A stretch of DNA of 63,824 bases, from the IMG/VR virus record IMGVR_UViG_3300037119_005132, positions 1 to 63,824 of that record; one strand, written 5' to 3'. A program made the translations under genes and the position numbers. Source of the DNA: a virus. The notes under the pieces are model-generated. The model saw only the letters and a list, made by a program, of their open reading frames with translations, was not told the DNA's origin and searched no databases. Below, in pieces: positions 1-63,824 of this stretch (the first letter of the stretch is position 1; every line of letters begins with the position of its first letter).

Positions 1-6
1 AAAGGA

Positions 7-115
7 TGCCTGGCCCCCCGCCCCCCGTTGAACCGTTTCAACAACGTGTGGGGGCCCTGTGGATAACTCTCACAGCAAGTTCCCAGGAAGCTGCGCGAAA
101 GCCGCGAAATCACGC
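7..115. repeat. Left copy of 109-base end repeat
   Basis: Identical base for base to 63713-63821. Six unmatched bases precede this copy and three follow the other, so the simplest reading is a circular or circularly permuted molecule whose assembly ends overlap. A true direct terminal repeat would normally begin at base 1. It carries a GTTGAA/TTCAAC inverted repeat (27-42) and one TGTGGATAA box (58-66). Confidence 0.9.
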
Positions 116-167
116 GGATCTCGGAGCTTTCGCGGTTCCGCGCTCTTGTGGATAACTCTGTGGATAA
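58..167 (+). other. DnaA-box-like cluster
   Basis: TGTGGATAA, the reverse complement of the DnaA consensus TTATCCACA, occurs at 58-66, 147-155 and 159-167, all in one orientation. The last two are 12 bases apart. Three exact copies of a 9-mer with this base content in 110 bases of a GC-rich genome are unlikely by chance. They may recruit host DnaA for replication of the circular phage genome. Confidence 0.55.
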
Positions 168-219
168 CCGCCACTCCGACGGCTCCCCCGTATGTGGCGG
201 GATGATTGATGAGCGCCGC

Positions 220-251
220 GGCTCTCCCCCGATATGGGGAGCGAGAGAGCC
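220..251. other. Nested hairpin
   Basis: An outer 7-base stem GGCTCTC/GAGAGCC (220-226, 245-251) encloses an inner CCCC/GGGG stem (227-230, 236-239). There is no T tract, so an intrinsic terminator is uncertain. It may be a structural element of the origin-like region. Confidence 0.4.
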
Positions 252-588
252 GTGAGCGCGTGAACCGCTCCCCCGTGAGCACAACTCCACAGTGACCAGA
301 TACCTAGCTCCCGCTCCGCGCTCCTGTCGCGATGACATGGCGCGGCCGCTCCGCTCTGGCTCTCATCCCTTACTCACAGCGCGCCACACGGTGCGAGAGA
401 GCCGCTACGCGCTCCACAGCGCTAGCGGCTTCCACTAGCGAAGAGAGAGCCGCAGAGAGCGTCACAGCGCGCTAGGTACTCACTAGACATAGCTCCCCCA
501 GAGAGAGCCGCAGAGCACAGCACAGCGATAGCGCGTAGCGCGGAAGCTGTGCCGCTCTCGCTCTCTCACGCGGGGGAGCGGTTCACCC

Positions 589-685
589 GTAAAGCTGGCT
601 TTACATGCTCCGCAGGGAGCGCGGAAAGCCAGCTTTACAGTCCACAGCGAAGCGGCTTGCTTCGCTGTAAAGCGCGGCTTTACAG
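589..685. promoter_or_regulatory. Cluster of three TGTAAAGC palindromes (candidate operators)
   Basis: Three inverted repeats precede gene 713: GTAAAGC-TG-GCTTTAC at 589-604, the degenerate GGAAAGC-CA-GCTTTAC at 623-638, and CTGTAAAGC-GCG-GCTTTACAG at 665-685. The same palindrome recurs singly at five other places. Dyad symmetry and clustering upstream of the first rightward gene suggest binding sites for a dimeric repressor or replication protein. The binding protein is not identified. Confidence 0.6.
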
Positions 686-712
686 AGTCGCCACACAAGA
701 GAGACAAGAGAC

Positions 713-1594
713 ATGACAACCGAACCGAACAACACTCCGGCCGCTCCCGCGAAGAAAGAGAGCGCGCCGGTCAGCAAGTCCGCGAAGCTCACGGCCGCAG
801 ACATTCCGGCCGCAGAGTGGGACAAGCTTGTCGCCGCTACCGGCACGAGCGTTACCGCCGTCGGAAAGACAATTCGCGCGGTAGCGGCTTTCTGTCAGAC
901 ACACTCCGCGCTCTCCGCGCGGAGCATGGCGGATTACATGAGCGCTCACTACACGTCCGGCGCGCTGTCGCACACGACGATTGCACAGCACAAGAGGTTG
1001 GATGCCACGCTCACGGAAGCCGTGGATTCCGCCATGCTGTCGGATGAGTTGTATGGGAAAGCGCGCTCGCTCTTCGCGGCCGCTTCCTATGGCTGGGAGC
1101 GCTGGGAGGCCGCGCTCAAATGGGAGAGCGTTACCGCTTCCACTCACGAGGGAGAGCGAAGCGCTCTCGCTGTGCGACTCATTACCGAGACCTACAGCGC
1201 GGCTCAGAGTGACGTGGCAATCGCGGCCGCAGAGACCGCGAAAGCCGCAGAGCGCGAAGCCGCGAAAGCGAAGCGCGAGGAAGCCGCAGAGACCGCGAAG
1301 CAAGAGCGCGCGGCCGAACTGGAAGCCGCTACCGGCGCGCTCCGGGAGGAACTGGAAGCGCTGAAAGCCACGGCCGTTACGGCCGGAGAGCCTGGCTCCT
1401 GGGAAGCGCTCACGCGGCTCTTGGGAGACTTCCTCCCTCACGCGGCGGACATGCCGCGCCACACGGGAGCCGCGCTCGCGGCTCTCATGGCGGCCGCCGG
1501 GAACAACTCTCCCGGAGACGTCGGCGCGAAGCATGGCGCGGCTCCCGCGCGGAAGCCGCAGAGCAAGAGCAAGCCGCTTCCGGTAGCGGCATGA
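713..1594 (+). CDS. Unknown protein with long coiled coil, first rightward gene
   Basis: The function is not recognised. The 293 residues comprise a Pro/Ala/Lys-rich disordered start (1-25), a helical globular part (about 28-160), an Ala/Glu/Lys/Arg stretch likely to be a coiled coil (about 160-225), and a basic Lys/Ser/Pro tail. Three palindromes lie upstream and two strong hairpins follow, so it looks like its own transcription unit. Only a purine-rich stretch precedes ATG 713. Its codon vocabulary (AGC, GCT, GCG-CTC pairs) matches the flanking control region and not other genes. A DNA-binding role in replication, partition or regulation is a guess from position. Confidence 0.8.
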   Translation: MTTEPNNTPAAPAKKESAPVSKSAKLTAADIPAAEWDKLVAATGTSVTAVGKTIRAVAAFCQTHSALSARSMADYMSAHYTSGALSHTTIAQHKRLDATLTEAVDSAMLSDELYGKARSLFAAASYGWERWEAALKWESVTASTHEGERSALAVRLITETYSAAQSDVAIAAAETAKAAEREAAKAKREEAAETAKQERAAELEAATGALREELEALKATAVTAGEPGSWEALTRLLGDFLPHAADMPRHTGAALAALMAAAGNNSPGDVGAKHGAAPARKPQSKSKPLPVAA

Positions 1595-1599
1595 CATAC

Positions 1600-1626
1600 G
1601 GGGGAGCGGCCGTAAGCCGCTCCCCC
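1600..1626 (+). terminator. Hairpin terminator after gene 713
   Basis: A perfect 11-base stem GGGGGAGCGGC/GCCGCTCCCCC with loop CGTAA lies five bases after the stop codon. No T run follows, as is common in GC-rich actinobacterial terminators. Confidence 0.6.
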
Positions 1627-1634
1627 ACACTCTC

Positions 1635-1668
1635 CCGCGAGGGAGCCGCTCACCCGGCTCTCTCGCGG
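1635..1668 (+). terminator. Second tandem hairpin
   Basis: A 14-base stem (1635-1648 with 1655-1668, one G-T pair) with loop CTCACC directly follows the first hairpin. The pair probably insulates gene 713 from the next operon. Confidence 0.5.
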
Positions 1669-1732
1669 CGAGAGCGCTTCGGCGACCCCGCTGGGCTTGC
1701 AGCTTTGCTGCCGATCCATCCGGGCCTCCGGG

Positions 1733-1753
1733 CTGTAAAGCGTCGCTTTACAG
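1733..1753. promoter_or_regulatory. TGTAAAGC palindrome, copy 4
   Basis: CTGTAAAGC-GTC-GCTTTACAG is a perfect 9-base-arm dyad in the gap between gene 713 and the membrane-protein operon. It is placed as an operator for the operon starting at 1853 would be. Confidence 0.6.
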
Positions 1754-1810
1754 GCCCTATGCCTATGTCGGCCGCGACACCCGCCGCGGCCGCGCGGTCA
1801 ATGAACGAAC

Positions 1811-1831
1811 GGCCGGACACCGTGTCCGGCC
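1811..1831. promoter_or_regulatory. GC-rich palindrome before gene 1853
   Basis: GGCCGGACAC-C-GTGTCCGGCC has perfect 10-base arms around one base. It lies between the TCAATGAACGA word at 1798 and the ribosome-binding site of gene 1853. The centre is too short for an ideal RNA hairpin, so a protein site is as likely as an attenuator. Confidence 0.45.
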
Positions 1832-1852
1832 TCGCACAGAAAGGTGACGTCA

Positions 1853-2047
1853 ATGAGCGTTCCCCCTCCCCGTCCGTCCACCCTCCGGGTGATCGAGACC
1901 CCGACCCGAGTGGTCAATGAAGATTCGCCCCGCGCACCGCGCACGACGACCATCGTCGTGCGCTGGGACAGCGTGCTCACCGTCCTCGCGTCGCTGCTCA
2001 TCGGCGTCGCGATCGGCGCGAGCGTCATGACGGCGGTGACGTTCTGA
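1853..2047 (+). CDS. Small single-pass membrane protein
   Basis: This 64-residue protein has a Pro/Thr/Arg-rich N-terminal half and one hydrophobic helix near its C-terminus (about residues 43-61, VLTVLASLLIGVAIGASVM). ATG 1853 is chosen because AGAAAGG sits 8 bases upstream; an in-frame GTG at 1844 is the alternative. The gene begins a tight membrane/secreted block, and its stop overlaps the next start (TGATG). The start lies within a TCAATGA word. No function is recognised; immediate-early envelope modification is possible. Confidence 0.75.
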   Translation: MSVPPPRPSTLRVIETPTRVVNEDSPRAPRTTTIVVRWDSVLTVLASLLIGVAIGASVMTAVTF

Positions 2048-2574
2048 TGCGCGGCTTCGACAAGGCCGTCTTCGTCGGCGCGGGCGTCATCATCGCCTGC
2101 GGATTCGGCGCGCTCACCGTGGCGATGGTCAGCCCGGCGTTCGCCGCGCCGGCCGATGAGCCCGAGGCTGTAAAGCCGCCCTTTACAGGGCAGCCGGTCT
2201 GCTCCGAGTCCGTCGTCGCCGTCGGCGGCGAGTGCTGGGGACCGCTGCTCGCTCTGCCCGAGGTGCCCATCACCGACGTGCCGTGCGTGACCGAGGACAG
2301 CGACAACTGCTACTGGGATGCGACCTCGAGTGGCAACGGCGAGGGGCGTTCGTTCGTCGTCGTCGATGGCAAGCAGTTCTTCGCCGATGAGCCGGAGCCC
2401 GTCGCTCCCGCGCCGGTCGCCGCCCCCACCGGTGAGCACACCGGCACCGTCGTGCTCAACGGCGAGACCTGGCAGTACACCGACGGGTGGGACACCATCC
2501 TGTACTGCGAGCTCCCGCTCACGGTCGGCATCGACGTCGACAACAACGGCAACGAGTGGGCAGCGTGCATGTGA
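2047..2574 (+). CDS. Secreted cysteine-containing protein with signal peptide
   Basis: The 175-residue product begins with a Sec-type signal: basic MRGFDK, a hydrophobic core (about 8-30) and an AFA-A cleavage site near residue 35. The exported part is acidic and carries several spaced cysteines (near SESVV, GECW, PCVTE, DNCYW, LYCE and the C-terminus), suggesting disulphides outside the membrane. It is coupled to the membrane protein upstream. A TGTAAAG palindrome is embedded at 2168-2188 and imposes the rare codons TTT and ACA. Surface exclusion or envelope alteration is an inference. Confidence 0.8.
   Translation: MRGFDKAVFVGAGVIIACGFGALTVAMVSPAFAAPADEPEAVKPPFTGQPVCSESVVAVGGECWGPLLALPEVPITDVPCVTEDSDNCYWDATSSGNGEGRSFVVVDGKQFFADEPEPVAPAPVAAPTGEHTGTVVLNGETWQYTDGWDTILYCELPLTVGIDVDNNGNEWAACM
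2168..2188. promoter_or_regulatory. TGTAAAG palindrome, copy 5 (intragenic)
   Basis: CTGTAAAGC-CGC-CCTTTACAG lies inside the secreted-protein gene. Seven of eight outer arm bases are conserved on each side and rare codons are tolerated to keep them, which points to selection on DNA. Confidence 0.5.
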
Positions 2575-2861
2575 TGGACGCGCTCACCATCCCCGAGGAG
2601 GGCACGGTCGATCGCTCGCCGCTCAACATCCTCGACGTGCTCTGCTCCCTGCAGGGTGACATCCTCATCGAGACGCGAGCGATCGAGCGCGAGTTCCAGC
2701 GACTCACCGCCCGGCCGCGCATCGAGGAGTCGATCATGCAACGTCTCGCCGTGCTGCGAGACGACCGCGATCGGCTGCTCACGTCGCTGCTCTGGCACCG
2801 CCAGGAGCACGCCCACATGCCCGACGACTGCGCGATCTGCGATCGGTCGGTGTCGCTGTGA
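2574..2861 (+). CDS. Small helical protein with C-terminal CxxC
   Basis: Function unknown. The 95 residues are mostly charged helix (DILIETRAIEREFQRL and following) and end in a His/Cys patch (WHRQEHAHMPDDCAICDRS) that could bind zinc. ATG 2574 overlaps the preceding TGA as TGATG. GTG at 2571 is an alternative start. Confidence 0.75.
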   Translation: MDALTIPEEGTVDRSPLNILDVLCSLQGDILIETRAIEREFQRLTARPRIEESIMQRLAVLRDDRDRLLTSLLWHRQEHAHMPDDCAICDRSVSL

Positions 2862-2956
2862 GCGTCGTGCTCGCCACCCTGTTCGTCACCTGGGCGGGCG
2901 CTCTCGTGCCCGCCCTGGTCGGCGCCGTCGTCCTGCTCATCGGCCGTGTCCGATGA
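2858..2956 (+). CDS. 32-residue membrane peptide
   Basis: GTG 2858 overlaps the previous stop as GTGA. The peptide is almost wholly hydrophobic (LATLFVTWAGALVPALVG, then VVLLIG) and ends in basic RVR, as expected for a one-helix membrane protein. It ends the membrane/secreted block 1853-2956. Function unknown. Confidence 0.6.
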   Translation: MSVVLATLFVTWAGALVPALVGAVVLLIGRVR

Positions 2957-3017
2957 CCGGAGCAGACTTGCTCTGCACCCCACGGCTCCCGTCACTGCGA
3001 CGGTCTCGCCGAACCAG

Positions 3018-3037
3018 CTGTAAAGATCCGCTTTACA
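3018..3037. promoter_or_regulatory. TGTAAAG palindrome, copy 6
   Basis: CTGTAAAG-ATCCG-CTTTACA lies 24 bases before ATG 3061, between the stop at 2956 and the ribosome-binding site AGAAAGG. It is in operator position for the gene 3061 operon. Confidence 0.55.
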
Positions 3038-3060
3038 CCACACCAGAAAGGCTGGCCGAC

Positions 3061-3306
3061 ATGGCTACTCTCACCCTCACTCCCCGCCACGGCAGGGACT
3101 ACCCCAGCAAGGCCGCCGTCGTCGCGGACTGGGCCGACGGCAAGGACTTCACCGTTGCCAACGCCTTCGACCCGGACAACGGCCGGCCGGTCTCGATCCG
3201 CGAGTCGAGCACGCTCGTCTCGCGTGGCATCGACGCCGTGCACATCCGGTACAAGAAGCTGACGCAGATCGCCGTCATCCCCGTCCGTCCGGTGGTCGAG
3301 TCATGA
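3061..3306 (+). CDS. Small conserved-looking protein, unknown
   Basis: An 81-residue protein with no recognised domain. It is rich in short beta segments (TVANAF, IDAVHIRYKKLTQIAVIPV). ATG 3061 is preferred because AGAAAGG lies upstream. An ATG at 2953 that would overlap the previous stop is open in the same frame but would run through the palindrome. The stop overlaps the next start (ATGA). Confidence 0.8.
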   Translation: MATLTLTPRHGRDYPSKAAVVADWADGKDFTVANAFDPDNGRPVSIRESSTLVSRGIDAVHIRYKKLTQIAVIPVRPVVES

Positions 3307-3659
3307 CCCGCCGTCGCGGGGTCGAGGTCGAGATCCTCGACCACGACAAGCTCGAGCGTGCGTGCCAGGCTCACGGTCTGGCGACCGTGAGCTACACCGG
3401 CAACGCGCTGCTCCGTCGCCTCGACGGCGGAGCCGCCGTCGTACTCAGCTACGAGGGCGTCGGCGCGACCACGCTCCGCACCGGCTGGGTCTACCTCGAC
3501 ACCGAGAGCCACGAGTGGCAGTGCCTGCCGCTCGGCGTGGTGGAGGACTGCCGTACCGGAGTCAATGAAGATCTCGCGGACTTCATCCGCACGTTCGGGT
3601 CGCGACTCGACTCGAACCACTACCGCTGGTTCCAGTGGGCGAACGAGGAGACGCGCTGA
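3303..3659 (+). CDS. Hypothetical protein, 118 aa
   Basis: No family is recognised. The protein is mixed alpha/beta, with a central GWVYLDTESHEWQCLPLGV stretch and a Trp-rich C-terminus (HYRWFQWANEE). It carries a TCAATGA word at 3562, read as Val-Asn-Glu. ATGA overlap upstream and TGATG overlap downstream place it in a translationally coupled string. Confidence 0.8.
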   Translation: MTRRRGVEVEILDHDKLERACQAHGLATVSYTGNALLRRLDGGAAVVLSYEGVGATTLRTGWVYLDTESHEWQCLPLGVVEDCRTGVNEDLADFIRTFGSRLDSNHYRWFQWANEETR

Positions 3660-3928
3660 TGCAGATCCACGACCACAACTACCAGCCGCACCCCGAGATG
3701 CCGACCGTCAAGGTCTGCGCCGTCGAGGACTGCGGCGCCCACGAGAACGACGGGCAGGAGACCTGGCTCGGCCAGATCCTGGTCGACGGCGAGTGGGTGG
3801 ACTACGCCCGAGGCTCGTCGGCCTCGGCGACCCGCTGGGCCGACGAGGATCCAGCCGCCCGCCGCGTCGTCTACTGGACGCGCAAGAGCGTGCCGGTCTG
3901 GCCTGTCAATGAACGAGAGGCACGCTGA
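3659..3928 (+). CDS. Small His/Cys protein, unknown
   Basis: 89 residues, start ATG 3659 in a TGATG overlap. The N-terminus has several His residues and a C-x5-C pair (CAVEDCGAHEND) that might bind metal. The rest is Trp-rich (GEWVDYARG, YWTRKSVPVWPV). It ends with a TCAATGAACGA word. Function unknown. Confidence 0.75.
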   Translation: MQIHDHNYQPHPEMPTVKVCAVEDCGAHENDGQETWLGQILVDGEWVDYARGSSASATRWADEDPAARRVVYWTRKSVPVWPVNEREAR

Positions 3929-4068
3929 TGTGGGTCGTCTTCAACAATGAGACCGGCTGGTCGGACGAGTCGATGCGGTTCGGCAGCAAGGGTGAGGCGC
4001 TGGACTTCATCGCCGAGCACGACGACAACGAGTACGGCGACACGTTCGGGATGAGGTACGAGCCGTGA
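3928..4068 (+). CDS. 46-residue acidic protein
   Basis: ATG 3928 overlaps the previous TGA, and the stop overlaps the next GTG as GTGA. The sequence is acidic (FIAEHDDNEYGD) with an aromatic start (MWVVFNN). Coding is supported by the coupled overlaps and GC-rich third positions. Function unknown. Confidence 0.65.
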   Translation: MWVVFNNETGWSDESMRFGSKGEALDFIAEHDDNEYGDTFGMRYEP

Positions 4069-4289
4069 CCGGCCCCGTCGTGCACCTCAGCACCGGCGGC
4101 ACCGGGTCCGCCTGCGGTCGCCGTGCGGTGGATTGGTCAGCGGACGAGACCGCCAAGGTGGACTGCGCTCGGTGCCGCGGCACCTTCCGGTTCACCCTCC
4201 GCCTGCTGGACGAGCGCGGCGAGCGTGTCCCGTCCAGCTATGGCGAGCGCGTGGCCGCACACCGCCGACGGGTGGCCCGCGATGTGTGA
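4065..4289 (+). CDS. Small zinc-ribbon-like protein
   Basis: 74 residues from GTG 4065. It shows a Cys at 17 and a CARC pair (about 34-37) followed by an Arg-rich helix (RVAAHRRRVARDV). Several small proteins in this arm have similar single CxxC sites. It overlaps both neighbours. Function unknown; nucleic-acid binding is possible. Confidence 0.7.
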   Translation: MTGPVVHLSTGGTGSACGRRAVDWSADETAKVDCARCRGTFRFTLRLLDERGERVPSSYGERVAAHRRRVARDV

Positions 4290-4719
4290 GTCCTGCGTCC
4301 CCACCTGCAGCGTGCCACTGCGTCTGTCAACGAACGGCAACGAGGTCGGCCAGGTGACCCTGCTCATCGACAGCGAAGAGGCAGGCACCGTCGTCAGTGT
4401 CACCGTCGGCGCGAAGGAACTGGCACAGGCCGTGTGGACTGCGGCCAGGGATCACGAGGCCCGCGTTGCTCGGCAGAAGACTGCCGAGTGGGTGTACCAG
4501 ATGACCCTCGGCCGCACCGTCCCGAAGTTCCGAGCGAACCGGCAGATCGCGACGTCGCCGTCGAGCCTGCCGTTCCAGATGCGGCACCATCACGTCGAGT
4601 TGCTCGACACCGAGGTGCCGGCGAGCTACGACGCGGAGGTCTCGGTGATGTTCCACAACGGATACACCGCCCGCGTCCCCTTCTACGACCTCGTGCCACT
4701 GCGCGAGGACGACGAGTAG
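4282..4719 (+). CDS. Hypothetical protein, 145 aa
   Basis: ATG 4282 is favoured because it follows the end of gene 4065 with an 8-base overlap; longer upstream readings only shadow that gene. The N-terminus has three Cys in nine residues (MCESCVPTCS), followed by a beta-rich part and a C-terminal domain with HHHVELLD. TCAACGAACGG at 4327 is read as Ser-Thr-Asn. Function unknown. Confidence 0.75.
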   Translation: MCESCVPTCSVPLRLSTNGNEVGQVTLLIDSEEAGTVVSVTVGAKELAQAVWTAARDHEARVARQKTAEWVYQMTLGRTVPKFRANRQIATSPSSLPFQMRHHHVELLDTEVPASYDAEVSVMFHNGYTARVPFYDLVPLREDDE

Positions 4720-4731
4720 TCAATGAACATC

Positions 4732-4753
4732 GGCTGTCGGAATTCCGACAGCC
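4732..4753. promoter_or_regulatory. TGTCGGAATTCCGACA palindrome, copy 1
   Basis: A perfect 22-base dyad whose core is TGTCGGAATTCCGACA with GGC/GCC outside. It lies between genes, 12 bases after a TCAATGAACAT word and immediately before the ribosome-binding site of gene 4775. It may be an operator or, in mRNA, a translation-controlling hairpin. Confidence 0.6.
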
Positions 4754-4774
4754 CCTCCCTGGAAAGGAACCATC

Positions 4775-6340
4775 ATGGCGAACTACTTCGACACCACCAC
4801 GCGATGGGTCGAGTCTTGCCTGGGCTACACCGACAAGCCGCTGCTCAAGAACCAGCGACTCATCGCCGAGCCCGACCGCATATTCAGCTACGGCTCGCAC
4901 TTCGAGATCGCCCGGCTGATCCGTGACCGCCGCAACCCGTCGCACTGGATGCTCAACGGCGACCGCTTCTCGAACACCACGTCGAAGCACCAGGCCGAGG
5001 TGCTGTCCGCGATCACTCGCCGTGGCGGGAGCTTCGCTCGGGTGACCATCCCGTACTCCGCACTGCAAGCCGCCGACGTGCTGCTCGACACCGTGCAGAT
5101 CATCGAGTCAACGAGCGACCGGTGGGAGGACAAGCAGGAGTACTTCTTCGAGATGCCCGACTCGGCGACGTGGCAGTACGACACCGAGACCGCCGACCTC
5201 GGCGGCTGGCAGAACAGCAAGACCGGGGAGTTCGTCGCCCGGCTCAAGATGTGGGGCGAGGCGGGGCCGAAGCGGGAGACCTGCGTGGTCTGCGCGGATC
5301 CCGTCGGCTACACCCACTTCATGAAGCGCTACCCCGACGACCGCGACCGCGCATGGACGGAGTGCCAGGAGTTCACGCAGGCCATCGAGGCGCACCGCCG
5401 CTTCTCGCATGGCGAGTGGGAAGAGATCGGCCACCACGTGCGGGAGACCGGACGGCGCAGGCTCATCTCCCGTCGTGGCTGGTCGGAGTGGGATCTCGTG
5501 GACATGCCCGACTCCCCGACCGGCGTGGCCTACGTCCGCTCGTGGCGCCGGCACTGGCTGGGTGAGTCAGTGATCAAGGCGAAGGTGAGTTACCGCGGCT
5601 GGCGCAAGTGCCGTGACTGCGAGGGCACCGGCGTGGTCGAGCCCTACTCAGAGCAGTTCGCCGACGACGAGGGCTACGGCCCACTGACCGAGCGGCAGGA
5701 CTACTACGCACCGTCGACCGAGCAGTACGTCACCATCGTCGAGGACGACATGGTCTACCGTCATCGAACGGTGGCCGCCACCCGGATGACCACGCAGTGC
5801 GCCACCTGCGGCGGCGCCCGCCGGAACCGGGTGAACCGGCAGCGTTGGGCGTACTTCCTCAGCGGGTTCGACTCGAACGAGGCACGGCCGAGCTACTTCT
5901 TCTGCGAGCTCCCGCCCAAGGCACGCCCGACCAGCGTGGCCGAGGCGTACCAGGTGCTCAAGCCGAGGGCCGTGCACCTGGCTGAGCAGGTCGGCCGCGA
6001 GGTCGAGCGGCAGGGCGACATCTTCTGGATCCCGATGCCGGACCTCACCCTCCGTGACCTGCGCAAGCAGGGCACGTACCTCAAGCGGACCACCGAGACC
6101 GAGGAGTTCGGCCCGGACTGGAACCGCACTCGAGTGACGCACTTCACCGGCGGGGAACCGTACGTGCTGTCAACGAACCACACCGTGAGTGAGCAGGTCC
6201 GAGTGGGCCGACTCACCTACGCCCGAGGGATCATGCGGCACGAGCCGGACCGCCGCCGTCCCGACCACGCCCGGATCAAGCTGGGCGACGGCAAGACCTG
6301 GGGTCTTGTCGTGAAGAACACCGTTCCGATTGGAGCCTGA
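4775..6340 (+). CDS. Large early protein with DnaJ-like zinc motifs
   Basis: 521 residues, the largest product of the early block. Clear features are CVVC (about 169-172), CRDCEGTG (about 279-286) and CATCGG (about 349-354). The last two resemble the CxxCxGxG repeats of DnaJ zinc-binding domains and probably form one zinc site around an inserted acidic stretch. The N-terminal half is Trp/Tyr-rich and globular. ATG 4775 follows CCCTGGAAAGGA. It is preceded by palindrome copy 1 and contains TCAACGA words at 5108 and 6170. No enzyme signature was found; a chaperone-like or nucleic-acid role cannot be told apart. Confidence 0.85.
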   Translation: MANYFDTTTRWVESCLGYTDKPLLKNQRLIAEPDRIFSYGSHFEIARLIRDRRNPSHWMLNGDRFSNTTSKHQAEVLSAITRRGGSFARVTIPYSALQAADVLLDTVQIIESTSDRWEDKQEYFFEMPDSATWQYDTETADLGGWQNSKTGEFVARLKMWGEAGPKRETCVVCADPVGYTHFMKRYPDDRDRAWTECQEFTQAIEAHRRFSHGEWEEIGHHVRETGRRRLISRRGWSEWDLVDMPDSPTGVAYVRSWRRHWLGESVIKAKVSYRGWRKCRDCEGTGVVEPYSEQFADDEGYGPLTERQDYYAPSTEQYVTIVEDDMVYRHRTVAATRMTTQCATCGGARRNRVNRQRWAYFLSGFDSNEARPSYFFCELPPKARPTSVAEAYQVLKPRAVHLAEQVGREVERQGDIFWIPMPDLTLRDLRKQGTYLKRTTETEEFGPDWNRTRVTHFTGGEPYVLSTNHTVSEQVRVGRLTYARGIMRHEPDRRRPDHARIKLGDGKTWGLVVKNTVPIGA

Positions 6341-6343
6341 TCA

Positions 6344-6502
6344 ATGACCGACGAGCGCATGACTGTCGATGAGTACGACCGGAAGAAGGAACAGGCCCGC
6401 ATCCTGCGGGCCCTGGTCGACGAGACCGCTCGGCACAACGCGGAACTCACGCGATTGTCCGCCGAACTGGACAAGTACACCACCGAGGAGGTGAAGAAAT
6501 GA
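6344..6502 (+). CDS. 52-residue charged helical protein
   Basis: ATG 6344 lies in a TGATCAATGACC context four bases after the previous stop. The sequence is one long amphipathic, Glu/Lys/Arg-rich helix (YDRKKEQARILRALVDE), probably a small coiled coil. Its stop overlaps the next start (ATGA). Function unknown. Confidence 0.65.
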   Translation: MTDERMTVDEYDRKKEQARILRALVDETARHNAELTRLSAELDKYTTEEVKK

Positions 6503-6669
6503 ACACCACGCTTGAGAAGCCGGCCATCATCACGGAGGCCGCACCCCTCACGATCAGCGAGACCTCCTCGCTCATCGCCCTGGCCGCGTCGTCCGAGAGG
6601 ACGGCGCGCGTCAAGGCCACCGGCCCGCGCGCGTCGCGCGGCTGGCAGCTGGGCGGCAACGTCGATTAG
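6499..6669 (+). CDS. 56-residue hypothetical protein
   Basis: It begins at ATG 6499 in an ATGA overlap. Ala/Ser/Thr-rich (SLIALAASS) with a basic C-terminal part (KATGPRASRGWQ). Possibly a small DNA-mimic or regulatory peptide; nothing is recognised. Confidence 0.55.
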   Translation: MNTTLEKPAIITEAAPLTISETSSLIALAASSERTARVKATGPRASRGWQLGGNVD

Positions 6670-6677
6670 GACTGAAC

Positions 6678-6751
6678 CAGTCCGAACCTCTGGTCGCTTC
6701 ATGCGTGGAGCCCGGTAAGAGCGGCAGCGAACTGCCGCCACCAGAGGACTG
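6678..6751 (+). ncRNA. Candidate structured RNA with three-way junction
   Basis: In the 197-base gap before gene 6867, CCTCTGGT (6687-6694) pairs with ACCAGAGG (6740-6747), extended by CAGT/ACTG (6678-6681, 6748-6751) over a bulge. Inside are two hairpins: GCTTC/GGAGC (6696-6700, 6707-6711) and GCGGCAG-CGAA-CTGCCGC (6721-6738). The fold resembles a reduced tRNA but lacks an anticodon arm and the T-loop consensus. A leader RNA or small RNA is possible. Confidence 0.4.
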
Positions 6752-6832
6752 ACGTTGTCCCATGCGGCCCGCCTCTCTCCTCCATCGGGGGATGTCGGAG
6801 AGCGGCGGGTCGGGCGGACCAGCCCACCCCCC

Positions 6833-6848
6833 TGTCGGAATTCCGACA
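6833..6848. promoter_or_regulatory. TGTCGGAATTCCGACA palindrome, copy 2
   Basis: The exact 16-base dyad lies directly before TCAACGAAGG (6851) and the AAGGAG ribosome-binding site of gene 6867. This spacing relative to a start codon is similar to copy 1. Confidence 0.6.
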
Positions 6849-6866
6849 CCTCAACGAAGGAGCATC

Positions 6867-7187
6867 ATGCCCACCCCATACACCGAAGAACTCCCGGTCG
6901 AACTGACCGTGTACCGCTCGCCGCTCGACGGCGTGGTCGTGGTGCAGATCGACCAGGAGCAGAACAACGAGGACGACACCCGCATCCGGGTGTACCTCAA
7001 CGACAGCCCGATCTTCCAGGGCGACACCGAGACGACCAACGTGCTCGACCAGGACGTGGCGCGGGACGTGGCGATGCACCTCGAGAAGGCATGGGATGTC
7101 GCGAGCGTGCCGCAGTGGGAGCAGGAGAACCTGCGCATCGCCGTCTACAAGGCGATCAGCTTCCTCCGTGGGGAGAGCCGGTCGTGA
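6867..7187 (+). CDS. Hypothetical protein, 106 aa
   Basis: ATG 6867 follows GAAGGAG. The product is acidic and beta-rich (VELTVYRS, GVVVVQIDQ, TRIRVYLND), with a helical C-terminus. It starts a new coupled string after the structured RNA and palindrome. No function recognised. Confidence 0.8.
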   Translation: MPTPYTEELPVELTVYRSPLDGVVVVQIDQEQNNEDDTRIRVYLNDSPIFQGDTETTNVLDQDVARDVAMHLEKAWDVASVPQWEQENLRIAVYKAISFLRGESRS

Positions 7188-7495
7188 CCGAGAACAAGAA
7201 CGAGATCGCCGACGACCTGCGAGAGCGAGCACTGCGCGACAACCTCACCAAGCTCGAGTGCGCGGCGTGCTCCGAGGATGCCTGGGTCAGCGACCCGGAC
7301 ATGATCGCGAAGCTGGTCGAGCACTGCGTGTTCGACCACGGCCAGCGTCAGGGCATCATCGGCGTCAAGTGCGTCGACTTCATCTCGGCCTACGTGCTGA
7401 GCGACAGGCTCGGCGCCGCACCGACCAGCGACCACGAGGTGATGTGGCGCCACGAGCAGACCGCCGAGCACCCGACCGTCTCCGGGGAGTGGTGA
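7184..7495 (+). CDS. Small CxxC/His protein, possible zinc finger
   Basis: 103 residues from GTG 7184 (GTGA overlap). A CAAC pair (about 26-29) followed by EHCVFDH (about 47-53) could make a C2H2-type zinc site. The remainder is helical. Function unknown. Confidence 0.75.
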   Translation: MTENKNEIADDLRERALRDNLTKLECAACSEDAWVSDPDMIAKLVEHCVFDHGQRQGIIGVKCVDFISAYVLSDRLGAAPTSDHEVMWRHEQTAEHPTVSGEW

Positions 7496-7758
7496 TGCCC
7501 GCCCGCACCAAGGGCAAGTGGCTCACCGCCCACGCCCTGCGCTCCGGCCTCGCCGAGCAGTGGGCCACGCAGACCGGCGGCATCACCGTCACCGTCGAGC
7601 TCCGCTGGGTCAAGGAACGAGATGAGTTCCGCGTGATGGTGATGCGCGGCCGGCAGATCGACAAGCTCACCCTCTACCCCTCCCTCGCAATGGCGAGGCA
7701 GGTCTTCATCACAGAACAGCGGCACGCCGTGTCGCCCCGAGAAAGGAACCAGCCATGA
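7495..7758 (+). CDS. Hypothetical protein, 87 aa
   Basis: ATG 7495 in a TGATG overlap. Basic N-terminus (MPARTKGKWLTAHALRSG) and a beta hairpin (ITVTVELRWV, EFRVMVMRG), suggesting a small alpha/beta fold. Contains the ribosome-binding site GAAAGGAACC of the next gene near its end. Function unknown. Confidence 0.75.
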   Translation: MPARTKGKWLTAHALRSGLAEQWATQTGGITVTVELRWVKERDEFRVMVMRGRQIDKLTLYPSLAMARQVFITEQRHAVSPRERNQP

Positions 7759-8432
7759 CCCTGACCACCAGCGTCCGATGGGTCGAAGCCGACAGCGACT
7801 TCGAGACCGAGACGCACTACGCCGAAACCGATGACCCGCGCATCCTCGCCGTCATCCAGCGCGACCCGTACGCACAGATCAGCGAGCTCTACGACGGGGA
7901 CGCGATCAACCCCATCATCTACGTCGACCACGTCCACGGCCTCAGCTTCGACTGGGTCGCAGGCTACGACGGCGGCGAGGCTGCGCTGATGCAGCGTGCG
8001 TACGACGAGTGGGGCTGGAACGGCACCGCCCGCCGCTACCTCTGGATCTTCCACGGCATCGCGGCCGACAACGCACACGGTGGGTACGACAGGTCAGGCA
8101 ACTGGATCGTCGCCACCTCCCGCGCCTACCGCGAGCACGTCGGCATCACCGAGGAGCCGAAGACCTACGACGAGGCGCTCGAAGATGTGAAGTCCATCGC
8201 GAAGGATCTCTCCGACGCGCTGGATGGATACGTCTACGGCGTGGGATGGGCAGTCAATGAAGCTCGCCGGCTGCCGAGCGATGAGCCCATCGACCTGCTC
8301 GACGGGGAGTGGGAGATCGACATGCAGTGCTGGGGATTCGTCGGCGAGGAGTATGCCCGAACGACGGCGCTCGCCTTCGACCACGGCTCGCCCGACCTGC
8401 CGCTCATGCTCTCGATCGAGGTGTGCGCATGA
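7755..8432 (+). CDS. Hypothetical protein, 225 aa
   Basis: A medium-sized acidic protein with no recognised motif. Notable segments are a His-rich middle (YVDHVHGLSFDW) and aromatic patches (DEWGWNGTARRYLWIFHG). ATG 7755 follows GAAAGGAACCAGCC and overlaps the previous stop. TCAATGA at 8254 is read as Val-Asn-Glu using rare AAT and GAA codons. Confidence 0.82.
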   Translation: MTLTTSVRWVEADSDFETETHYAETDDPRILAVIQRDPYAQISELYDGDAINPIIYVDHVHGLSFDWVAGYDGGEAALMQRAYDEWGWNGTARRYLWIFHGIAADNAHGGYDRSGNWIVATSRAYREHVGITEEPKTYDEALEDVKSIAKDLSDALDGYVYGVGWAVNEARRLPSDEPIDLLDGEWEIDMQCWGFVGEEYARTTALAFDHGSPDLPLMLSIEVCA

Positions 8433-8683
8433 ACGACGCATCACTCAATGAACGAGTCTTCGATGCGCTGATGAGCGACGGCCGGCGCACCCTCGCCGAC
8501 GAGTTCGCCGCGGCCAACGGTGGGGACGGTGACCCGCAACCCATGACCGAGAGGGAGGCGCTGACGGAGATCACGCGCATCGTGTTCGACCCGACCGTCC
8601 GGCCGGCGCGAGCGCTCGTGAAGATCATCCATGTGCTCGCCGCGGCGGGTCATGCACGAAGGAAGGAAGGGGCACTCTCATGA
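8429..8683 (+). CDS. Hypothetical protein, 84 aa
   Basis: Starts at ATG 8429 (ATGA overlap). Mostly helical (SLNERVFDALMSD, REALTEITRIVF), with a Gly/Asp linker. Contains TCAATGAACGA at 8445. Function unknown. Confidence 0.75.
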   Translation: MNDASLNERVFDALMSDGRRTLADEFAAANGGDGDPQPMTEREALTEITRIVFDPTVRPARALVKIIHVLAAAGHARRKEGALS

Positions 8684-9123
8684 CGACCACCGTGGAGTTC
8701 ATCCTCGGCGCTGACATCAGATCGTGGACCCGGTTCACCGTCGTCGATGCCACCGACGAAGAGGCCGACATCCTCGGCAGCCTGAACACGGAGGCGGCTG
8801 TCGCCTTGGCGAAGACGCTCGACGAGGCGGACCGCCTGGTCTGGGAGGACATGGACTACGACGACAACCCGGACCTGTTCGCGGACTACGCCAGCCCGGA
8901 TGTCATCGAGTGCAAGGTCACGCCGGTCTGGTATCGACCGTCGCACACCCTCGGCAAGTGGCACCTGATCACGGATATCGCCGACGGCACCGAGGTCAGC
9001 GTCTACACCGCCGCCTGCGGCGCCGGCATCGGTGACAACGGCAGCGTCCCCACCCGTGTCGGAATTCCGACAGACCCCATCTGCAAGAAGTGCGCCGCCG
9101 CTCACGAACGGAGAACAGCATGA
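8680..9123 (+). CDS. Hypothetical protein with CxxC near C-terminus, 147 aa
   Basis: Acidic alpha/beta protein. The C-terminal region (YTAACGAGIG, later CKKCAAAH) carries three Cys and a His and may bind zinc. A TGTCGGAATTCCGACA palindrome lies inside the gene at 9057-9072, encoded with the rare ATT and ACA codons. Coupled to both neighbours. Function unknown. Confidence 0.78.
   Translation: MTTTVEFILGADIRSWTRFTVVDATDEEADILGSLNTEAAVALAKTLDEADRLVWEDMDYDDNPDLFADYASPDVIECKVTPVWYRPSHTLGKWHLITDIADGTEVSVYTAACGAGIGDNGSVPTRVGIPTDPICKKCAAAHERRTA
9057..9072. promoter_or_regulatory. TGTCGGAATTCCGACA palindrome, copy 3 (intragenic)
   Basis: Exact 16-base dyad 48 bases before ATG 9120. Its distance from the next start is similar to copies 1 and 2 even though it falls in coding sequence, which supports a shared function linked to the following gene. 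Confidence 0.55.
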
Positions 9124-9446
9124 CCGCAACACCCGGACCAGACCACCTGGTCCCGATCAACGTCGGGCTCGAGCAGATGGATCTGCTCGGCCGGTACGTG
9201 GAGATCCAGAAGACCACGCTGATCAACAAGGACATGCCGAGCGAGCGCGAGGAGCGGCTGCACATCAGCGGCCGACTCGTCGCCACGTTCGACAAGTTCG
9301 TCAACGACGAGATCGTCGAGACCAGCCTCACCCTCGAAGGGGGTGGCGGGATGCACAACGACCGCATCTTCGTCTTCGAGTGGGACAGACCCGCCGTCGA
9401 TCCCGACAAGCAACTCATCCGACCCATCTACGCGAAGGAGCAATGA
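9120..9446 (+). CDS. Hypothetical protein, 108 aa
   Basis: ATG 9120 in an ATGA overlap. Helical first half (LEQMDLLGRYVEIQKTTL) and a beta-rich second half (HISGRLVATFDKF, RIFVFEWDRP). No recognised family. Confidence 0.78.
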   Translation: MTATPGPDHLVPINVGLEQMDLLGRYVEIQKTTLINKDMPSEREERLHISGRLVATFDKFVNDEIVETSLTLEGGGGMHNDRIFVFEWDRPAVDPDKQLIRPIYAKEQ

Positions 9447-9447
9447 C

Positions 9448-9996
9448 GTGGGCTATTACATCTACCTCAATGAGCACGAGTTCACCCTGCAGGCGACGCA
9501 GTACGAGGCCGTGCTCGCACGCTGGCGCGAGTACGAGGAGGGCAACCTGCCCTACCCGTCGAGCTCGGTGTTCTACCAGTACCCGGACGACCCGCCCCGT
9601 GACCTCACGGTGCCCGGGATCTTCCAGGACATGGGCTTCGAGGTCGGCTTCGACGACGACGGCATGACCATCGAGGGGTGGGAGGGCAAGGCTCACAGCG
9701 AGGCCGACTACGTCCGAGTCATCGCCGACCTGATCGACGAGGGCTGGTATCTGGAATGGACCGGCGAGGACGACGAGCGCTGGCGGATGGAAGCGAGCGG
9801 CACCATCGGTGGCGAGACCGTGTTCATCCGGCCGCACCTGCGTGCTCGGCTCGACGACCTGACCAAGATGCTCGACGAGTACGACGAGACCCCGGTGGCA
9901 CAGGGGCCCGAGCTCACCGAGCAGGTCATCCGCGAGCTCGCCGCTGTCGGCCCGCTCATCGCAGCGATGCGTGCACTCATCGAGGATCTGTCGTGA
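9448..9996 (+). CDS. Hypothetical acidic protein, 182 aa
   Basis: GTG 9448 follows the previous stop by one base; frames further upstream shadow gene 9120. The product opens with GYYIYLNEHEF, is Asp/Glu/Trp-rich, and ends in a helical segment (VIRELAAVGPLIAAMRALIEDL). No catalytic motif seen. Function unknown. Confidence 0.8.
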   Translation: MGYYIYLNEHEFTLQATQYEAVLARWREYEEGNLPYPSSSVFYQYPDDPPRDLTVPGIFQDMGFEVGFDDDGMTIEGWEGKAHSEADYVRVIADLIDEGWYLEWTGEDDERWRMEASGTIGGETVFIRPHLRARLDDLTKMLDEYDETPVAQGPELTEQVIRELAAVGPLIAAMRALIEDLS

Positions 9997-10367
9997 GCAC
10001 CGTCACGCCGGTGCCGGAGGACGATCTGATCCGGCGGTACGAGGCGGCACAGGCCGAGCTCCGCGAAGGGACCGACAAGTTCCCTCGCCTCGTGATGCAG
10101 GAGGTGACCGACGACGACGAGACGTACTGGACGCTGTACTGCCCACGCTGTGAGCACAGCGTGGGCGACGGCGACCTCTACGCGATCAGTCCGGCCGAGC
10201 ACTGGGCACCGAACGAGTACCTGGAAGACGACGCCTTCGACCGTCACCGAGTGACGTTCGATTCGAGCGAGCGCCCCGACCTGGAAGAGACGCTCTACTA
10301 CCAGCACGGCGACCTGCCTGGTCATGCCGTGAGCCTGCCCGATGGATGGAAGGAGGACTGGTCATGA
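9993..10367 (+). CDS. Hypothetical protein with CPRC motif, 124 aa
   Basis: GTG 9993 (GTGA overlap). TLYCPRCEHSVGDG (about 49-62) resembles one half of a zinc ribbon. The rest is acidic. Function unknown. Confidence 0.76.
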   Translation: MSTVTPVPEDDLIRRYEAAQAELREGTDKFPRLVMQEVTDDDETYWTLYCPRCEHSVGDGDLYAISPAEHWAPNEYLEDDAFDRHRVTFDSSERPDLEETLYYQHGDLPGHAVSLPDGWKEDWS

Positions 10368-10726
10368 CTATCGAGAGCGACATCGCCAGCCACAACGTGG
10401 CCACGGACATCCGTGAATCCATGTCCGAGCAGTCGGGGATCCCCGAGCGGGACACCCTCGACCGTGCGCTGTGGCGGGTGGACACCATCCTCAAGGCGCT
10501 CTACGACATGGAGACAGAGGAGCCGGTGCAAGCACTGGGCGATCTGATGTCGGACGTCCTGCACTGGTGCGACTACCACAACCGAAGCCTGAGCCACGCT
10601 CAGGACCGAGCGACCCAGATGGTGGATTGGGAGCGGGCCGACTGGGGCCTGCCCCGCATGTGGGCATCCGACCGGATGTTCCGCCCGACGGGTCCGATCA
10701 TTCGTCAACGAAGGAGTGACCGATGA
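10364..10726 (+). CDS. Hypothetical helical protein, 120 aa
   Basis: ATG 10364 (ATGA overlap) after AAGGAGGACTGGTC. The middle is helical (LWRVDTILKALYDME, ALGDLMSDVLHWCDYHN) with a basic C-terminus. Ends next to a TCAACGAAGGA word (10705) that also supplies the next ribosome-binding site. Confidence 0.78.
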   Translation: MTIESDIASHNVATDIRESMSEQSGIPERDTLDRALWRVDTILKALYDMETEEPVQALGDLMSDVLHWCDYHNRSLSHAQDRATQMVDWERADWGLPRMWASDRMFRPTGPIIRQRRSDR

Positions 10727-10959
10727 GCGTCACCGTGAAGATCGAGAACACCTACGAGGACGGGCACGAGTCCGTCGTCAACGTCATCGTCGCCGACCCG
10801 GAGGACGACGACCTCGAGATGTGGTGGGAGGACGAGGTCTTCCCCCACACCGGGGACGGGCACGGGGAGAAGTACCCGAAGCTCGGCTCCATGTACGAGG
10901 CCACGATCACCAAGGCCGACGACGCATCGCTCGTCGGCCAGAGCATGGAATGGGGATGA
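10723..10959 (+). CDS. Small acidic protein, 78 aa
   Basis: ATG 10723 with GAAGGAG upstream. Beta-rich and strongly acidic (VADPEDDDLEMWWEDE). Could be a DNA-mimic type inhibitor, but that rests on charge alone. Confidence 0.76.
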   Translation: MSVTVKIENTYEDGHESVVNVIVADPEDDDLEMWWEDEVFPHTGDGHGEKYPKLGSMYEATITKADDASLVGQSMEWG

Positions 10960-11669
10960 GCATGACACGCAGGGAAGAGCGCGAGCAGCGCGAGGCCGCG
11001 GCCATCCGAGAGGTGGTGCACAACGTCTTCGCCGACTGGGGGATCTGGCCTGACGACCACACCCCCGAGGCGATGGGGCACACCGACATGGGCGACGGGT
11101 TCGCTGCCCAGATCGGACAGGGCGAGGCCGTCGAGTACCACGAGGTCTACCACCTGATCCTCGACGTCGCGAAGACGGTGCACCGGATGCCCAGCGCTGG
11201 CCCCTCGGATGCCGTGAGCCGCACAGAATACGACGAGGCGGTGGCCGAGGCCAAGCGCCTGCAGTCCATCATCGAGCGGGCATATGGCACCGATGGCTGG
11301 GACATCGGGAGCATGAAGAGCGTGCTGATCCCCGGCCTGCCCGGCTACGAGAACTACGGGAGGAAGAGCGTCAGCCATGCTCATGCCCACACCTGGGGTC
11401 CGCCGATAGGTCGACCCAGCCTGCAGCTATGCGAGTGCGGCGCCCACCAGCGGACGCCGTTGCCTGCCTTGCTGCTGTTCACCGACGAGGACGTCCGCCT
11501 CGAGTTCGGCGAGGGATCCAGCGAGCAAGGCTGGTGGATCGAGCTCGTGCTCGACGACGAGAACAGCGACGACCGAGTCCGACTCTCGCTCGACGACATG
11601 GAGGCGACCAAGCTCAGCGATCGACTGGCCGAGAAGGTCCGCGAGGGAAGGAAGGACTGGCAGTCATGA
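10956..11669 (+). CDS. Hypothetical protein, 237 aa
   Basis: ATG 10956 (ATGA overlap); ATG 10962 is an alternative. A basic N-terminal helix (TRREEREQREAAAIREVV), then an alpha/beta body with a His-rich loop (SVSHAHAHTW) and CECGAH, a possible metal site. The C-terminal part is beta-rich with acidic residues. No recognised domain. Confidence 0.8.
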   Translation: MSMTRREEREQREAAAIREVVHNVFADWGIWPDDHTPEAMGHTDMGDGFAAQIGQGEAVEYHEVYHLILDVAKTVHRMPSAGPSDAVSRTEYDEAVAEAKRLQSIIERAYGTDGWDIGSMKSVLIPGLPGYENYGRKSVSHAHAHTWGPPIGRPSLQLCECGAHQRTPLPALLLFTDEDVRLEFGEGSSEQGWWIELVLDDENSDDRVRLSLDDMEATKLSDRLAEKVREGRKDWQS

Positions 11670-12028
11670 AGATCACGACCAAGCCGTGCATGAAGTGCGG
11701 CAAGACAGCGGAGATGGAGGTCGACTCGACCGCCTACTTCCGCTGGAAGGAGCAGGGCTGGCACATCCAGACCGCGTTCCCTGACATGCCCGCCGAACAG
11801 CGCGAGCTCCTCATCTCCGGCACGCATCCCGCCTGTTGGCTCGAGCTCTTCGGCGACGAGGACGACGACGAGGACGGATGCGAGGGGCACGAGTCCCTGC
11901 GCGGCGACCTCATGGGAGCCACGTTCTACTGCGACGGCTCCTGCCGGCACCCCGCTCCCCGTGAGCAGCGCATCCTGAACGACCCGACCCCCCGCTCTGA
12001 GTACGACGAGCACCACCACCTGCTGTAA
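11666..12028 (+). CDS. Cys-rich protein with two zinc-like sites, 120 aa
   Basis: An N-terminal CMKCGK knuckle (about 8-13), HPACW in the middle, then an acidic run and YCDGSCRHP near residue 90. The spacing suggests two small zinc sites. ATG 11666 overlaps the previous stop. The gene ends the coupled string begun at 6867; a hairpin follows. Confidence 0.78.
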   Translation: MKITTKPCMKCGKTAEMEVDSTAYFRWKEQGWHIQTAFPDMPAEQRELLISGTHPACWLELFGDEDDDEDGCEGHESLRGDLMGATFYCDGSCRHPAPREQRILNDPTPRSEYDEHHHLL

Positions 12029-12037
12029 GAAACCCCT

Positions 12038-12062
12038 GGTCAGACCGCAGCCGCGGCTGACC
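12038..12062 (+). terminator. Hairpin between operon segments
   Basis: GGTCAG (12038-12043) pairs with CTGACC (12057-12062), with internal pairing of CCGC and GCGG. It lies between the stop at 12028 and the CCCTGGAAAGGA site of the next gene. Weak terminator or attenuator. Confidence 0.35.
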
Positions 12063-12082
12063 CCCTGGAAAGGACAACGAAC

Positions 12083-12805
12083 ATTCCGAATCACGAGACC
12101 TCGAATGTGGTCATCACCGGTACGCCGGCGAACATCCGTCGCTTCATCGCCGAGGCGACGAAGCCCTACCCGGAGGGAGATGAGACTCCCGCCGAACACC
12201 CCGAGCGCATCATCGACTTCGACCTGATCATCCCGATGCCGCCCGGACTGCGAGACACCGTCAGCCCGCACGAGGTGGTCGCCACCCAGGAGGAGGCCGA
12301 CCAGAAGAACGCCGAGTACAACGCACAGCCGTTCTCGAAGATGTTCCGCGACGACGACGCCGCACCGCAGGTCAAGTACATGACGATGACCGAAGTGCTC
12401 CGCCGCATGGGGGAGTACGGCGCGACCAACTGGTACGACTGGTCGGTCACCAACTGGGGCACGAAGTGGGGGGCGTACAGCCACAGCCACTACCGACTCA
12501 GCTGGGCCAAGAAGTACGGCGAGGACGACGTGATCTACGGTCGCGTCGACCTCCGCTTCGAGACCGCCTGGTCGCAGCCGACGCCGATCTTCCAGACGAT
12601 CGAGGAGCGCTGGGATGTGGAGGTGCGAGCCATCACGCAGGACGAGGGTGGCTACCCCGACGTGCCGTACGGTACCGACCCGTTCGACGTGCTCAACCGC
12701 GAGGTCACCTTCACCTTCGAGAACTGGGACACCGAGATCGAGGAGCCCGCGCTCAACCCCGACTCGGTCGGCGCCGGCCACCCCGAGGAGCAGGTCAATG
12801 AGTGA
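12083..12805 (+). CDS. YubB/Api92-like (DUF1281-type) ferredoxin-fold protein, ATT start
   Basis: The product matches the phage/plasmid YubB ferredoxin-like family: an N-terminal strand ending ITGTPANIRRFI, the core NWYDWSVTNWGTKWG (near 120) and ETAWSQPTPIF (near 157). Family members typically begin M-P-N followed within a few residues by this strand. Here that position is ATT CCG AAT at 12083, nine bases after CCCTGGAAAGGA, whereas the first ATG/GTG in frame (GTG 12107) would remove the conserved start and lacks a good site. ATT is therefore the likely initiator. The function of the family is unknown. Confidence 0.75.
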   Translation: MPNHETSNVVITGTPANIRRFIAEATKPYPEGDETPAEHPERIIDFDLIIPMPPGLRDTVSPHEVVATQEEADQKNAEYNAQPFSKMFRDDDAAPQVKYMTMTEVLRRMGEYGATNWYDWSVTNWGTKWGAYSHSHYRLSWAKKYGEDDVIYGRVDLRFETAWSQPTPIFQTIEERWDVEVRAITQDEGGYPDVPYGTDPFDVLNREVTFTFENWDTEIEEPALNPDSVGAGHPEEQVNE

Positions 12806-13199
12806 CGCCTCGTTCATCATCGAGCTCACGATGGGGTTCGCGGTGAAGGCGGACGACATCAGCATGATGATCGACACCAACATCTACCGCGACTCGTCGC
12901 CGTGGATCGGACGCATCGACCGTGTGGAACTGGGCGAGGACACCCCCGTCTGGAAGGTCTGGTACGACGGGCCCGAGGACGACGAGGCGACCTTCGCTTC
13001 GACCGCCACGGTCAGTCAGTTCCAGCTTCTCGAGGCGTTCGGAAAGGCGGCCGCGGCGCAGTGGAAGGGCAAGCACTTCGGCCTGTGCTGTCTCGACGAG
13101 ATGCTGCAGGACAAGAGCCTGGCCATCGGATGCGCGCAGGACAGCGACATCGTCATGCAGTTCGCACTGCTCGGGGACGAAGCGCCGGTGTATGGATAG
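12798..13199 (+). CDS. Hypothetical protein, 133 aa
   Basis: ATG 12798 overlaps the YubB-like gene's end within a GTCAATGAGTGA context. Acidic N-terminal half (ADDISMMIDTNIYRD, YDGPEDDEATF) and a helical C-terminal part with CCLDEM. Function unknown. Confidence 0.78.
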   Translation: MSDASFIIELTMGFAVKADDISMMIDTNIYRDSSPWIGRIDRVELGEDTPVWKVWYDGPEDDEATFASTATVSQFQLLEAFGKAAAAQWKGKHFGLCCLDEMLQDKSLAIGCAQDSDIVMQFALLGDEAPVYG

Positions 13200-13202
13200 A
13201 GC

Positions 13203-13448
13203 ATGACGCCACCGCCGAAGCGCGAGGACCGGCTCAACCCGATGAGCCGCAGGAGGGGGCGCCCCCCGGCGCCCCCGCCTGGTCCCGAGTGGTTTGTACT
13301 CGGGGCCACCATCACGTGCACAGGATGTGGCTGGGTCGGTCTAGAGACAGACGGACCTGCTGCCATTGAAGCATGGCAAGCGCACGTGAAACGCCAGCCC
13401 GAACAACACCGTGACATCGAGCCCGACGCCTATACGCTTGTACTATGA
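13203..13448 (+). CDS. Small CxxC...H protein, 81 aa
   Basis: Basic, Pro-rich N-terminus (SRRRGRPPAPPPGPEW), then ITCTGCGWVGLETD and, 15 residues on, WQAHVKRQPEQH: a C2H2-like zinc finger also seen in small phage DNA-binding proteins. A candidate promoter for the HNH gene lies at its end. Confidence 0.75.
   Translation: MTPPPKREDRLNPMSRRRGRPPAPPPGPEWFVLGATITCTGCGWVGLETDGPAAIEAWQAHVKRQPEQHRDIEPDAYTLVL
13411..13446 (+). promoter_or_regulatory. Candidate promoter for HNH gene
   Basis: GTGACA (13411-13416) resembles a -35 box, and TATACG (13431-13436) or TACTAT (13441-13446) a -10 box, in an otherwise GC-rich stretch just before the HNH gene. Spacing is not ideal (14 or 24 bases), so this is tentative. 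Confidence 0.3.
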
Positions 13449-13461
13449 ACGGTCGACAGCG

Positions 13462-13911
13462 ATGAGTGGCAAGGCGGTGCCGGTAGAGCTCAGGTTCTGG
13501 ACGAAGGTCGACGCTCGTGGCATCTGCTGGGAGTGGACGGCGGCGAAGTCGAAGGGTGGGTACGGAGTCATTGGCCTGCTGCACCCGAAGATCGGATACG
13601 CGCATCGCGTGGCCTGGGAAATCCTGGTCGGGCCCATCCCCGAGGGGCTTGAGCTCGACCACCTTTGCCGGAACCGCGCCTGCGTGAACCCCGACCACCT
13701 TGAGCCGGTGCTCCACCTCGTCAATGCGAGGCGCGGAGTCCGTCGGTTCATGCCGTACGAGCTAGCGGCGGCCAAGGCCGCACGAACTGAATGCCCACGG
13801 GCACACGAGTTCTCAGTCGAGAACACGTACATCACCAAGGAGGGAGCACGAGTATGTCGAACGTGCGCAAGGGACAATCAACGGAGCAGACGATCTACAT
13901 CGACCGCGTGA
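13462..13911 (+). CDS. HNH endonuclease (HNH_3 type)
   Basis: Residues about 50-85 contain ELDHLCRNRACVNPDHLEPV, the beta-beta-alpha metal HNH motif with catalytic His and structural Cys, as in phage HNH homing-type nucleases. The C-terminal CPRAHEFSVENTYI and CRTCARD form a zinc ribbon common in this family. ATG 13462 has no strong ribosome-binding site. The last 58 bases overlap gene 13854, and codons are less GC-biased than in neighbours, both consistent with an inserted selfish gene. Confidence 0.88.
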   Translation: MSGKAVPVELRFWTKVDARGICWEWTAAKSKGGYGVIGLLHPKIGYAHRVAWEILVGPIPEGLELDHLCRNRACVNPDHLEPVLHLVNARRGVRRFMPYELAAAKAARTECPRAHEFSVENTYITKEGARVCRTCARDNQRSRRSTSTA

Positions 13912-14150
13912 CCCAGTCGAATGCGGCGCATGTCCTCTGGGTCATGGGCATGGAGGGTGGCGTCCAGCCCGGCAGCTTCGTCGAGAAGCTGATCGAGGCG
14001 ATGGTCGTCGCCGACACGGAGAACCTCGCGCGGCTGAGTCAAGGGTTCGAGGGCCTGACCGCCGCGCTGTCCGTGTACAAGAAGCTCGAGGGTGGCGTGG
14101 CCATCCTGCAGGGCATCGCCGCCGGCCGGCCATACGTCGGGGAGGGGTGA
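13854..14150 (+). CDS. Hypothetical helical protein, 98 aa
   Basis: ATG 13854 follows AGGAGGGAGCACGAGT, a good site lying inside the HNH coding end. Helical (AAHVLWVMGMEGG, FVEKLIEAMVVAD). It overlaps the HNH gene but is coupled to the next gene by TGATG. Function unknown. Confidence 0.75.
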   Translation: MSNVRKGQSTEQTIYIDRVTQSNAAHVLWVMGMEGGVQPGSFVEKLIEAMVVADTENLARLSQGFEGLTAALSVYKKLEGGVAILQGIAAGRPYVGEG

Positions 14151-14683
14151 TGGTCCGCCCTCACCTGCACGTGGACTGGCCCAAGGCTGTCGCCCTGGCG
14201 GCGGCGGCGGAGGGCGAGTGGGTACTGGTCGGCAACGACGTCTCGGCGAACACGCTGAACACCGTCTACCGCCGCGAGAACCTGGTGCTCCGTGAGGCTG
14301 GCCGCATGGAGGCCAGGATGCCCGAGACCTACGGCGACCCACCCCGCGGTGACCTCTGGCTCCGGTCGGTCACCGACTGGAAGCCACGCCGTACCGTGGG
14401 CGACGCCGTCGTGAAGCAGCTGCGGATGCCGCGCACGCTCAAGCTGCAGGTGCATCGCTTCGCCCGATCGCAGAGCATCTCCGTCTCCGCCCTAGCGGAC
14501 AAGTGCCTCGCCCGCATCGCCCGCCAGGGGCGACGTTACGAGGATCCCGAGGCAACCGTCATCGCGATCAACGTCTCGACGAGGAAGTGGGAGCGGGCGA
14601 TGGCACGGGCCGAGGCAGATGGCTTCGCGCTGGCAGTCGCTCTACGCGAGGAGCTTCTGTACGAAGCGCGCCGACGCCGGTGA
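14150..14683 (+). CDS. Possible ribbon-helix-helix DNA-binding protein
   Basis: 178 residues. Residues about 88-120 (RMPRTLKLQVHRFARSQSIS, then VSALADKCLARIAR) fit an Arc/MetJ-type fold: one strand, a helix, a turn, then a second helix. The N-terminal 80 residues are a separate alpha/beta segment. It is the last gene of the first rightward block, just before two hairpins and a new promoter. A regulator of the dispersed palindromes is an attractive but untested idea. Confidence 0.72.
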   Translation: MVRPHLHVDWPKAVALAAAAEGEWVLVGNDVSANTLNTVYRRENLVLREAGRMEARMPETYGDPPRGDLWLRSVTDWKPRRTVGDAVVKQLRMPRTLKLQVHRFARSQSISVSALADKCLARIARQGRRYEDPEATVIAINVSTRKWERAMARAEADGFALAVALREELLYEARRRR

Positions 14684-14690
14684 ACGTGGA

Positions 14691-14718
14691 CGCCCCCGGT
14701 GCCGAAGCGCCGGGGGCG
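14691..14718 (+). terminator. Terminator hairpin 1 ending the first + block
   Basis: CGCCCCCGG/CCGGGGGCG with a 10-base loop, seven bases after the stop of gene 14150. No T tract. Confidence 0.55.
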
Positions 14719-14757
14719 AGATGTTCCCTGGATGGAACGGCCTCAGCCTACAACACA

Positions 14758-14785
14758 GATCCCCCCGACCGGAGTCGGGGGGATC
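14758..14785 (+). terminator. Terminator hairpin 2 (12-base perfect stem)
   Basis: GATCCCCCCGAC/GTCGGGGGGATC around CGGA is a very stable hairpin. With hairpin 1 it separates the small-gene block from the DNA metabolism operon. Confidence 0.65.
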
Positions 14786-14812
14786 GTGGATCGTGACCCG
14801 CAGGGGTACGAT
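14784..14812 (+). promoter_or_regulatory. Candidate promoter for the DNA metabolism operon
   Basis: TACGAT (14807-14812), a good -10 hexamer preceded by GGGG, follows the terminator pair directly. A weak TCGTGG lies 17 bases upstream. The 80-base leader ends in AAGGAGGG and ATG 14894. Placement between terminator and operon is the main support. Confidence 0.4.
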
Positions 14813-14893
14813 CGGAAGCATTCTGGGCCTCGAGTGGGAGCTTAGCATTACCCCCCTCTTGAGGCGTATTTCGTTATGCCCAAGGAGGGCTCA

Positions 14894-15280
14894 ATGACCA
14901 TACCCACCACCGCTCAACTGGCGGCCGCCGACGCCGCCGTCTCTGCGTATCAGCAGGGCTACAGCATGGGACGTGAGGCCGGCATCGCCGAGGCCAACGT
15001 CCAGATCGAGTGTCTCGAGTTGCTGGTCGACCACTGGTACTACGTCGCGAACAACCCGACCGCCGTCGCCGAGGAGCGCAAGCGCGACCTCTCGTACATC
15101 GAGCTCCGCGAAGCGCGTGCCGAGCGACAGGCGAAGCACCGCGAGTGGGACGAGAACGAGCAGCAGATGTTCGACCAGGCCCGCACCATGATCGACCAGG
15201 GTCACAGCGACCGCACCATCGCTGTGACCCTCGGTCTGTTCCTGCCGCTCGTCGCGAACCTGCGGTCCGGCGCCCTGTGA
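14894..15280 (+). CDS. Hypothetical charged protein, 128 aa
   Basis: ATG 14894 has a strong AAGGAGGG site and lies in a TCAATGACC context. The product is helical, with an Arg/Glu-rich middle (EERKRDLSYIELREARAERQ) and a C-terminal segment (TMIDQGHSDRTIAVTLGLFL) resembling a helix-turn-helix. First gene of the operon encoding the helicase; possibly a helicase loader or regulator, from position only. Confidence 0.78.
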   Translation: MTIPTTAQLAAADAAVSAYQQGYSMGREAGIAEANVQIECLELLVDHWYYVANNPTAVAEERKRDLSYIELREARAERQAKHREWDENEQQMFDQARTMIDQGHSDRTIAVTLGLFLPLVANLRSGAL

Positions 15281-16614
15281 GCGCCGAGCCCAACGGGTGG
15301 CCCGAGGTTCTCGGTCCCCCGGCAGGAGCCCTGCCTCATCGCGACAACCAAGACCTCCGAGACTCCTGGTCTCACCCCGACAACCAGCAGAAGCAGGCAC
15401 CCGCTCGCTCGCTGTCGCTCCGCTCGCTCGCCGACGCCGAGTCGAAGAAGACGCGCTTCCTCTGGGAGGGCATGATCCCGCAGTCGGCAGTCACCATCTG
15501 CGCCGGACGCGGTGGCGTGGCCAAGTCCACGTTCGCGATCTGGCTCGGTGGACAGTTGAACCAGGGCATCCTGCGCGGCGAGCTCTACGCTCAGCCGACC
15601 TCCGTGCTGTACGTCAGCCACGAGGACTCGCTGGAAGAGGTCGTGCTGCCCCGAGTGGATGCCAACGACGCCGACCGGACGCTGTTCTACTCGCTCGGCA
15701 TTGAGTCGAAAGAGGTCGGCGGCATCACCGTGCCGCGGCTCCCGGAGGATCTGCCGCTGATCCGGCAGGCCATCGAGGAGACCGACGCCAAGCTGCTGAT
15801 CATCGACCCGATCACGTCGACCCTCTCCGGTGGTGACAACGACCGGATGGCCGACGTCCGGCAGGTGATGGACCCGCTCAATGCGATGGCCGCCGAGCTC
15901 GGCGTGAGCGTCATCGGGATCGCCCACTTCCGCAAGGGCGGCGGCTCCCAGTCCGACATGATCTCCGGCTCTCACGCCTGGCGTGATGCCGCGCGGTGCG
16001 TCATCCTCTTCGCCCGAGACGAGGAGGCGGACTGCACGGTCATCACGCTCGAGAAGATCAACTCCGGCCAGGCCGGGAAGAGCTTCAAGTACCACCTCGA
16101 CATCGTCCAGCAGCTGACCGATGAGGGCACCTTCACGGATGTCGGCAAGGTCGTCTGGGAGGGCGAGTCCACCGCTTCGGTCGGAGACATCATCAACAAC
16201 GAACAGGAACGCTCGCGCCAGGGGAGCACGGCGAACGAACTCCTCGAGTACATGCGCTCGTTCAAGGGCCGGGCCGTCAAGGGCGAGGACATCGTTAAGC
16301 ACTTCGCTGTCGACGGCGTCAAGCCGGCGACGGTGAGGCAGAACCTCGGCCGCATGGTCACCCGAGGTCTGCTGACGAAGCCCGCCTACGGATGGTTCGC
16401 CGCAGTGATGCCGCCCGACGAAGAAGCCTCACGCGCGCGTGGGGGTGTCATAGGTGTCACACCTGTAGAACTTGCAGAAAGTGTGACAGGTACGACAGGT
16501 GTGACCCCCCCACGCGCGCGAGACAACGCCTCCCTCTGTCGCATTTGCGGCTATCCCCTCGCCGACGTAGTGATCGCCAGCGGCGAGCGGGTCCACCCCA
16601 CCTGCGATCGCTAG
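15277..16614 (+). CDS. RepA-like RecA-fold replicative helicase (AAA_25 type)
   Basis: The 445-residue protein has a Walker A AGRGGVAKST (about 76-85), a YVSHEDS strand, Walker B LLIIDPI (about 173-179) and GIAHFRKGGG (about 214-223), typical of hexameric RepA/DnaB-like NTPases. A winged-helix-like segment follows (about 313-370: GEDIVKHFAVDGVKPATVRQ), then a C-terminal zinc knuckle (CRICGYPL...HPTC). GTG 15277 overlaps the previous stop. DNA encoding residues about 385-415 holds a long inverted repeat with iteron-like words. It probably unwinds phage DNA at the origin. Confidence 0.9.
   Translation: MSAEPNGWPEVLGPPAGALPHRDNQDLRDSWSHPDNQQKQAPARSLSLRSLADAESKKTRFLWEGMIPQSAVTICAGRGGVAKSTFAIWLGGQLNQGILRGELYAQPTSVLYVSHEDSLEEVVLPRVDANDADRTLFYSLGIESKEVGGITVPRLPEDLPLIRQAIEETDAKLLIIDPITSTLSGGDNDRMADVRQVMDPLNAMAAELGVSVIGIAHFRKGGGSQSDMISGSHAWRDAARCVILFARDEEADCTVITLEKINSGQAGKSFKYHLDIVQQLTDEGTFTDVGKVVWEGESTASVGDIINNEQERSRQGSTANELLEYMRSFKGRAVKGEDIVKHFAVDGVKPATVRQNLGRMVTRGLLTKPAYGWFAAVMPPDEEASRARGGVIGVTPVELAESVTGTTGVTPPRARDNASLCRICGYPLADVVIASGERVHPTCDR
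16430..16522. repeat. Inverted repeat with iteron-like words inside helicase gene
   Basis: The left arm (about 16430-16466, CACGCGCGCGTGGGGG then TGTCA and GGTGTCACACCTGT) mirrors the right arm (16495-16522, ACAGGTGTGACCC then CCCACGCGCGCGAG). Between and within them AGGTGTSACA-like words recur (GGTGTCACACC, GTGTGACAGGT, ACAGGTGTGACC). The encoded peptide is low in complexity. The layout recalls origins embedded in replication-protein genes, such as lambda O. Confidence 0.5.
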
Positions 16615-16623
16615 GAGAACAGC

Positions 16624-16836
16624 ATGACGACGACAACATTCAGCGAGGCGTGCGACCAGGCGGTCGCCGTCATCCAGAACCATCACGAGCGCGGCACCCA
16701 TGACAGGTACGGCTGCATCGTCGAGTGCCTCACGGAGGCCGGCCGCGTCGGCGTCCTCAATGAGCTCGTCAGCAGTGGGCGCGTCGTCGAGAAGTTGCGT
16801 CAGGGCCTGTGGCGCCTGACGCCGGGGCGATCATGA
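16624..16836 (+). CDS. Small winged-helix-like protein, 70 aa
   Basis: ATG 16624 after AGGAGAACAGC. Helices (FSEACDQAVAVIQNHHE, CIVECLTEAGRVGVLNEL) and a terminal wing-like GLWRLTPG suggest a minimal winged helix. Contains TCAATGAGC (16757). Function unknown. Confidence 0.72.
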   Translation: MTTTTFSEACDQAVAVIQNHHERGTHDRYGCIVECLTEAGRVGVLNELVSSGRVVEKLRQGLWRLTPGRS

Positions 16837-16970
16837 ACGACGACCTGCCCGACGACCTCGCTCGTCCTCGCCGGCGGTATGCCAGCGACATCGCCTCGCT
16901 CATCACCGGCCTGGTCTTGCTCGGCATCGTCGCCGCGCTCGCCACGTTCTGGATGTCGGTGCCGCGGTGA
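16833..16970 (+). CDS. 45-residue membrane protein
   Basis: ATG 16833 in an ATGA overlap. Acidic then basic N-terminus (MNDDLPDDLARPRRRY) followed by one hydrophobic helix (ASLITGLVLLGIVAALATFW). It overlaps the next short ORF by GTGA. Function unknown. Confidence 0.65.
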   Translation: MNDDLPDDLARPRRRYASDIASLITGLVLLGIVAALATFWMSVPR

Positions 16971-17062
16971 CTCCCCCAGTGGATTGCCACTGGCCGGAGG
17001 AGAGCGGGCTGGTGCACATGCACCACATGCTCGGGCTCGAGGTGCCGCAGATCCTGCGCTGA
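16967..17062 (+). CDS. 31-residue ORF, His-rich
   Basis: GTG 16967 overlaps the membrane-protein stop. MTPPVDCHWPEESG is followed by VHMHHMLGLEVPQILR. Coding is supported by the overlap and context only. Confidence 0.4.
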   Translation: MTPPVDCHWPEESGLVHMHHMLGLEVPQILR

Positions 17063-17084
17063 TCGGCGTGTCACTAGCACCACC

Positions 17085-17104
17085 CCCACCCTGTGGGGCA
17101 TAAT
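17085..17104 (+). promoter_or_regulatory. Hairpin and -10-like CATAAT before gene 17137
   Basis: CCCCAC-CCT-GTGGGG is followed directly by CATAAT (17099-17104), a near-consensus -10 box. No good -35 is visible. It may start a transcript for the genes leading to SSB. Confidence 0.35.
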
Positions 17105-17136
17105 GGAATACATCATCACTCCCTGGAAGGAGCACT

Positions 17137-17400
17137 ATGGCGGAACCGCGTGCATCCACGCACAATCACGGCGTCTTCGTCGACAGCGCCATGCCGGCCG
17201 ATCGACACATCGTCGCGGGCTTCGTCGTCCTGATGGACGACGCCGGCAACTTCGGCGCTTACGTGGCGCAGCAGCCGGCCAGCTTCGGCTGGCCGACCGC
17301 GCCGATGCCGAGCCCGGAGATCCTGCTCGAGATCACCAACCTGCTCGCCCACGCCTGGGGCGTGGCGAGCCTGACCACCCTGGAAGGAACCAGCGAGTGA
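17137..17400 (+). CDS. Hypothetical protein, 87 aa
   Basis: ATG 17137 follows CCCTGGAAGGAGCACT. Alpha/beta, with a hydrophobic strand (VAGFVVLMDD) and a Pro-rich turn (SFGWPTAPMPSP). It lies between the helicase and SSB genes. Function unknown. Confidence 0.76.
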   Translation: MAEPRASTHNHGVFVDSAMPADRHIVAGFVVLMDDAGNFGAYVAQQPASFGWPTAPMPSPEILLEITNLLAHAWGVASLTTLEGTSE

Positions 17401-17711
17401 AGCTCATCAACTACCAAGAGGTGAAGACGATCCCGACCAGCCCGCGAGGCCGGTACGCGGAGGAAGTCCAAGCCACCATCTCTGGCCTGCGCAACGTGCC
17501 GCGCGACCGCCTGTTCCGCGGCGTCGTCGTGGCGGAGTTTCCGTTCGCGGACCACGGCACCGAGGAGGCACCGAAGGAAGCCCACGCATTCCGTCAGTCC
17601 CTCAAGAAGCAGGCGCCTGGTTTCGTCACCGGAATCAGGACTCAGGGTGAGCGCACATCCGTCTGGATGAAGCTCACCGACCCCACCGCTGCTCAGCAGA
17701 TCATCGCCTAG
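17397..17711 (+). CDS. Hypothetical protein, 104 aa
   Basis: GTG 17397 (GTGA overlap) downstream of CCCTGGAAGGAACC. Basic, with a strand (FRGVVVAEFPFA) and a helix (AHAFRQSLKKQAP). Adjacent to SSB, so a replication accessory role is possible. Not recognised. Confidence 0.76.
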   Translation: MKLINYQEVKTIPTSPRGRYAEEVQATISGLRNVPRDRLFRGVVVAEFPFADHGTEEAPKEAHAFRQSLKKQAPGFVTGIRTQGERTSVWMKLTDPTAAQQIIA

Positions 17712-17738
17712 ATCACCACCACCGAATAGAGGAACAAC

Positions 17739-18308
17739 ATGGGATTCGTCTCGCACATCGTCGGCAACACCACTGCTGACGCCGAGCTCCGCTACACGCA
17801 GAGCGGGCTCCCGGTCGCGAGCTTCACGGTCGCCGTGAACGACCGGAAGTTCAACCGCCAGACCAACGAGTGGGAGGACGGCGAGCCCACGTTCGTGCGC
17901 TGCTCCGCCTGGCGCGAGCTCGCCGAGCACGTCGCGGCCACGCTCACCAAGGGCACCCGCGTGATGGTCAGCGGCAAGGTCTCGATGCAGGAGTTCGAGA
18001 AGAAAGAGGGCGGCACCGGCGCCTCGCTCGAGATGCAGGTCGACGAGATCGGCCCGTCGCTGCGCTACGCCACCGCCGTCGTCACCAGGTCTGCGCCGAA
18101 GCAGCAGGGTGCGCCCCAGCAGGGCGCACCGCAGGGCTACGGCCAGCAGACGCCTCCCGGGTACGGCCAGCAGCAGCCGCAGCAGTGGCAGCAGCCGCAG
18201 CAGGGTGCGCCCGGAGGGTGGCCCGCGCAGCAGCCGCAGCAGGGCGCCCCTCGTCAGCCCGACGCCTGGTCGCAGCCCGGCGCCTACTCAGATGACCAGC
18301 CGTTCTGA
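17739..18308 (+). CDS. ssb: Single-stranded DNA-binding protein
   Basis: The N-terminal 110 residues are a typical SSB OB fold (MGFVSHIVGNTTADAELRYT; VASFTVAVNDRKFN; FVRCSAWRELAEHVAATL; GTRVMVSGKV). A long Gln/Gly/Pro-rich linker (about 118-178) follows, then the acidic tip SDDQPF that recruits partner proteins. ATG 17739 with AGAGGAACAAC upstream. It would coat ssDNA made by the helicase and serve the RecT/RusA recombination genes downstream. Confidence 0.96.
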   Translation: MGFVSHIVGNTTADAELRYTQSGLPVASFTVAVNDRKFNRQTNEWEDGEPTFVRCSAWRELAEHVAATLTKGTRVMVSGKVSMQEFEKKEGGTGASLEMQVDEIGPSLRYATAVVTRSAPKQQGAPQQGAPQGYGQQTPPGYGQQQPQQWQQPQQGAPGGWPAQQPQQGAPRQPDAWSQPGAYSDDQPF

Positions 18309-18424
18309 TGGCCGACGACGTCAGCTACCACGAGTACGAGAGTCCTCGTGGGGAGTCCGCGCCGGACAAGCCGTGCGCAGTCTGCGGCGCTGACCGCAAC
18401 GCGCTGATCCACTCGGTCGGCTGA
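18308..18424 (+). CDS. 38-residue CxxC peptide
   Basis: ATG 18308 overlaps the SSB stop (TGATG), and its own stop overlaps the resolvase start. Acidic N-terminus, then KPCAVCGADRNALIH, one half of a zinc knuckle plus His. Function unknown. Confidence 0.6.
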   Translation: MADDVSYHEYESPRGESAPDKPCAVCGADRNALIHSVG

Positions 18425-18891
18425 TGACGCTCGCGCTACGGATCGAGGCGTACGGCGTGCCCGAGTCTCAGGGCTCGGCACGTGCGTTCGTGCAGGGTGG
18501 CAAGGCCATCGTGACTTCCGCCAACGTGAAGCTCCGGCCGTGGCGCGAGACCGTGACCTGGGCCGCGCGCGACGCGATCGTCGCGAACGACTGGGTCACG
18601 CTCGGGTCGCGGGTTCCAGTGAGGTGCGAACTCACCTTCTGGATCCCGCGGCCCTTGAGTGCGCCGAAGACGCGGGACGTCTTGCCCTCCTGGGGGAAGG
18701 ACGTGGACAAGATGATCCGCTCCGTCTTCGACTCGCTCACCAATGCGGGGGTCTGGGTCGACGATTCCCAGGTCTGCGCCGGAGCGTTCAACAAGCGCTT
18801 CGTCGTCGGCCCAGACCTCCCCAAGATCTACGTCGAGCGCTTCCACCGGACAGCGCCCGGCGTCTCCCTACGAATCGAGACCATCGAATGA
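18424..18891 (+). CDS. rusA: RusA-family Holliday junction resolvase
   Basis: 155 residues, close to the usual RusA length. It has the family signature DVDKMIRSVFDSLTNAGVWV followed by DDSQV, including the catalytic Asp cluster, and the N-terminal VPESQGSARAF and KLRPWRETVTWAAR segments. It cuts four-way DNA junctions made in replication and recombination. Placed after SSB and before the RecT-like gene. Confidence 0.93.
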   Translation: MTLALRIEAYGVPESQGSARAFVQGGKAIVTSANVKLRPWRETVTWAARDAIVANDWVTLGSRVPVRCELTFWIPRPLSAPKTRDVLPSWGKDVDKMIRSVFDSLTNAGVWVDDSQVCAGAFNKRFVVGPDLPKIYVERFHRTAPGVSLRIETIE

Positions 18892-19472
18892 GGACTGACA
18901 CCAGAACGGAGCTCGTCGACCTGATCCGCGCCAATCCCACGGCGGAGGTCGTCCTCCCGGACGAGCTCTACAGCGACCGTCACAACGGCGTGCGCACCGA
19001 GATCGAGGGGATCAAGGTGATGCTGCACCGCTGGCTGTATGACCAGCTGAACCCGACCTCCCCGCTCGGCCGTGACCGACTGCGCCGCGACCCCGCGCAC
19101 GACCCGCGCAACGTGAACCCGCTGCTCATGCGACGGGTCGCGCCGAACGACCGACTGCCGACCGACCGCTGCCGTAAAGGGCACCTTTACAGCGAGGTCG
19201 GCGAGCTCCCCGAGGGTCGCGGCGACAAGCGGCGATGTCGGCAGTGCTGGCGAGAATCGAGGGATCGGGTGAACCAGGCCGAGCGCACGGAGTACCCCAG
19301 CGCGAACCCCGTGCACGCCAACCGCGACAAGACCCACTGCCCGAACGGGCACGAGTACACCCCCGAGAACACGCTCCGCTGGGCGGCCGACAAGGGCCGC
19401 CGGCGGTGCCGCATCTGTGAGACCACCCGCGCGAAGGCGCGCTGGAACGAGAGGAAGAACGATGGCAACTAG
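18888..19472 (+). CDS. Double zinc-ribbon protein, HNH-like without HNH core
   Basis: 194 residues from ATG 18888. Two ribbons are clear: CRKGHLYSEVG...CRQC (about 96-121) and CPNGHEYTPENTL...CRIC (about 147-176), the type found at the C-terminus of phage HNH nucleases. No HNH motif is seen; residues 1-90 are a basic DNA-binding-like segment. A TGTAAAG palindrome copy overlaps the first ribbon. It may be an HNH relative that lost nuclease activity, or a DNA-binding accessory. Confidence 0.8.
   Translation: MRTDTRTELVDLIRANPTAEVVLPDELYSDRHNGVRTEIEGIKVMLHRWLYDQLNPTSPLGRDRLRRDPAHDPRNVNPLLMRRVAPNDRLPTDRCRKGHLYSEVGELPEGRGDKRRCRQCWRESRDRVNQAERTEYPSANPVHANRDKTHCPNGHEYTPENTLRWAADKGRRRCRICETTRAKARWNERKNDGN
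19172..19192. promoter_or_regulatory. TGTAAAG-type palindrome, copy 7 (intragenic)
   Basis: CCGTAAAGG-GCA-CCTTTACAG uses AAA and CTT codons, rare in this window. It overlaps codons for the KGHLYS zinc-ribbon motif, so part of the match could be coding coincidence. Confidence 0.4.
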
Positions 19473-20589
19473 GAAGAAGCCTGTGGAGCAGCCCGCTCCC
19501 GAGCCCGAAGAGGTACAGGAAGACCCGCACGCCGACGCTGAGACCGGCGAGATCATCGACGCCGAGACGGAGGACATCCCGTTCGAGGAGCACGAGACGC
19601 CGCCGCGGCCGACGAGCATGATGACCGCGCTGCCGCGCACGTCGGACATGACGCAGTGGAGCGACGAGCAGGCCGCCCTGCTCGACGCCGCCGGCCTCGT
19701 TCAGCGGAAGAACGGGCAGGCTCCGAACTGGGCACCGCGCGCCACCGTCGCGGCGTTCCTGCAGCAGTGCGCACGCACCGGGCTCGACCCGATCGCTCGC
19801 CAGATCTACTGCATCGAGCGCGCCGGGAAGTGGCAGATCCAGATCTCCATCGACGGCGCACGCCTGGTCGCTCAGCGCTCCGGTGAGTACCGCGGCCAGA
19901 CCCCGGCGCAGTGGACCGGCGACGGCCGCGAGTGGTTCGACGTGTGGCTGTTCGAGACCCCGCCTGCCGCCGCTCGTGTCGGCGTCTACCGCGAGGGCTT
20001 CGCCGAGCCGCTGTACGCCGTCGCCCGCTGGTCGAGCTACGCGGTCTACACCAAGGACTGGAAGACGAAGCAGGAGAAGCTCTCGTCGATGTGGCAGAAG
20101 ATGCCCGACGTGATGCTGAGCAAGGTCGCCGAGATGCTGGCGCTGCGCAAGGCGTTCCCGCAGGATCTGTCCGGCCTCTACTCCACCGAGGAGATGGAGC
20201 AGGCAGGCCCGGGTGCGGGCGTGCAGGCCGCACCCGAGCCCGCGAAGACGGCGGTCGCGCCGGTCGTCGCCAGCCCGCAGGCGCCCAGCCGGGAGCCCGA
20301 GGGTGACGCCCGCTGGGTGCCGTGGAAGAAGCTCATCGACAGCGCGCCCGCCGAGAAGCTGGCCGAGGTCCGCGAGAACGCGGCGCACGCCGGCATCCTC
20401 AACCTGCAGGTGCCCGGCGCGGACTACCGGGTGCTCGACTACATCGTCGCCCGCGAGCTTGAGCTCAAGGGCGAGGGGCGAGCGAAGCCCGCATCCGTGC
20501 AGGAGCGCCTGGCGCAGGGTCTCAAGACCGACGACAGCTACGACCGTGCCGCCGCCGAGGCCGAGCAGTTCCCGGGAGCCCCCGAGTGA
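19462..20589 (+). CDS. RecT/Bet-like ssDNA annealing protein
   Basis: 375 residues. The core (about 75-250) carries the RecT/Bet pattern: FLQQCARTGLDPIARQIYCI, WQIQISIDGARLVAQRSGEY, DVWLFE, LSKVAEMLALRKAFPQDLSG and LYSTEEM. The N-terminal 60 residues are acidic and disordered; an Ala/Pro linker leads to a small C-terminal domain. ATG 19462 with GAGAGGAAGAACG upstream overlaps the previous gene. It anneals single strands, presumably with the Cas4-like exonuclease at 20896. Confidence 0.9.
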   Translation: MATRKKPVEQPAPEPEEVQEDPHADAETGEIIDAETEDIPFEEHETPPRPTSMMTALPRTSDMTQWSDEQAALLDAAGLVQRKNGQAPNWAPRATVAAFLQQCARTGLDPIARQIYCIERAGKWQIQISIDGARLVAQRSGEYRGQTPAQWTGDGREWFDVWLFETPPAAARVGVYREGFAEPLYAVARWSSYAVYTKDWKTKQEKLSSMWQKMPDVMLSKVAEMLALRKAFPQDLSGLYSTEEMEQAGPGAGVQAAPEPAKTAVAPVVASPQAPSREPEGDARWVPWKKLIDSAPAEKLAEVRENAAHAGILNLQVPGADYRVLDYIVARELELKGEGRAKPASVQERLAQGLKTDDSYDRAAAEAEQFPGAPE

Positions 20590-20906
20590 GCGCGCTGCCC
20601 GAGGACATCACGCCCGAGGTGCTCGCCGCCCACCGTGGCGGCGTCGCAGCCGCCGGGAACCTCATCGACCTCACGGTGTCGTTCATGCGGCACGAGGCAG
20701 ACTCCCCCGAGGAGCGGATTGCCGAGGTCGAGCTCGCCTCCGGCGTGATGAGCACCGTCGACCTCCCCGAGGAGGTCGTGGCGAACGTCATCATGTCGCT
20801 CTGCGCGCTGATCGTCGAGGTCGCCGAGCCTGGCCCTGTGGTGGCCTGGTTCGAGCGGCAGTACGACCGACTCAACGAAGCTGAGGGGTCAGCTGATGCC
20901 AGTTGA
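20586..20906 (+). CDS. Hypothetical helical protein, 106 aa
   Basis: GTG 20586 overlaps the RecT-like stop. Hydrophobic helices (VVANVIMSLCALIVEVA) within an acidic, soluble-looking protein. Sits between annealing protein and exonuclease; may be an accessory. TCAACGAAG at 20872. Not recognised. Confidence 0.76.
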   Translation: MSALPEDITPEVLAAHRGGVAAAGNLIDLTVSFMRHEADSPEERIAEVELASGVMSTVDLPEEVVANVIMSLCALIVEVAEPGPVVAWFERQYDRLNEAEGSADAS

Positions 20907-21855
20907 ACTGGTGCGGGACGAGGAGCTTGAAGCGAAGCTCCTGGGTGCCGTCATTGCGGAGGAACGCGCACGTCCGCGCTCGCTTCAACGCGAGGTGGGC
21001 CCGAGCGAGATTGGTGGCTGCCTGGAACTCATGCGCTCCAAGGTCTTCGAGCCGGCGGAGGACGACGCACCGGAGGAGCACTGGCACGTCGCCGCCCAGA
21101 TCGGAACGGTCATGGGCGACGCGCTGGAAGACATCTTCGGTCGTCGGTTGGATGCGCTCACTCAACAGCGCATCACGGCGAGCCTGGAAGAGCTCGGGAT
21201 CTCGATCTCGGGCTCGGCGGATGTGATCTTCATCGACGACAACACGATCATCGACCTCAAGTCGACGGCGGCGATGGGGTCAGTCTTCTACGAGGGCCCG
21301 AAGCTCAGCTACTACATCCAGATCGCGATCTACGTGATGGGTGCAGTGCAGGCAGGCATCCTCGAGCCCGGCGCCGAGGGGCGGATCGTCTACTACGACC
21401 GGACCGGCCAGCAGCAGTCGTTCGTGGCCGTCGTGGTGTCATGGGAGGCCATCCAGAACTTCTTCGACCTCGCTCAGCAGCGCATCCGCACCGTGATGCA
21501 CGCTCAGGAGGTCTGGGAGGACACCGGTGACACCCACCTGATCCACGACCTCCGCGAGTACACGCCGAGCTACTGCTTCTCGGCCAAGGTCGAGTGCCCG
21601 CGGCGCTTCAAGTGCTGGGGTGGCACCGACTGGGCTCCGGTGGAGATCCTCACGGATCCGAACCACCTGTCGGCCGCGCGTCGCTACATCGAGGGGCGCC
21701 GGCTGGCGCAGATCGGCGCGGCGATGAAAGACGAGGCCAAGGGAGAGCTCGAGGGGATCAACGGCACGTTCGAGGAGGGCATCATGATCGGCCGCGACAA
21801 GCGCGGGTACATCTCGGTCGTCGAGACCAAGGTAGAGACGGAGACAAAGGCATGA
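20896..21855 (+). CDS. Cas4/RecB-like PD-(D/E)XK exonuclease
   Basis: 319 residues. The nuclease core is visible as GSADVIFIDDNTIIDLKST (about 109-127: the Asp, then D-L-K), followed by YYIQIAIYVMGA, the helix that carries the Gln of RecB-family nucleases. A Cys in EIGGCLELM and CPRRFKCW near residue 236 match a Cas4-like four-Cys iron-sulphur arrangement. With the RecT-like protein it would form an exonuclease-annealing pair for recombination at DNA ends. Confidence 0.88.
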   Translation: MPVELVRDEELEAKLLGAVIAEERARPRSLQREVGPSEIGGCLELMRSKVFEPAEDDAPEEHWHVAAQIGTVMGDALEDIFGRRLDALTQQRITASLEELGISISGSADVIFIDDNTIIDLKSTAAMGSVFYEGPKLSYYIQIAIYVMGAVQAGILEPGAEGRIVYYDRTGQQQSFVAVVVSWEAIQNFFDLAQQRIRTVMHAQEVWEDTGDTHLIHDLREYTPSYCFSAKVECPRRFKCWGGTDWAPVEILTDPNHLSAARRYIEGRRLAQIGAAMKDEAKGELEGINGTFEEGIMIGRDKRGYISVVETKVETETKA

Positions 21856-22331
21856 ACGACGAGACGCTCTACGAGCGCATGAAGCGGATCGCCAGCGACA
21901 TCACGCTGCCCGAGCAGTTCGCGATCGAGGTCAATCACGACGACGACCACGAGCTCCACTACTTCCAGATCGCCTGCTGGCGCATGGACGTGGTCACCGG
22001 CGAGATGGGCATGGGCTACGGCGGACCCGGGTACGTGAATCCGCTCGCCTCCGACTCGCAGCTGGTGAGCCTGATCTTCGGGCTCTACCTGCGCTACGTC
22101 GAGCACGAGGCGCGCGAGACGTTCGAGTGGCGGGGCAAGCGCATCTATGGCCCGCACATCGACGTGAACGCGCTGTGGGAAGTCGCTCGCCGGGTCGACG
22201 TGCGCTCTGCGATGCACGTCGGGGACCGCGGTATCCACGACCACGGCGCGCGAGACAGCCGTGACGACGACCTGGACCTCGCTGGATACCGCGCCGACCC
22301 ACACTACGACCTCGGCGGGAGTCCACAGTGA
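21852..22331 (+). CDS. Hypothetical protein, 159 aa
   Basis: ATG 21852 (ATGA overlap). Helical start, His/Asp-rich stretches (NHDDDHELHYF, DRGIHDHGARD) that could bind metal, and a Gly-rich GMGYGGPGYVNP loop. No recognised family. Confidence 0.78.
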   Translation: MNDETLYERMKRIASDITLPEQFAIEVNHDDDHELHYFQIACWRMDVVTGEMGMGYGGPGYVNPLASDSQLVSLIFGLYLRYVEHEARETFEWRGKRIYGPHIDVNALWEVARRVDVRSAMHVGDRGIHDHGARDSRDDDLDLAGYRADPHYDLGGSPQ

Positions 22332-23053
22332 CCGGCGGGAAGAACGGCGCGACGCCGTTTGAGAATCTGCGCCACCTGCAGAGCAAGCCGATCATCGAGA
22401 ATCCGGCCACGCTCACGCTGACAAAGTGTCCTGCCCACCCCACGAAGCGGATGTGGACCGACCCGATCGAGGCGATCCGGGAGGCGGAAGTGCGCTCGAC
22501 TGCCGCGAAGATGCCCATCGCGGCTTATCGCTGTGATGGATGCGGCAATGCGCACCTCTGCAAGCTGGACAACGTCCGTCCGGGATCGCTTCTGACCCGG
22601 CCGGAACGGAACTTCGAGGTGTTCAAGCCGGTGAGGCCCGGCAATTCCGACGCGAAGCGGAAGCTGCTTCTCGAGTATCTGGATGGGCGCACCGAGGCCA
22701 CGTCCGAGGTGCTCATGACCCTGCTCGACGTCACCAACACGAGGACGGTGGGCCGCTACATGCAGGAGATCGGCTGGTACAACACCCGCGGGCGCAACGC
22801 CGTCTGGAAGCTCCGGGAGGAGAAGCCGGTCGAGGTCGAGGCGCCGAAGCGGAAGCTTGCGGCCGTCGAGAAGCCGACAGACAAGCCGATCGACCTGGCG
22901 AAGCGTCGGCATCCGTCGGCGCAGAACACCGGCTGGGTCGGGATGACCGGGCTGGACAAGATCAGGCACATCGCCTTGGGCGACCTGATCGACACGCTCG
23001 CGGCCGCCGGCCGCGAGCTTCGGATAGCAACGAGGGAGATCGACAATGACTGA
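22328..23053 (+). CDS. Zinc-ribbon plus winged-helix-like DNA-binding protein
   Basis: 241 residues from GTG 22328. Residues about 34-80 have CPAHPTKRMW, helix IEAIREAEV and YRCDGCGNAHLC, a zinc module common in small actinophage proteins. Residues about 110-160 (LLEYLDGRTEATSEVLMTLL, NTRTVGRYMQEIGWY) look like a winged helix. C-terminal charged linker and helix. Probably binds DNA. Confidence 0.78.
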   Translation: MTGGKNGATPFENLRHLQSKPIIENPATLTLTKCPAHPTKRMWTDPIEAIREAEVRSTAAKMPIAAYRCDGCGNAHLCKLDNVRPGSLLTRPERNFEVFKPVRPGNSDAKRKLLLEYLDGRTEATSEVLMTLLDVTNTRTVGRYMQEIGWYNTRGRNAVWKLREEKPVEVEAPKRKLAAVEKPTDKPIDLAKRRHPSAQNTGWVGMTGLDKIRHIALGDLIDTLAAAGRELRIATREIDND

Positions 23054-23192
23054 CCCCACCCCCATCCGCCCCCGCGTCGAGCGCAAGCGCGGCCCGGTCA
23101 TCGCGGCGCTCATCGTGCTCGGCCTCGGCATCGTGGGCATCGTGACGCTCTCCGTCCTCATCACCCTCGCCGTCACGGGGCAGATCGGGTGA
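23046..23192 (+). CDS. 48-residue membrane protein
   Basis: ATG 23046 overlaps the previous gene. Basic N-terminus (PIRPRVERKRG) and a long hydrophobic helix (VIAALIVLGLGIVGIVTLSV). The stop overlaps the next GTG. Function unknown. Confidence 0.65.
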   Translation: MTDPTPIRPRVERKRGPVIAALIVLGLGIVGIVTLSVLITLAVTGQIG

Positions 23193-23392
23193 CCGACACC
23201 GAGAGCATCGACCAGACACTCGGTCTGATCGAGGGCGTGAACAGTCTCGCCGACTCGATGGACGCGATGAAGCGCGCTCTCGAGGAGCGCGCATGGTCGA
23301 CGCCGATGGCTGAACAGGTCGGCGCGCAGTTCGGTGCCGTCCTGTTCGCCATGATTGGAAACGCTCAGCGCCCACCGGAGGGGAAGCGATGA
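23189..23392 (+). CDS. Hypothetical protein, 67 aa
   Basis: GTG 23189 (GTGA overlap). Helical, amphipathic ([20 protein letters not shown]). The C-terminal end overlaps the HNH start by ATGA. Function unknown. Confidence 0.7.
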
Positions 23393-23823
23393 GCCTCCGG
23401 CCACCGCCGCTGTGCGTTCGGTGCGATCTGCCACCCAATCCGGGTCGACGCCTCAACATGCGCAACCTGTGCAGTCGATGCGTCTACCAGCTGGGTGAGG
23501 CGATCGACGAGTGGCCGATCGTGCGGAAGCACGCTCGGCTTCGCGAAGAGGGCGAGCGCTTCCATGACACGCAGGGCTACATCCGTATCAAGCGCGGCAA
23601 GCGGATCGTGGCCGAACACCGCGCCGTCATGGAGGAGCAACTCGGCCGGTCGCTCGTCAAGGGCGAGACGGTCCACCACAAGAACGGAGTCCATGATGAC
23701 AACCGACCCGAGAATCTCGAGCTCTGGTACTCGCAGCCGGCAGGCCAGAGGATCGAAGACCTCGCCGACTACCTCATCACCCACCACGCCGCCCTGCTCG
23801 CAGAGCGCCAGACGCCCGCCTGA
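23389..23823 (+). CDS. HNH endonuclease (HNH_3 type) with N-terminal zinc motif
   Basis: 144 residues. The C-terminal part has [14 protein letters not shown] followed by [18 protein letters not shown], the complete HNH_3 motif with its H-H-x-N catalytic site. The N-terminus has CVRCDLPP and CSRCVYQL, a four-Cys zinc site. Homing-type or packaging-associated nickase; its distance from the terminase favours the former. Confidence 0.92.
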
Positions 23824-23940
23824 GCCTCCGAAGCCCCGGAAGGGGTCGTGATGGCACCCCAACCCACATCGGCGCTGAGCGCTGACGACAGCCTCAACCA
23901 GCCACAATTCCGTGGCACCAACCCTGGAAGGACTGCAGTA

Positions 23941-24774
23941 ATGGAAGCCAAGACCGATCTCAAGGTCGAATGGGTGGCCGTGACACCCGAGGTGGCCCAG
24001 GCATACCTCGAATCCATGCGGGTGAATCGGCCGCTGTCGACCGCCAACCTCAAGAAGATCCAGGTCGACATGAAGGAGGGTCGCTGGCACGAAGATGGAG
24101 GTCCGCTCCGCTTCGACAAGCAGGGCGCGATGATCGACGGCCAGCACCGCATGTGGGCCATCGTCGAGACCGAGATGACCTTCAACTTCCTGGTCATCCG
24201 AGGGGTGGACTTCGCAGCGATGGCGACGATGGATACCGGCAAGAGCCGGTCTGTCTCCGACATCATCGGGCTCTACGACCCGATGGCGAAGGATCTGACG
24301 AACCTCGCCGCGTGCACCACGATCGCCTACCGCTGGGAGGCGGGCATCCGCGGCACCAGCCTGCGGAACTTCGCGCTGTCCAACGACGAGGTGCTGGTCT
24401 TCTACGACGAGAACAAGCTGGCGCTCGGCGAAGCCGCGCGCATCGGCAAGAAGGTCAGCCGTCACGTGCAGGGAGCGACCACGCAGGGCTTCTCGCTGTG
24501 CGCCTGGGTCTTCGAGCGCATCGACCACGAGGACGCGGCGTTCTTCTGGGAGCGCCTCATGGACGGCGTCGGCCTCGACGAGGACTCGCCCATCCGGGCG
24601 CTGCGTGAGCTCTTCCTGCGGGAAGCGCGCTCGAGCCGGCCGAAGATGCGGTCGGAGCTTGCCGCAGCATTCACGATCAAGGCGTGGAACGCCTACCGCG
24701 AGGGTCGGGCGATGAAGGTCGTCTCGTACCGCATCGGTGGCGCGTCACCCGAGCGATTCCCGGAGGCCGTCTGA
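23941..24774 (+). CDS. ParB/Srx-like domain protein
   Basis: 277 residues from ATG 23941, preceded by CCCTGGAAGGACTGCAGTA; an in-frame ATG 23851 would add 30 residues. Residues about 25-75 (PLSTANLKKIQVDMKEGRWH, then GAMIDGQHRMWAIVE) match the ParB-like DGQHR motif. The rest is helical. Phage proteins of this type are called ParB-like nucleases or transcription modulators; activity cannot be read from sequence. Confidence 0.78.
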   Translation: MEAKTDLKVEWVAVTPEVAQAYLESMRVNRPLSTANLKKIQVDMKEGRWHEDGGPLRFDKQGAMIDGQHRMWAIVETEMTFNFLVIRGVDFAAMATMDTGKSRSVSDIIGLYDPMAKDLTNLAACTTIAYRWEAGIRGTSLRNFALSNDEVLVFYDENKLALGEAARIGKKVSRHVQGATTQGFSLCAWVFERIDHEDAAFFWERLMDGVGLDEDSPIRALRELFLREARSSRPKMRSELAAAFTIKAWNAYREGRAMKVVSYRIGGASPERFPEAV

Positions 24775-25205
24775 TGTCCACCCCGATCACCTACGACGCC
24801 ATGCTCGGCGCGCTCGAGAGAGCCATCGAGCAGCGCGGCGCGGACTACATCCACGCTGCCGACTGCGTCTACGTCGACCGCGAGGACCGTCCGGTCTGCG
24901 GCGTCGGCGTGGCGCTGCTCGACCTCGGCTACCTCGACACCGTGAAGTTCCTCGTGCTCGCGCACCAGATGGACGGCGGACTCCTGATCCCGGACGTCGC
25001 GGACAGGAACTACCAGCCGCGCGCCTCGGCTCTGCTCGACGCGATGGATGACTCCGGCATCGAGGTCGACCCTCGAGCGAGAGATCTCGCGCAGGCGTTC
25101 CAGATCTGGCAGGACGAGGGGCGCTCCTGGGGCGACGCGCTCGAGCACGCCAGATTCACCACACCGACCGACCCCTTCGCCCGGAGAGAAGAGCACGCAT
25201 CATGA
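24774..25205 (+). CDS. Hypothetical protein, 143 aa
   Basis: ATG 24774 in a TGATG overlap. Begins with a helix (LGALERAIEQRG), then a Cys pair (ADCVYVDREDRPVCGVG) and a C-terminal helical acidic part. Looks like a compact alpha/beta protein. Not recognised. Confidence 0.78.
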   Translation: MSTPITYDAMLGALERAIEQRGADYIHAADCVYVDREDRPVCGVGVALLDLGYLDTVKFLVLAHQMDGGLLIPDVADRNYQPRASALLDAMDDSGIEVDPRARDLAQAFQIWQDEGRSWGDALEHARFTTPTDPFARREEHAS

Positions 25206-25657
25206 CCGAACCCATCCTCACCGCGGACCTCGTGGAGAAGGTCTACGCCGCCTGCCTGTACTCCGACGAGGAGACGGCTGGCTGGGACGGGACCGCGGAG
25301 ACCCTGCCCGAGGGCACGATCATCACCGACGGGATCTTGAACCAGACCGGCTTCCACCCGGGTCGCATCGAGGAGAACCGCGAGGTGATCTGGGACATGC
25401 TCGCGGAGCTCCCGCTCAACTTCCGGCCGACGATTGAGGGCGGCGGTGGCGGCTGGTCGTTCCTGAACGCCTGTATGCGCGAGGACGGCGAGCAGTGGAC
25501 CGGCCTCCACCAGACGCAGGACCGGCTGTTCCAGCTGGGCATGGCCATCGGCGCGGTGAAGTACGCGCTGCCCCGCGCCATGTGGGCAGCGCTCCCCGGC
25601 GGGATGCCGTACCTCACCGTCAGCCTGGCTCCCGTGAGCGAGGTCGCCGATGTCTGA
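25202..25657 (+). CDS. Hypothetical protein, 151 aa
   Basis: Starts at ATG 25202. Acidic, with a Gly-rich loop (IEGGGGGWSFLNAC) and a hydrophobic C-terminal half (LGMAIGAVKYALPRAMWAAL). No family recognised. Confidence 0.78.
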   Translation: MTEPILTADLVEKVYAACLYSDEETAGWDGTAETLPEGTIITDGILNQTGFHPGRIEENREVIWDMLAELPLNFRPTIEGGGGGWSFLNACMREDGEQWTGLHQTQDRLFQLGMAIGAVKYALPRAMWAALPGGMPYLTVSLAPVSEVADV

Positions 25658-25889
25658 CAACAAGGTGCGTCCCATCGAGGTCCGCCTCAAGGAGTACGCC
25701 GAGGCGACGCGCGCTCTCAACCCGCAGATGATCGCAGTGGCCGAGGCGGCGGAGGCGAAGTTCGGCAAGGCCGCGAACACCGAGCCGCTGCGTGATGCCG
25801 CTCGGCTGTACGAGCTCATCGCGAACGACCTGGACAAGATCCTGGCCGGCGAGGAGCTCACCCCGTTCCGAGTGGAGGGTGTGCTGTGA
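25650..25889 (+). CDS. Hypothetical helical protein, 79 aa
   Basis: ATG 25650 overlaps the previous end by eight bases. Entirely helical, Ala/Glu/Lys-rich. The stop overlaps GTG 25886. Function unknown. Confidence 0.73.
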   Translation: MSDNKVRPIEVRLKEYAEATRALNPQMIAVAEAAEAKFGKAANTEPLRDAARLYELIANDLDKILAGEELTPFRVEGVL

Positions 25890-26215
25890 ACCTCAACGAC
25901 ATCATCGAGGAGGCCATCGACGATGAGCTCTCCGCACAGAACGCCGGCAACGATGTCGCAATGACGGCGCTCGCGGCGTTCATCGAGCAGAAGATCGTGG
26001 CCGCCAGCGGCGGCCCCGATCACATCGTGCGCTCCGACCACGTGCACGGCGTGCTCACCATGCAGCACCCGATCGCCGAGCGCTTCGACGGCACGCTGCT
26101 GTTCGACTGCGACATCTTCGAGCACATCCGCAAGGCGCGAGCAGTGTTCGGCGACGGCTCGTTCCGCGTCTGGGTGAAGGACGGCATCCTGCGCTACGAG
26201 AAGGTGCCCTCATGA
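25886..26215 (+). CDS. Hypothetical protein, 109 aa
   Basis: GTG 25886. A helical N-terminal half (IEEAIDDELSAQNAG, MTALAAFIEQKIV), then His-rich RSDHVHGVLTMQHPIAE and a beta-rich tail. Function unknown. Confidence 0.75.
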   Translation: MNLNDIIEEAIDDELSAQNAGNDVAMTALAAFIEQKIVAASGGPDHIVRSDHVHGVLTMQHPIAERFDGTLLFDCDIFEHIRKARAVFGDGSFRVWVKDGILRYEKVPS

Positions 26216-26346
26216 AGACGCTCGCGGAGATCCAGACGAAGCTCGCGGAGAGCCGCGAGTGGGTGGACGAGAACGAGAACAGCGGCGCGTCCGAGGTCGG
26301 CGTTGAGCTCGGCTGGCTGCAGGCGCTCGAATGGGTGCTCTCATGA
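26212..26346 (+). CDS. 44-residue acidic helical protein
   Basis: ATG 26212 and the stop both form ATGA overlaps with neighbours. MKTLAEIQTKLAESREWVD, then GVELGWLQALEWVLS. Function unknown. Confidence 0.65.
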   Translation: MKTLAEIQTKLAESREWVDENENSGASEVGVELGWLQALEWVLS

Positions 26347-26600
26347 AGTGGCTCGCGGCGGCGGGGGTCATCCTCGCCGCCGCGGGTGGCACCTCGTCGT
26401 GCTCGGGCGAGGGCGCCAGCCCGAGGGAGCCCCAGCCCATCCAGCAGCAGTCCTCCACGGACGGCATCGAGGAGCGCAAGATCATGCTCCACGACGGCAC
26501 GGTGCTGACCTGCATCACGTGGGTCGACAGCGGCTACTCCGGCGACGGCACGGCGGCCGGCATCGACTGCGACTGGGCGAGCAAGAGGGGGACGAAGTGA
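26343..26600 (+). CDS. Putative lipoprotein, 85 aa
   Basis: ATG 26343. The start MKWLAAAGVILAAAGGTSSC is a short type II signal with a lipobox-like T-S-S-C. The mature part is polar and has two more Cys (TCITWV, DCDWAS). Phage lipoproteins of this size can block superinfection; that role is an inference. Confidence 0.75.
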   Translation: MKWLAAAGVILAAAGGTSSCSGEGASPREPQPIQQQSSTDGIEERKIMLHDGTVLTCITWVDSGYSGDGTAAGIDCDWASKRGTK

Positions 26601-26788
26601 ACGGCAAGAACGAGCCCGTCGTGGTCATCACGCTGCGCCTGACGCAGACCCTCGTGATGAACCGCGGCATCGGCGACGTGATGCGGAACATGACGCTCAT
26701 GCAGGACGGGCGCATGATCGTCGACTACGAGTCGAACGGGCTCGCGTGGGCCGGCGACGTCGTCGGGGAGTGGGTGTTGGAGTCATGA
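26597..26788 (+). CDS. Hypothetical protein, 63 aa
   Basis: GTG 26597 (GTGA overlap). Beta-rich (PVVVITLRLTQTLVM) with an acidic end. Directly follows the lipoprotein gene. Function unknown. Confidence 0.68.
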   Translation: MNGKNEPVVVITLRLTQTLVMNRGIGDVMRNMTLMQDGRMIVDYESNGLAWAGDVVGEWVLES

Positions 26789-26997
26789 GCGATGGCATCG
26801 TTCCGGTGTACATGAACAAGGACTGGCAGCGGATGCGCACTCGCCTCCGCGACGCCGCGCGCTCCGCCGAGGTGGCGGCCGCGGCATCCACCATCGAGGA
26901 GGTCGCGCGCAATCTCGGCGAGGCATCCATCGCCCTGATCGACGCCGACTTCGCTCGCCGGCACATCGAGCGTGACCGCGAGAGGGGGAAGGGATGA
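26785..26997 (+). CDS. Hypothetical helical protein, 70 aa
   Basis: ATG 26785 (ATGA overlap). Arg/Ala-rich helices (QRMRTRLRDAARSAEVAA). Function unknown. Confidence 0.7.
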   Translation: MSDGIVPVYMNKDWQRMRTRLRDAARSAEVAAAASTIEEVARNLGEASIALIDADFARRHIERDRERGKG

Positions 26998-27200
26998 GCA
27001 CCGCCCGGAAGATCGAGGTCGTGCTGACCGAAGCGCAGTACGACGCGCTCGCCTCAGCCGTCGGCCACCTCGCGACGGCGCTTGAGCAGGACGGCCAGGG
27101 CGTGCAGGATCGCGGGCTGCAGCGAGCGCTGGACAACGGCTGGTCCCGCGTCCGCACCGCCTGGCACGCTCACGCGAGAGGCGCCGCCCGTCATGAGTAA
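26994..27200 (+). CDS. Hypothetical protein, 68 aa
   Basis: ATG 26994. Starts with a strand (KIEVVLTEAQYDAL) and a helix, and ends His/Arg-rich (TAWHAHARGAARHE). Function unknown. Confidence 0.7.
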   Translation: MSTARKIEVVLTEAQYDALASAVGHLATALEQDGQGVQDRGLQRALDNGWSRVRTAWHAHARGAARHE

Positions 27201-27429
27201 GCCCGTCCCCACCGTGGTCGAACTTGCTGCGCAGGGCCGGCACCTCGCGTACCTGGTGACGGGCAGCAAGAAGGGCGAGGTCTCCCGCTACCACGTGACC
27301 GCCGAGGGCCACGCCCTGATGGGCGCGGCCATGCGGGAGAACGCCGAGGCCGCGATCGCGAGCGGCGAGACTGCTTGGGTGCAGCCGCCATCGCGCGACA
27401 TCCCTGCACTGAGAGGGCCGGTGGCATGA
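27193..27429 (+). CDS. Hypothetical protein, 78 aa
   Basis: ATG 27193 overlaps the previous gene by eight bases. Beta then helical (HLAYLVTGSKKGEVSRYHVT; MGAAMRENAEAAIA). Function unknown. Confidence 0.7.
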   Translation: MSKPVPTVVELAAQGRHLAYLVTGSKKGEVSRYHVTAEGHALMGAAMRENAEAAIASGETAWVQPPSRDIPALRGPVA

Positions 27430-27587
27430 CCAAGCGGAAGAAGATGCACATCGAGACGGGCCTGTCCCGTGCGGGGTTCGCCCACCCGTGCGGGCACCGT
27501 GCCCCCTCGAACCGCGTCACAACAGACCCGGACAAGGTGGACTGCTACGGCTGTCTCGCCTGGGTCGTGAGAGTAGGGAAGCGATGA
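27426..27587 (+). CDS. 53-residue zinc-finger-like protein
   Basis: ATG 27426. Basic start (TKRKKMHIETG), then HPCGHRAPSNR and CYGCLAW, giving a C-x-H...C-x2-C site. Similar small zinc proteins recur in this arm. Probably nucleic-acid binding. Confidence 0.7.
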   Translation: MTKRKKMHIETGLSRAGFAHPCGHRAPSNRVTTDPDKVDCYGCLAWVVRVGKR

Positions 27588-27901
27588 CCCGCACAGTGGA
27601 CGCCGACATCGTGCTCGCGGCACTGCACCAGATCGAGGACCACCTCTCGAGCCCTCACGCGAACGGCGCGCTGCGAGCGTCGAACGGCAGGCACGGCGTG
27701 CGCTCGCTCATCCAGCAGATCGAGAACGTGGCGGCGGATCACGCGGATGGGGGTGTCGCGGAAGCAGCCTGGAACGCTGGCGTCGCGGCGGCGGATCGGT
27801 ACGAAGAGTACGACGCCGAATGGCGTGCGGCTCGCAACCCCTACCGAGTGACCCACGAATCGAGCGACCCGGATCACACGAATGGGAGCGGGGATGACTG
27901 A
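27584..27901 (+). CDS. Hypothetical protein, 105 aa
   Basis: ATG 27584 (ATGA overlap). Helical (IVLALHQIEDHL-type start; RSLIQQIENVAADHA), acidic C-terminus. Function unknown. Confidence 0.73.
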   Translation: MTRTVDADIVLAALHQIEDHLSSPHANGALRASNGRHGVRSLIQQIENVAADHADGGVAEAAWNAGVAAADRYEEYDAEWRAARNPYRVTHESSDPDHTNGSGDD

Positions 27902-28139
27902 GCCCGCACACGATGCCCGCGCCCGCTACTGCATCCAGATCGGCGTCCCGGTGGAGCATCTGCGCGACGACATCCGGTGTCCCGCGTGCGACGAGCTGCA
28001 CACGCTCATGCACATCGACCCAGACGTGAGCGAAGTCCTCACGCGCGAATCGTGGTGCGAGTCGTGCATCGCGGGCGACAAGCCCGAGATCCGACGGGGC
28101 ACCAAATCGAGCGATCCGTCGTCAGAGTCCAGTGGATGA
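27894..28139 (+). CDS. Four-Cys zinc protein, 81 aa
   Basis: ATG 27894. CPACDELH (about 29-36) and CESCIAGD (about 59-66) form a four-Cys zinc site. The Ser-rich tail reads into the next gene's start. Function unknown. Confidence 0.74.
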   Translation: MTEPAHDARARYCIQIGVPVEHLRDDIRCPACDELHTLMHIDPDVSEVLTRESWCESCIAGDKPEIRRGTKSSDPSSESSG

Positions 28140-28338
28140 TCGCGAGATCGAGATCTGGTTCGATGTGCCCATGACGACGCGCTTCGAGCCTCATCGAACG
28201 AAGAGTCCTCGGCAGTGCGATCGCTGCAGGAAGCCGGCCAGGTGGAACCTCCGCCAGCCTGGTCGACTCACGGAGTACGTCTGTCAGGGTCACGCCGAGA
28301 TCGCCGCACGCACGCTCGGCATCCAGCCCCCGCGATAG
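28132..28338 (+). CDS. Zinc-finger-like protein, 68 aa, last gene before terminator
   Basis: GTG 28132 overlaps the previous end. CDRCRKPARW (about 29-38) with a later CQGHAE fits a C-x2-C...C-x2-H zinc site. Three bases after its stop begins the strong terminator at 28341. Confidence 0.72.
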   Translation: MDDREIEIWFDVPMTTRFEPHRTKSPRQCDRCRKPARWNLRQPGRLTEYVCQGHAEIAARTLGIQPPR

Positions 28339-28340
28339 CG

Positions 28341-28381
28341 AAAGCCCCCCCTCCGTCCTTCTGGGACGGAGGGGGGGCTTT
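28341..28381 (+). terminator. Very strong intrinsic terminator of the rightward arm
   Basis: An 18-base perfect stem runs from AAAGCCCCCCC to CCGTCC (28341-28358) and pairs with 28364-28381, with loop TTCTG. The 3' arm ends in CTTTCT. It closes the long + transcription block. Confidence 0.9.
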
Positions 28382-28420
28382 CTGTCGTCGCCCTTTGGGA
28401 TGGCGACACGGGGGAAACCG

Positions 28421-28446
28421 TTGCCGAGAAGCCTACCGAGTACCCT
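28421..28446 (+). promoter_or_regulatory. Candidate promoter for a leaderless transcript
   Basis: TACCCT (28441-28446), a TAnnnT -10 box, ends seven bases before ATG 28454, the spacing expected if transcription starts at the A of the start codon. TTGCCG (28421-28426) is a possible, closely spaced -35. No ribosome-binding site is present. Confidence 0.4.
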
Positions 28447-28453
28447 GAGCGGC

Positions 28454-28792
28454 ATGGCCACCGTTCTCGTCTCCATCGCGATCACCGCTCCCACCATCGG
28501 CACGCGCTCGAAGACGCGCACCGTCGAGATCCCGCCGGACTACGACCAGGAGTCGCGACGCGAGTTCTTCGTCCACTGGCTCGGACGCACCAACACCGAG
28601 CTCATCGAGGAGCAGGGCTGGATCGACCGCATCCGCGAAGCCGCGCTCGCGAACGACGCGAAGATCACCCGCATCGAGGAGCTCCTCACCGGCGAGGATG
28701 TCGACCCCGAGCTCCGCGACCAGATCACCGAGGTCATCCTCACCGAGCCCGCCGAGGCGATCGCGCTGTGGGGCGAGCCCGAGAACGAGTAG
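28454..28792 (+). CDS. Isolated + strand protein, 112 aa, probably leaderless
   Basis: It lies beyond the arm's terminator and faces the late operon. The product begins with a beta segment (ATVLVSIAITAPTIG), then EIPPDYDQESRREFFVHWLG and acidic helices. ATG 28454 lacks a Shine-Dalgarno sequence. Separate promoter and terminators suggest independent expression, as for genes expressed outside the lytic programme. Function unknown. Confidence 0.75.
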   Translation: MATVLVSIAITAPTIGTRSKTRTVEIPPDYDQESRREFFVHWLGRTNTELIEEQGWIDRIREAALANDAKITRIEELLTGEDVDPELRDQITEVILTEPAEAIALWGEPENE

Positions 28793-28851
28793 CCCGGTTC
28801 CCGCCGCCCTCGCGAGTTACGACGCCCTCTGCACCGGAAGGTGCCGTCAGC

Positions 28852-28998
28852 CTAGCGCGGGATGATGCCAGCCCAGACGAGCACGCCCACTTCGATGACC
28901 AGCAGTAGGACCACGGCCCACGAGAACCACTGAAACCCCGTCCCATTCTTCCCATTCGCGGGGAGGATGGGGCGGGGTTTTCTGCGTTGACGGCCCAC
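28852..28998 (-). CDS. Possible small membrane protein (holin-like), end of late operon
   Basis: 48 residues from GTG 28998. A basic N-terminus (VGRQRRKPRPILPANGK) precedes a hydrophobic helix WAVVLLLVIEVGVLVWAGII. It directly follows the endolysin gene, where a holin could sit. The terminator stem lies within it, no ribosome-binding site is visible, and the start is uncertain, so it may be only an open frame. Confidence 0.4.
   Translation of the reverse strand: MGRQRRKPRPILPANGKNGTGFQWFSWAVVLLLVIEVGVLVWAGIIPR
28933..28984 (+). terminator. Terminator between convergent arms
   Basis: AAACCCCGTCCCATTCTTCCC pairs imperfectly with the later GGGGAGGATGGGGCGGGGTTT, followed by TTCT. The T run favours termination of the + transcript from gene 28454, though the stem works in both directions. 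Confidence 0.7.
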
Positions 28999-29059
28999 GC
29001 GCTGCACGCGAAAAAGCCACGTGATCGACCAGCGCGGTCGGTCGTCCTCGACCACGGAT

Positions 29060-29926
29060 CTAGTTCGTGAACTCGCCGCCACGCACCACGACGCCGAGGA
29101 CGAGAACGTCACCCGAGCCCGCCGGTGCATGGACCTTGATCCGCAAGTACTTGTCGTCGGTGCTGAGCCGCGTCTCGATGGGGATCAGCACGCGGGTGTA
29201 GCCGGGCGTGCCGCGCACCTCCTGCCGGCCGAGCGACGTGTCCGCGAGCGAGCCGTCCTTCTGCCGCTCGCTCACGATCGGCTCGACCTGCACCGCCTCG
29301 AGCAGCGGGTCGATCGGCAGGTTGTCGAACGCGATGTACGCGACCGCCGAGATGTGATCGTTCGGGCCGGTCGCGATCTTCGTGTTCACCGGGCTCTTCG
29401 TGACCAGCAGGAACTCCGCCTCCCCGTCACGGATGGTCTGCGTGCCGTCCGTGTCGAGCTCGAAGTCCTTCTTGAACGAACTGACCTTCATGTCATCCTC
29501 CGGTGGGGGTGTCGAGCCGCCGACGTACTTCTCGAAGTCGATGGTGGGTGCGGCCCAGATGTTGCCCGGCCACAGGGTCTGGTGCAAATGGCTGCCGTAG
29601 TACCAGTCGCTCCCGTATCCGCTGGCACCGCTGACGCCGATCTTCTGGCCCTTGCTGACGCGCTGACCCTTGGACACGCTGGTCGACGACAGGTGCAGAG
29701 CGCGCGCCGTGCGGCCGTCGTCCAGGCTGACGGTGACGTAGCGCCCTGTCGCGGACGAGTTCGACGACTTCACGTCCTCGATGGTCCCCGCGCCAGGCGA
29801 GTCCACCGTGGTCCCGCTGGACGAGGCGTAGTCAGTGCCGGGCTCCGACGAGGGTGGAGTCCGGTTCTTGTGGTTCGCCCAGTCCGCGCTGACGTAGATG
29901 TCACCGACCGGGTATGCGTAGCCCAT
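29060..29926 (-). CDS. Endolysin with M23-type peptidase domain
   Basis: 288 residues. The N-terminal 150 form an M23/LytM metallopeptidase: WANHKNRTPPSSEPGTDYA supplies the first His and Asp ligands, and YGSHLHQTLWPGN the H-x-H motif. Gly/Ser-rich strands lie between. The C-terminal 135 residues (from MKVSSFKKDFELD) are a separate beta-rich domain, perhaps wall-binding or virion-associated. ATG 29926 is two bases after the previous stop. It cuts peptidoglycan peptides at lysis or entry. Confidence 0.88.
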   Translation of the reverse strand: MGYAYPVGDIYVSADWANHKNRTPPSSEPGTDYASSSGTTVDSPGAGTIEDVKSSNSSATGRYVTVSLDDGRTARALHLSSTSVSKGQRVSKGQKIGVSGASGYGSDWYYGSHLHQTLWPGNIWAAPTIDFEKYVGGSTPPPEDDMKVSSFKKDFELDTDGTQTIRDGEAEFLLVTKSPVNTKIATGPNDHISAVAYIAFDNLPIDPLLEAVQVEPIVSERQKDGSLADTSLGRQEVRGTPGYTRVLIPIETRLSTDDKYLRIKVHAPAGSGDVLVLGVVVRGGEFTN

Positions 29927-29928
29927 GC

Positions 29929-30210
29929 TCAGGCTTCGGCGTCGGGCGGAATCTCGCCGGCGGCGACCGCCTGGATGGCGCTCAGGATCATGGCGTCGGT
30001 GATGACGCCCTCGTCTGCGCCGGGGTTGTCGACCCCGCCCGCGACGGCCGACGCCCACGCGGCGTCCCAGCCGGGCTGCGCCACGATCTCCCAGTACCGG
30101 GGGTACAGCCAGCCCTGCGGATCGAGGGTGCCCTCCTTCGCGACGCCTGCGGTCACGCGGCGCTTGAGAGCAATGTCTTCGGCCATGTCAGCCACGTCGT
30201 TGTACGTCAT
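29929..30210 (-). CDS. Hypothetical protein between tail fibre and endolysin, 93 aa
   Basis: ATG 30210 follows GAGGAGAATGAGCGC. Helical start (YNDVADMAEDIALKRRVTAG) and an aromatic middle (DPQGWLYPRYWEIV). Probably a tail-associated or lysis accessory protein by position. Confidence 0.78.
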   Translation of the reverse strand: MTYNDVADMAEDIALKRRVTAGVAKEGTLDPQGWLYPRYWEIVAQPGWDAAWASAVAGGVDNPGADEGVITDAMILSAIQAVAAGEIPPDAEA

Positions 30211-30239
30211 GCGCTCATTCTCCTCTGTGTGTCAACTGC

Positions 30240-33200
30240 TCAGTTCGGGTCCATGATCGCGGTCCAGAACACCGTGCCCGACGACGAGCCCGCCGCCGTC
30301 CAGTTCGCGATGATCGCGGTGAAGCCGTCCACGGTGGGGACAGCACCCGAGCCGTTGAACGCGAGGTTCAGACGCGACTGGGTGGCAACCATCGACACCG
30401 TGGGCGCACGCTGGAACAGCCCAGCCGGGAACGTCACCGCCTGGGTAATGTTCGAGTTCGAGGCGATCGCGGCGATCGCGAACGACCCGGTCTGAACGAT
30501 CGGGGCGCCCCATGACCACGGCGACCAGGTGGCGCCGCTGTCCGCCGATGTGCGCCGCCAGGTGCGCATGTCCTGCACGCCTGCGGCCTGGTAGGCGCGC
30601 TGGAACTCCTGCCGAACGTAGACGCCGCTGACCTGCACGATGAGCACGCCCGCCGCCGTGCTCGTCGGGCTGTTGGCGGCGGACGGCGCGTTGTAGAAGC
30701 CCGGGGTGAGAGCGGTGTTGCAGTCCGCGGTCGTGCGGGCGAACTTCTCCTCGAGCGTGCGCGGCGTGATGATGCGACTATGGTCGGTGCGCGCCAGCAT
30801 CTCGGCGCTGGTCGCGATCTCCGCGATGCCGGCCACCGTCTCCGTCGCCTGCACGTCGGCGGGCGGGATCACGATGGCAGCGATGCGCTGTGCCAACTTG
30901 AGCGGCGTGACGATGCGCAGATCATCGGTGCCCGCCGAGACCTCGGCTGTCGTCGCAAGCTCCGCCTTGCCAGCGACGGTCTCTGTCGCTTGGACCTCGG
31001 CGGGAGCCGCGGCAATGACAGCGGCGTTGAAGTCGGTGATCTGTGACGCGGTGTGCGTATGGCTCAGCGGCGCCTTGGTGTCGGCCACGCCCTTGAGGCC
31101 GAGCGGCGTGACGATGCGCGTGTGGTCCGTGCCCGCCGCGGCCTCCGCCACCGTCGCGAGCTCGGCGGCACCCTTCACGGTCTCCGAGGCATCCGCCACC
31201 GAGCCGGGAGGGATCGCCGCGATGCGCTGCTGCAGCTTGAGCGGCGTCACGAAGCGGAGGTCATCCGTACCCGTCGTCACCTCCGCAGTGGTGGCGATCT
31301 CCGCGATGCCGGCCGCGGTCTCGGTCGCCTGCACCGGGCCAGCTGCGGGTGCGGCCCACTTCACGCCGCCCTGCGCCACCGCGGAGTCGGCGGTGAGTAC
31401 CTGCCCGTTCGCGCCGACAGGGATCAGCGTGACCCCATCGGCGTCGGCCATTCCGACGAGTATCGAGCCCGTGCTGACGTAGTGCGAGAAGGGGACGTAG
31501 TTCTGCAGCCGCTGGTCGAGGACGAACTTGACTCCGGCAGGGTGGACAGCGCGCGTGCCATCGGTGCCGGTTGCTGTCTCTGCAGCCGTCGCGAGCTCGA
31601 CGATGCCCTGCACGGTCTCGGATGCGATTGGAGGCGTGTACACCGGGATCGCGGCGATCCGTTGCGCGAGTTTGAGCGGGGTGACGATGCGGAGGTCGTC
31701 GGTCCCCGCCGTGGTCTCGGCCTGAGTGGCGATCTCGGCCTTGCCGGCGACCGTCTCGGTGGCCTGCACCTCGGCAGGCGCCGCCGCGAGGGCGGCGGCG
31801 TTGAAGTCGGTGATCTGACTGGCGGTGTGCGTGTGCGCCAGCGGCGCCTTCGTGTCACCCACTGCCTTGACGCCCGCCGGAGTCACGGCCCGAACCGTAT
31901 CGACCCCGGCGGTCGCCTCGGCCACGGTAGCCAGTTCGACCTTGCCCTGCACCGTCTCACTCGCCAGGGGAACCGCAGCGGGGACAGCAGTGGCGAAGTC
32001 AGTGATCTGGCTCGCGGTATGGGTATGGCTCAGCGGGGCGAGGCCATCGGTGACGCCCTTGAGTTTGAGCGGGGTGACGATCCGCGCATCGTCTGTTCCG
32101 GTCGTCACCTCCGCAGTCGTTGCGATCTCGGCGATGCCGGCGACGGTCTCCGTAGCCGCGCTCGGCGCTGGCGGGACGAACGCGGCGAGCCGCTGCTGCA
32201 GCTTGAGGGGCGTGACCGCCCGCTGATCATCGGTGCCGGTGGTCACCTCGGCCTGCGTGGCAAGCTCGATCTTGCCCTGGCCGGACTCCGTGGCCTGCGG
32301 GGTGGCGGCGAACACCGCCGATGCGAAGTTCGTGATGTCGGTCGACACGTGGGTGTGACCGGTCGGCGAGTAGCCGGCAAGCTTCTGCTGCAGTTTCAGC
32401 GGCGACACGATGCGAGCGTCATCCGTGCCCGTGGTCGTCTCCGCCTGAGTGGCGATCTCGGCGACGCCCTTCACCGTCTCCGTCGCGTCTGCGACCGTGC
32501 CCGGAGGAATCGCAGCGATCCGCTGAGCGAGCTTGAGGGGCGTGACGAACCGGAGGTCGTCCGTGCCGGTGGTCACCTCTGCGGCGGTCGCGATCTCCGC
32601 CTTGCCCTGCACGGTCTCGGATGCCGCGGGGACGGCGGCCGGGACCGCGGTCGCAAAGTCGCTGATCTGCGAGGACGTGTGCGTGTGGCTCGTCGGGGCC
32701 TTGCCGTCGAGCAGTGGCTTGAGTCCGGCGGGGTGCACGGCGCGCGTCGCATCCGTGCCAGTGGCCGTCTCCGCCGCGGTGGCGAGTTCGACGATGCCCT
32801 GTACCGTCTCGCTCGCGACCGGGATGGTGGGCGTGAATCCGGCGAGCCGGGATGCCAGCTTCTGCGGCGTGACGATGCGGCTATCGTCGGTGCCGGCGTT
32901 GGTCTCCGCCTGCGTCGCGACCTCCGCGATACCCTTCACGGACTCGGAGGCATCGACCGGCGTCCAGCCGCCGCCGCTGCCGGCGCCGCCGACGTCCACC
33001 CACGACGACCACACCAGGGTGACCGGATCGAACACCCGGCGCCAGGTGTTCGACACCGTCGAGACGATCTGCGACGGCGAGATGAGCTCCTGCACGATGC
33101 GGCCGACGACGCTGCCGCCCTCGATGGTGAACACATGGCCGACGAAGTTGGCCAGCGTGGGCCCGTTCAACGCCTGCGAGCCCCAGTAGAAGCCAGGCTC

Positions 33201-33425
33201 GGTGGCGTCATCCCAGTCGGCGACCTCCATCGAGTCGATCGAGATCGTGTACGGCTCGTCGAACGTGCCGAGACCGTCCATCTCGAGCCCGGAGCCAGCG
33301 GTCAGGTAGTCCGACAGGTCGATGACGTTCGCCTGCCCTACCGCCCGCTCCAACGCGACGATGCGCTTGCGAACCTCGGTCAGCACATCTTCGAGGGAGC
33401 GTGGGGCATCCCCCACGCCGGTCAT
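30240..33425 (-). CDS. Tail fibre with 13 repeats and knob-like domains
   Basis: 1061 residues. After an N-terminal attachment part and a knob-like segment (PGFYWGSQALNGPTLANF), about thirteen units of the form ETVxGxAEIATxAExTxGTDDxRxVTPLKL recur, interspersed with SHTHTASQITDF, typical of trimeric phage fibre shafts (Phage_fiber_2-like). A second knob-like segment (TPGFYNAPSAANSPTS; RTWRRTSADSGATWSPWSW) and a beta-rich tip end it. Probably binds host wall polymers. ATG 33425 overlaps the previous stop. Confidence 0.9.
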   Translation of the reverse strand: MTGVGDAPRSLEDVLTEVRKRIVALERAVGQANVIDLSDYLTAGSGLEMDGLGTFDEPYTISIDSMEVADWDDATEPGFYWGSQALNGPTLANFVGHVFTIEGGSVVGRIVQELISPSQIVSTVSNTWRRVFDPVTLVWSSWVDVGGAGSGGGWTPVDASESVKGIAEVATQAETNAGTDDSRIVTPQKLASRLAGFTPTIPVASETVQGIVELATAAETATGTDATRAVHPAGLKPLLDGKAPTSHTHTSSQISDFATAVPAAVPAASETVQGKAEIATAAEVTTGTDDLRFVTPLKLAQRIAAIPPGTVADATETVKGVAEIATQAETTTGTDDARIVSPLKLQQKLAGYSPTGHTHVSTDITNFASAVFAATPQATESGQGKIELATQAEVTTGTDDQRAVTPLKLQQRLAAFVPPAPSAATETVAGIAEIATTAEVTTGTDDARIVTPLKLKGVTDGLAPLSHTHTASQITDFATAVPAAVPLASETVQGKVELATVAEATAGVDTVRAVTPAGVKAVGDTKAPLAHTHTASQITDFNAAALAAAPAEVQATETVAGKAEIATQAETTAGTDDLRIVTPLKLAQRIAAIPVYTPPIASETVQGIVELATAAETATGTDGTRAVHPAGVKFVLDQRLQNYVPFSHYVSTGSILVGMADADGVTLIPVGANGQVLTADSAVAQGGVKWAAPAAGPVQATETAAGIAEIATTAEVTTGTDDLRFVTPLKLQQRIAAIPPGSVADASETVKGAAELATVAEAAAGTDHTRIVTPLGLKGVADTKAPLSHTHTASQITDFNAAVIAAAPAEVQATETVAGKAELATTAEVSAGTDDLRIVTPLKLAQRIAAIVIPPADVQATETVAGIAEIATSAEMLARTDHSRIITPRTLEEKFARTTADCNTALTPGFYNAPSAANSPTSTAAGVLIVQVSGVYVRQEFQRAYQAAGVQDMRTWRRTSADSGATWSPWSWGAPIVQTGSFAIAAIASNSNITQAVTFPAGLFQRAPTVSMVATQSRLNLAFNGSGAVPTVDGFTAIIANWTAAGSSSGTVFWTAIMDPN

Positions 33426-33850
33426 GTCAGCGCCGAGCCGATCTTGACGCCCGCCCAGACATCGCCGGCGTGAACCAGCGTGATCCAGTCCGTCGCGTTC
33501 GCGGCGGCGGTTAGCACGGGGTCCGTGCCGCCGGGCCAGATCACTGCGGCCGGCCAGGTGATGGTGCGACCGCCCACCGAGTCCTGCGCGATCAGCAGAT
33601 CGAGCCGGGAGCCGTTGGAGGGGAGGTTCACGCTGGTCGGGCTAGCGTGCAGCAGGATGCGCGCCACGGCGGCGGGTGCCAGCTGCCCGAGGTCGAGCGT
33701 GCCGGTGTCATCCTGGGTGATCGTGTCGGGCGTCGGCGCGACCGAAATCACGAATGGGTTGTTGACCGAGCCGATGCCCTCCACGACAACGCCGGACCCG
33801 GCCTTGATCGTGCAGGAACAGGCGTTCCCGGCGCAGCTGCACTTTGGCAT
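33422..33850 (-). CDS. Small tail-associated protein with Cys-rich start, 142 aa
   Basis: Begins MPKCSCAGNACSCTIKAGSG, four Cys in two CxC pairs, followed by a beta-rich body (VVVEGIGSVNNPFVISV; VSLPSN-type strands; WITLVHAGDVWAGVKIG). Coupled to the fibre gene downstream and the minor tail gene upstream. It may link fibre to baseplate, possibly through a metal or disulphide. Confidence 0.8.
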   Translation of the reverse strand: MPKCSCAGNACSCTIKAGSGVVVEGIGSVNNPFVISVAPTPDTITQDDTGTLDLGQLAPAAVARILLHASPTSVNLPSNGSRLDLLIAQDSVGGRTITWPAAVIWPGGTDPVLTAAANATDWITLVHAGDVWAGVKIGSALT

Positions 33851-35958
33851 CAGGGCTCCTCTCCTTCTTCTTCGTCAGCATCCGGCTTGGTCGCCGGCAC
33901 CAGGGTGACCTGCACCGTTTCCCCCTCGGGGGTCTCGGAGACGGTGAGCTTGTCGAGCTTCTGCACCTGCGAGAACTGCCGCGCGTTCAGCGTAGCCAGC
34001 AGCGGCATGTAGGTGCCAGGCACCAGGGTGTCCATCGTGATGCCGTTGCTCAGCCGGATGCTCGCATTGTCCGGCACGCGCACCTCGACCGGAACCGGCG
34101 AGCGGCCGGACAGGTTGCGCTTGGCCTGCGAGTTCAGATCGCCCTGCGTCGGCGGGTTGGTGTCGTTCTCGTCGTAGACAGTGAACATCTTGGTCCACGG
34201 TCCGTAGTAGTCGAGGTAGGGATCACCCTTACCGATGTGCGGATCCGGACCAGAGAGCGTGGTGCGGAACATGTGCCAGACCGAGCCGAGTCCGCCGTAG
34301 TAGACCCGCAGCGAGCCGTTCGGGTTGAGCCGGAACGTAGCGCGGCCGACGGACGTGTACTGGCTGGCAACGCTGCCCGGGAACGCCGGGGTGCTCGGGC
34401 CGGTGAAGCCCTCCGCCACCAGGTTCCCCGCCGGGCCCTCCTTGAGGTACACCACGCCGCCGATGGTGATCAGCGCCGCCCACTTGCTGCCGGATCGGCG
34501 CACCGTGATCGCCTGCGGGATCGCGCCGCCGTTGATCGGCACGGTGCGGAATGGTCCCCACTGCCCGTTGGCATCGAGGTTCGGCGAGGTGGACCGCGAC
34601 ACCACGAGTCGGTCCGGGGTCGCGCCGGTGTCGACCGCGAACAGTAGCCAACTCTCGTTCGCCTGATCCCAGTACAGGCTGGGCGAGACGAGCGTCATGC
34701 CGGCCGGCGCGGTATGGATGAGGATCTTGCTCGTGAAGTCCCTGCCGTCATCGGTGCGCGAGCGGTACATGTTCTGGCCGTCCATCCAGAACAGCCAGAT
34801 CCGATCGTCGTCGCTGAGCGCGATGTCCGGGTAATCACCGGTCGTGAACGTGATCGCTGCCGGCGGATCGCCGACGGTGCCAGAGTCGGCATCGACGCTC
34901 TTCTTCGACGGCGTCACCCACTTGGTGCCGTTCTTCGACGCAGACAGCCGCATCTTCCGCACCCCGGCGGTCGGCTGGTACGCCATCCAGAACCGATAGC
35001 CGTGCCACGACCGACCCTCGCCGAAGTCGATCAACGAGGGCCAGCGCGGACGGCTGCCCTCGGGTGGCATCGTCTGCAGTTCGCCGTACGGACCGGACTT
35101 CTCCGTCACCCGCCAGTCGGTCGGGGTGCCACCCGCACCGCCATACTGGCCCTTGTCCCCCACCGCGAATGCCACCGAAGCATGGTCCGAGCCGTACGCG
35201 GTGACGATGATCTCGCCGTTGAAGTCCGCCTCCGTCAGCACCCGGGTCCGGCCGAGCTCGCGCGAGACATCCCAGATGTGCAGCGCACGACCAACCACCG
35301 TGTAGTCGATGCCGCCGGTGCGCGCGTAGTTGTCCATGTGCTCGCCGACGCTCATCTGGAACGGCGTGGTGACGGCGCTGGTGCGCGCTTCATTCGCGGA
35401 GTGATGCACCACGACGTGAGGCAGCACATTCGCCGGTCGGGGAATCAGGGCGCCGGTGACCGGATCGACGTCGGTCAGCTGCTCCCAGGCAGGCAGCGAG
35501 ACCGGGTCTCCCTTGTCGCTGACGTAGGTATACGAGTGGGTGAGCTCGTAGGCGATGATGCCCTCGAGCCGCTTGGTGACCGTGTCGTTGTGCGGGTACT
35601 TGTTGCTCCACCTGACCGACAACGGCCGGCCGAACAGGTAGTCGGTGATGTCCTTCGCGCGAATCTCCACCCAGTCGGCGTGCCAGCCGACCAGCGAGAT
35701 TGGCCCCTCCCAGACGCGCTTGTCGCCGCGGTAGATGACGAGCTCGGTGCGCTTGGGCTCGATCGACGCGAGCAGGTCCGCCTGCGCAGAGCACGCTGCC
35801 CCGCGCAGCGTGACGTACGCCTCGCTGGTGGCGTCGCGGACCCGCCCCCACTGCACGCTGGCGATGTCGATGAGCTCAGCAATACGCCGCACTCCGCCGC
35901 GGTCGGTGATGTAGACGTGGTGGTTCGCGACACAGTCCTCGCCGTAGACGCCCAGCAT
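33850..35958 (-). CDS. Minor tail protein with propeller-like repeats
   Basis: 702 residues; ATG 35958 in a TGATG overlap. The first 250 residues resemble siphovirus baseplate proteins (Gp37-like: VYITDRGGVRRIAELIDIAS, KDITDYLFGRPLSVRW). The middle has BNR/Asp-box-like turns (SASKNGTKWV, SRTDDGRDFTSK, LVVSRSTSPNLDANGQW), suggesting a beta propeller that could bind or cut glycans. The C-terminus is acidic (EEEGEEP). Confidence 0.83.
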   Translation of the reverse strand: MLGVYGEDCVANHHVYITDRGGVRRIAELIDIASVQWGRVRDATSEAYVTLRGAACSAQADLLASIEPKRTELVIYRGDKRVWEGPISLVGWHADWVEIRAKDITDYLFGRPLSVRWSNKYPHNDTVTKRLEGIIAYELTHSYTYVSDKGDPVSLPAWEQLTDVDPVTGALIPRPANVLPHVVVHHSANEARTSAVTTPFQMSVGEHMDNYARTGGIDYTVVGRALHIWDVSRELGRTRVLTEADFNGEIIVTAYGSDHASVAFAVGDKGQYGGAGGTPTDWRVTEKSGPYGELQTMPPEGSRPRWPSLIDFGEGRSWHGYRFWMAYQPTAGVRKMRLSASKNGTKWVTPSKKSVDADSGTVGDPPAAITFTTGDYPDIALSDDDRIWLFWMDGQNMYRSRTDDGRDFTSKILIHTAPAGMTLVSPSLYWDQANESWLLFAVDTGATPDRLVVSRSTSPNLDANGQWGPFRTVPINGGAIPQAITVRRSGSKWAALITIGGVVYLKEGPAGNLVAEGFTGPSTPAFPGSVASQYTSVGRATFRLNPNGSLRVYYGGLGSVWHMFRTTLSGPDPHIGKGDPYLDYYGPWTKMFTVYDENDTNPPTQGDLNSQAKRNLSGRSPVPVEVRVPDNASIRLSNGITMDTLVPGTYMPLLATLNARQFSQVQKLDKLTVSETPEGETVQVTLVPATKPDADEEEGEEP

Positions 35959-38204
35959 CAGGTTCTCCGCGTCAGCATCAGCCGTGCCACCACGTTGTTC
36001 GGCGGCGACGGCAGCGGCTCGTCGATCGACATCAGGTGCTGGATGCCGCAGGTGAGCTCCGGCCAGGTCGCCGGCGTACCGCCGGTGCCGTAGAGCAGGT
36101 GGTCGGCGGAGCGAGACTGCTGGCCCTGCACCTCGGCGAACACCCGGCGCAGCGGGCCGTCGAGGGTGAACGTCGAGAACGGCGGCATGTACGAGATGAT
36201 CTGCTCCGAGCAGTAGCTCTCGGTGTCGATCTGCTCGGGCGCATACTCGAACGGGTTCGCGTAGATGCGGATGCGGATCTGCTTCGCCCCCGTGGGGTTG
36301 CCGTTCTCGTCCAGGACGCCTTGACCGCTGGTGAGGATGATCGTCGGGAGCTCGGCGAGCCAGTCCGACACCTCTCGGGCGTCGATGGTGTACCAATACC
36401 GGCGCCACGACGGCGGATCGTCGATGCACTCGTCGAGGATCACCGGCGGGCGGGGCGGCGCGGGGATTGGGTCGCAGTCCGGGTCGGCCAGCGGGTCTGG
36501 CGGCGCGACGATGTGGGAGGTGCGCACCGACGACGAAGCGTGCGCGGTGCTGGCCCAGTCGTAGGCGTAGGTGCCGTCATCCACGAATGAGCCGTCGAAG
36601 TATGGCGTGACCGTGCCGACGGCGAGCATTGCGGCGTCCATCGTGATCGTGTCGCCACCGTGCCACACCGACCAGCCGTCACCGACGACGTCGACCAGCC
36701 GCACCGCAGCGGTGACGGCGTCTTTGGGGGAGTCCGCGGCCAGCGACAGACGCACCCAGGTGCTCGCCGGCACGACCTGCCCCTCGGCCACTGTCGCGCC
36801 GAGGAAGCCGCCGCCAGCGTCGTACCAGGCGACCCGCATCGCAAGGCGCTGCTGCCGCCCCGGGACGAAGACGTACATCGAGGCGACGTAGGTGACGAGC
36901 TCGAGCACCGACGACTGGTTCGACAGCCCCGAGACGAAGCCCGCCGCGATGGTGTCGGAGTTGAACTGGACGCGCGCGGCGTGCGTGCCGGCCTTGAGGT
37001 TCTTGCCGTTGTGGCCGGGCAGCGGGGCGGCATCCGAGACCTGGGCGACCACGCCGGTGCCGCCCGAGGTGGTGTTGCCCTGCGCGAACGTCAGCCAGCC
37101 GGTGGGCGCAGGGAGCACCGCGTAGGACTGGGTGTTCTTCGCCGGACCGAGGCCGGTGTCCCAGACGAAGTCGAGGTCGGTGTTCGGCGGCGACGGAGTG
37201 TCGCCGTCGAAGTAGTCGCCCGCGCTGGTGTTCGGGTTCGGCTGCGGCTTGACCACCGGCGGGTCCGACGGGATCGAGGTGTAGCCGTTGTAGGTCGCCG
37301 TCGCGGTCCACTCGTAGGTGGTGCCGGGCGTCAGCCCGTTCACGACGTACGTGGAACCGGTCACCTTGACCGTGGTCACGCTGGTGGTGTTCTTCGCCTT
37401 CCACGACAGCATGTAGTAGTCCACACCGCTGACCCCGCCCGGAGGCTTGAGGGTCACCGTCGCCGACGTGCCGTTCGCCGACGGCACCACGGTCAGGGTC
37501 GGCCCGCCGCCGGCCAGCGTGGTGCCGTAGACGGTGCTGGACCACGGTCCCCAGCCGACGCTGTTCTCGTAGCGGTAGCGGATGCCGTACTTCTTCGACG
37601 ACTGCAGACCCTGGAAGAAGAACGACGGGATGCCGGACGGGTACGGGTAGGTCTTGGTCTGGATCGGGTTGTCCCAGCCGGTGCCCTCGAGCGTGATCTG
37701 GTGCTGCGAGCGCTCGAGCTCGGCGCCGCCGGTGGTGGTGGATGATCCGGTGTAGTTCAGCGACGTCGGGGTGGCATCGACGACCTTCACCGGGTCGGGC
37801 TGGCCGGGCACGCTGAGCAGCGGCGTGGAGGCGAACGAGCCAGACAGCGACGCCGACCCGAAGATCCAGCCGGACTTGCTGTGGCTGGCGGAGTAGTTGA
37901 CGGTGAGCTCGCCCTGGCTGTTGTGCGTCTTCCAGCCGGTCTCACCGCTGCTGATGGTGATGTAGTCCTGGCCGCCGCGGAAGTCGAGCGCCTTGTTGCC
38001 GGAGTAGTTCGAGCCCTCGACATTCGCCGTCCACGGCGCGGCGGTGCCATCCCATGTGTAGTTGGTGCCGTCGAGGTTGTATGCCCGCAGCCACCACGTG
38101 TAGCGCGACTGGTTGCCGCTGGTGTCGGAGCGGGTGACGTTCATCCGCAGCTCGAACCGCGGCCGCCCGGAGTATGCGTCCTTGCCGGTTTCACTGGTTG
38201 CCAT
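35958..38204 (-). CDS. Minor tail protein with fibronectin type III domains
   Basis: 748 residues. Two FN3-like domains are visible (about 130-230: PDPVKVVDATPTSLNY to GIRYRYENSVGWG; about 230-320: PTLTVVPSANGTSATV to LTPGTTYEWTATATYNG). A lectin-like module ending in PYFDGSFVDDGTYAYDW follows, then a baseplate-type C-terminal domain. It shares the YFDG module with the neighbour at 38214. Probably distal tail, contacting host sugars. Confidence 0.86.
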   Translation of the reverse strand: MATSETGKDAYSGRPRFELRMNVTRSDTSGNQSRYTWWLRAYNLDGTNYTWDGTAAPWTANVEGSNYSGNKALDFRGGQDYITISSGETGWKTHNSQGELTVNYSASHSKSGWIFGSASLSGSFASTPLLSVPGQPDPVKVVDATPTSLNYTGSSTTTGGAELERSQHQITLEGTGWDNPIQTKTYPYPSGIPSFFFQGLQSSKKYGIRYRYENSVGWGPWSSTVYGTTLAGGGPTLTVVPSANGTSATVTLKPPGGVSGVDYYMLSWKAKNTTSVTTVKVTGSTYVVNGLTPGTTYEWTATATYNGYTSIPSDPPVVKPQPNPNTSAGDYFDGDTPSPPNTDLDFVWDTGLGPAKNTQSYAVLPAPTGWLTFAQGNTTSGGTGVVAQVSDAAPLPGHNGKNLKAGTHAARVQFNSDTIAAGFVSGLSNQSSVLELVTYVASMYVFVPGRQQRLAMRVAWYDAGGGFLGATVAEGQVVPASTWVRLSLAADSPKDAVTAAVRLVDVVGDGWSVWHGGDTITMDAAMLAVGTVTPYFDGSFVDDGTYAYDWASTAHASSSVRTSHIVAPPDPLADPDCDPIPAPPRPPVILDECIDDPPSWRRYWYTIDAREVSDWLAELPTIILTSGQGVLDENGNPTGAKQIRIRIYANPFEYAPEQIDTESYCSEQIISYMPPFSTFTLDGPLRRVFAEVQGQQSRSADHLLYGTGGTPATWPELTCGIQHLMSIDEPLPSPPNNVVARLMLTRRT

Positions 38205-38213
38205 GATCGCCTC

Positions 38214-41200
38214 CTACGGCACTGTCACGGCGAGGGCGTCGGCGTACAGCCGGACCTTCGCGCCTGTCGACCAGCTGGTGACCCGCTGCAGCACCCGGAC
38301 TACGGCGATCGTGGCGCCCACCGGCGGCGCGATCGACTTCGCCGAGACCGCGCCAGATCCGCCGGCGATGATGCCCAGACCGACAGTGCTGATCAGGCCG
38401 CTCGCGCCGCGCCACTCTACCTGCACCTCGAGCGCGCCGAGCACGACAGTTCCGGACTCGATCTCACCCTGACCCCAGATATTGAACGAGTAGCGCTCGC
38501 CGGCAGTGACGGCGTGCGCCAGCTGCACGCCCTGCTGCATCGCGATCCAGCCGGGGACGGCGCTGGTGTTCGGTGCCGTCCAGGTGGTCTTCACCGACTG
38601 CGCTCCTACCGAGGCGGTCTCGGTGGACACGGCCGCGGTGGACACTCCGCCGCTGGTGGTGGTGGTGTCGTAGATCGCCTGCCAGCCCAGCGCGCTCCCC
38701 TCGGCCGAGGGGTTCATCGAGTAGTTGCGCGCCACCTCGACGGTGCCAGTGCCGAGTCCGGCGCTCGGGTAGTTCACGAGGTTCACCGGGTCGTCCTGCA
38801 CGATCGACGGCGACGCCGGGTCGAGCGTCACCTCCTCGGGGAGCGTGAAGACGAACGGCACTCCGGCGGCGAGGGTGAACTGCACGATGTAGCCGTAGAC
38901 GTCCCCGCGGCGCATCTTCTGCTGCACGATCGGACCGCTGATCGCGACGACGCCGTGCAGCACGCGGACCAGCCCCTCCACGTACGCGGCGTAGGCGACC
39001 GGATCGGGCACCTCGACGCGACTGCCGAACTGCGCCCGCGACGGCGAGGCATCCGCCGGCCCGGTCCAGTCGTACTCGGTGGGCGGGTCTTCGGTGTCGA
39101 CGCCGTAGCCATCGAAGTAGGTGCCGTCGTACTCGCCTTCGACGAGGATCAGCGAGTCCCACCACACGTCGCCGCCGCCGGATGACGCGCCGTTGTAGAG
39201 CCGGATGAACGCCTCGGTGGCATCGGCCGGCGTGGTGAAGGTGTGGATCAGCCGGGTCACGCCCGCCGCGTTCGGCGCGGCGGCCGCGCTCACCTCGGTG
39301 TAGCCGGGCAACGCCGCGCTCTTCACGAACGAAACCATCTTGCGCGCCCGCGGGTTGAGTACGCCGGTCTGCGCGGCGGTGAGCCGGATGTTCGCCGCCA
39401 CGGTGTACGTCTTGCCGGGCTGCATCTGCAGCCGCATCCCGCCGGTGTCGCCACCAGGGGAGGCGTAGCTGTCGGTGCTGCTGGTGAGCGGGATGATCCG
39501 CATCGACTTGGTGCGGTCAGTGGCCCAGTGCGTCGAGGAGACCCGCTTGGATGCCGCGCCGCCGCTGTAGCTGTTCACGTCGGCGGCGTTCAGCGCGGTG
39601 GTGGAGGCGTTCGCGGTGCCGGTCCACACCGGGAAGAAGTCCGGGTCGTACAGGTACGATCGGGAGGCGTGCGCAGTGCCCTCCCAGGCCGCGGCGTACG
39701 GCGCGATCGGGACAGTGCCGTCGAAGTAGGGGTTGAGCACCGAGCCGAACTCCACCATCGCGGCGGCGGCGTCCAGCCAGTCGCCCACGGTGTACTTGCC
39801 GACGAAGTCCGAGCGCAGATCCACCCGCACCTTCGCCGCGCCGGCGGGAGCCGTCGCGGTGACGGTGTAGCGCCGCCAGGTGCCGTCGACCACGGATGCC
39901 GCACCCACGACGATCCCACCGATCATGGCGTTGGTTGCAGTGAACCAGTAGACAGCGGCATAGGCGGTAGCTGCGCCCAGGCTGGCCTGCGCGCGACCGT
40001 AGATCGAGTGCGTCACGGTCTGCCCCGGCGTCACGGCAGGCTGTGCGACTGTGCCCGAGTAGTGGTTGATCGTGCCGCTGCCGCCGAGGGTCTGCACCGT
40101 CAGCCGGCGGTAGAACGGCGAGACCCCGGCGGGGCCGTCGGTGCTCGAGATCGCGGACTGCGCGGTGCCGCCGTTGTCCACGCCACCCTGCCACCCCGCC
40201 TGCAAGGTCGGGTAGGGCTGCAGGTTCCGGCGCACCCGGCTGCGGGTGGCGCCGTCGAAGTACGGCCCGTTGTAGACGCCCTCGACGACGAGCAGGTCGT
40301 CGAACCACAGCGACTCACCAATGGTGTTGTGCGCAGGAAGACGAAGGCGAACAAAGCCCGCCGCGGCAGTCACGGTGAACGTCAGCCGCCACTCCTGGAC
40401 GCCCGCGAAGGTGGTCGAGATGACGCCACTCACGTCGATGGTCGAACCACCGCCCGCCCACACGCCGAGTGGCACGGTGGGCGTGGAGGCGGCGGAGAGC
40501 GTCCGCGACTTCACGAGGACGGTGTACGTCTTCCCAACCTCGACCGGCAGGGTCGAGAAGGCGTAGTTGGTCGTGCCGGTGCGGTTCAGCACGCGAGCAC
40601 TCTGCGTGCCGGACGAAGCCCATTCGGTGGACTTGAGGGAGACTGCGGCACCCCCCGCCGACTCATTGCTGACGCCCGGCACCGCTGTGCCGATCTGCAC
40701 GCTCGGAGTGGCGTTCGCCGCCCCGGTCCAGGCGTAGGAGTAGTCCCCTGCGGCGATCGTCGAGCCGTCGAAGTAGGAGCCGAGGACTGGGGAGAGTTCC
40801 ACCAGCAGGCCGGTCGCGTCGAGCGTCTCCCCGATGAGCCAGTTCGGACCCGTGTCCGGGTCGATGTTTGCGCCCAGGAATGCCGCACCCGCCGGGGCTG
40901 TCACCGTGTGGGAGATGCGCACCCAGGCGCCAGACGTGAGCGAGACGATCGGAGAGACCGAGTTCGTGATCGGGTTGCCAGCGGCGTCCCGCCAGAACAC
41001 CTGAATATTCGCGGTACGGGCAGCGCCTACCCAAGTGGCGCGCATCCATGCCGAGATGGTGAACACCTGCGCCGCGACGACGGGATACCCCAGGACGCTC
41101 ACGCCAGTCGGGGCGTCACTCTGCGCGAGCGTGAACCCGGTGTCCCCCGCTCCTCCACTGGCCGACCAGGTCTTGCGCTGGTAGGAGTTCGGGCCGCCAG

Positions 41201-41981
41201 CCGGACCGTCCGCCGCTCCGGTCACGAGGGTCGTGGTTCCCGCCCCGGTGCCGCCGTACCAGCGGGCAGAGAAGCCCCACCGGCCGGTGGGGACAGTGGC
41301 TCCTGTCGCCCGCGGATCGTGCGCCAGGTTCCGCCGCACCTCGACGGTGCTGGCTGTGGCCTGCTCGAAGGACGGGTTGGTGGCGAGGTTCGTCAGCATC
41401 AGCGTCGGGCTGCCGGCGCTCTCCATCGACGGGTTCGTGGCGAGGTTGATCACGCCGCGATCCCACTGCGTCTCCACCTTGGTGAAGTCCTCGGGGGAGC
41501 GTGGGCAGGCGGCGAAGAACGTGGCATCCGCCTCGCCGCACGAGGCGCCGTGGATACCGCACTCGTCGGGGCGCAGTGCGGCATCCAGCCAGGAGAACCC
41601 GGCCTCGAGCGCGTCCTCGCCCTGTGCGGTGAGCACCGCGGTGCAGCGGATGGTGCGAATCGCGTGGCGCACGCCGTTGATCGTTCCGCCGTCCAGGATG
41701 CCCTCGGTCAGCGTGGCGGTGCGGGTGGAGTCGGTGATCTGGTCGATCCGGGTCGGGTAGGCGCCGAAGAACCGGTGTGTGGGCTCGTCCTCCTCGTCGT
41801 ACCAGGGAGCGTCGGAGATGTTGTCGTAGTCGTAGGCGCGCTCGGCGAGCGCGCTGGCGATGTCGCCGCACTCCGGCAGTTTCAGCCAGTGCACCGGACA
41901 GTCAGCGGTGTGTGAGTAGCCGTAGGCCCGAGCGCGCGAGAGGATCTCGTTGCAGCCGAGGGTCAGATAGCCGGTGAACAC
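38214..41981 (-). CDS. Large modular minor tail protein with repeated lectin-like modules
   Basis: 1255 residues. After an N-terminal domain of about 170 residues with paired Cys (GIHGASCGEAD, FFAACPRS), four or five carbohydrate-binding-like modules follow, each opening NLATNPSxE/RRNLxxxP and closing PYFDG...YxWxGxANAS (near residues 365, 530, 695 and 895). GTG 41981 overlaps the tape measure stop (TAGTG). The open frame continues upstream to 44459 inside the tape measure gene, but that part is a shadow. Likely distal tail or side fibre. Confidence 0.85.
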   Translation of the reverse strand: MFTGYLTLGCNEILSRARAYGYSHTADCPVHWLKLPECGDIASALAERAYDYDNISDAPWYDEEDEPTHRFFGAYPTRIDQITDSTRTATLTEGILDGGTINGVRHAIRTIRCTAVLTAQGEDALEAGFSWLDAALRPDECGIHGASCGEADATFFAACPRSPEDFTKVETQWDRGVINLATNPSMESAGSPTLMLTNLATNPSFEQATASTVEVRRNLAHDPRATGATVPTGRWGFSARWYGGTGAGTTTLVTGAADGPAGGPNSYQRKTWSASGGAGDTGFTLAQSDAPTGVSVLGYPVVAAQVFTISAWMRATWVGAARTANIQVFWRDAAGNPITNSVSPIVSLTSGAWVRISHTVTAPAGAAFLGANIDPDTGPNWLIGETLDATGLLVELSPVLGSYFDGSTIAAGDYSYAWTGAANATPSVQIGTAVPGVSNESAGGAAVSLKSTEWASSGTQSARVLNRTGTTNYAFSTLPVEVGKTYTVLVKSRTLSAASTPTVPLGVWAGGGSTIDVSGVISTTFAGVQEWRLTFTVTAAAGFVRLRLPAHNTIGESLWFDDLLVVEGVYNGPYFDGATRSRVRRNLQPYPTLQAGWQGGVDNGGTAQSAISSTDGPAGVSPFYRRLTVQTLGGSGTINHYSGTVAQPAVTPGQTVTHSIYGRAQASLGAATAYAAVYWFTATNAMIGGIVVGAASVVDGTWRRYTVTATAPAGAAKVRVDLRSDFVGKYTVGDWLDAAAAMVEFGSVLNPYFDGTVPIAPYAAAWEGTAHASRSYLYDPDFFPVWTGTANASTTALNAADVNSYSGGAASKRVSSTHWATDRTKSMRIIPLTSSTDSYASPGGDTGGMRLQMQPGKTYTVAANIRLTAAQTGVLNPRARKMVSFVKSAALPGYTEVSAAAAPNAAGVTRLIHTFTTPADATEAFIRLYNGASSGGGDVWWDSLILVEGEYDGTYFDGYGVDTEDPPTEYDWTGPADASPSRAQFGSRVEVPDPVAYAAYVEGLVRVLHGVVAISGPIVQQKMRRGDVYGYIVQFTLAAGVPFVFTLPEEVTLDPASPSIVQDDPVNLVNYPSAGLGTGTVEVARNYSMNPSAEGSALGWQAIYDTTTTSGGVSTAAVSTETASVGAQSVKTTWTAPNTSAVPGWIAMQQGVQLAHAVTAGERYSFNIWGQGEIESGTVVLGALEVQVEWRGASGLISTVGLGIIAGGSGAVSAKSIAPPVGATIAVVRVLQRVTSWSTGAKVRLYADALAVTVP

Positions 41982-44900
41982 TATGCGACCGACCTCTCTA
42001 CGATCTGGTTGACCGTCTCGTTCGCGGCCCGCCACGGGTCCGGCGCGTTGATCTGGATGGCGCCCTCGGAGATGTTGATCTGCTTGCTCGGACCGCTCGG
42101 CCCGACGGTAGAAGCCGTCCGACCCTGCGCGATCGCACTGAGGCCACGCACCGCAGGATCGACCTGCGACAGCGGCCGGCGCAACGGCACGAGCGCCTCG
42201 GGCCCGGCCTCGCCGCCGATCAGCGCTGTCGGTCGGGTGAGCAGTGCGCCGGTGGCACCCTTGGGCAGCTTGCCACCGCCGGGGATCGGGATGGAGGACA
42301 CCCCGCTGATCGCGTCCGAGATCGGCGCGAAGAGACGGCTGATGGAGCCGATGATGGTGTTGACGACGCCGCTCACGGTCTCCGCCAGGCCGTTCCAGAA
42401 GTTGTCCCACTTCGTCTTCGCGCCGATCACGCCGAGCGTGAACTGCAGTGAGATCGTCGACCACATCAGGCGCAACACGGTGCCGATCAAGCCTGCCGCC
42501 TCGGCAGGCTTCTTCGGGACGCCGTTCCAGAAGCTGTCCCAGTCGGTCTTGAGCTTGCCGTACCAGACGACGAAGCCCAGCTGTATCGTCGTCCACCACA
42601 GCCCGATCGTGACGCTGATCAGCGTCCAGGCGGTGGTGATCGTCTTGGGAAGGTTCAGCCAGAACGTCGTCCACTGGATCGCCAGCCCAGCGAACCAGAC
42701 CTTGAAGCCGATGATGACCTGGGCGAACCAGGTGCCGATGAGGGTCGAGATGGAGAACCAGAACTCCGGGTTCTTCATGGTCTCCCAGGCCGTCTCCCAC
42801 ATCGTCGGCAGAGTGGCGGTGAAGATCGCCCACTGGATCTTGAAGACGTCCATCCCCAGCGCGACGTTGTCCCAGGTGGTCTGGAACAGCTTCGGCAGGC
42901 TCGTGATGTAGGTGCCCGGGTCGGTGACCGGCGCCGCGATGGTGGCGAGGGTCTTCTCGAGCGGGTTGTCGCTGGTCATCCACTCCTCGGGGATGAGGCC
43001 CGCAAAGAACTCCGCGACCTGCGCAGCGAAGGTGCCCCACGGCCCAGTGGTCAGCGCCGCCGTCATCCGAGTGCCGGTGTCGTTCCAGGTGCCCTCGAAC
43101 TCGGTAAGCAGCGAGTAGATGTAGCCGATGCCAGCACCGATCACGACGCCCCAGATGCCGAACATGGCGCCGAGCCCGGCGCCGGTGAGGGTGTTCTGCG
43201 ACACGTTGCTGTCCAGGTCGAACTGATCCCAGAACTCGTCCGGGATGATCTGGACCGCCGTGACGACAGCGAGACCGGCGAGACCACCGGAGATCCGCTT
43301 CAACTTGCCGACGTCGAACTTCTTGATCGCCGCGCCGCCGGCGACCATCTCCGTCGTGAACAGCGCCATGTCCACCGCGATGCTGCCGAGCTTGACCGCC
43401 CGGAACAGCACGAGCGCGCTGACGATTGCGATGAGTCCCTTCGCGACCTCCTTCGGGTGCTCCTTCATGAAGTCGGCGAGCGCCTGCACGAATGGAGCGA
43501 GCGCCTCTGCGACGTCCGCGATGATGGGCGCGAGGATCTTGATCCCCGACTTGATGACCTCGTTGGTGGCCTCCGCAAGCTCGCCCATCGGGCCAGCGAG
43601 CGGCTCGAGTGCCCTGCCGAATTCGTCCAGGGCTTCCGCGAGCAGCCCGAAAATGTCGAGCTTCTGTGCGACGTCGAGTAGATCGCGGCCGCCGCCGTCT
43701 AGGAAGCCCTCGATGTGGCCGATGAAGTCGGTCAGCTGGCCGATGGTCTCGTCCGTGACCATGTCGTTGAGTAGGCCGCCGGTCGTCTCGAGCAGGGAGC
43801 CGAGCGCGCCGAACACGGCCTCGCCGTGACGCAGCCACTCGTCGAAGCCCGGCCCTTTCAAGAAGTCCGCGAAGGTGTCGGTGAGCTCCTCGATCCAGGA
43901 CAGCAGTCCTTCGAGCGAGCGCTGGAACGCCGGGCTTGCGAACGCCACGAGCAGCGCGTCGCCGACCTTGCCGACCACGCGCAGCAGCCGGCCGAAGATC
44001 TCCCCGGACATGGTCAGGAACGTGTTGAGATTCTCGATCGTCTTGGGCTTGATGTTCTTCGCGAGGTCGGTGATGAGGTCGTTGATCACGTCGCCGATGG
44101 CCTCGAACCCGGGGGTCAGCTGCTTCACCACGGACGCAAGTCGCTTCCAGGAACCCTCGGTGCCCTTGAAGGCGCGCACCGACATCGCCGTCATCACCTC
44201 GGAGAAGGTGTCCCGGAAGTCGTCGAACGCCTTGCGCGCAGGGACGATCGCCGCGGGCAGCTTCTCGATGTCCCCGATGAACTTGCTGAACGCCACAAAC
44301 CCGAAGATCGCGCCGGTGAGGGCGCCGCTCAGCGCGCCGCCCAGCACGAACAGCCCGGATCCGGCGGCCGAGGAGAGTCCGGCGAGGTCGCTCATGCTCG
44401 CGATGACCGCGCCGATGATGAGGGTCCACTGTCGCGTGTTCGCCGACAGGTTCTTCCACATCGAGCCCTGCTTGTGGCCATCTGCGGTGAGCCGCCGTAT
44501 GGCCTTACTCAGGCCCGAGCTCTCCTTCTCGGCGGCGTCGAGGCTGTCGCTGACCTCGTCGATGGACGGCCGCAACCGGCCGCGCAGGTTGTCCGCGAAC
44601 AGGTCGATCGAGCCGTTGAGTGACTCGACCTCCCGCTTCGTGATGACCAGGCCCCGCCACGTACCGTCGTCGTCGAAGAGGTGCTCTTCGTGCAGCGCGT
44701 CGATGCTGGTCCGCAGGTGGTCGATAGCCCCATCGACAGAGCCGATCCGCTCAACCAGATTGTCGAAGCCGTGCTGGTCGAACAGCGCCTCGGCGATGTC
44801 GATCCGACGCTCGCGGATGCGACGCAGCGCGATGTCTGCAAAGTCGTCGGCGAGCTTGCGTCCGCCGAGCTTGCCCGACTCGGACAACCGGGTTGCGATC

Positions 44901-45085
44901 GTCTTCGACAGCTTCGAGAGGTGAGGGCCGACGGCGCGGTTGAAGCTCTGACCGAACTCATCTCCGGCCTCGTCGCCGACGCCGGAGAGCTTCTTCGCCT
45001 CACGTCGGGCCTCACGAGAGAGACCCCTGCCGTCGAGGCCGACGATGAACTCGACGCGCCCGATCGTGTCAGCGATGGAAACCAC
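41981..45085 (-). CDS. Tape measure protein
   Basis: 1034 residues, the longest tail gene, placed between the chaperones and the minor tail genes. N-terminal charged helices (LSREARREAKKLSG), then long hydrophobic and Ala/Gly-rich helices (ASMSDLAGLSSAAGSGLFVL; ALVLFRAVKLG-type) and Trp-rich repeats of about 40 residues (TTIQLGFVVWYGKLKTDWDS, followed by FWNG). C-terminal Pro/Gly segment. GTG 45085. It sets tail length and passes into the host during DNA entry. Confidence 0.95.
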   Translation of the reverse strand: MVSIADTIGRVEFIVGLDGRGLSREARREAKKLSGVGDEAGDEFGQSFNRAVGPHLSKLSKTIATRLSESGKLGGRKLADDFADIALRRIRERRIDIAEALFDQHGFDNLVERIGSVDGAIDHLRTSIDALHEEHLFDDDGTWRGLVITKREVESLNGSIDLFADNLRGRLRPSIDEVSDSLDAAEKESSGLSKAIRRLTADGHKQGSMWKNLSANTRQWTLIIGAVIASMSDLAGLSSAAGSGLFVLGGALSGALTGAIFGFVAFSKFIGDIEKLPAAIVPARKAFDDFRDTFSEVMTAMSVRAFKGTEGSWKRLASVVKQLTPGFEAIGDVINDLITDLAKNIKPKTIENLNTFLTMSGEIFGRLLRVVGKVGDALLVAFASPAFQRSLEGLLSWIEELTDTFADFLKGPGFDEWLRHGEAVFGALGSLLETTGGLLNDMVTDETIGQLTDFIGHIEGFLDGGGRDLLDVAQKLDIFGLLAEALDEFGRALEPLAGPMGELAEATNEVIKSGIKILAPIIADVAEALAPFVQALADFMKEHPKEVAKGLIAIVSALVLFRAVKLGSIAVDMALFTTEMVAGGAAIKKFDVGKLKRISGGLAGLAVVTAVQIIPDEFWDQFDLDSNVSQNTLTGAGLGAMFGIWGVVIGAGIGYIYSLLTEFEGTWNDTGTRMTAALTTGPWGTFAAQVAEFFAGLIPEEWMTSDNPLEKTLATIAAPVTDPGTYITSLPKLFQTTWDNVALGMDVFKIQWAIFTATLPTMWETAWETMKNPEFWFSISTLIGTWFAQVIIGFKVWFAGLAIQWTTFWLNLPKTITTAWTLISVTIGLWWTTIQLGFVVWYGKLKTDWDSFWNGVPKKPAEAAGLIGTVLRLMWSTISLQFTLGVIGAKTKWDNFWNGLAETVSGVVNTIIGSISRLFAPISDAISGVSSIPIPGGGKLPKGATGALLTRPTALIGGEAGPEALVPLRRPLSQVDPAVRGLSAIAQGRTASTVGPSGPSKQINISEGAIQINAPDPWRAANETVNQIVERSVA

Positions 45086-45098
45086 CCCCCACTCTGGG

Positions 45099-45709
45099 TC
45101 AGAGAACTCCCTGGGCCCGAGAGAAGAGCGACATCTCCTCGTCCACCACGGCCTGGCTCACTCTACCGCTGGGCCCCTCTCCTCTGATAGGAGCGTTGAG
45201 GTCACTGATCCAGCGGTCCTGCTCCTCCTCGGGGACGCGCTCGAGGCACCACAGGTAGACGAAGTTGAGGAACCCGCCGGGCCTTAGCTCGAAAGCTTCG
45301 ATGCCTTGCCCGGTGAGCGCCCCGTCGATCTCTGCCCACCGCTGCCCTGCGATGGCAAGTAGTCGGTAGGCAGCTTGGTAGGGCGTTCGTCTGCCGACTT
45401 CTCGATGATCCAGTCCACGATCCCGTCCTCGTTGTCGTCGTCACCACCCGCGAGGAGATCGAACGACACGGTGCCGTCGGCGACAAGGTTGCGCAGTCGC
45501 TGATAGCCGTCGTCGTGCAGTAGTCCCTTGAGGAACCGGAACACGGCGGCGATCAGCGTCTGACCGCCCTCGTCCTGTGCTGCAGCGACCAGGGCCATCT
45601 GCCCGATGGTCGCCTTGTCGGCGACGAACTCCTGGCCCGCGAGTGAGAACTCGAGAACCGGCTTCTCTTCGCTGGTCGCGGCCTCCGCCGCGGCCTTGAA
45701 CTCCTTCAT
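45099..45709 (-). CDS. Frameshifted long tail assembly chaperone (G-T type)
   Basis: Downstream of the short chaperone frame, the -1 frame is open and encodes ALTGQGIEAFELRPGGFLNF, VYLWCLERVPEEEQDRW and on to a stop at 45101-45099, a typical T-type region. The most likely slip is on GGGG at 45320-45323 (ACG GGG CGC read again as GGG then GCG), giving STG-ALTGQGIEAF. Programmed -1 frameshifting between these two proteins is conserved in siphoviruses. Confidence 0.75.
45284..45709 (-). CDS. Tail assembly chaperone, short form
   Basis: 141 residues from ATG 45709. Residues 10-100 form the usual helical domain (LEFSLAGQEFVADKATIGQM; TLIAAVFRFLKGLLHDDGYQ; RNLVADGTVSFDLLA). The C-terminal 35 residues are Ser/Gly/Pro-rich, as in other short chaperones, and overlap the frameshift region. 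It guides polymerisation around the tape measure. Confidence 0.88.
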   Translation of the reverse strand: MKEFKAAAEAATSEEKPVLEFSLAGQEFVADKATIGQMALVAAAQDEGGQTLIAAVFRFLKGLLHDDGYQRLRNLVADGTVSFDLLAGGDDDNEDGIVDWIIEKSADERPTKLPTDYLPSQGSGGQRSTGRSPGKASKLSS

Positions 45710-45775
45710 GAGAGTCCCTCCTGTGCGGACGCCCGCCCGCTCGTGCAGAGCGTAGCCCAGATGGGATACGACTGC

Positions 45776-46312
45776 CTACCGCAGGAACGCGCTCTGCGCC
45801 GCGAAGGCCCTCATGCCGGCGGTGCGCAGCCAGGGGTTCGCGTCCTGCCCGCGCACGTGGTTGCCGAGCAGCACGATGCCGTTGCCGCGGGCGTAGTCGA
45901 GCTCCTGGCTGTTGGCCCAGAGGCCACCGCGTACCCGACCCTTGCCGACCCGCATCATTGGCTGCCGCGCGACGACGATCGAGGTGCCCTCGTGGACGTA
46001 CCGGGCGTACGGGGCGGTGTTGCGCACGCCGTACTGGAAGCTGCGCGGGCCGCGACCGATGCGGCCGCTGCGCTTATGTGACCACTTCAAGTGCGAGGAG
46101 CCGGGATGCCGCCCCCACGGCACCTTGCGGCCGGATACCGGCGCACCGCGCACCGCGAAGGTGAAGACCAGGTTGTTCATGCGCCGACCGAAGGCGTCCG
46201 GCGCCTCGCCCCGCTGCATCAGACCGGTGAGGGCAGGCTCGTAGATGATGACGCGGAAGTCCCCGGTGCCGAGGTTGCCACCGCCGAATCTAACGAGCGC
46301 CACGCCACTCAC
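45776..46312 (-). CDS. HK97 gp10-like head-tail connector protein
   Basis: 178 residues. NTAPYARYVHEGTSIVVAR (about 95-113) matches the gp10/completion-protein pattern, preceded by basic RHPGSSHLKWSHKRSGR. GTG 46312 overlaps the previous gene; GTG 46303 is an alternative. Probably a tail completion or head-tail joining subunit. Confidence 0.8.
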   Translation of the reverse strand: MSGVALVRFGGGNLGTGDFRVIIYEPALTGLMQRGEAPDAFGRRMNNLVFTFAVRGAPVSGRKVPWGRHPGSSHLKWSHKRSGRIGRGPRSFQYGVRNTAPYARYVHEGTSIVVARQPMMRVGKGRVRGGLWANSQELDYARGNGIVLLGNHVRGQDANPWLRTAGMRAFAAQSAFLR

Positions 46313-46838
46313 CCACCGTCAGGGTCCAGGTGCTGGCGAGGCAACCGCCCATAATGGGCAGCGGCTCATACTGGCCGAGCACGTAGTCGACCTCGTCGTC
46401 CGACATGCAGCAGGCGATGGCGCGACGCATCGCGCTCATCGACGCCAGCTGTCGCCGGGTGGCATCCAGCTGCTCATCGACACCGGGCACCTCGCCGCCC
46501 TCGCCGAGCACCGGCGCGCACTGGCTCATTCCGACTTCCAGCTGGAACGCCAGCGGCGTCGCGCAGTTCGCTCCGGCCGCCGGATTCTCCTGGTCGATCG
46601 ACGGCGCGATCCCGATGAGCCGCACCCACGCCATGCCGCCACATGTGCCGGCCTCGCCGTTACAGGAGTGCCCGGTCTCGTCCCCGCAGAAGTCGAGCAC
46701 GGTCTCGGCGCCGGGCACGATGCCGCAGAAGCATAGATTGGAGAAGCCCGACCGCTCCATCTCCTCGCAGAGGCAGCCGGCCAGCTTCACCATCGTCGGG
46801 TAGACCAGAAAGTCTTCGACGAGAGGGATGTCCGTCAT
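46290..46838 (-). CDS. Cys-rich connector-region protein, 182 aa
   Basis: ATG 46838 in a TGATG overlap. At least eleven Cys, dense in the first half (CLCEEMERSGFSNLCFCG, FCGDETGHSCNGEAGTCGG) and in ACCMSDDEVDYV. Its position between a connector-like and a gp10-like gene suggests head-tail joining. Such Cys density is unusual for a cytoplasmic virion protein and may reflect metal binding or disulphides. Confidence 0.8.
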   Translation of the reverse strand: MTDIPLVEDFLVYPTMVKLAGCLCEEMERSGFSNLCFCGIVPGAETVLDFCGDETGHSCNGEAGTCGGMAWVRLIGIAPSIDQENPAAGANCATPLAFQLEVGMSQCAPVLGEGGEVPGVDEQLDATRRQLASMSAMRRAIACCMSDDEVDYVLGQYEPLPIMGGCLASTWTLTVGEWRGAR

Positions 46839-47686
46839 CAGCGACTCCACGTGGTCTGACGCGGCCGACGGATGGTCTGCGGTGTCGAGATAACCGGAGC
46901 CATCTTGAGGCCGTACGGGTTGTACCGCGCCACGACAGCGTCGACCTCCGGGATGCCGGTGGTGCCCTCCGAGAACAGGTTCCGCTCGATCTCGTACTGG
47001 ATGCCCTGGCGCGAGATGTTGCGCGCGCCGCGCGGCAACCGGCAGGTCTTGTCGTTGTTGCACGCCTTGTACCACTCGACGGCGAGCAGGCCCGCGACCC
47101 AGAGCAGCACATCGTCCGGCGCCGCGCCGCGGTAGTAGGTGACGGCGAAGGTGTCCGCCTCGGTGGGGGCAGCGGCCATGTCCTGACAGGCCGGCCAGCA
47201 GTCGCCGTCGATACGCACCAGCCGATTGCCGTTGTCGACGCGGTACGCGGTGGGGTCCAGCACGGCACCGTCGAGCAGCACCTCAGTGATGTCACCGACC
47301 GGGCCGGGAAGGATCGCCTCGCACAGCGCCGCGCACGAGCAGTCGTTCGCGGAGCCGCACCCGCAGGAGTTCACCCACACGCCCTGGCCGTTGATGTACG
47401 GCGCGAACGTCGCGCGTCCGGCGTAGACGCCGGCGTAGTGCCCGCTGAGACCGACCGGCGCCGTGAGATATGTGTCGGAATTCCGACACCCGGCCTTGCA
47501 GGGACGGACGGTGATCGGGCATGTGCCGACCTGGTCAGCCGTCAGTGCGGCGAGCGTCATCCATGCAAGCGACTCCGATCGGGCCATCACGGCAGCGATG
47601 ATCGGGTCGGCGCGCATCACCGCGAGCTCCTCGGGTGTGTACGCACACGACCAGTCCGTGCCGTCTGGGGTGCAGATGCTGGTCAT
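46838..47686 (-). CDS. Cys-rich head-tail connector candidate, 282 aa
   Basis: ATG 47686 has GAGGGAG upstream; the longer reading to 47779 crosses the terminator. About fifteen Cys, including TCPITVRPCKAGC, SCGCGSANDCSCAALC and CWPACQD, and ACNNDKTCRLP. Otherwise an alpha/beta head-tail adaptor-like layout (ELAVMRADPIIAAVMARSES; DVLLWVAGLLAVEWYKA). A palindrome copy lies inside at 47473-47488. Confidence 0.8.
   Translation of the reverse strand: MTSICTPDGTDWSCAYTPEELAVMRADPIIAAVMARSESLAWMTLAALTADQVGTCPITVRPCKAGCRNSDTYLTAPVGLSGHYAGVYAGRATFAPYINGQGVWVNSCGCGSANDCSCAALCEAILPGPVGDITEVLLDGAVLDPTAYRVDNGNRLVRIDGDCWPACQDMAAAPTEADTFAVTYYRGAAPDDVLLWVAGLLAVEWYKACNNDKTCRLPRGARNISRQGIQYEIERNLFSEGTTGIPEVDAVVARYNPYGLKMAPVISTPQTIRRPRQTTWSR
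47473..47488. promoter_or_regulatory. TGTCGGAATTCCGACA palindrome, copy 4 (intragenic)
   Basis: The exact dyad in the late arm, with one more matched base each side. It forces the AAT codon in CRNSDTY. It is far from the three early-arm copies and not next to a start codon. Confidence 0.5.
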
Positions 47687-47741
47687 GGGGACTCCCTCTG
47701 TCGGGTGCATTCTCCCATCGACGGCGTGCCCGCGATAGGAG

Positions 47742-47778
47742 TGAAGCCCCCCACCGCTCACCGGGGTGGGGGGCTTCA
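47742..47778 (-). terminator. Terminator after the major tail gene
   Basis: A 14-base perfect stem TGAAGCCCCCCACC/GGTGGGGGGCTTCA with a 9-base loop follows the tail tube gene stop by 13 bases. It may partially terminate late transcripts, raising head and tube gene expression over tail tip genes. Confidence 0.8.
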
Positions 47779-47790
47779 TGTCAGTCCTGG

Positions 47791-48735
47791 TCAGGCGGGC
47801 GGAGCGTCGATCGTGGTGGTGACCGACGTCGAGACCCAGACCCCGTTCTGCGACGCCTTCACCGTGTAGGTGCCAGCCTTCGCATAGGTGTGCGAGGTCT
47901 CTCCGGGAGCCGCAACCAGATCCCAGGTGCCGTCGCCGAAGTCGAACCAGACGGATCCGGTGGCGATCGGCGTGACGTCGAGGTCGACGCTGGCGCCGGT
48001 GGCGACGCCGGCGACTGCGGTGAGCTCCGGCAGCGCGCTGTCGAGCAGCGGGCGGCAGCCGCAGACGGCCTCCGGCGGCGCGACATCCGTGAGGATGGTG
48101 CGCAGCGCGACGGTCGAGCCGATCGGCGAGTACATCGGACCGGGCTGTCCGCCGGAGTCGATCTGGATGTCGCTGTACGGGCCGTACCCCCAGCTGTTGC
48201 CGTCGCGGGTGTTCGCGCCGGTGAGCGTGAAGGTGACCGAGCCGTTCTCCACGGTGAAGTCACCGACGATGCCACCCTGCAGGAACGGGAGGAGCAGGTA
48301 GCCGTAGCTGCCCTGCGCGCCTTCGGTCGCGCAGGCGTCGCCCGCGGCCGATCCCGCCCAGAGCTCGAGCGCGAAGCCCTGCCCGGTGAGCGAGGTGGCG
48401 GTGTCGATGTCGAAGCCGATGGCGTTGCCGAACGAGTCGACGACGACCGGCTGGCCGGTGACCAGGGCAAAGAGCTCCGGGTCGACCTCGCAGAACGCGA
48501 TCTCCACGCCGTATCCGGTGAGGGTCGTCTCTGCGGGCTCGAACACGCAAACCTCGCCGGCGGCGTTCGTCACGTTGATCTCGTCGGACTCGGTCGTGTT
48601 CGCGGTGAACGAGACCGAGATGAAGCCCTTCGAGACGGACGTCGAGCAGTCGCCATAGACCGGCCGACCGCAGCCGTCCAGCCGCGTGAGCCGGATACGC
48701 CGGCCCTTGACCAGCGAGAGGCACTTGGTGGGCAT
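47791..48735 (-). CDS. Major tail (tube) protein with C-terminal PKD domain
   Basis: 314 residues from ATG 48735 (AGGAAAGGAATAGGCC upstream). The N-terminal 225 residues are beta-rich (LSLVKGRRIRLTRLDGCG; GFISVSFTANTTESDEINV) as in tail tubes. The last 75 contain WFDFGDGTWDLVA...TSHTYAKAGTYTVKAS, a PKD/Ig-type domain that would decorate the tail surface. Eight Cys. Position before the chaperone region and followed by a terminator fits high expression. Confidence 0.85.
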   Translation of the reverse strand: MPTKCLSLVKGRRIRLTRLDGCGRPVYGDCSTSVSKGFISVSFTANTTESDEINVTNAAGEVCVFEPAETTLTGYGVEIAFCEVDPELFALVTGQPVVVDSFGNAIGFDIDTATSLTGQGFALELWAGSAAGDACATEGAQGSYGYLLLPFLQGGIVGDFTVENGSVTFTLTGANTRDGNSWGYGPYSDIQIDSGGQPGPMYSPIGSTVALRTILTDVAPPEAVCGCRPLLDSALPELTAVAGVATGASVDLDVTPIATGSVWFDFGDGTWDLVAAPGETSHTYAKAGTYTVKASQNGVWVSTSVTTTIDAPPA

Positions 48736-48738
48736 GGC

Positions 48739-49065
48739 CTATTCCTTTCCTGTCGCCGACGCGATGGCGTCGAGCATGTCGGCCTTCTTGGTGGCTTCAC
48801 CGAGATCAACGCCGTGGGTCTTGGCCCAGTCCTCGATCTCGGCGTTCTTCCAGTCGGAAGTCGGGGTGGCCTCGGCGTCGTCGGGCGTGCCCGCGATCGC
48901 TTCATGGAAGGCGTCGAGCACGGCCTCGGGAACGAGGTAGCCCTCCTTCACGGCTCGGACCTCGGCGGGATCCACGCCCGCCTTCACTGCGGCGTCGAGC
49001 GCAGCCTGCGCGTTCGCGCGGCTGCGACCGGCGATGACGCCGTAGCCGTCAGGGGTATCGGTCAT
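48739..49065 (-). CDS. Small head protein with HeH/SAP-like C-terminus, 108 aa
   Basis: ATG 49065 overlaps the previous stop. Ala-rich helical first half; the C-terminal WKNAEIEDWAKTHGVDLGEA and TKKADMLDAIASA resemble the HeH/Rho-N/SAP helix-extended-loop-helix fold found in small phage head proteins. Possibly a head-tail or DNA-contacting component. Confidence 0.78.
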   Translation of the reverse strand: MTDTPDGYGVIAGRSRANAQAALDAAVKAGVDPAEVRAVKEGYLVPEAVLDAFHEAIAGTPDDAEATPTSDWKNAEIEDWAKTHGVDLGEATKKADMLDAIASATGKE

Positions 49066-57318: not shown

Positions 57319-58703
57319 CGCCCCCGCCGCCACGGCATCCGGGGGCGGCCGTCGTCGCCGCCGACTCGACCGCGCGGCATCCCGACCTGCAGCGCGCCGC
57401 CGCCCTTGAGCAGGAGCTCGGTGAAGACCCAGACCAGCGCGTCCACGCGGTTCGGCGACGGGTCGTTGGACTCCGGCACCCAGGTGGTCTGCTCGTCCTC
57501 GAGATCGCTGAGACCGGGGAAGTGCTTCACCAGGTGCTGCTCGTACTTCGAGACGATCGGTTCGGCGCGGACCTTCTTGCCGCGGGTCGCGACCACCTCG
57601 ATGATGCGGCCGGTGAAGCCGGCCGCCTTGAGCGTGGCCTTCACCATGTCGCCGCCGTAGTTGCGCTCGACCACGATGGCGTCGGCCGAGTACTTCTCAT
57701 AGAGCGCGATGGCCCGGCGAGCCCAGGCGTCCGGCGAGTAGGTGCCGGTGGCGTCCTCGATCGCGTAGCCGACGCCTCCCGCGATGCCGCCGACGACGAT
57801 GCCGGTCTCGTCGCTGGTGCGCTTCACGGATCCCGCCGGGTCGATGCCGACCACGATGCGATCCATCTGCTCGATGGGGATCGACTCGTACTCGATCATC
57901 GCCATCGCCCACAGCGCGCCCTCGACGTCCTCGAGGATCTCGCCGTGGAGTTCCTGCCGGCCGAGCCGGGTGCCCTCGTAGCGGGAGAGGATCACCTGCG
58001 CCGTGGAGGGCGCCAGGTTCTTGAGGTTCGCGTAGGTGGACACGCGCGCGAGGCGCGAGTTCGGCTCGGCGATGCGGGTCTTCATCCACTTCGTCGGCAG
58101 CGGCGTGGTGGTCAGCAGGATGTGCGGCCGGCGCCCCTTGCGCAGTCCGAGCAGCGCCATGTCCCAGACCTCCTGGATCTTCGGGAAGTGCGCGGGCTCA
58201 TCGAACCACAGGAAGCCGTGCTGCGGACCACGGAGACGGTCGGGCTCCTCGGCGCTGAACACGCGCGCGATCGCGCCGTTCGGCAGCGAGATGCGGCGCT
58301 TCGTCGGCTCGTACCGGACCTTCTCGCCGTAGCGCTCGAAGACGCGGATGATCCCGGAGTCGGGATCCTCGATCATGACGTCGCGCACGGCGGTCGCGGT
58401 CTGGCCGATGAGGCTGATCTGCTGGATCTGCTTGCTGGCCTGCCGGGTGTACTCCGACCCGGTGCGGGTCTTGCCGCTGCCGCGGCCGCCCATCTGGATC
58501 CACGTGAACCAGTCGGTGCCGGGCGGCGGCCACTGGTCGGCGCGCGCGTGCTGCCAGGGGAAGCCCTCGTGCGGCTCGCCGTCGCAGACGCGCCCGCGCG
58601 TGCAGTAGAACGCTTCGAGGTGCATCGACTCGCGCGCCTTGTAGCGCTTGAGCACCTCGGCGCGCGCCGCCGGCGTGAGGTTCGAGAGGTCGGGAAGGGC
58701 CAT
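57315..58703 (-). CDS. terL: Terminase large subunit
   Basis: 462 residues from ATG 58703. Walker A GGRGSGKT (about 72-79), Walker B FLWFDEP (about 164-170) and coupling motif TTTPLP. The C-terminal RNase H-like nuclease has VVGIDPAGS, IVVERNYGG and PNRVDALVW, supplying the acidic metal ligands. It cuts and pumps DNA through the portal. Confidence 0.97.
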   Translation of the reverse strand: MALPDLSNLTPAARAEVLKRYKARESMHLEAFYCTRGRVCDGEPHEGFPWQHARADQWPPPGTDWFTWIQMGGRGSGKTRTGSEYTRQASKQIQQISLIGQTATAVRDVMIEDPDSGIIRVFERYGEKVRYEPTKRRISLPNGAIARVFSAEEPDRLRGPQHGFLWFDEPAHFPKIQEVWDMALLGLRKGRRPHILLTTTPLPTKWMKTRIAEPNSRLARVSTYANLKNLAPSTAQVILSRYEGTRLGRQELHGEILEDVEGALWAMAMIEYESIPIEQMDRIVVGIDPAGSVKRTSDETGIVVGGIAGGVGYAIEDATGTYSPDAWARRAIALYEKYSADAIVVERNYGGDMVKATLKAAGFTGRIIEVVATRGKKVRAEPIVSKYEQHLVKHFPGLSDLEDEQTTWVPESNDPSPNRVDALVWVFTELLLKGGGALQVGMPRGRVGGDDGRPRMPWRRGR

Positions 58704-59044
58704 CAGCACTCCTCGAGTCCGGTGATGCACCACGGCCCGAACCCGGCGCCGGCGAGGAACTGCCGCTGCCGGAACAGCCCGGTCTCGTCGAAGTGCGTGA
58801 CGAACGGCTCCTCAGCCATCACGAACGACCAGGGCAGCTGCAGGTCGTGCGCGGCGAACGCGACGATCGCGCGACGGGCGTAGCTCTGCATCGCCAGGTC
58901 GCGGAACTGCGCCGCGGCGAACAGCAGCTTGCGCTGCTGCGGCGTGGTGTAGATCGTGACCTGGTCGTAGTTCGGGTTCGAGCGAGCGGCCTTGGCGCGG
59001 AGCTCGCTCTCGAGGATGTCCCAGCCCTCGGACTCGTCAGCCAC
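58703..59044 (-). CDS. Small protein between terminase subunits, RHH-like, 113 aa
   Basis: A strand (YDQVTIYTTP) followed by two helices (QQRKLLFAAAQFRDL, SYARRAIVAFAA) resembles a ribbon-helix-helix. ATG 59044 overlaps the upstream gene and its stop overlaps terL. Possibly a DNA-recognition partner for packaging. Confidence 0.75.
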   Translation of the reverse strand: MADESEGWDILESELRAKAARSNPNYDQVTIYTTPQQRKLLFAAAQFRDLAMQSYARRAIVAFAAHDLQLPWSFVMAEEPFVTHFDETGLFRQRQFLAGAGFGPWCITGLEEC

Positions 59045-59711
59045 TGCTCTCGTCCTCGACCTCGATCACGTCGAGGACGAGGACGTCTTCGGCCTCGGCG
59101 ACGGAGCGCCCGGATGCCTGCTCGAGCGCGCGCACGATGTTGTCGAGCTCCTCGGACTCGGGCGAGATCAGCCGCAGCTGCGCCGCGGCCTGGGCGCCGG
59201 AGATGCGAGCGAGCACCTCGACGTCCTGGCGGAGCTCCTTGTGCCAGGCGAGCCGGGACTCGTTGGCGTAGCGGTTGCCGTCGGCGTCCTCGAAGTAGTC
59301 GGCGCTGGCGAACTCGATGGACCGCCGCAGCGAGTCCTCCATCGTGCCGATCAGGATCTGCCGCATCACCTCGACGGTCTCCGGCTTGCCCTCGACGGAG
59401 GCGATGAAGCCGGCGATCGCGCCACGAACGTGCTCGGCCGACGGATAGTCGAGGAGCTCGGCGATCTCCTGCGGCGGGATCGAGCGCTTGCGCATCACGT
59501 AGGCGGCGTAGGCGCGCTTGGACGGGTTGGTCGCGTTGCGGATCAGCGTCGGCATGTCGATCTGCGACTGCGGCAGCGTCGGGATCGCGACGCGGACGAT
59601 CTTCTTCTGCTCGACCGGCGCCTCGTTCTTCGCGCGCGTCTTCGGCTTCTTGCCGGGGACGAAGGTGATGACGTTGCTGGGCGGCTGGGTGTCGTCGCTG
59701 TCGTCGCTCAT
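59037..59711 (-). CDS. Probable terminase small subunit
   Basis: 224 residues. The N-terminal 45 are basic and disordered. A helix-turn-helix-like centre (RSIPPQEIAELLDYPSAEHV) and a long helical domain (LAWHKELRQDVEVLARISGA) fit small terminases. The acidic C-terminus (VLDVIEVEDESSG) may contact the large subunit. Position one gene before terL supports it. Confidence 0.75.
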   Translation of the reverse strand: MSDDSDDTQPPSNVITFVPGKKPKTRAKNEAPVEQKKIVRVAIPTLPQSQIDMPTLIRNATNPSKRAYAAYVMRKRSIPPQEIAELLDYPSAEHVRGAIAGFIASVEGKPETVEVMRQILIGTMEDSLRRSIEFASADYFEDADGNRYANESRLAWHKELRQDVEVLARISGAQAAAQLRLISPESEELDNIVRALEQASGRSVAEAEDVLVLDVIEVEDESSG

Positions 59712-59875
59712 TCGATCCCCCGCTCCTTGCAGTCGCGGTCGATCAGGCTGCGGATGTACTCACCTCGCGAGGGGTGACCCTGCTGTGCGCGGGCGATCCG
59801 CTCGACCTCGAAGCCGGCAGCGCGGAAGACCACTTGGTGGTTCCTGACCACCCCGATCCTCGGCTGGTACGGCAC
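59708..59875 (-). CDS. 55-residue RHH-like protein before the small terminase
   Basis: GTG 59875; its stop overlaps the next ATG (ATGA). VVRNHQVVFRAAGFEVERIA and GHPSRGEYIRSLIDRDCKER give strand, helix, turn, helix, as in CopG/Arc proteins. A TACGCT -10-like box six bases upstream suggests a leaderless start. Possibly an operon regulator. Confidence 0.68.
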   Translation of the reverse strand: MPYQPRIGVVRNHQVVFRAAGFEVERIARAQQGHPSRGEYIRSLIDRDCKERGIE

Positions 59876-59881
59876 GCGGGA

Positions 59882-59911
59882 AGCGTATCACCACACCCTC
59901 AGCTGTTGAGG
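59882..59911 (-). promoter_or_regulatory. Candidate late promoter and hairpin before terminase genes
   Basis: Reading leftwards, CCTCA-ACAGC-TGAGG at the end of gene 59899 can form a hairpin. TACGCT (59887-59882) then lies six bases before GTG 59875, as in leaderless actinobacterial promoters. No -35 is evident. Confidence 0.35.
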
Positions 59912-60123
59912 GGAACCTCGAGCCTGTCGGCCATCGCGCGCAGCGCGGTGGGCAGATCCAGGCTGGCGACCATCGTCGCCTCTGCGGCGGCCTCGGTGTC
60001 GACGGCGCGGTCGATCGGGCGCAGCTTCACGTCGACCTCGACGGTGCCGATCTCGTTCTGCACCGTCGAGCCGTCGACCTGGGCGAAGAGGCGGAGCTTG
60101 ACGACGCTGCCGATGGTGGCCAT
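59899..60123 (-). CDS. Hypothetical protein, 74 aa
   Basis: ATG 60123 in a TGATG overlap. Beta-rich start (VVKLRLFAQVDGS, GTVEVDVKLRPI) and an Ala-rich helical end. Function unknown. Confidence 0.75.
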   Translation of the reverse strand: MATIGSVVKLRLFAQVDGSTVQNEIGTVEVDVKLRPIDRAVDTEAAAEATMVASLDLPTALRAMADRLEVPLNS

Positions 60124-60338
60124 CAGTCATGTCCAATCGCCACGAGCATTTCGGTCACCGTCACGTCGCTCGGATCCAGGTTCGGCTCGGCCACGCACGC
60201 CGCGCGCACCGCCGCCCAGTACAGCACCCGGCGCGGGAGTGCCCATGCGATCTTGATCGCCAGCCACTCGTCCCAGGTCCGACGCCACCGCTCGCGCAGC
60301 GCCATGCCCGGCAGGGTCCAGATCGTCGTCAGCTTCAC
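60123..60338 (-). CDS. Hypothetical basic protein, 71 aa
   Basis: GTG 60338 overlaps the stop of the large gene upstream (GTGA). Trp/Arg-rich amphipathic helices (RERWRRTWDEWLAIKIAW) could lie on a membrane surface. Function unknown. Confidence 0.73.
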   Translation of the reverse strand: MKLTTIWTLPGMALRERWRRTWDEWLAIKIAWALPRRVLYWAAVRAACVAEPNLDPSDVTVTEMLVAIGHD

Positions 60339-61555
60339 GAGTCCCACCGCCCCCATGACTCGACGCTGCTGGCGGCTCGATCGACACCCTCCTTGAAGCC
60401 GTTCAGGAACGCGCGGCGGAGGCGGTCCTCGATTGGCTCCTCGGCCTGGGTCGTCTCGCCCTCGCCCTCCTCGCCCCAGCCGTACTCGTCGCGCACCTTG
60501 TCGTGCCACTCGTGCAGGTCAGGGCTGAACGCGCTCTCCTCAGTGAGATCCTGGTGCTCGACACCGTAGGTAGCGGCGATGTGCTCCTCAGTCTGCGACG
60601 ACAGCTGGCGGATCACCGCCTCGCGCTCCTCCTGCGCGCGGCGCACCTTGATCCGTTCGAGGTCGCGGTCCCACATCACCGCCGAGTCGTGGTCGCCGCC
60701 AGCGCAGATGGCGCGCGAGCGTGGGGTGTAGTGCGTGTGCTCCTCCTGGTCGGTGACCCGCTCGTCCGCGGCGCCCTCGAGCGCGAGCCGCACCAGTTCG
60801 CGGAGCGCGTCGACCCGCACCTGGACCGCACCATCGGGCCCGGCCTCGTTCGCGACCTCGGCGATCCGGCCGATGTCCTCGACGGTGAGGTGGAACGGCT
60901 CATCAGTGGCGACGGCAGGCACCTCGACGGTCGCCTTGATCACCGGCTCGTCCCACGGACTGGGGCGGAGGTCGGTCGCGACGTTGAACGGGCTGCCGAG
61001 CAGCACGTTCGCCACCGTGGTGAGCGTGTCGGCGTCCAGGCTGAGGTGCCCGAGGTAGCGCACCCGCTCTGCGACGTACTCGCGCCACTCCTGGGCCAGC
61101 ACCTCCCAGTCCTCCGGCGCCTCATCCTCCGGCTCGGTCTCGCCGGTCCAGGTGTCGCTGACGATCCCGCCCTCCGGGACCGTGCCGTCGAAGTACTGCG
61201 GCTCCTCCTCGGGCAGGATGAGCACGCCGAACTTCTGGCCCTGCTCGGTCTGCTGGGCCTCGATGATCTCGTGGGGCATCGGGTTGCCGCGCAGGATCAC
61301 CGGGATCCGCGAGAACTGGTACGCCGGCGCCGGGTTCGGCACCTCGTTCACGCGCTCGGTGATCGGCGGCGGGGTGAGGTCGAACTTGTCGCGGTCAGTC
61401 ATGGTGGTCTCCTCGTCGGTCTGCCACTCGGTGCAGTCGGGGTCGCTGCACCAGCAGCCCCAGTGGTGGAAGTTGTCGCCGAACGCCGGGCCGTTGCCGT
61501 CGACCGTCAGGCCGATGCGCTGGTGCTTCGGGATCGGGATCATCGGGGTGCTCAT
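60335..61555 (-). CDS. Large acidic protein, 406 aa, unknown
   Basis: ATG 61555 in an ATGA overlap. A small Cys/His N-terminus (NFHHWGCWCSDPDCTEW) that may bind zinc precedes an in-frame ATG (61402) with GAGGAGACCACC, so a second start is possible. The middle holds DILRPSP-type and FHLTVEDIGRIAEVANEAG helices. The C-terminus is a long Glu/Arg-rich coiled coil. No enzyme motif recognised. Confidence 0.8.
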   Translation of the reverse strand: MSTPMIPIPKHQRIGLTVDGNGPAFGDNFHHWGCWCSDPDCTEWQTDEETTMTDRDKFDLTPPPITERVNEVPNPAPAYQFSRIPVILRGNPMPHEIIEAQQTEQGQKFGVLILPEEEPQYFDGTVPEGGIVSDTWTGETEPEDEAPEDWEVLAQEWREYVAERVRYLGHLSLDADTLTTVANVLLGSPFNVATDLRPSPWDEPVIKATVEVPAVATDEPFHLTVEDIGRIAEVANEAGPDGAVQVRVDALRELVRLALEGAADERVTDQEEHTHYTPRSRAICAGGDHDSAVMWDRDLERIKVRRAQEEREAVIRQLSSQTEEHIAATYGVEHQDLTEESAFSPDLHEWHDKVRDEYGWGEEGEGETTQAEEPIEDRLRRAFLNGFKEGVDRAASSVESWGRWDS

Positions 61556-61707
61556 GACAGCCTCTCGATCAGTCGGGTCAGGTGCGCGGTCTCCGCGTCG
61601 GTGTGCAGGTGCTCGTCGCGCGCGGACCGCAGCGCCGTGACGATGACGGCGCAGTCGCGCTCGGTGAAGACGACGAGGGTCTGGGCGCGCGGCGCGACGT
61701 CGGTCAT
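61552..61707 (-). CDS. 51-residue hypothetical protein
   Basis: ATG 61707 (ATGA overlap). Strand QTLVVFTERDCAVIVTAL, then a helix with DEHLHTDAETAHL. Function unknown. Confidence 0.68.
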   Translation of the reverse strand: MTDVAPRAQTLVVFTERDCAVIVTALRSARDEHLHTDAETAHLTRLIERLS

Positions 61708-62057
61708 GCGGTCCACCTCCGGGTCTCGATACCCGCGTTCTCGGCGAGGTCGGCGCACATCGTCGCGCCACGCGACTCGGCGCGGATGAACGCGATGCAC
61801 AGGTCGACGCCGGAGGCCACCATCTCAGCGTTGCGACGGAAGCCCGCGGGCTTGCCGTAGCGCTTCCAGTCCGCCGGGTGCGCCTCGGCTTCGCCGCCCC
61901 AGCTGGTGTGGATCTCCGCCGCGATCAGGTCGGCGCCTCTCGCGCCGCCGTGCACCAGGGTGAACGGGCCAACCTCGCCGGCGACGACCGCCAGCGCTGC
62001 GGCGATGACGGGAGCGTCGTCCCAGTCCCGCGACCCGGTGACGAGCACGCGCGTCAT
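61704..62057 (-). CDS. SLOG-family (YspA/YpsA-related) nucleotide-binding protein
   Basis: 117 residues. RVLVTGSRDWDD at the start, FTLVHGGARGADLIAAE in the middle and GVDLCIAFIRAESRGATMCA towards the end are the signature of the small SLOG Rossmann-like family, which binds nucleotide-derived ligands. In phages these are common singletons of unknown role; some relatives act in immunity signalling. Confidence 0.85.
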   Translation of the reverse strand: MTRVLVTGSRDWDDAPVIAAALAVVAGEVGPFTLVHGGARGADLIAAEIHTSWGGEAEAHPADWKRYGKPAGFRRNAEMVASGVDLCIAFIRAESRGATMCADLAENAGIETRRWTA

Positions 62058-62347
62058 CGGGTGTCCTCGAGACGTGCGCGCGGGCTGTCGAGCTCGGGCT
62101 TGGCGAACGGGTCCGGGCCCATCCACATGTTGATCCGGTCGGCCGTGCCGGTCGCCTCCACCTCGTAGTGGTCGAGCGTCGGGGGTGCCACGAACCAGAC
62201 GCGACGGTCTGCGAGCTCGGGGTCGAATACGACCGCCGTGAGGGTGACGGTGACCGCGGTGAGGTGCACCGCCATCGTGACGCCGTTCTGGCGGATCAGC
62301 AGCACGCCCTCGGTCGAGGCGAACTGCGTGGGGGGCTGGGTGCTCAC
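62054..62347 (-). CDS. Hypothetical protein, 97 aa
   Basis: GTG 62347 (GTGA overlap). Beta-rich (VTMAVHLTAVTVTLTAVVFD), then a Pro/Asp-rich C-terminus. The start STQPPTQFASTEG resembles the start of the next gene upstream (TNDRTQFPSTEG), suggesting duplication. Function unknown. Confidence 0.74.
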   Translation of the reverse strand: MSTQPPTQFASTEGVLLIRQNGVTMAVHLTAVTVTLTAVVFDPELADRRVWFVAPPTLDHYEVEATGTADRINMWMGPDPFAKPELDSPRARLEDTR

Positions 62348-62511
62348 GCCAGCACCGCCCGGTTCGGGGTCTTGTGCCCGCACCAACAGAGGACACCCAT
62401 CCGGTGATCGTGCTCCGGCCCGGACTCGTCGGCCTCGTGCTCGACCTCGACGTAGCTCCCCGGGAAGCCCTCGCCCTCGGTCGACGGGAACTGGGTGCGG
62501 TCGTTGGTCAT
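62344..62511 (-). CDS. 55-residue His/Cys protein
   Basis: ATG 62511. HDHRMGVLCWCGHKTPN near the end has two Cys and three His, a likely zinc site. Overlaps both neighbours. Function unknown. Confidence 0.68.
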   Translation of the reverse strand: MTNDRTQFPSTEGEGFPGSYVEVEHEADESGPEHDHRMGVLCWCGHKTPNRAVLA

Positions 62512-62648
62512 GAGGTCTCCTCGCGCCGGCGAGGAATCGCGAAGAACTCCATCGGACAGCGGTCGAGCCCGGTCTCGAGGTGATACCAGGCGTGGCGGGC
62601 GGGGGCGTAGGCGATCGGCTGGCTGCAGTTCGCGCAGATCGTGCGCAT
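62508..62648 (-). CDS. 46-residue zinc-ribbon peptide
   Basis: ATG 62648 overlaps the previous stop (TGATG), and the stop overlaps the next start. MRTICANCSQPIAYAPARHA, then YHLETGLDRCP, gives a C-x2-C...C zinc-like pattern common in small actinophage proteins. Confidence 0.68.
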   Translation of the reverse strand: MRTICANCSQPIAYAPARHAWYHLETGLDRCPMEFFAIPRRREETS

Positions 62649-62917
62649 CACTCGCCCCGTCCCGGCCGCCAGCCAATGCGGGCCGCCGTCTTGAACTCGC
62701 TGAGACGTGTCAGCGCGACCTGGCGCTCCTCGCCGGATGCCGCGAGCTTGTGCCAGATCCGCGTCGCCTGCGCGCGGTCGCCGTCGAGGAGCGCCGTGCC
62801 GTAGCCGATGGCCCAGGCGCGGTCGATGGCGGGGTGATGCTCAAGACCCTGCGCGACGAACGCCGCGAACCAGTCCGCGACGGGGAACATCGCCTGGCGG
62901 ATGACGATCGGCCTCAC
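62648..62917 (-). CDS. Hypothetical protein, 89 aa
   Basis: GTG 62917 forms a GTGA overlap with the upstream stop; GTG 62920 is equally possible. Helical (FAAFVAQGLEHHPAIDRAWA) with a basic C-terminus. Function unknown. Confidence 0.74.
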   Translation of the reverse strand: MRPIVIRQAMFPVADWFAAFVAQGLEHHPAIDRAWAIGYGTALLDGDRAQATRIWHKLAASGEERQVALTRLSEFKTAARIGWRPGRGE

Positions 62918-63363
62918 CACGCGGGGGCCTCCGTCGACTCAAGCGCCTCGGCCCAGTCTGCCTTCGAGCCGCGGAAGCCGTAGTGCGGATTCACGTACCA
63001 AGCCGTCGAGGAGATCTTGAACAGGAAGCGCCGCGCGCGCAGGTCGCGGATCGTCTTGTAGAGGAAGTTCCGGTCGAGGTTCAGCGCCAGCGCCATCTCC
63101 GTCGCCGTCATGCGCGCCCACGCTTGCTCCGGCGGGTTGTAGTCGCTGAGGACGAGCGCCAGTACGCGCTGCTCCGTCTGGTTCAGCGACTTCGGGGCCT
63201 TCTGAGCCGCCTCCATCTCGAGCATCACGTACATGACCTCTCCCTTCCCTGTCCGGCGCCGGCGCCGGGTCGGCTCCGGCCTGGTGTCGTAGATCTCGCC
63301 GTTCTCGTACACCTCCGCGACCTTGTGGCCCCGGGCCTGCCTGCTGGTCTTCGGCTCCGGCAT
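62914..63363 (-). CDS. RepL-like winged-helix protein, first gene of the leftward arm
   Basis: 149 residues from ATG 63363 with AGGAG upstream. The basic N-terminus (PTRRRRRTGKG) leads to a winged helix: LNQTEQRVLALVLSDYN, MTATEMALALNLDRNFLYKT, IRDLRARRFLFKISSTAWYV, then NPHYGFRGS. The order helix-turn-helix, wing, then NPxxxFxG is that of plasmid RepL-type and related proteins. Next to DnaA-like boxes, it could be an origin-binding initiator or a transcriptional regulator. Confidence 0.78.
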   Translation of the reverse strand: MPEPKTSRQARGHKVAEVYENGEIYDTRPEPTRRRRRTGKGEVMYVMLEMEAAQKAPKSLNQTEQRVLALVLSDYNPPEQAWARMTATEMALALNLDRNFLYKTIRDLRARRFLFKISSTAWYVNPHYGFRGSKADWAEALESTEAPAW

Positions 63364-63401
63364 CGGGGCTCCTGATCGTAGTCGTCACATCTACGGAGTG
63401 A

Positions 63402-63415
63402 GTAGTGGCCACTAC
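63402..63415. promoter_or_regulatory. GTAGTGGCCACTAC palindrome (candidate operator)
   Basis: A perfect 14-base dyad 39 bases upstream of ATG 63363. A half-like GTAGCCACT follows at about 63428. The position suits autoregulation by the winged-helix protein it precedes. Confidence 0.55.
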
Positions 63416-63605
63416 GCTACCTGATGTGTAGCCACTCCACCACTCTGAGAGGCACTTTGCCCTACTCCCGACTGGGATCGCGGCCCCTTGGGGGGCAGTT
63501 CTTGTATTGAGTATCTTTCTTCACCCTGTTCCCCCTCCTTGATCGTCACGGTCTTCGGTTCTTCTGCTCTTCCTCGCCATGACCCTTCGATTCCTGCCGA
63601 TGCAG

Positions 63606-63631
63606 AGCCCCCCGGCCTTCGCCGGGGGGCT
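63606..63631. terminator. Strong hairpin terminator
   Basis: AGCCCCCCGGC-CTTC-GCCGGGGGGCT is a perfect 11-base stem with a tetraloop, lacking a long T run. It may shield the control region from transcription entering from either side. Confidence 0.75.
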
Positions 63632-63712
63632 TCGTCATGTTCCGGTGCCGGCATACCTCTTGTGATGTATCCCATTACCCGAATGGAGACGCGGTTGTGC
63701 TCCAACCCGGGG

Positions 63713-63821
63713 TGCCTGGCCCCCCGCCCCCCGTTGAACCGTTTCAACAACGTGTGGGGGCCCTGTGGATAACTCTCACAGCAAGTTCCCAGGAAGCTGC
63801 GCGAAAGCCGCGAAATCACGC
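63713..63821. repeat. Right copy of 109-base end repeat
   Basis: Identical to 7-115, including the TGTGGATAA box (63764-63772). Joining the two copies makes a continuous circle in which the control region runs from 63.36 kb to gene 713. Confidence 0.9.
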
Positions 63822-63824
63822 TCT

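What the first reader, a model, noticed from the sequence alone, without database searches (positions are those of the whole stretch)
1..1700. Compositional island with DnaA-like boxes at the arm boundary
The control region and gene 713 share a vocabulary (GAGAGC, GCGCTC, CTCCCCCGT) found nowhere else in the window, carry three TGTGGATAA boxes, nested hairpins and palindromes, and lie next to a RepL-like gene across the circular junction. This suggests an acquired plasmid-like replication module.
Basis: partly seen in the sequence, partly recalled or inferred. Interest (0 to 1): 0.65.

Follow-up and report, generated by a model that had tools for sequence, protein, structure and literature searches.

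The report
Phage arm-boundary control region with DnaA boxes
This strangely spelled stretch of a phage genome is the switch region between its two gene arms, carrying landing sites for the host's replication starter protein DnaA in the same place as in known Microbacterium phages, so it looks like the phage's own fast-changing control and probable replication-start region rather than a piece taken from a plasmid.

Summary
The observation largely holds. Bases 1 to ~1660 are the strongest compositional outlier in the genome (36 MADs), and gene 713 shares its word usage with the adjacent non-coding DNA. Three exact DnaA boxes (58, 147, 159; 0.0007 expected in that region) and significant hairpins are present. 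Two corrections: the fourth box (63764) is the first one read twice through a 112-base end overlap, and GAGAGC and GCGCTC are enriched here, not unique.

The 'acquired plasmid module' reading is not supported. Gene 713 and the island have no match in plasmids, phages or species genomes, and the 'RepL' gene is a generic winged-helix protein below Pfam's cut-off. The site is a resident phage locus: relatives carry a compositional outlier, a fast-diverging first gene and lineage-specific palindromes at the same arm boundary. In six Microbacterium phages all 11 exact DnaA boxes lie within bases 269-674 of the ~62 kb record, in the window's orientation; in several the inner pair has the same 12-bp pitch.

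Best reading: early control region and probable host-DnaA-recruiting origin. Origin activity is inferred. Closer metagenomic relatives lack the boxes, and the GC-skew minimum lies near 20 kb.

The parts
1..1660 (.). Compositional island: non-coding control region, gene 713 and its short downstream stretch, all sharing one word usage
58..66 (-). DnaA box TTATCCACA (outer, single)
147..155 (-). DnaA box TTATCCACA, first of a pair at 12-bp pitch
159..167 (-). DnaA box TTATCCACA, second of the pair
63710..63824 (+). End overlap with 4-115 (circular assembly); its box at 63764-63772 is the box at 58-66 again
219..252 (.). Nested hairpin GGCTCTCCCC..GGGGAGCGAGAGAGCC
   Evidence: segment 200-275, z -3.7
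589..638 (.). Long hairpin made of two imperfect TGTAAAGC palindromes facing each other
   Evidence: segment 585-690, z -6.8
644..668 (.). Perfect 10-bp hairpin ACAGCGAAGC..GCTTCGCTGT
   Evidence: fold, read on the sequence
666..684 (.). Palindrome TGTAAAGC-N3-GCTTTACA, 28 nt before the gene 713 start; candidate operator
1734..1752 (.). Same palindrome, after gene 713
2169..2187 (.). Same palindrome (1 mismatch to the core), inside ORF 2047-2574
3019..3037 (.). Same palindrome (1 mismatch to the core), 23 nt before the ATG at 3061
713..1594 (+). First gene of the rightward arm, 293 aa, Ala-rich, predicted all-helical with a long coiled coil (low-confidence model); orphan
62914..63363 (-).
63447..63480 (+). 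Conserved non-coding block GAGAGGCACTTTGCCCTACTCCCGACTGGGATCG between the winged-helix gene and the island
63606..63631 (.). Strong GC hairpin AGCCCCCCGGCCTTCGCCGGGGGGCT
   Evidence: z -5.3

Best explanation
The region is the early control region at the boundary of the two arms of a circularly assembled siphophage related to Squashvirus (cluster EG) Microbacterium phages. Transcription diverges here: leftward from the winged-helix gene into the structural arm, rightward from gene 713 into the early and replication arm (shown from gene layout). The three same-strand DnaA boxes, two of them at 12-bp pitch, most likely bind host DnaA cooperatively and help start or regulate phage replication next to hairpin-forming DNA (inferred). 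Gene 713 is the first early gene, and the TGTAAAGC-N3-GCTTTACA palindromes are operators of the early arm (inferred from position). The odd composition belongs to a locus that diverges very fast in every relative examined; it does not mark a recent plasmid import.
For: Layout: + strand genes 713-28792, - strand genes 28852-63363; AT-skew minimum at 371, maximum at 29,116. Relatedness: MuF-protease fusion 41-42% identical to cluster EG phages; major head protein 72-88% identical to IMG/VR contigs. Boxes: all 11 exact TTATCCACA in six EG-type genomes lie at 269-674, all in one orientation, the window's orientation relative to the first early gene. If box places were independent the chance would be about 4e-22, but these genomes are related, so that figure overstates it. 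The 12-bp pair is exact in Squash and Rudy, and decayed in Phinky, RubyRalph, SadLad, Nike and AluminumJesus. Resident locus: winged-helix gene syntenic in L124 (35% identity, E 1.7e-21), L048 and L045; 34-nt non-coding block 32/34 identical in L045 and shared in L124; control region is an outlier (KL 0.27-0.33) in L124, G002, L049, L051 and L123; the boundary gene is an outlier in L124, L049, L123 and G002 g201. Palindromes: four exact sites in the first 3.1 kb, none in 100 shuffles; analogues are CCCGAACGTTCGGG in G002, AAAGGGCCCTTT in G009 and the published GATCAACCNNGGTTGATC of cluster EG, 14-22 bp upstream of start codons (PMC7302621).
Against: TTATCCACA is absent from the whole of G002 (63.8 kb, head protein 73% identical), from the 62 kb G007 and from the 35.6 kb fragment G001, and from the loci L124, L049, L051 and L123, so the boxes are not needed across the lineage. 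In several EG phages the outer box also forms the start of a small ORF (GTG GAT AAC), so that one may be coding. GC-skew minimum is near 20 kb. No sigma-70-like promoter was found near gene 713. The helicase/primase-like gene lies about 15 kb away (15277-16614). Only two of the four palindromes sit just before a start codon.
Confidence: 0.6

Rival explanations
1. Acquired plasmid-like replication module: the control region, gene 713 and the winged-helix gene were imported together from a plasmid.
For: Extreme foreign-looking composition of gene and flanking DNA; DnaA boxes; weak RepL and Rep3 winged-helix matches.
Against: No plasmid, phage or genome match. RepL and Rep3 are below cut-off, and homologues look like generic MarR or HTH_24 winged helices. 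The winged-helix gene has normal phage composition (GC3 0.93), a conserved non-coding block and syntenic homologues in phages.
Confidence: 0.1
2. The boxes are real DnaA-binding sites but regulatory: host DnaA acts as a transcription switch or timing sensor at the divergent early region, and replication starts elsewhere.
For: Boxes lie in a divergent intergenic region beside the first early gene; GC-skew minimum near 20 kb and the helicase gene at 15 kb would allow an origin elsewhere.
Against: Conserved paired 12-bp pitch with hairpins beside it resembles initiation sites more than a single regulatory site (inference); no promoter overlapping the boxes was found.
Confidence: 0.25
3. The island's vocabulary is a by-product of local microduplication and inverted-repeat turnover in a hairpin-rich segment, from which gene 713 was extended or born; it has no function as a vocabulary. 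(Compatible with the best explanation.)
For: Degenerate repeat families run through both gene and non-coding DNA; an imperfect repeat array lies inside the gene at 1226-1301; gene 713 is an orphan; several relatives' contigs end in the equivalent outlier segment.
Against: Codon phase is strong along the gene, and most of its words are not in tandem arrays.
Confidence: 0.35
4. The island is the packaging terminus (terminal direct repeat) region rather than an origin.
For: EG phages have 203-209 bp direct terminal repeats here (PMC7302621, PMC9670968; Squash about 204 bp), and the window is cut here with a 112-base overlap.
Against: The EG repeat lies between the box pair and the first gene and does not contain the boxes. 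The window's overlap has mismatched tips; G002 shows a similar overlap of about 127 bases inside its structural genes, so an assembler overlap is the simpler cause.
Confidence: 0.3

Closest known systems
Cluster EG (Squashvirus, Gillianvirus) Microbacterium phages: ends around the last gene (gp108 family)
   Same: Two arms, MuF-protease fusion, DnaA boxes at the arm boundary in the same orientation with a 12-bp pair, inverted repeats beside them, a fast-diverging first early gene, start-associated palindromes
   Different: No DNA-level match; different palindrome; gene 713 not detectably homologous to gp108; winged-helix gene at the boundary; far stronger compositional anomaly; shorter distance between outer box and box pair (89 bp against roughly 300-380 bp)
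IMG/VR 3300044683_000109 (L124, G009)
   Same: Syntenic winged-helix gene, shared non-coding block CCCTACTCCCGACTGGGATCG, + strand first gene of odd composition, homologue of ORF 2047, palindrome family on the early arm
   Different: No DnaA box, different palindrome (AAAGGGCCCTTT), first-gene protein not detectably similar
Start-associated sequences and inverted repeats of cluster K, O and EG actinobacteriophages
   Same: Repeated short palindromes upstream of early-arm start codons
   Different: Sequence unrelated; here only two of four lie just before starts
DnaA-dependent origins (bacterial oriC; plasmid and phage origins with DnaA boxes)
   Same: Several consensus boxes in one orientation, 3-bp gap between paired boxes, adjacent structured DNA
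   Different: No iteron array, no adjacent known initiator gene, GC-skew minimum elsewhere

Membership tests
DnaA-box origin | Cluster of consensus DnaA boxes beyond chance | tested here: met
   3 exact boxes, 0.0007 expected
DnaA-box origin | Cluster conserved in place and orientation in relatives | tested here: inconclusive
   Met in EG phages; not in G002, L124, L049, L051, L123
DnaA-box origin | Cumulative GC-skew minimum at the site | tested here: not met
   Minimum at 19,904; signal weak and confounded by gene direction; supportive rather than strictly defining
DnaA-box origin | Adjacent AT-rich unwinding element | not tested
   No scan was run
DnaA-box origin | Replication initiates here and needs DnaA | not testable with these tools
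   Needs mapping and mutants
RepL plasmid replicon | RepL domain above curated cut-off | tested here: not met
   12.8 bits against 20.3; homologue 15.4 bits
RepL plasmid replicon | Similarity to plasmid DNA or proteins | tested here: not met
   Gene 713 and the island; the winged-helix protein was not searched in plasmids
Cluster EG phage (Squashvirus) | Nucleotide similarity to members | tested here: not met
   Window 1-8000 has no match
Cluster EG phage (Squashvirus) | MuF-protease fusion homologue | tested here: met
   41-42% identity
Cluster EG phage (Squashvirus) | GATCAACCNNGGTTGATC start-associated repeats | not tested
   The EG motif itself was not scanned in the window; the window's own palindrome TGTAAAG-N5-CTTTACA is absent from Squash
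Cluster EG phage (Squashvirus) | About 200-bp terminal direct repeats | tested here: inconclusive
   112-base end overlap, 99%, may be an assembly overlap
gp108 family (EG boundary gene) | Sequence or profile similarity of gene 713 | tested here: not met
   hhalign probability 0.2-0.3%
ParB/KorB-type DNA-binding protein (for gp108) | Significant fold match | tested here: inconclusive
   Best hit SopB, E 0.56; 8 of the top 50 are ParB-family chains, none significant; gene 713 gave no such hit and a poor model

The most novel reading that the evidence does not exclude
The arm boundary of this phage lineage is a self-specific control and origin cassette. Its first gene encodes a rapidly diverging ParB/KorB-like protein that binds a lineage-specific palindrome repeated along the early arm. 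Protein, palindrome and surrounding DNA change wholesale between lineages, like incompatibility groups of plasmids, while in some lineages host DnaA is recruited to paired boxes beside it.
Probability: 0.18. Interest if true: 0.7.

Novelty: new variant of a known kind. Interest (0 to 1): 0.48.

Why it matters
To my knowledge neither the replication origins of phages of this group nor the proteins that read their start-associated repeats are known. A DnaA-box cluster restricted to the arm boundary of cluster EG phages gives a precise, testable candidate origin. The held literature that I searched does not mention it (no DnaA hit in PMC7302621; nothing relevant). The recurrent, fast-diverging outlier gene and palindromes at the same place suggest a specificity system that resets between lineages.

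Tried and rejected
Homologues of gene 713: tblastn in phages and plasmids, pattern plus tblastn scans of viral and genome contigs, Pfam, PHROGs, NCBIfam: nothing. Profile comparison with the gp108 family, and BLASTP against the boundary genes of G002 and L124: nothing for gene 713; G002 g401 gives a weak P of 0.002-0.005 against gp108, not enough. Structure of gene 713: pLDDT 56.6, Foldseek hits meaningless. Opposite-strand ORF 680-1630 as the real gene: rejected on codon-position pattern. Correlating word enrichment across relatives: dominated by pseudocounts, not used. A 25-base exact search for the box pair in bacterial genomes found nothing; I lengthened the pattern too far, so it does not test host oriC similarity. 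Tandem repeats as the cause of the island: only one short imperfect array, inside gene 713. Rfam: no match.

Full report
What is there. The window is one IMG/VR virus record of 63,824 bases. Its ends overlap: 4-115 equals 63710-63821 at 99% identity, so the genome most simply assembled as a circle and the box at 63764 is the box at 58 again. Genes run rightward from 713 to 28792 and leftward from 63363 to 28852, so the finding sits at the divergent boundary of the two arms. PHROGs matches give terminase, portal, MuF-protease fusion, head and tape-measure proteins on the leftward arm, and a RecT-like annealing protein and a helicase/primase-like protein on the rightward arm.

Composition. A 4-mer scan gives the first 1.75 kb a divergence of 0.39-0.40 against a median of 0.050 (36 MADs), with nothing beyond z = 3.1 outside the first 2.75 kb. 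Gene 713 by itself scores 0.380 where no other 880-nt window exceeds 0.121, and its profile is nearer to the 1-712 control region than that of any other segment. GC3 of gene 713 is 0.75 against 0.78-0.98 for the rest. GAGAGC (18 here, 37 elsewhere) and GCGCTC (20, 142) are enriched rather than unique; CTCCCCCGT (3, 0) is unique. The gene looks coding: codon-phase chi-square 86.7, against 6.5 in 1-712.

Boxes, hairpins, palindromes. Three exact TTATCCACA are present where 0.0007 are expected. The 585-690 segment folds far better than shuffles (z -6.8), 200-275 has z -3.7 and 63600-63640 z -5.3; 90-140 and 515-580 do not stand out. A 19-bp palindrome TGTAAAG-N5-CTTTACA occurs exactly at 666, 1734, 2169 and 3019, with weaker copies at 19173 and 56402, and none in 100 shuffles. 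Two of the four lie 23-28 nt before a start codon.

Relatives. The MuF-protease fusion is 41-42% identical to cluster EG Microbacterium phages, and the head protein is 72-88% identical to several metagenomic contigs. In six EG-type phages searched whole, all 11 exact TTATCCACA fall at 269-674 of the record, all in one orientation, matching the window relative to the first early gene. The inner pair has the same 12-bp pitch in Squash and Rudy, and decayed remnants at that pitch in Phinky, RubyRalph, SadLad, Nike and AluminumJesus. Since these phages share ancestry, the 4e-22 probability is only nominal, but the restriction to one place is clear. The outer box in several of them coincides with the GTG GAT AAC start of a small ORF. 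The paper that describes cluster EG reports 203-204 bp terminal repeats and 8-10 copies of an 18-bp repeat GATCAACCNNGGTTGATC, 14-22 bp before start codons (PMC7302621); it contains no mention of DnaA.

Residence of the locus. The winged-helix gene at 62914-63363 has syntenic homologues at the boundary in L124 (35% identity, E 1.7e-21), L048 and L045. A 34-nt non-coding block beside it is 32/34 identical in L045 and shared in L124. The non-coding boundary segment is a strong outlier in L124, G002, L049, L051 and L123 (KL 0.27-0.33), and the boundary gene itself exceeds every other window of its locus in L124, L049, L123 and G002 g201, but not in L051 or G002 g401. Each lineage has its own palindrome: CCCGAACGTTCGGG in G002, AAAGGGCCCTTT variants in G009. 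What is peculiar to the window is the degree of the anomaly and the shared vocabulary of gene and control region, which the relatives do not show.

What it is not. No plasmid, phage, viral-contig or species-genome match was found for gene 713 or the island. RepL and Rep3 scores of the winged-helix protein are below Pfam's cut-offs, and its homologues look like generic winged helices. The acquired-plasmid reading therefore has little left beyond the composition itself.

Mechanism. I favour an early control region with a DnaA-recruiting origin. Shown: divergent layout, boxes beyond chance, conservation in EG phages, hairpins, palindromes, a coding but orphan first gene. Inferred: DnaA binding, origin activity, operator function of the palindromes, function of gene 713. 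Against: G002, whose head protein is 73% identical to the window's, has no TTATCCACA at all, and the boundary loci of other relatives lack it too; the GC-skew minimum lies at 19.9 kb. The AT-skew minimum at 371 probably only mirrors gene direction.

A lead on the first gene. The EG counterpart gp108 folds with good confidence over residues 11-110, and ParB-family DNA-binding chains (SopB, Spo0J, VirB) make up 8 of the top 50 PDB matches including the first, none significant (best E 0.56). ParB-type proteins read palindromes of about 16-18 bp (general knowledge), which fits the repeats, but this is a lead, not a test, and gene 713 itself showed neither homology to gp108 nor a usable model.

Noticed in passing
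Left ends of EG phages: L004, L026, L028, L032-L037 (about 380-600 of each record): An array of inverted repeats whose 7-mer arms change together by lineage (GAGAACC/GGTTCTC, GAGATGC/GCATCTC, GAGAAGG/CCTTCTC), followed by ACATAGTAGTAACAGGG; looks like a structured RNA or operator array.
   Followed up: no
L045, L047, L054, L061, L069 (first ~1 kb): Metagenomic contigs of relatives tend to end inside the equivalent compositional outlier, as does the window; assembly breaks or true genome ends.
   Followed up: no
L024 3494-4099 and 4493-5698 (G002): Two minus-strand boundary genes; the first (201 aa) is an extreme compositional outlier full of CCGCG and GAGCG words.
   Followed up: partly
window 2047-2574: Small membrane-type protein with an NCYWDA motif (PHROG 19904), similar to a G002 protein (read by eye, L024 about 6842-7178) and to L124; a synteny anchor for the early arm.
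   Followed up: partly
L124 4230-9211: AAAGGGCCCTTT-type palindromes repeatedly a few tens of bases before start codons on the early arm.
   Followed up: partly
window 144-168: The box pair TTGTGGATAACTCTGTGGATAAC has exact 23-24 base matches in unrelated viruses (Lactococcus phage PMBT69, a Dipodfec virus), E 0.1-0.5.
   Followed up: no
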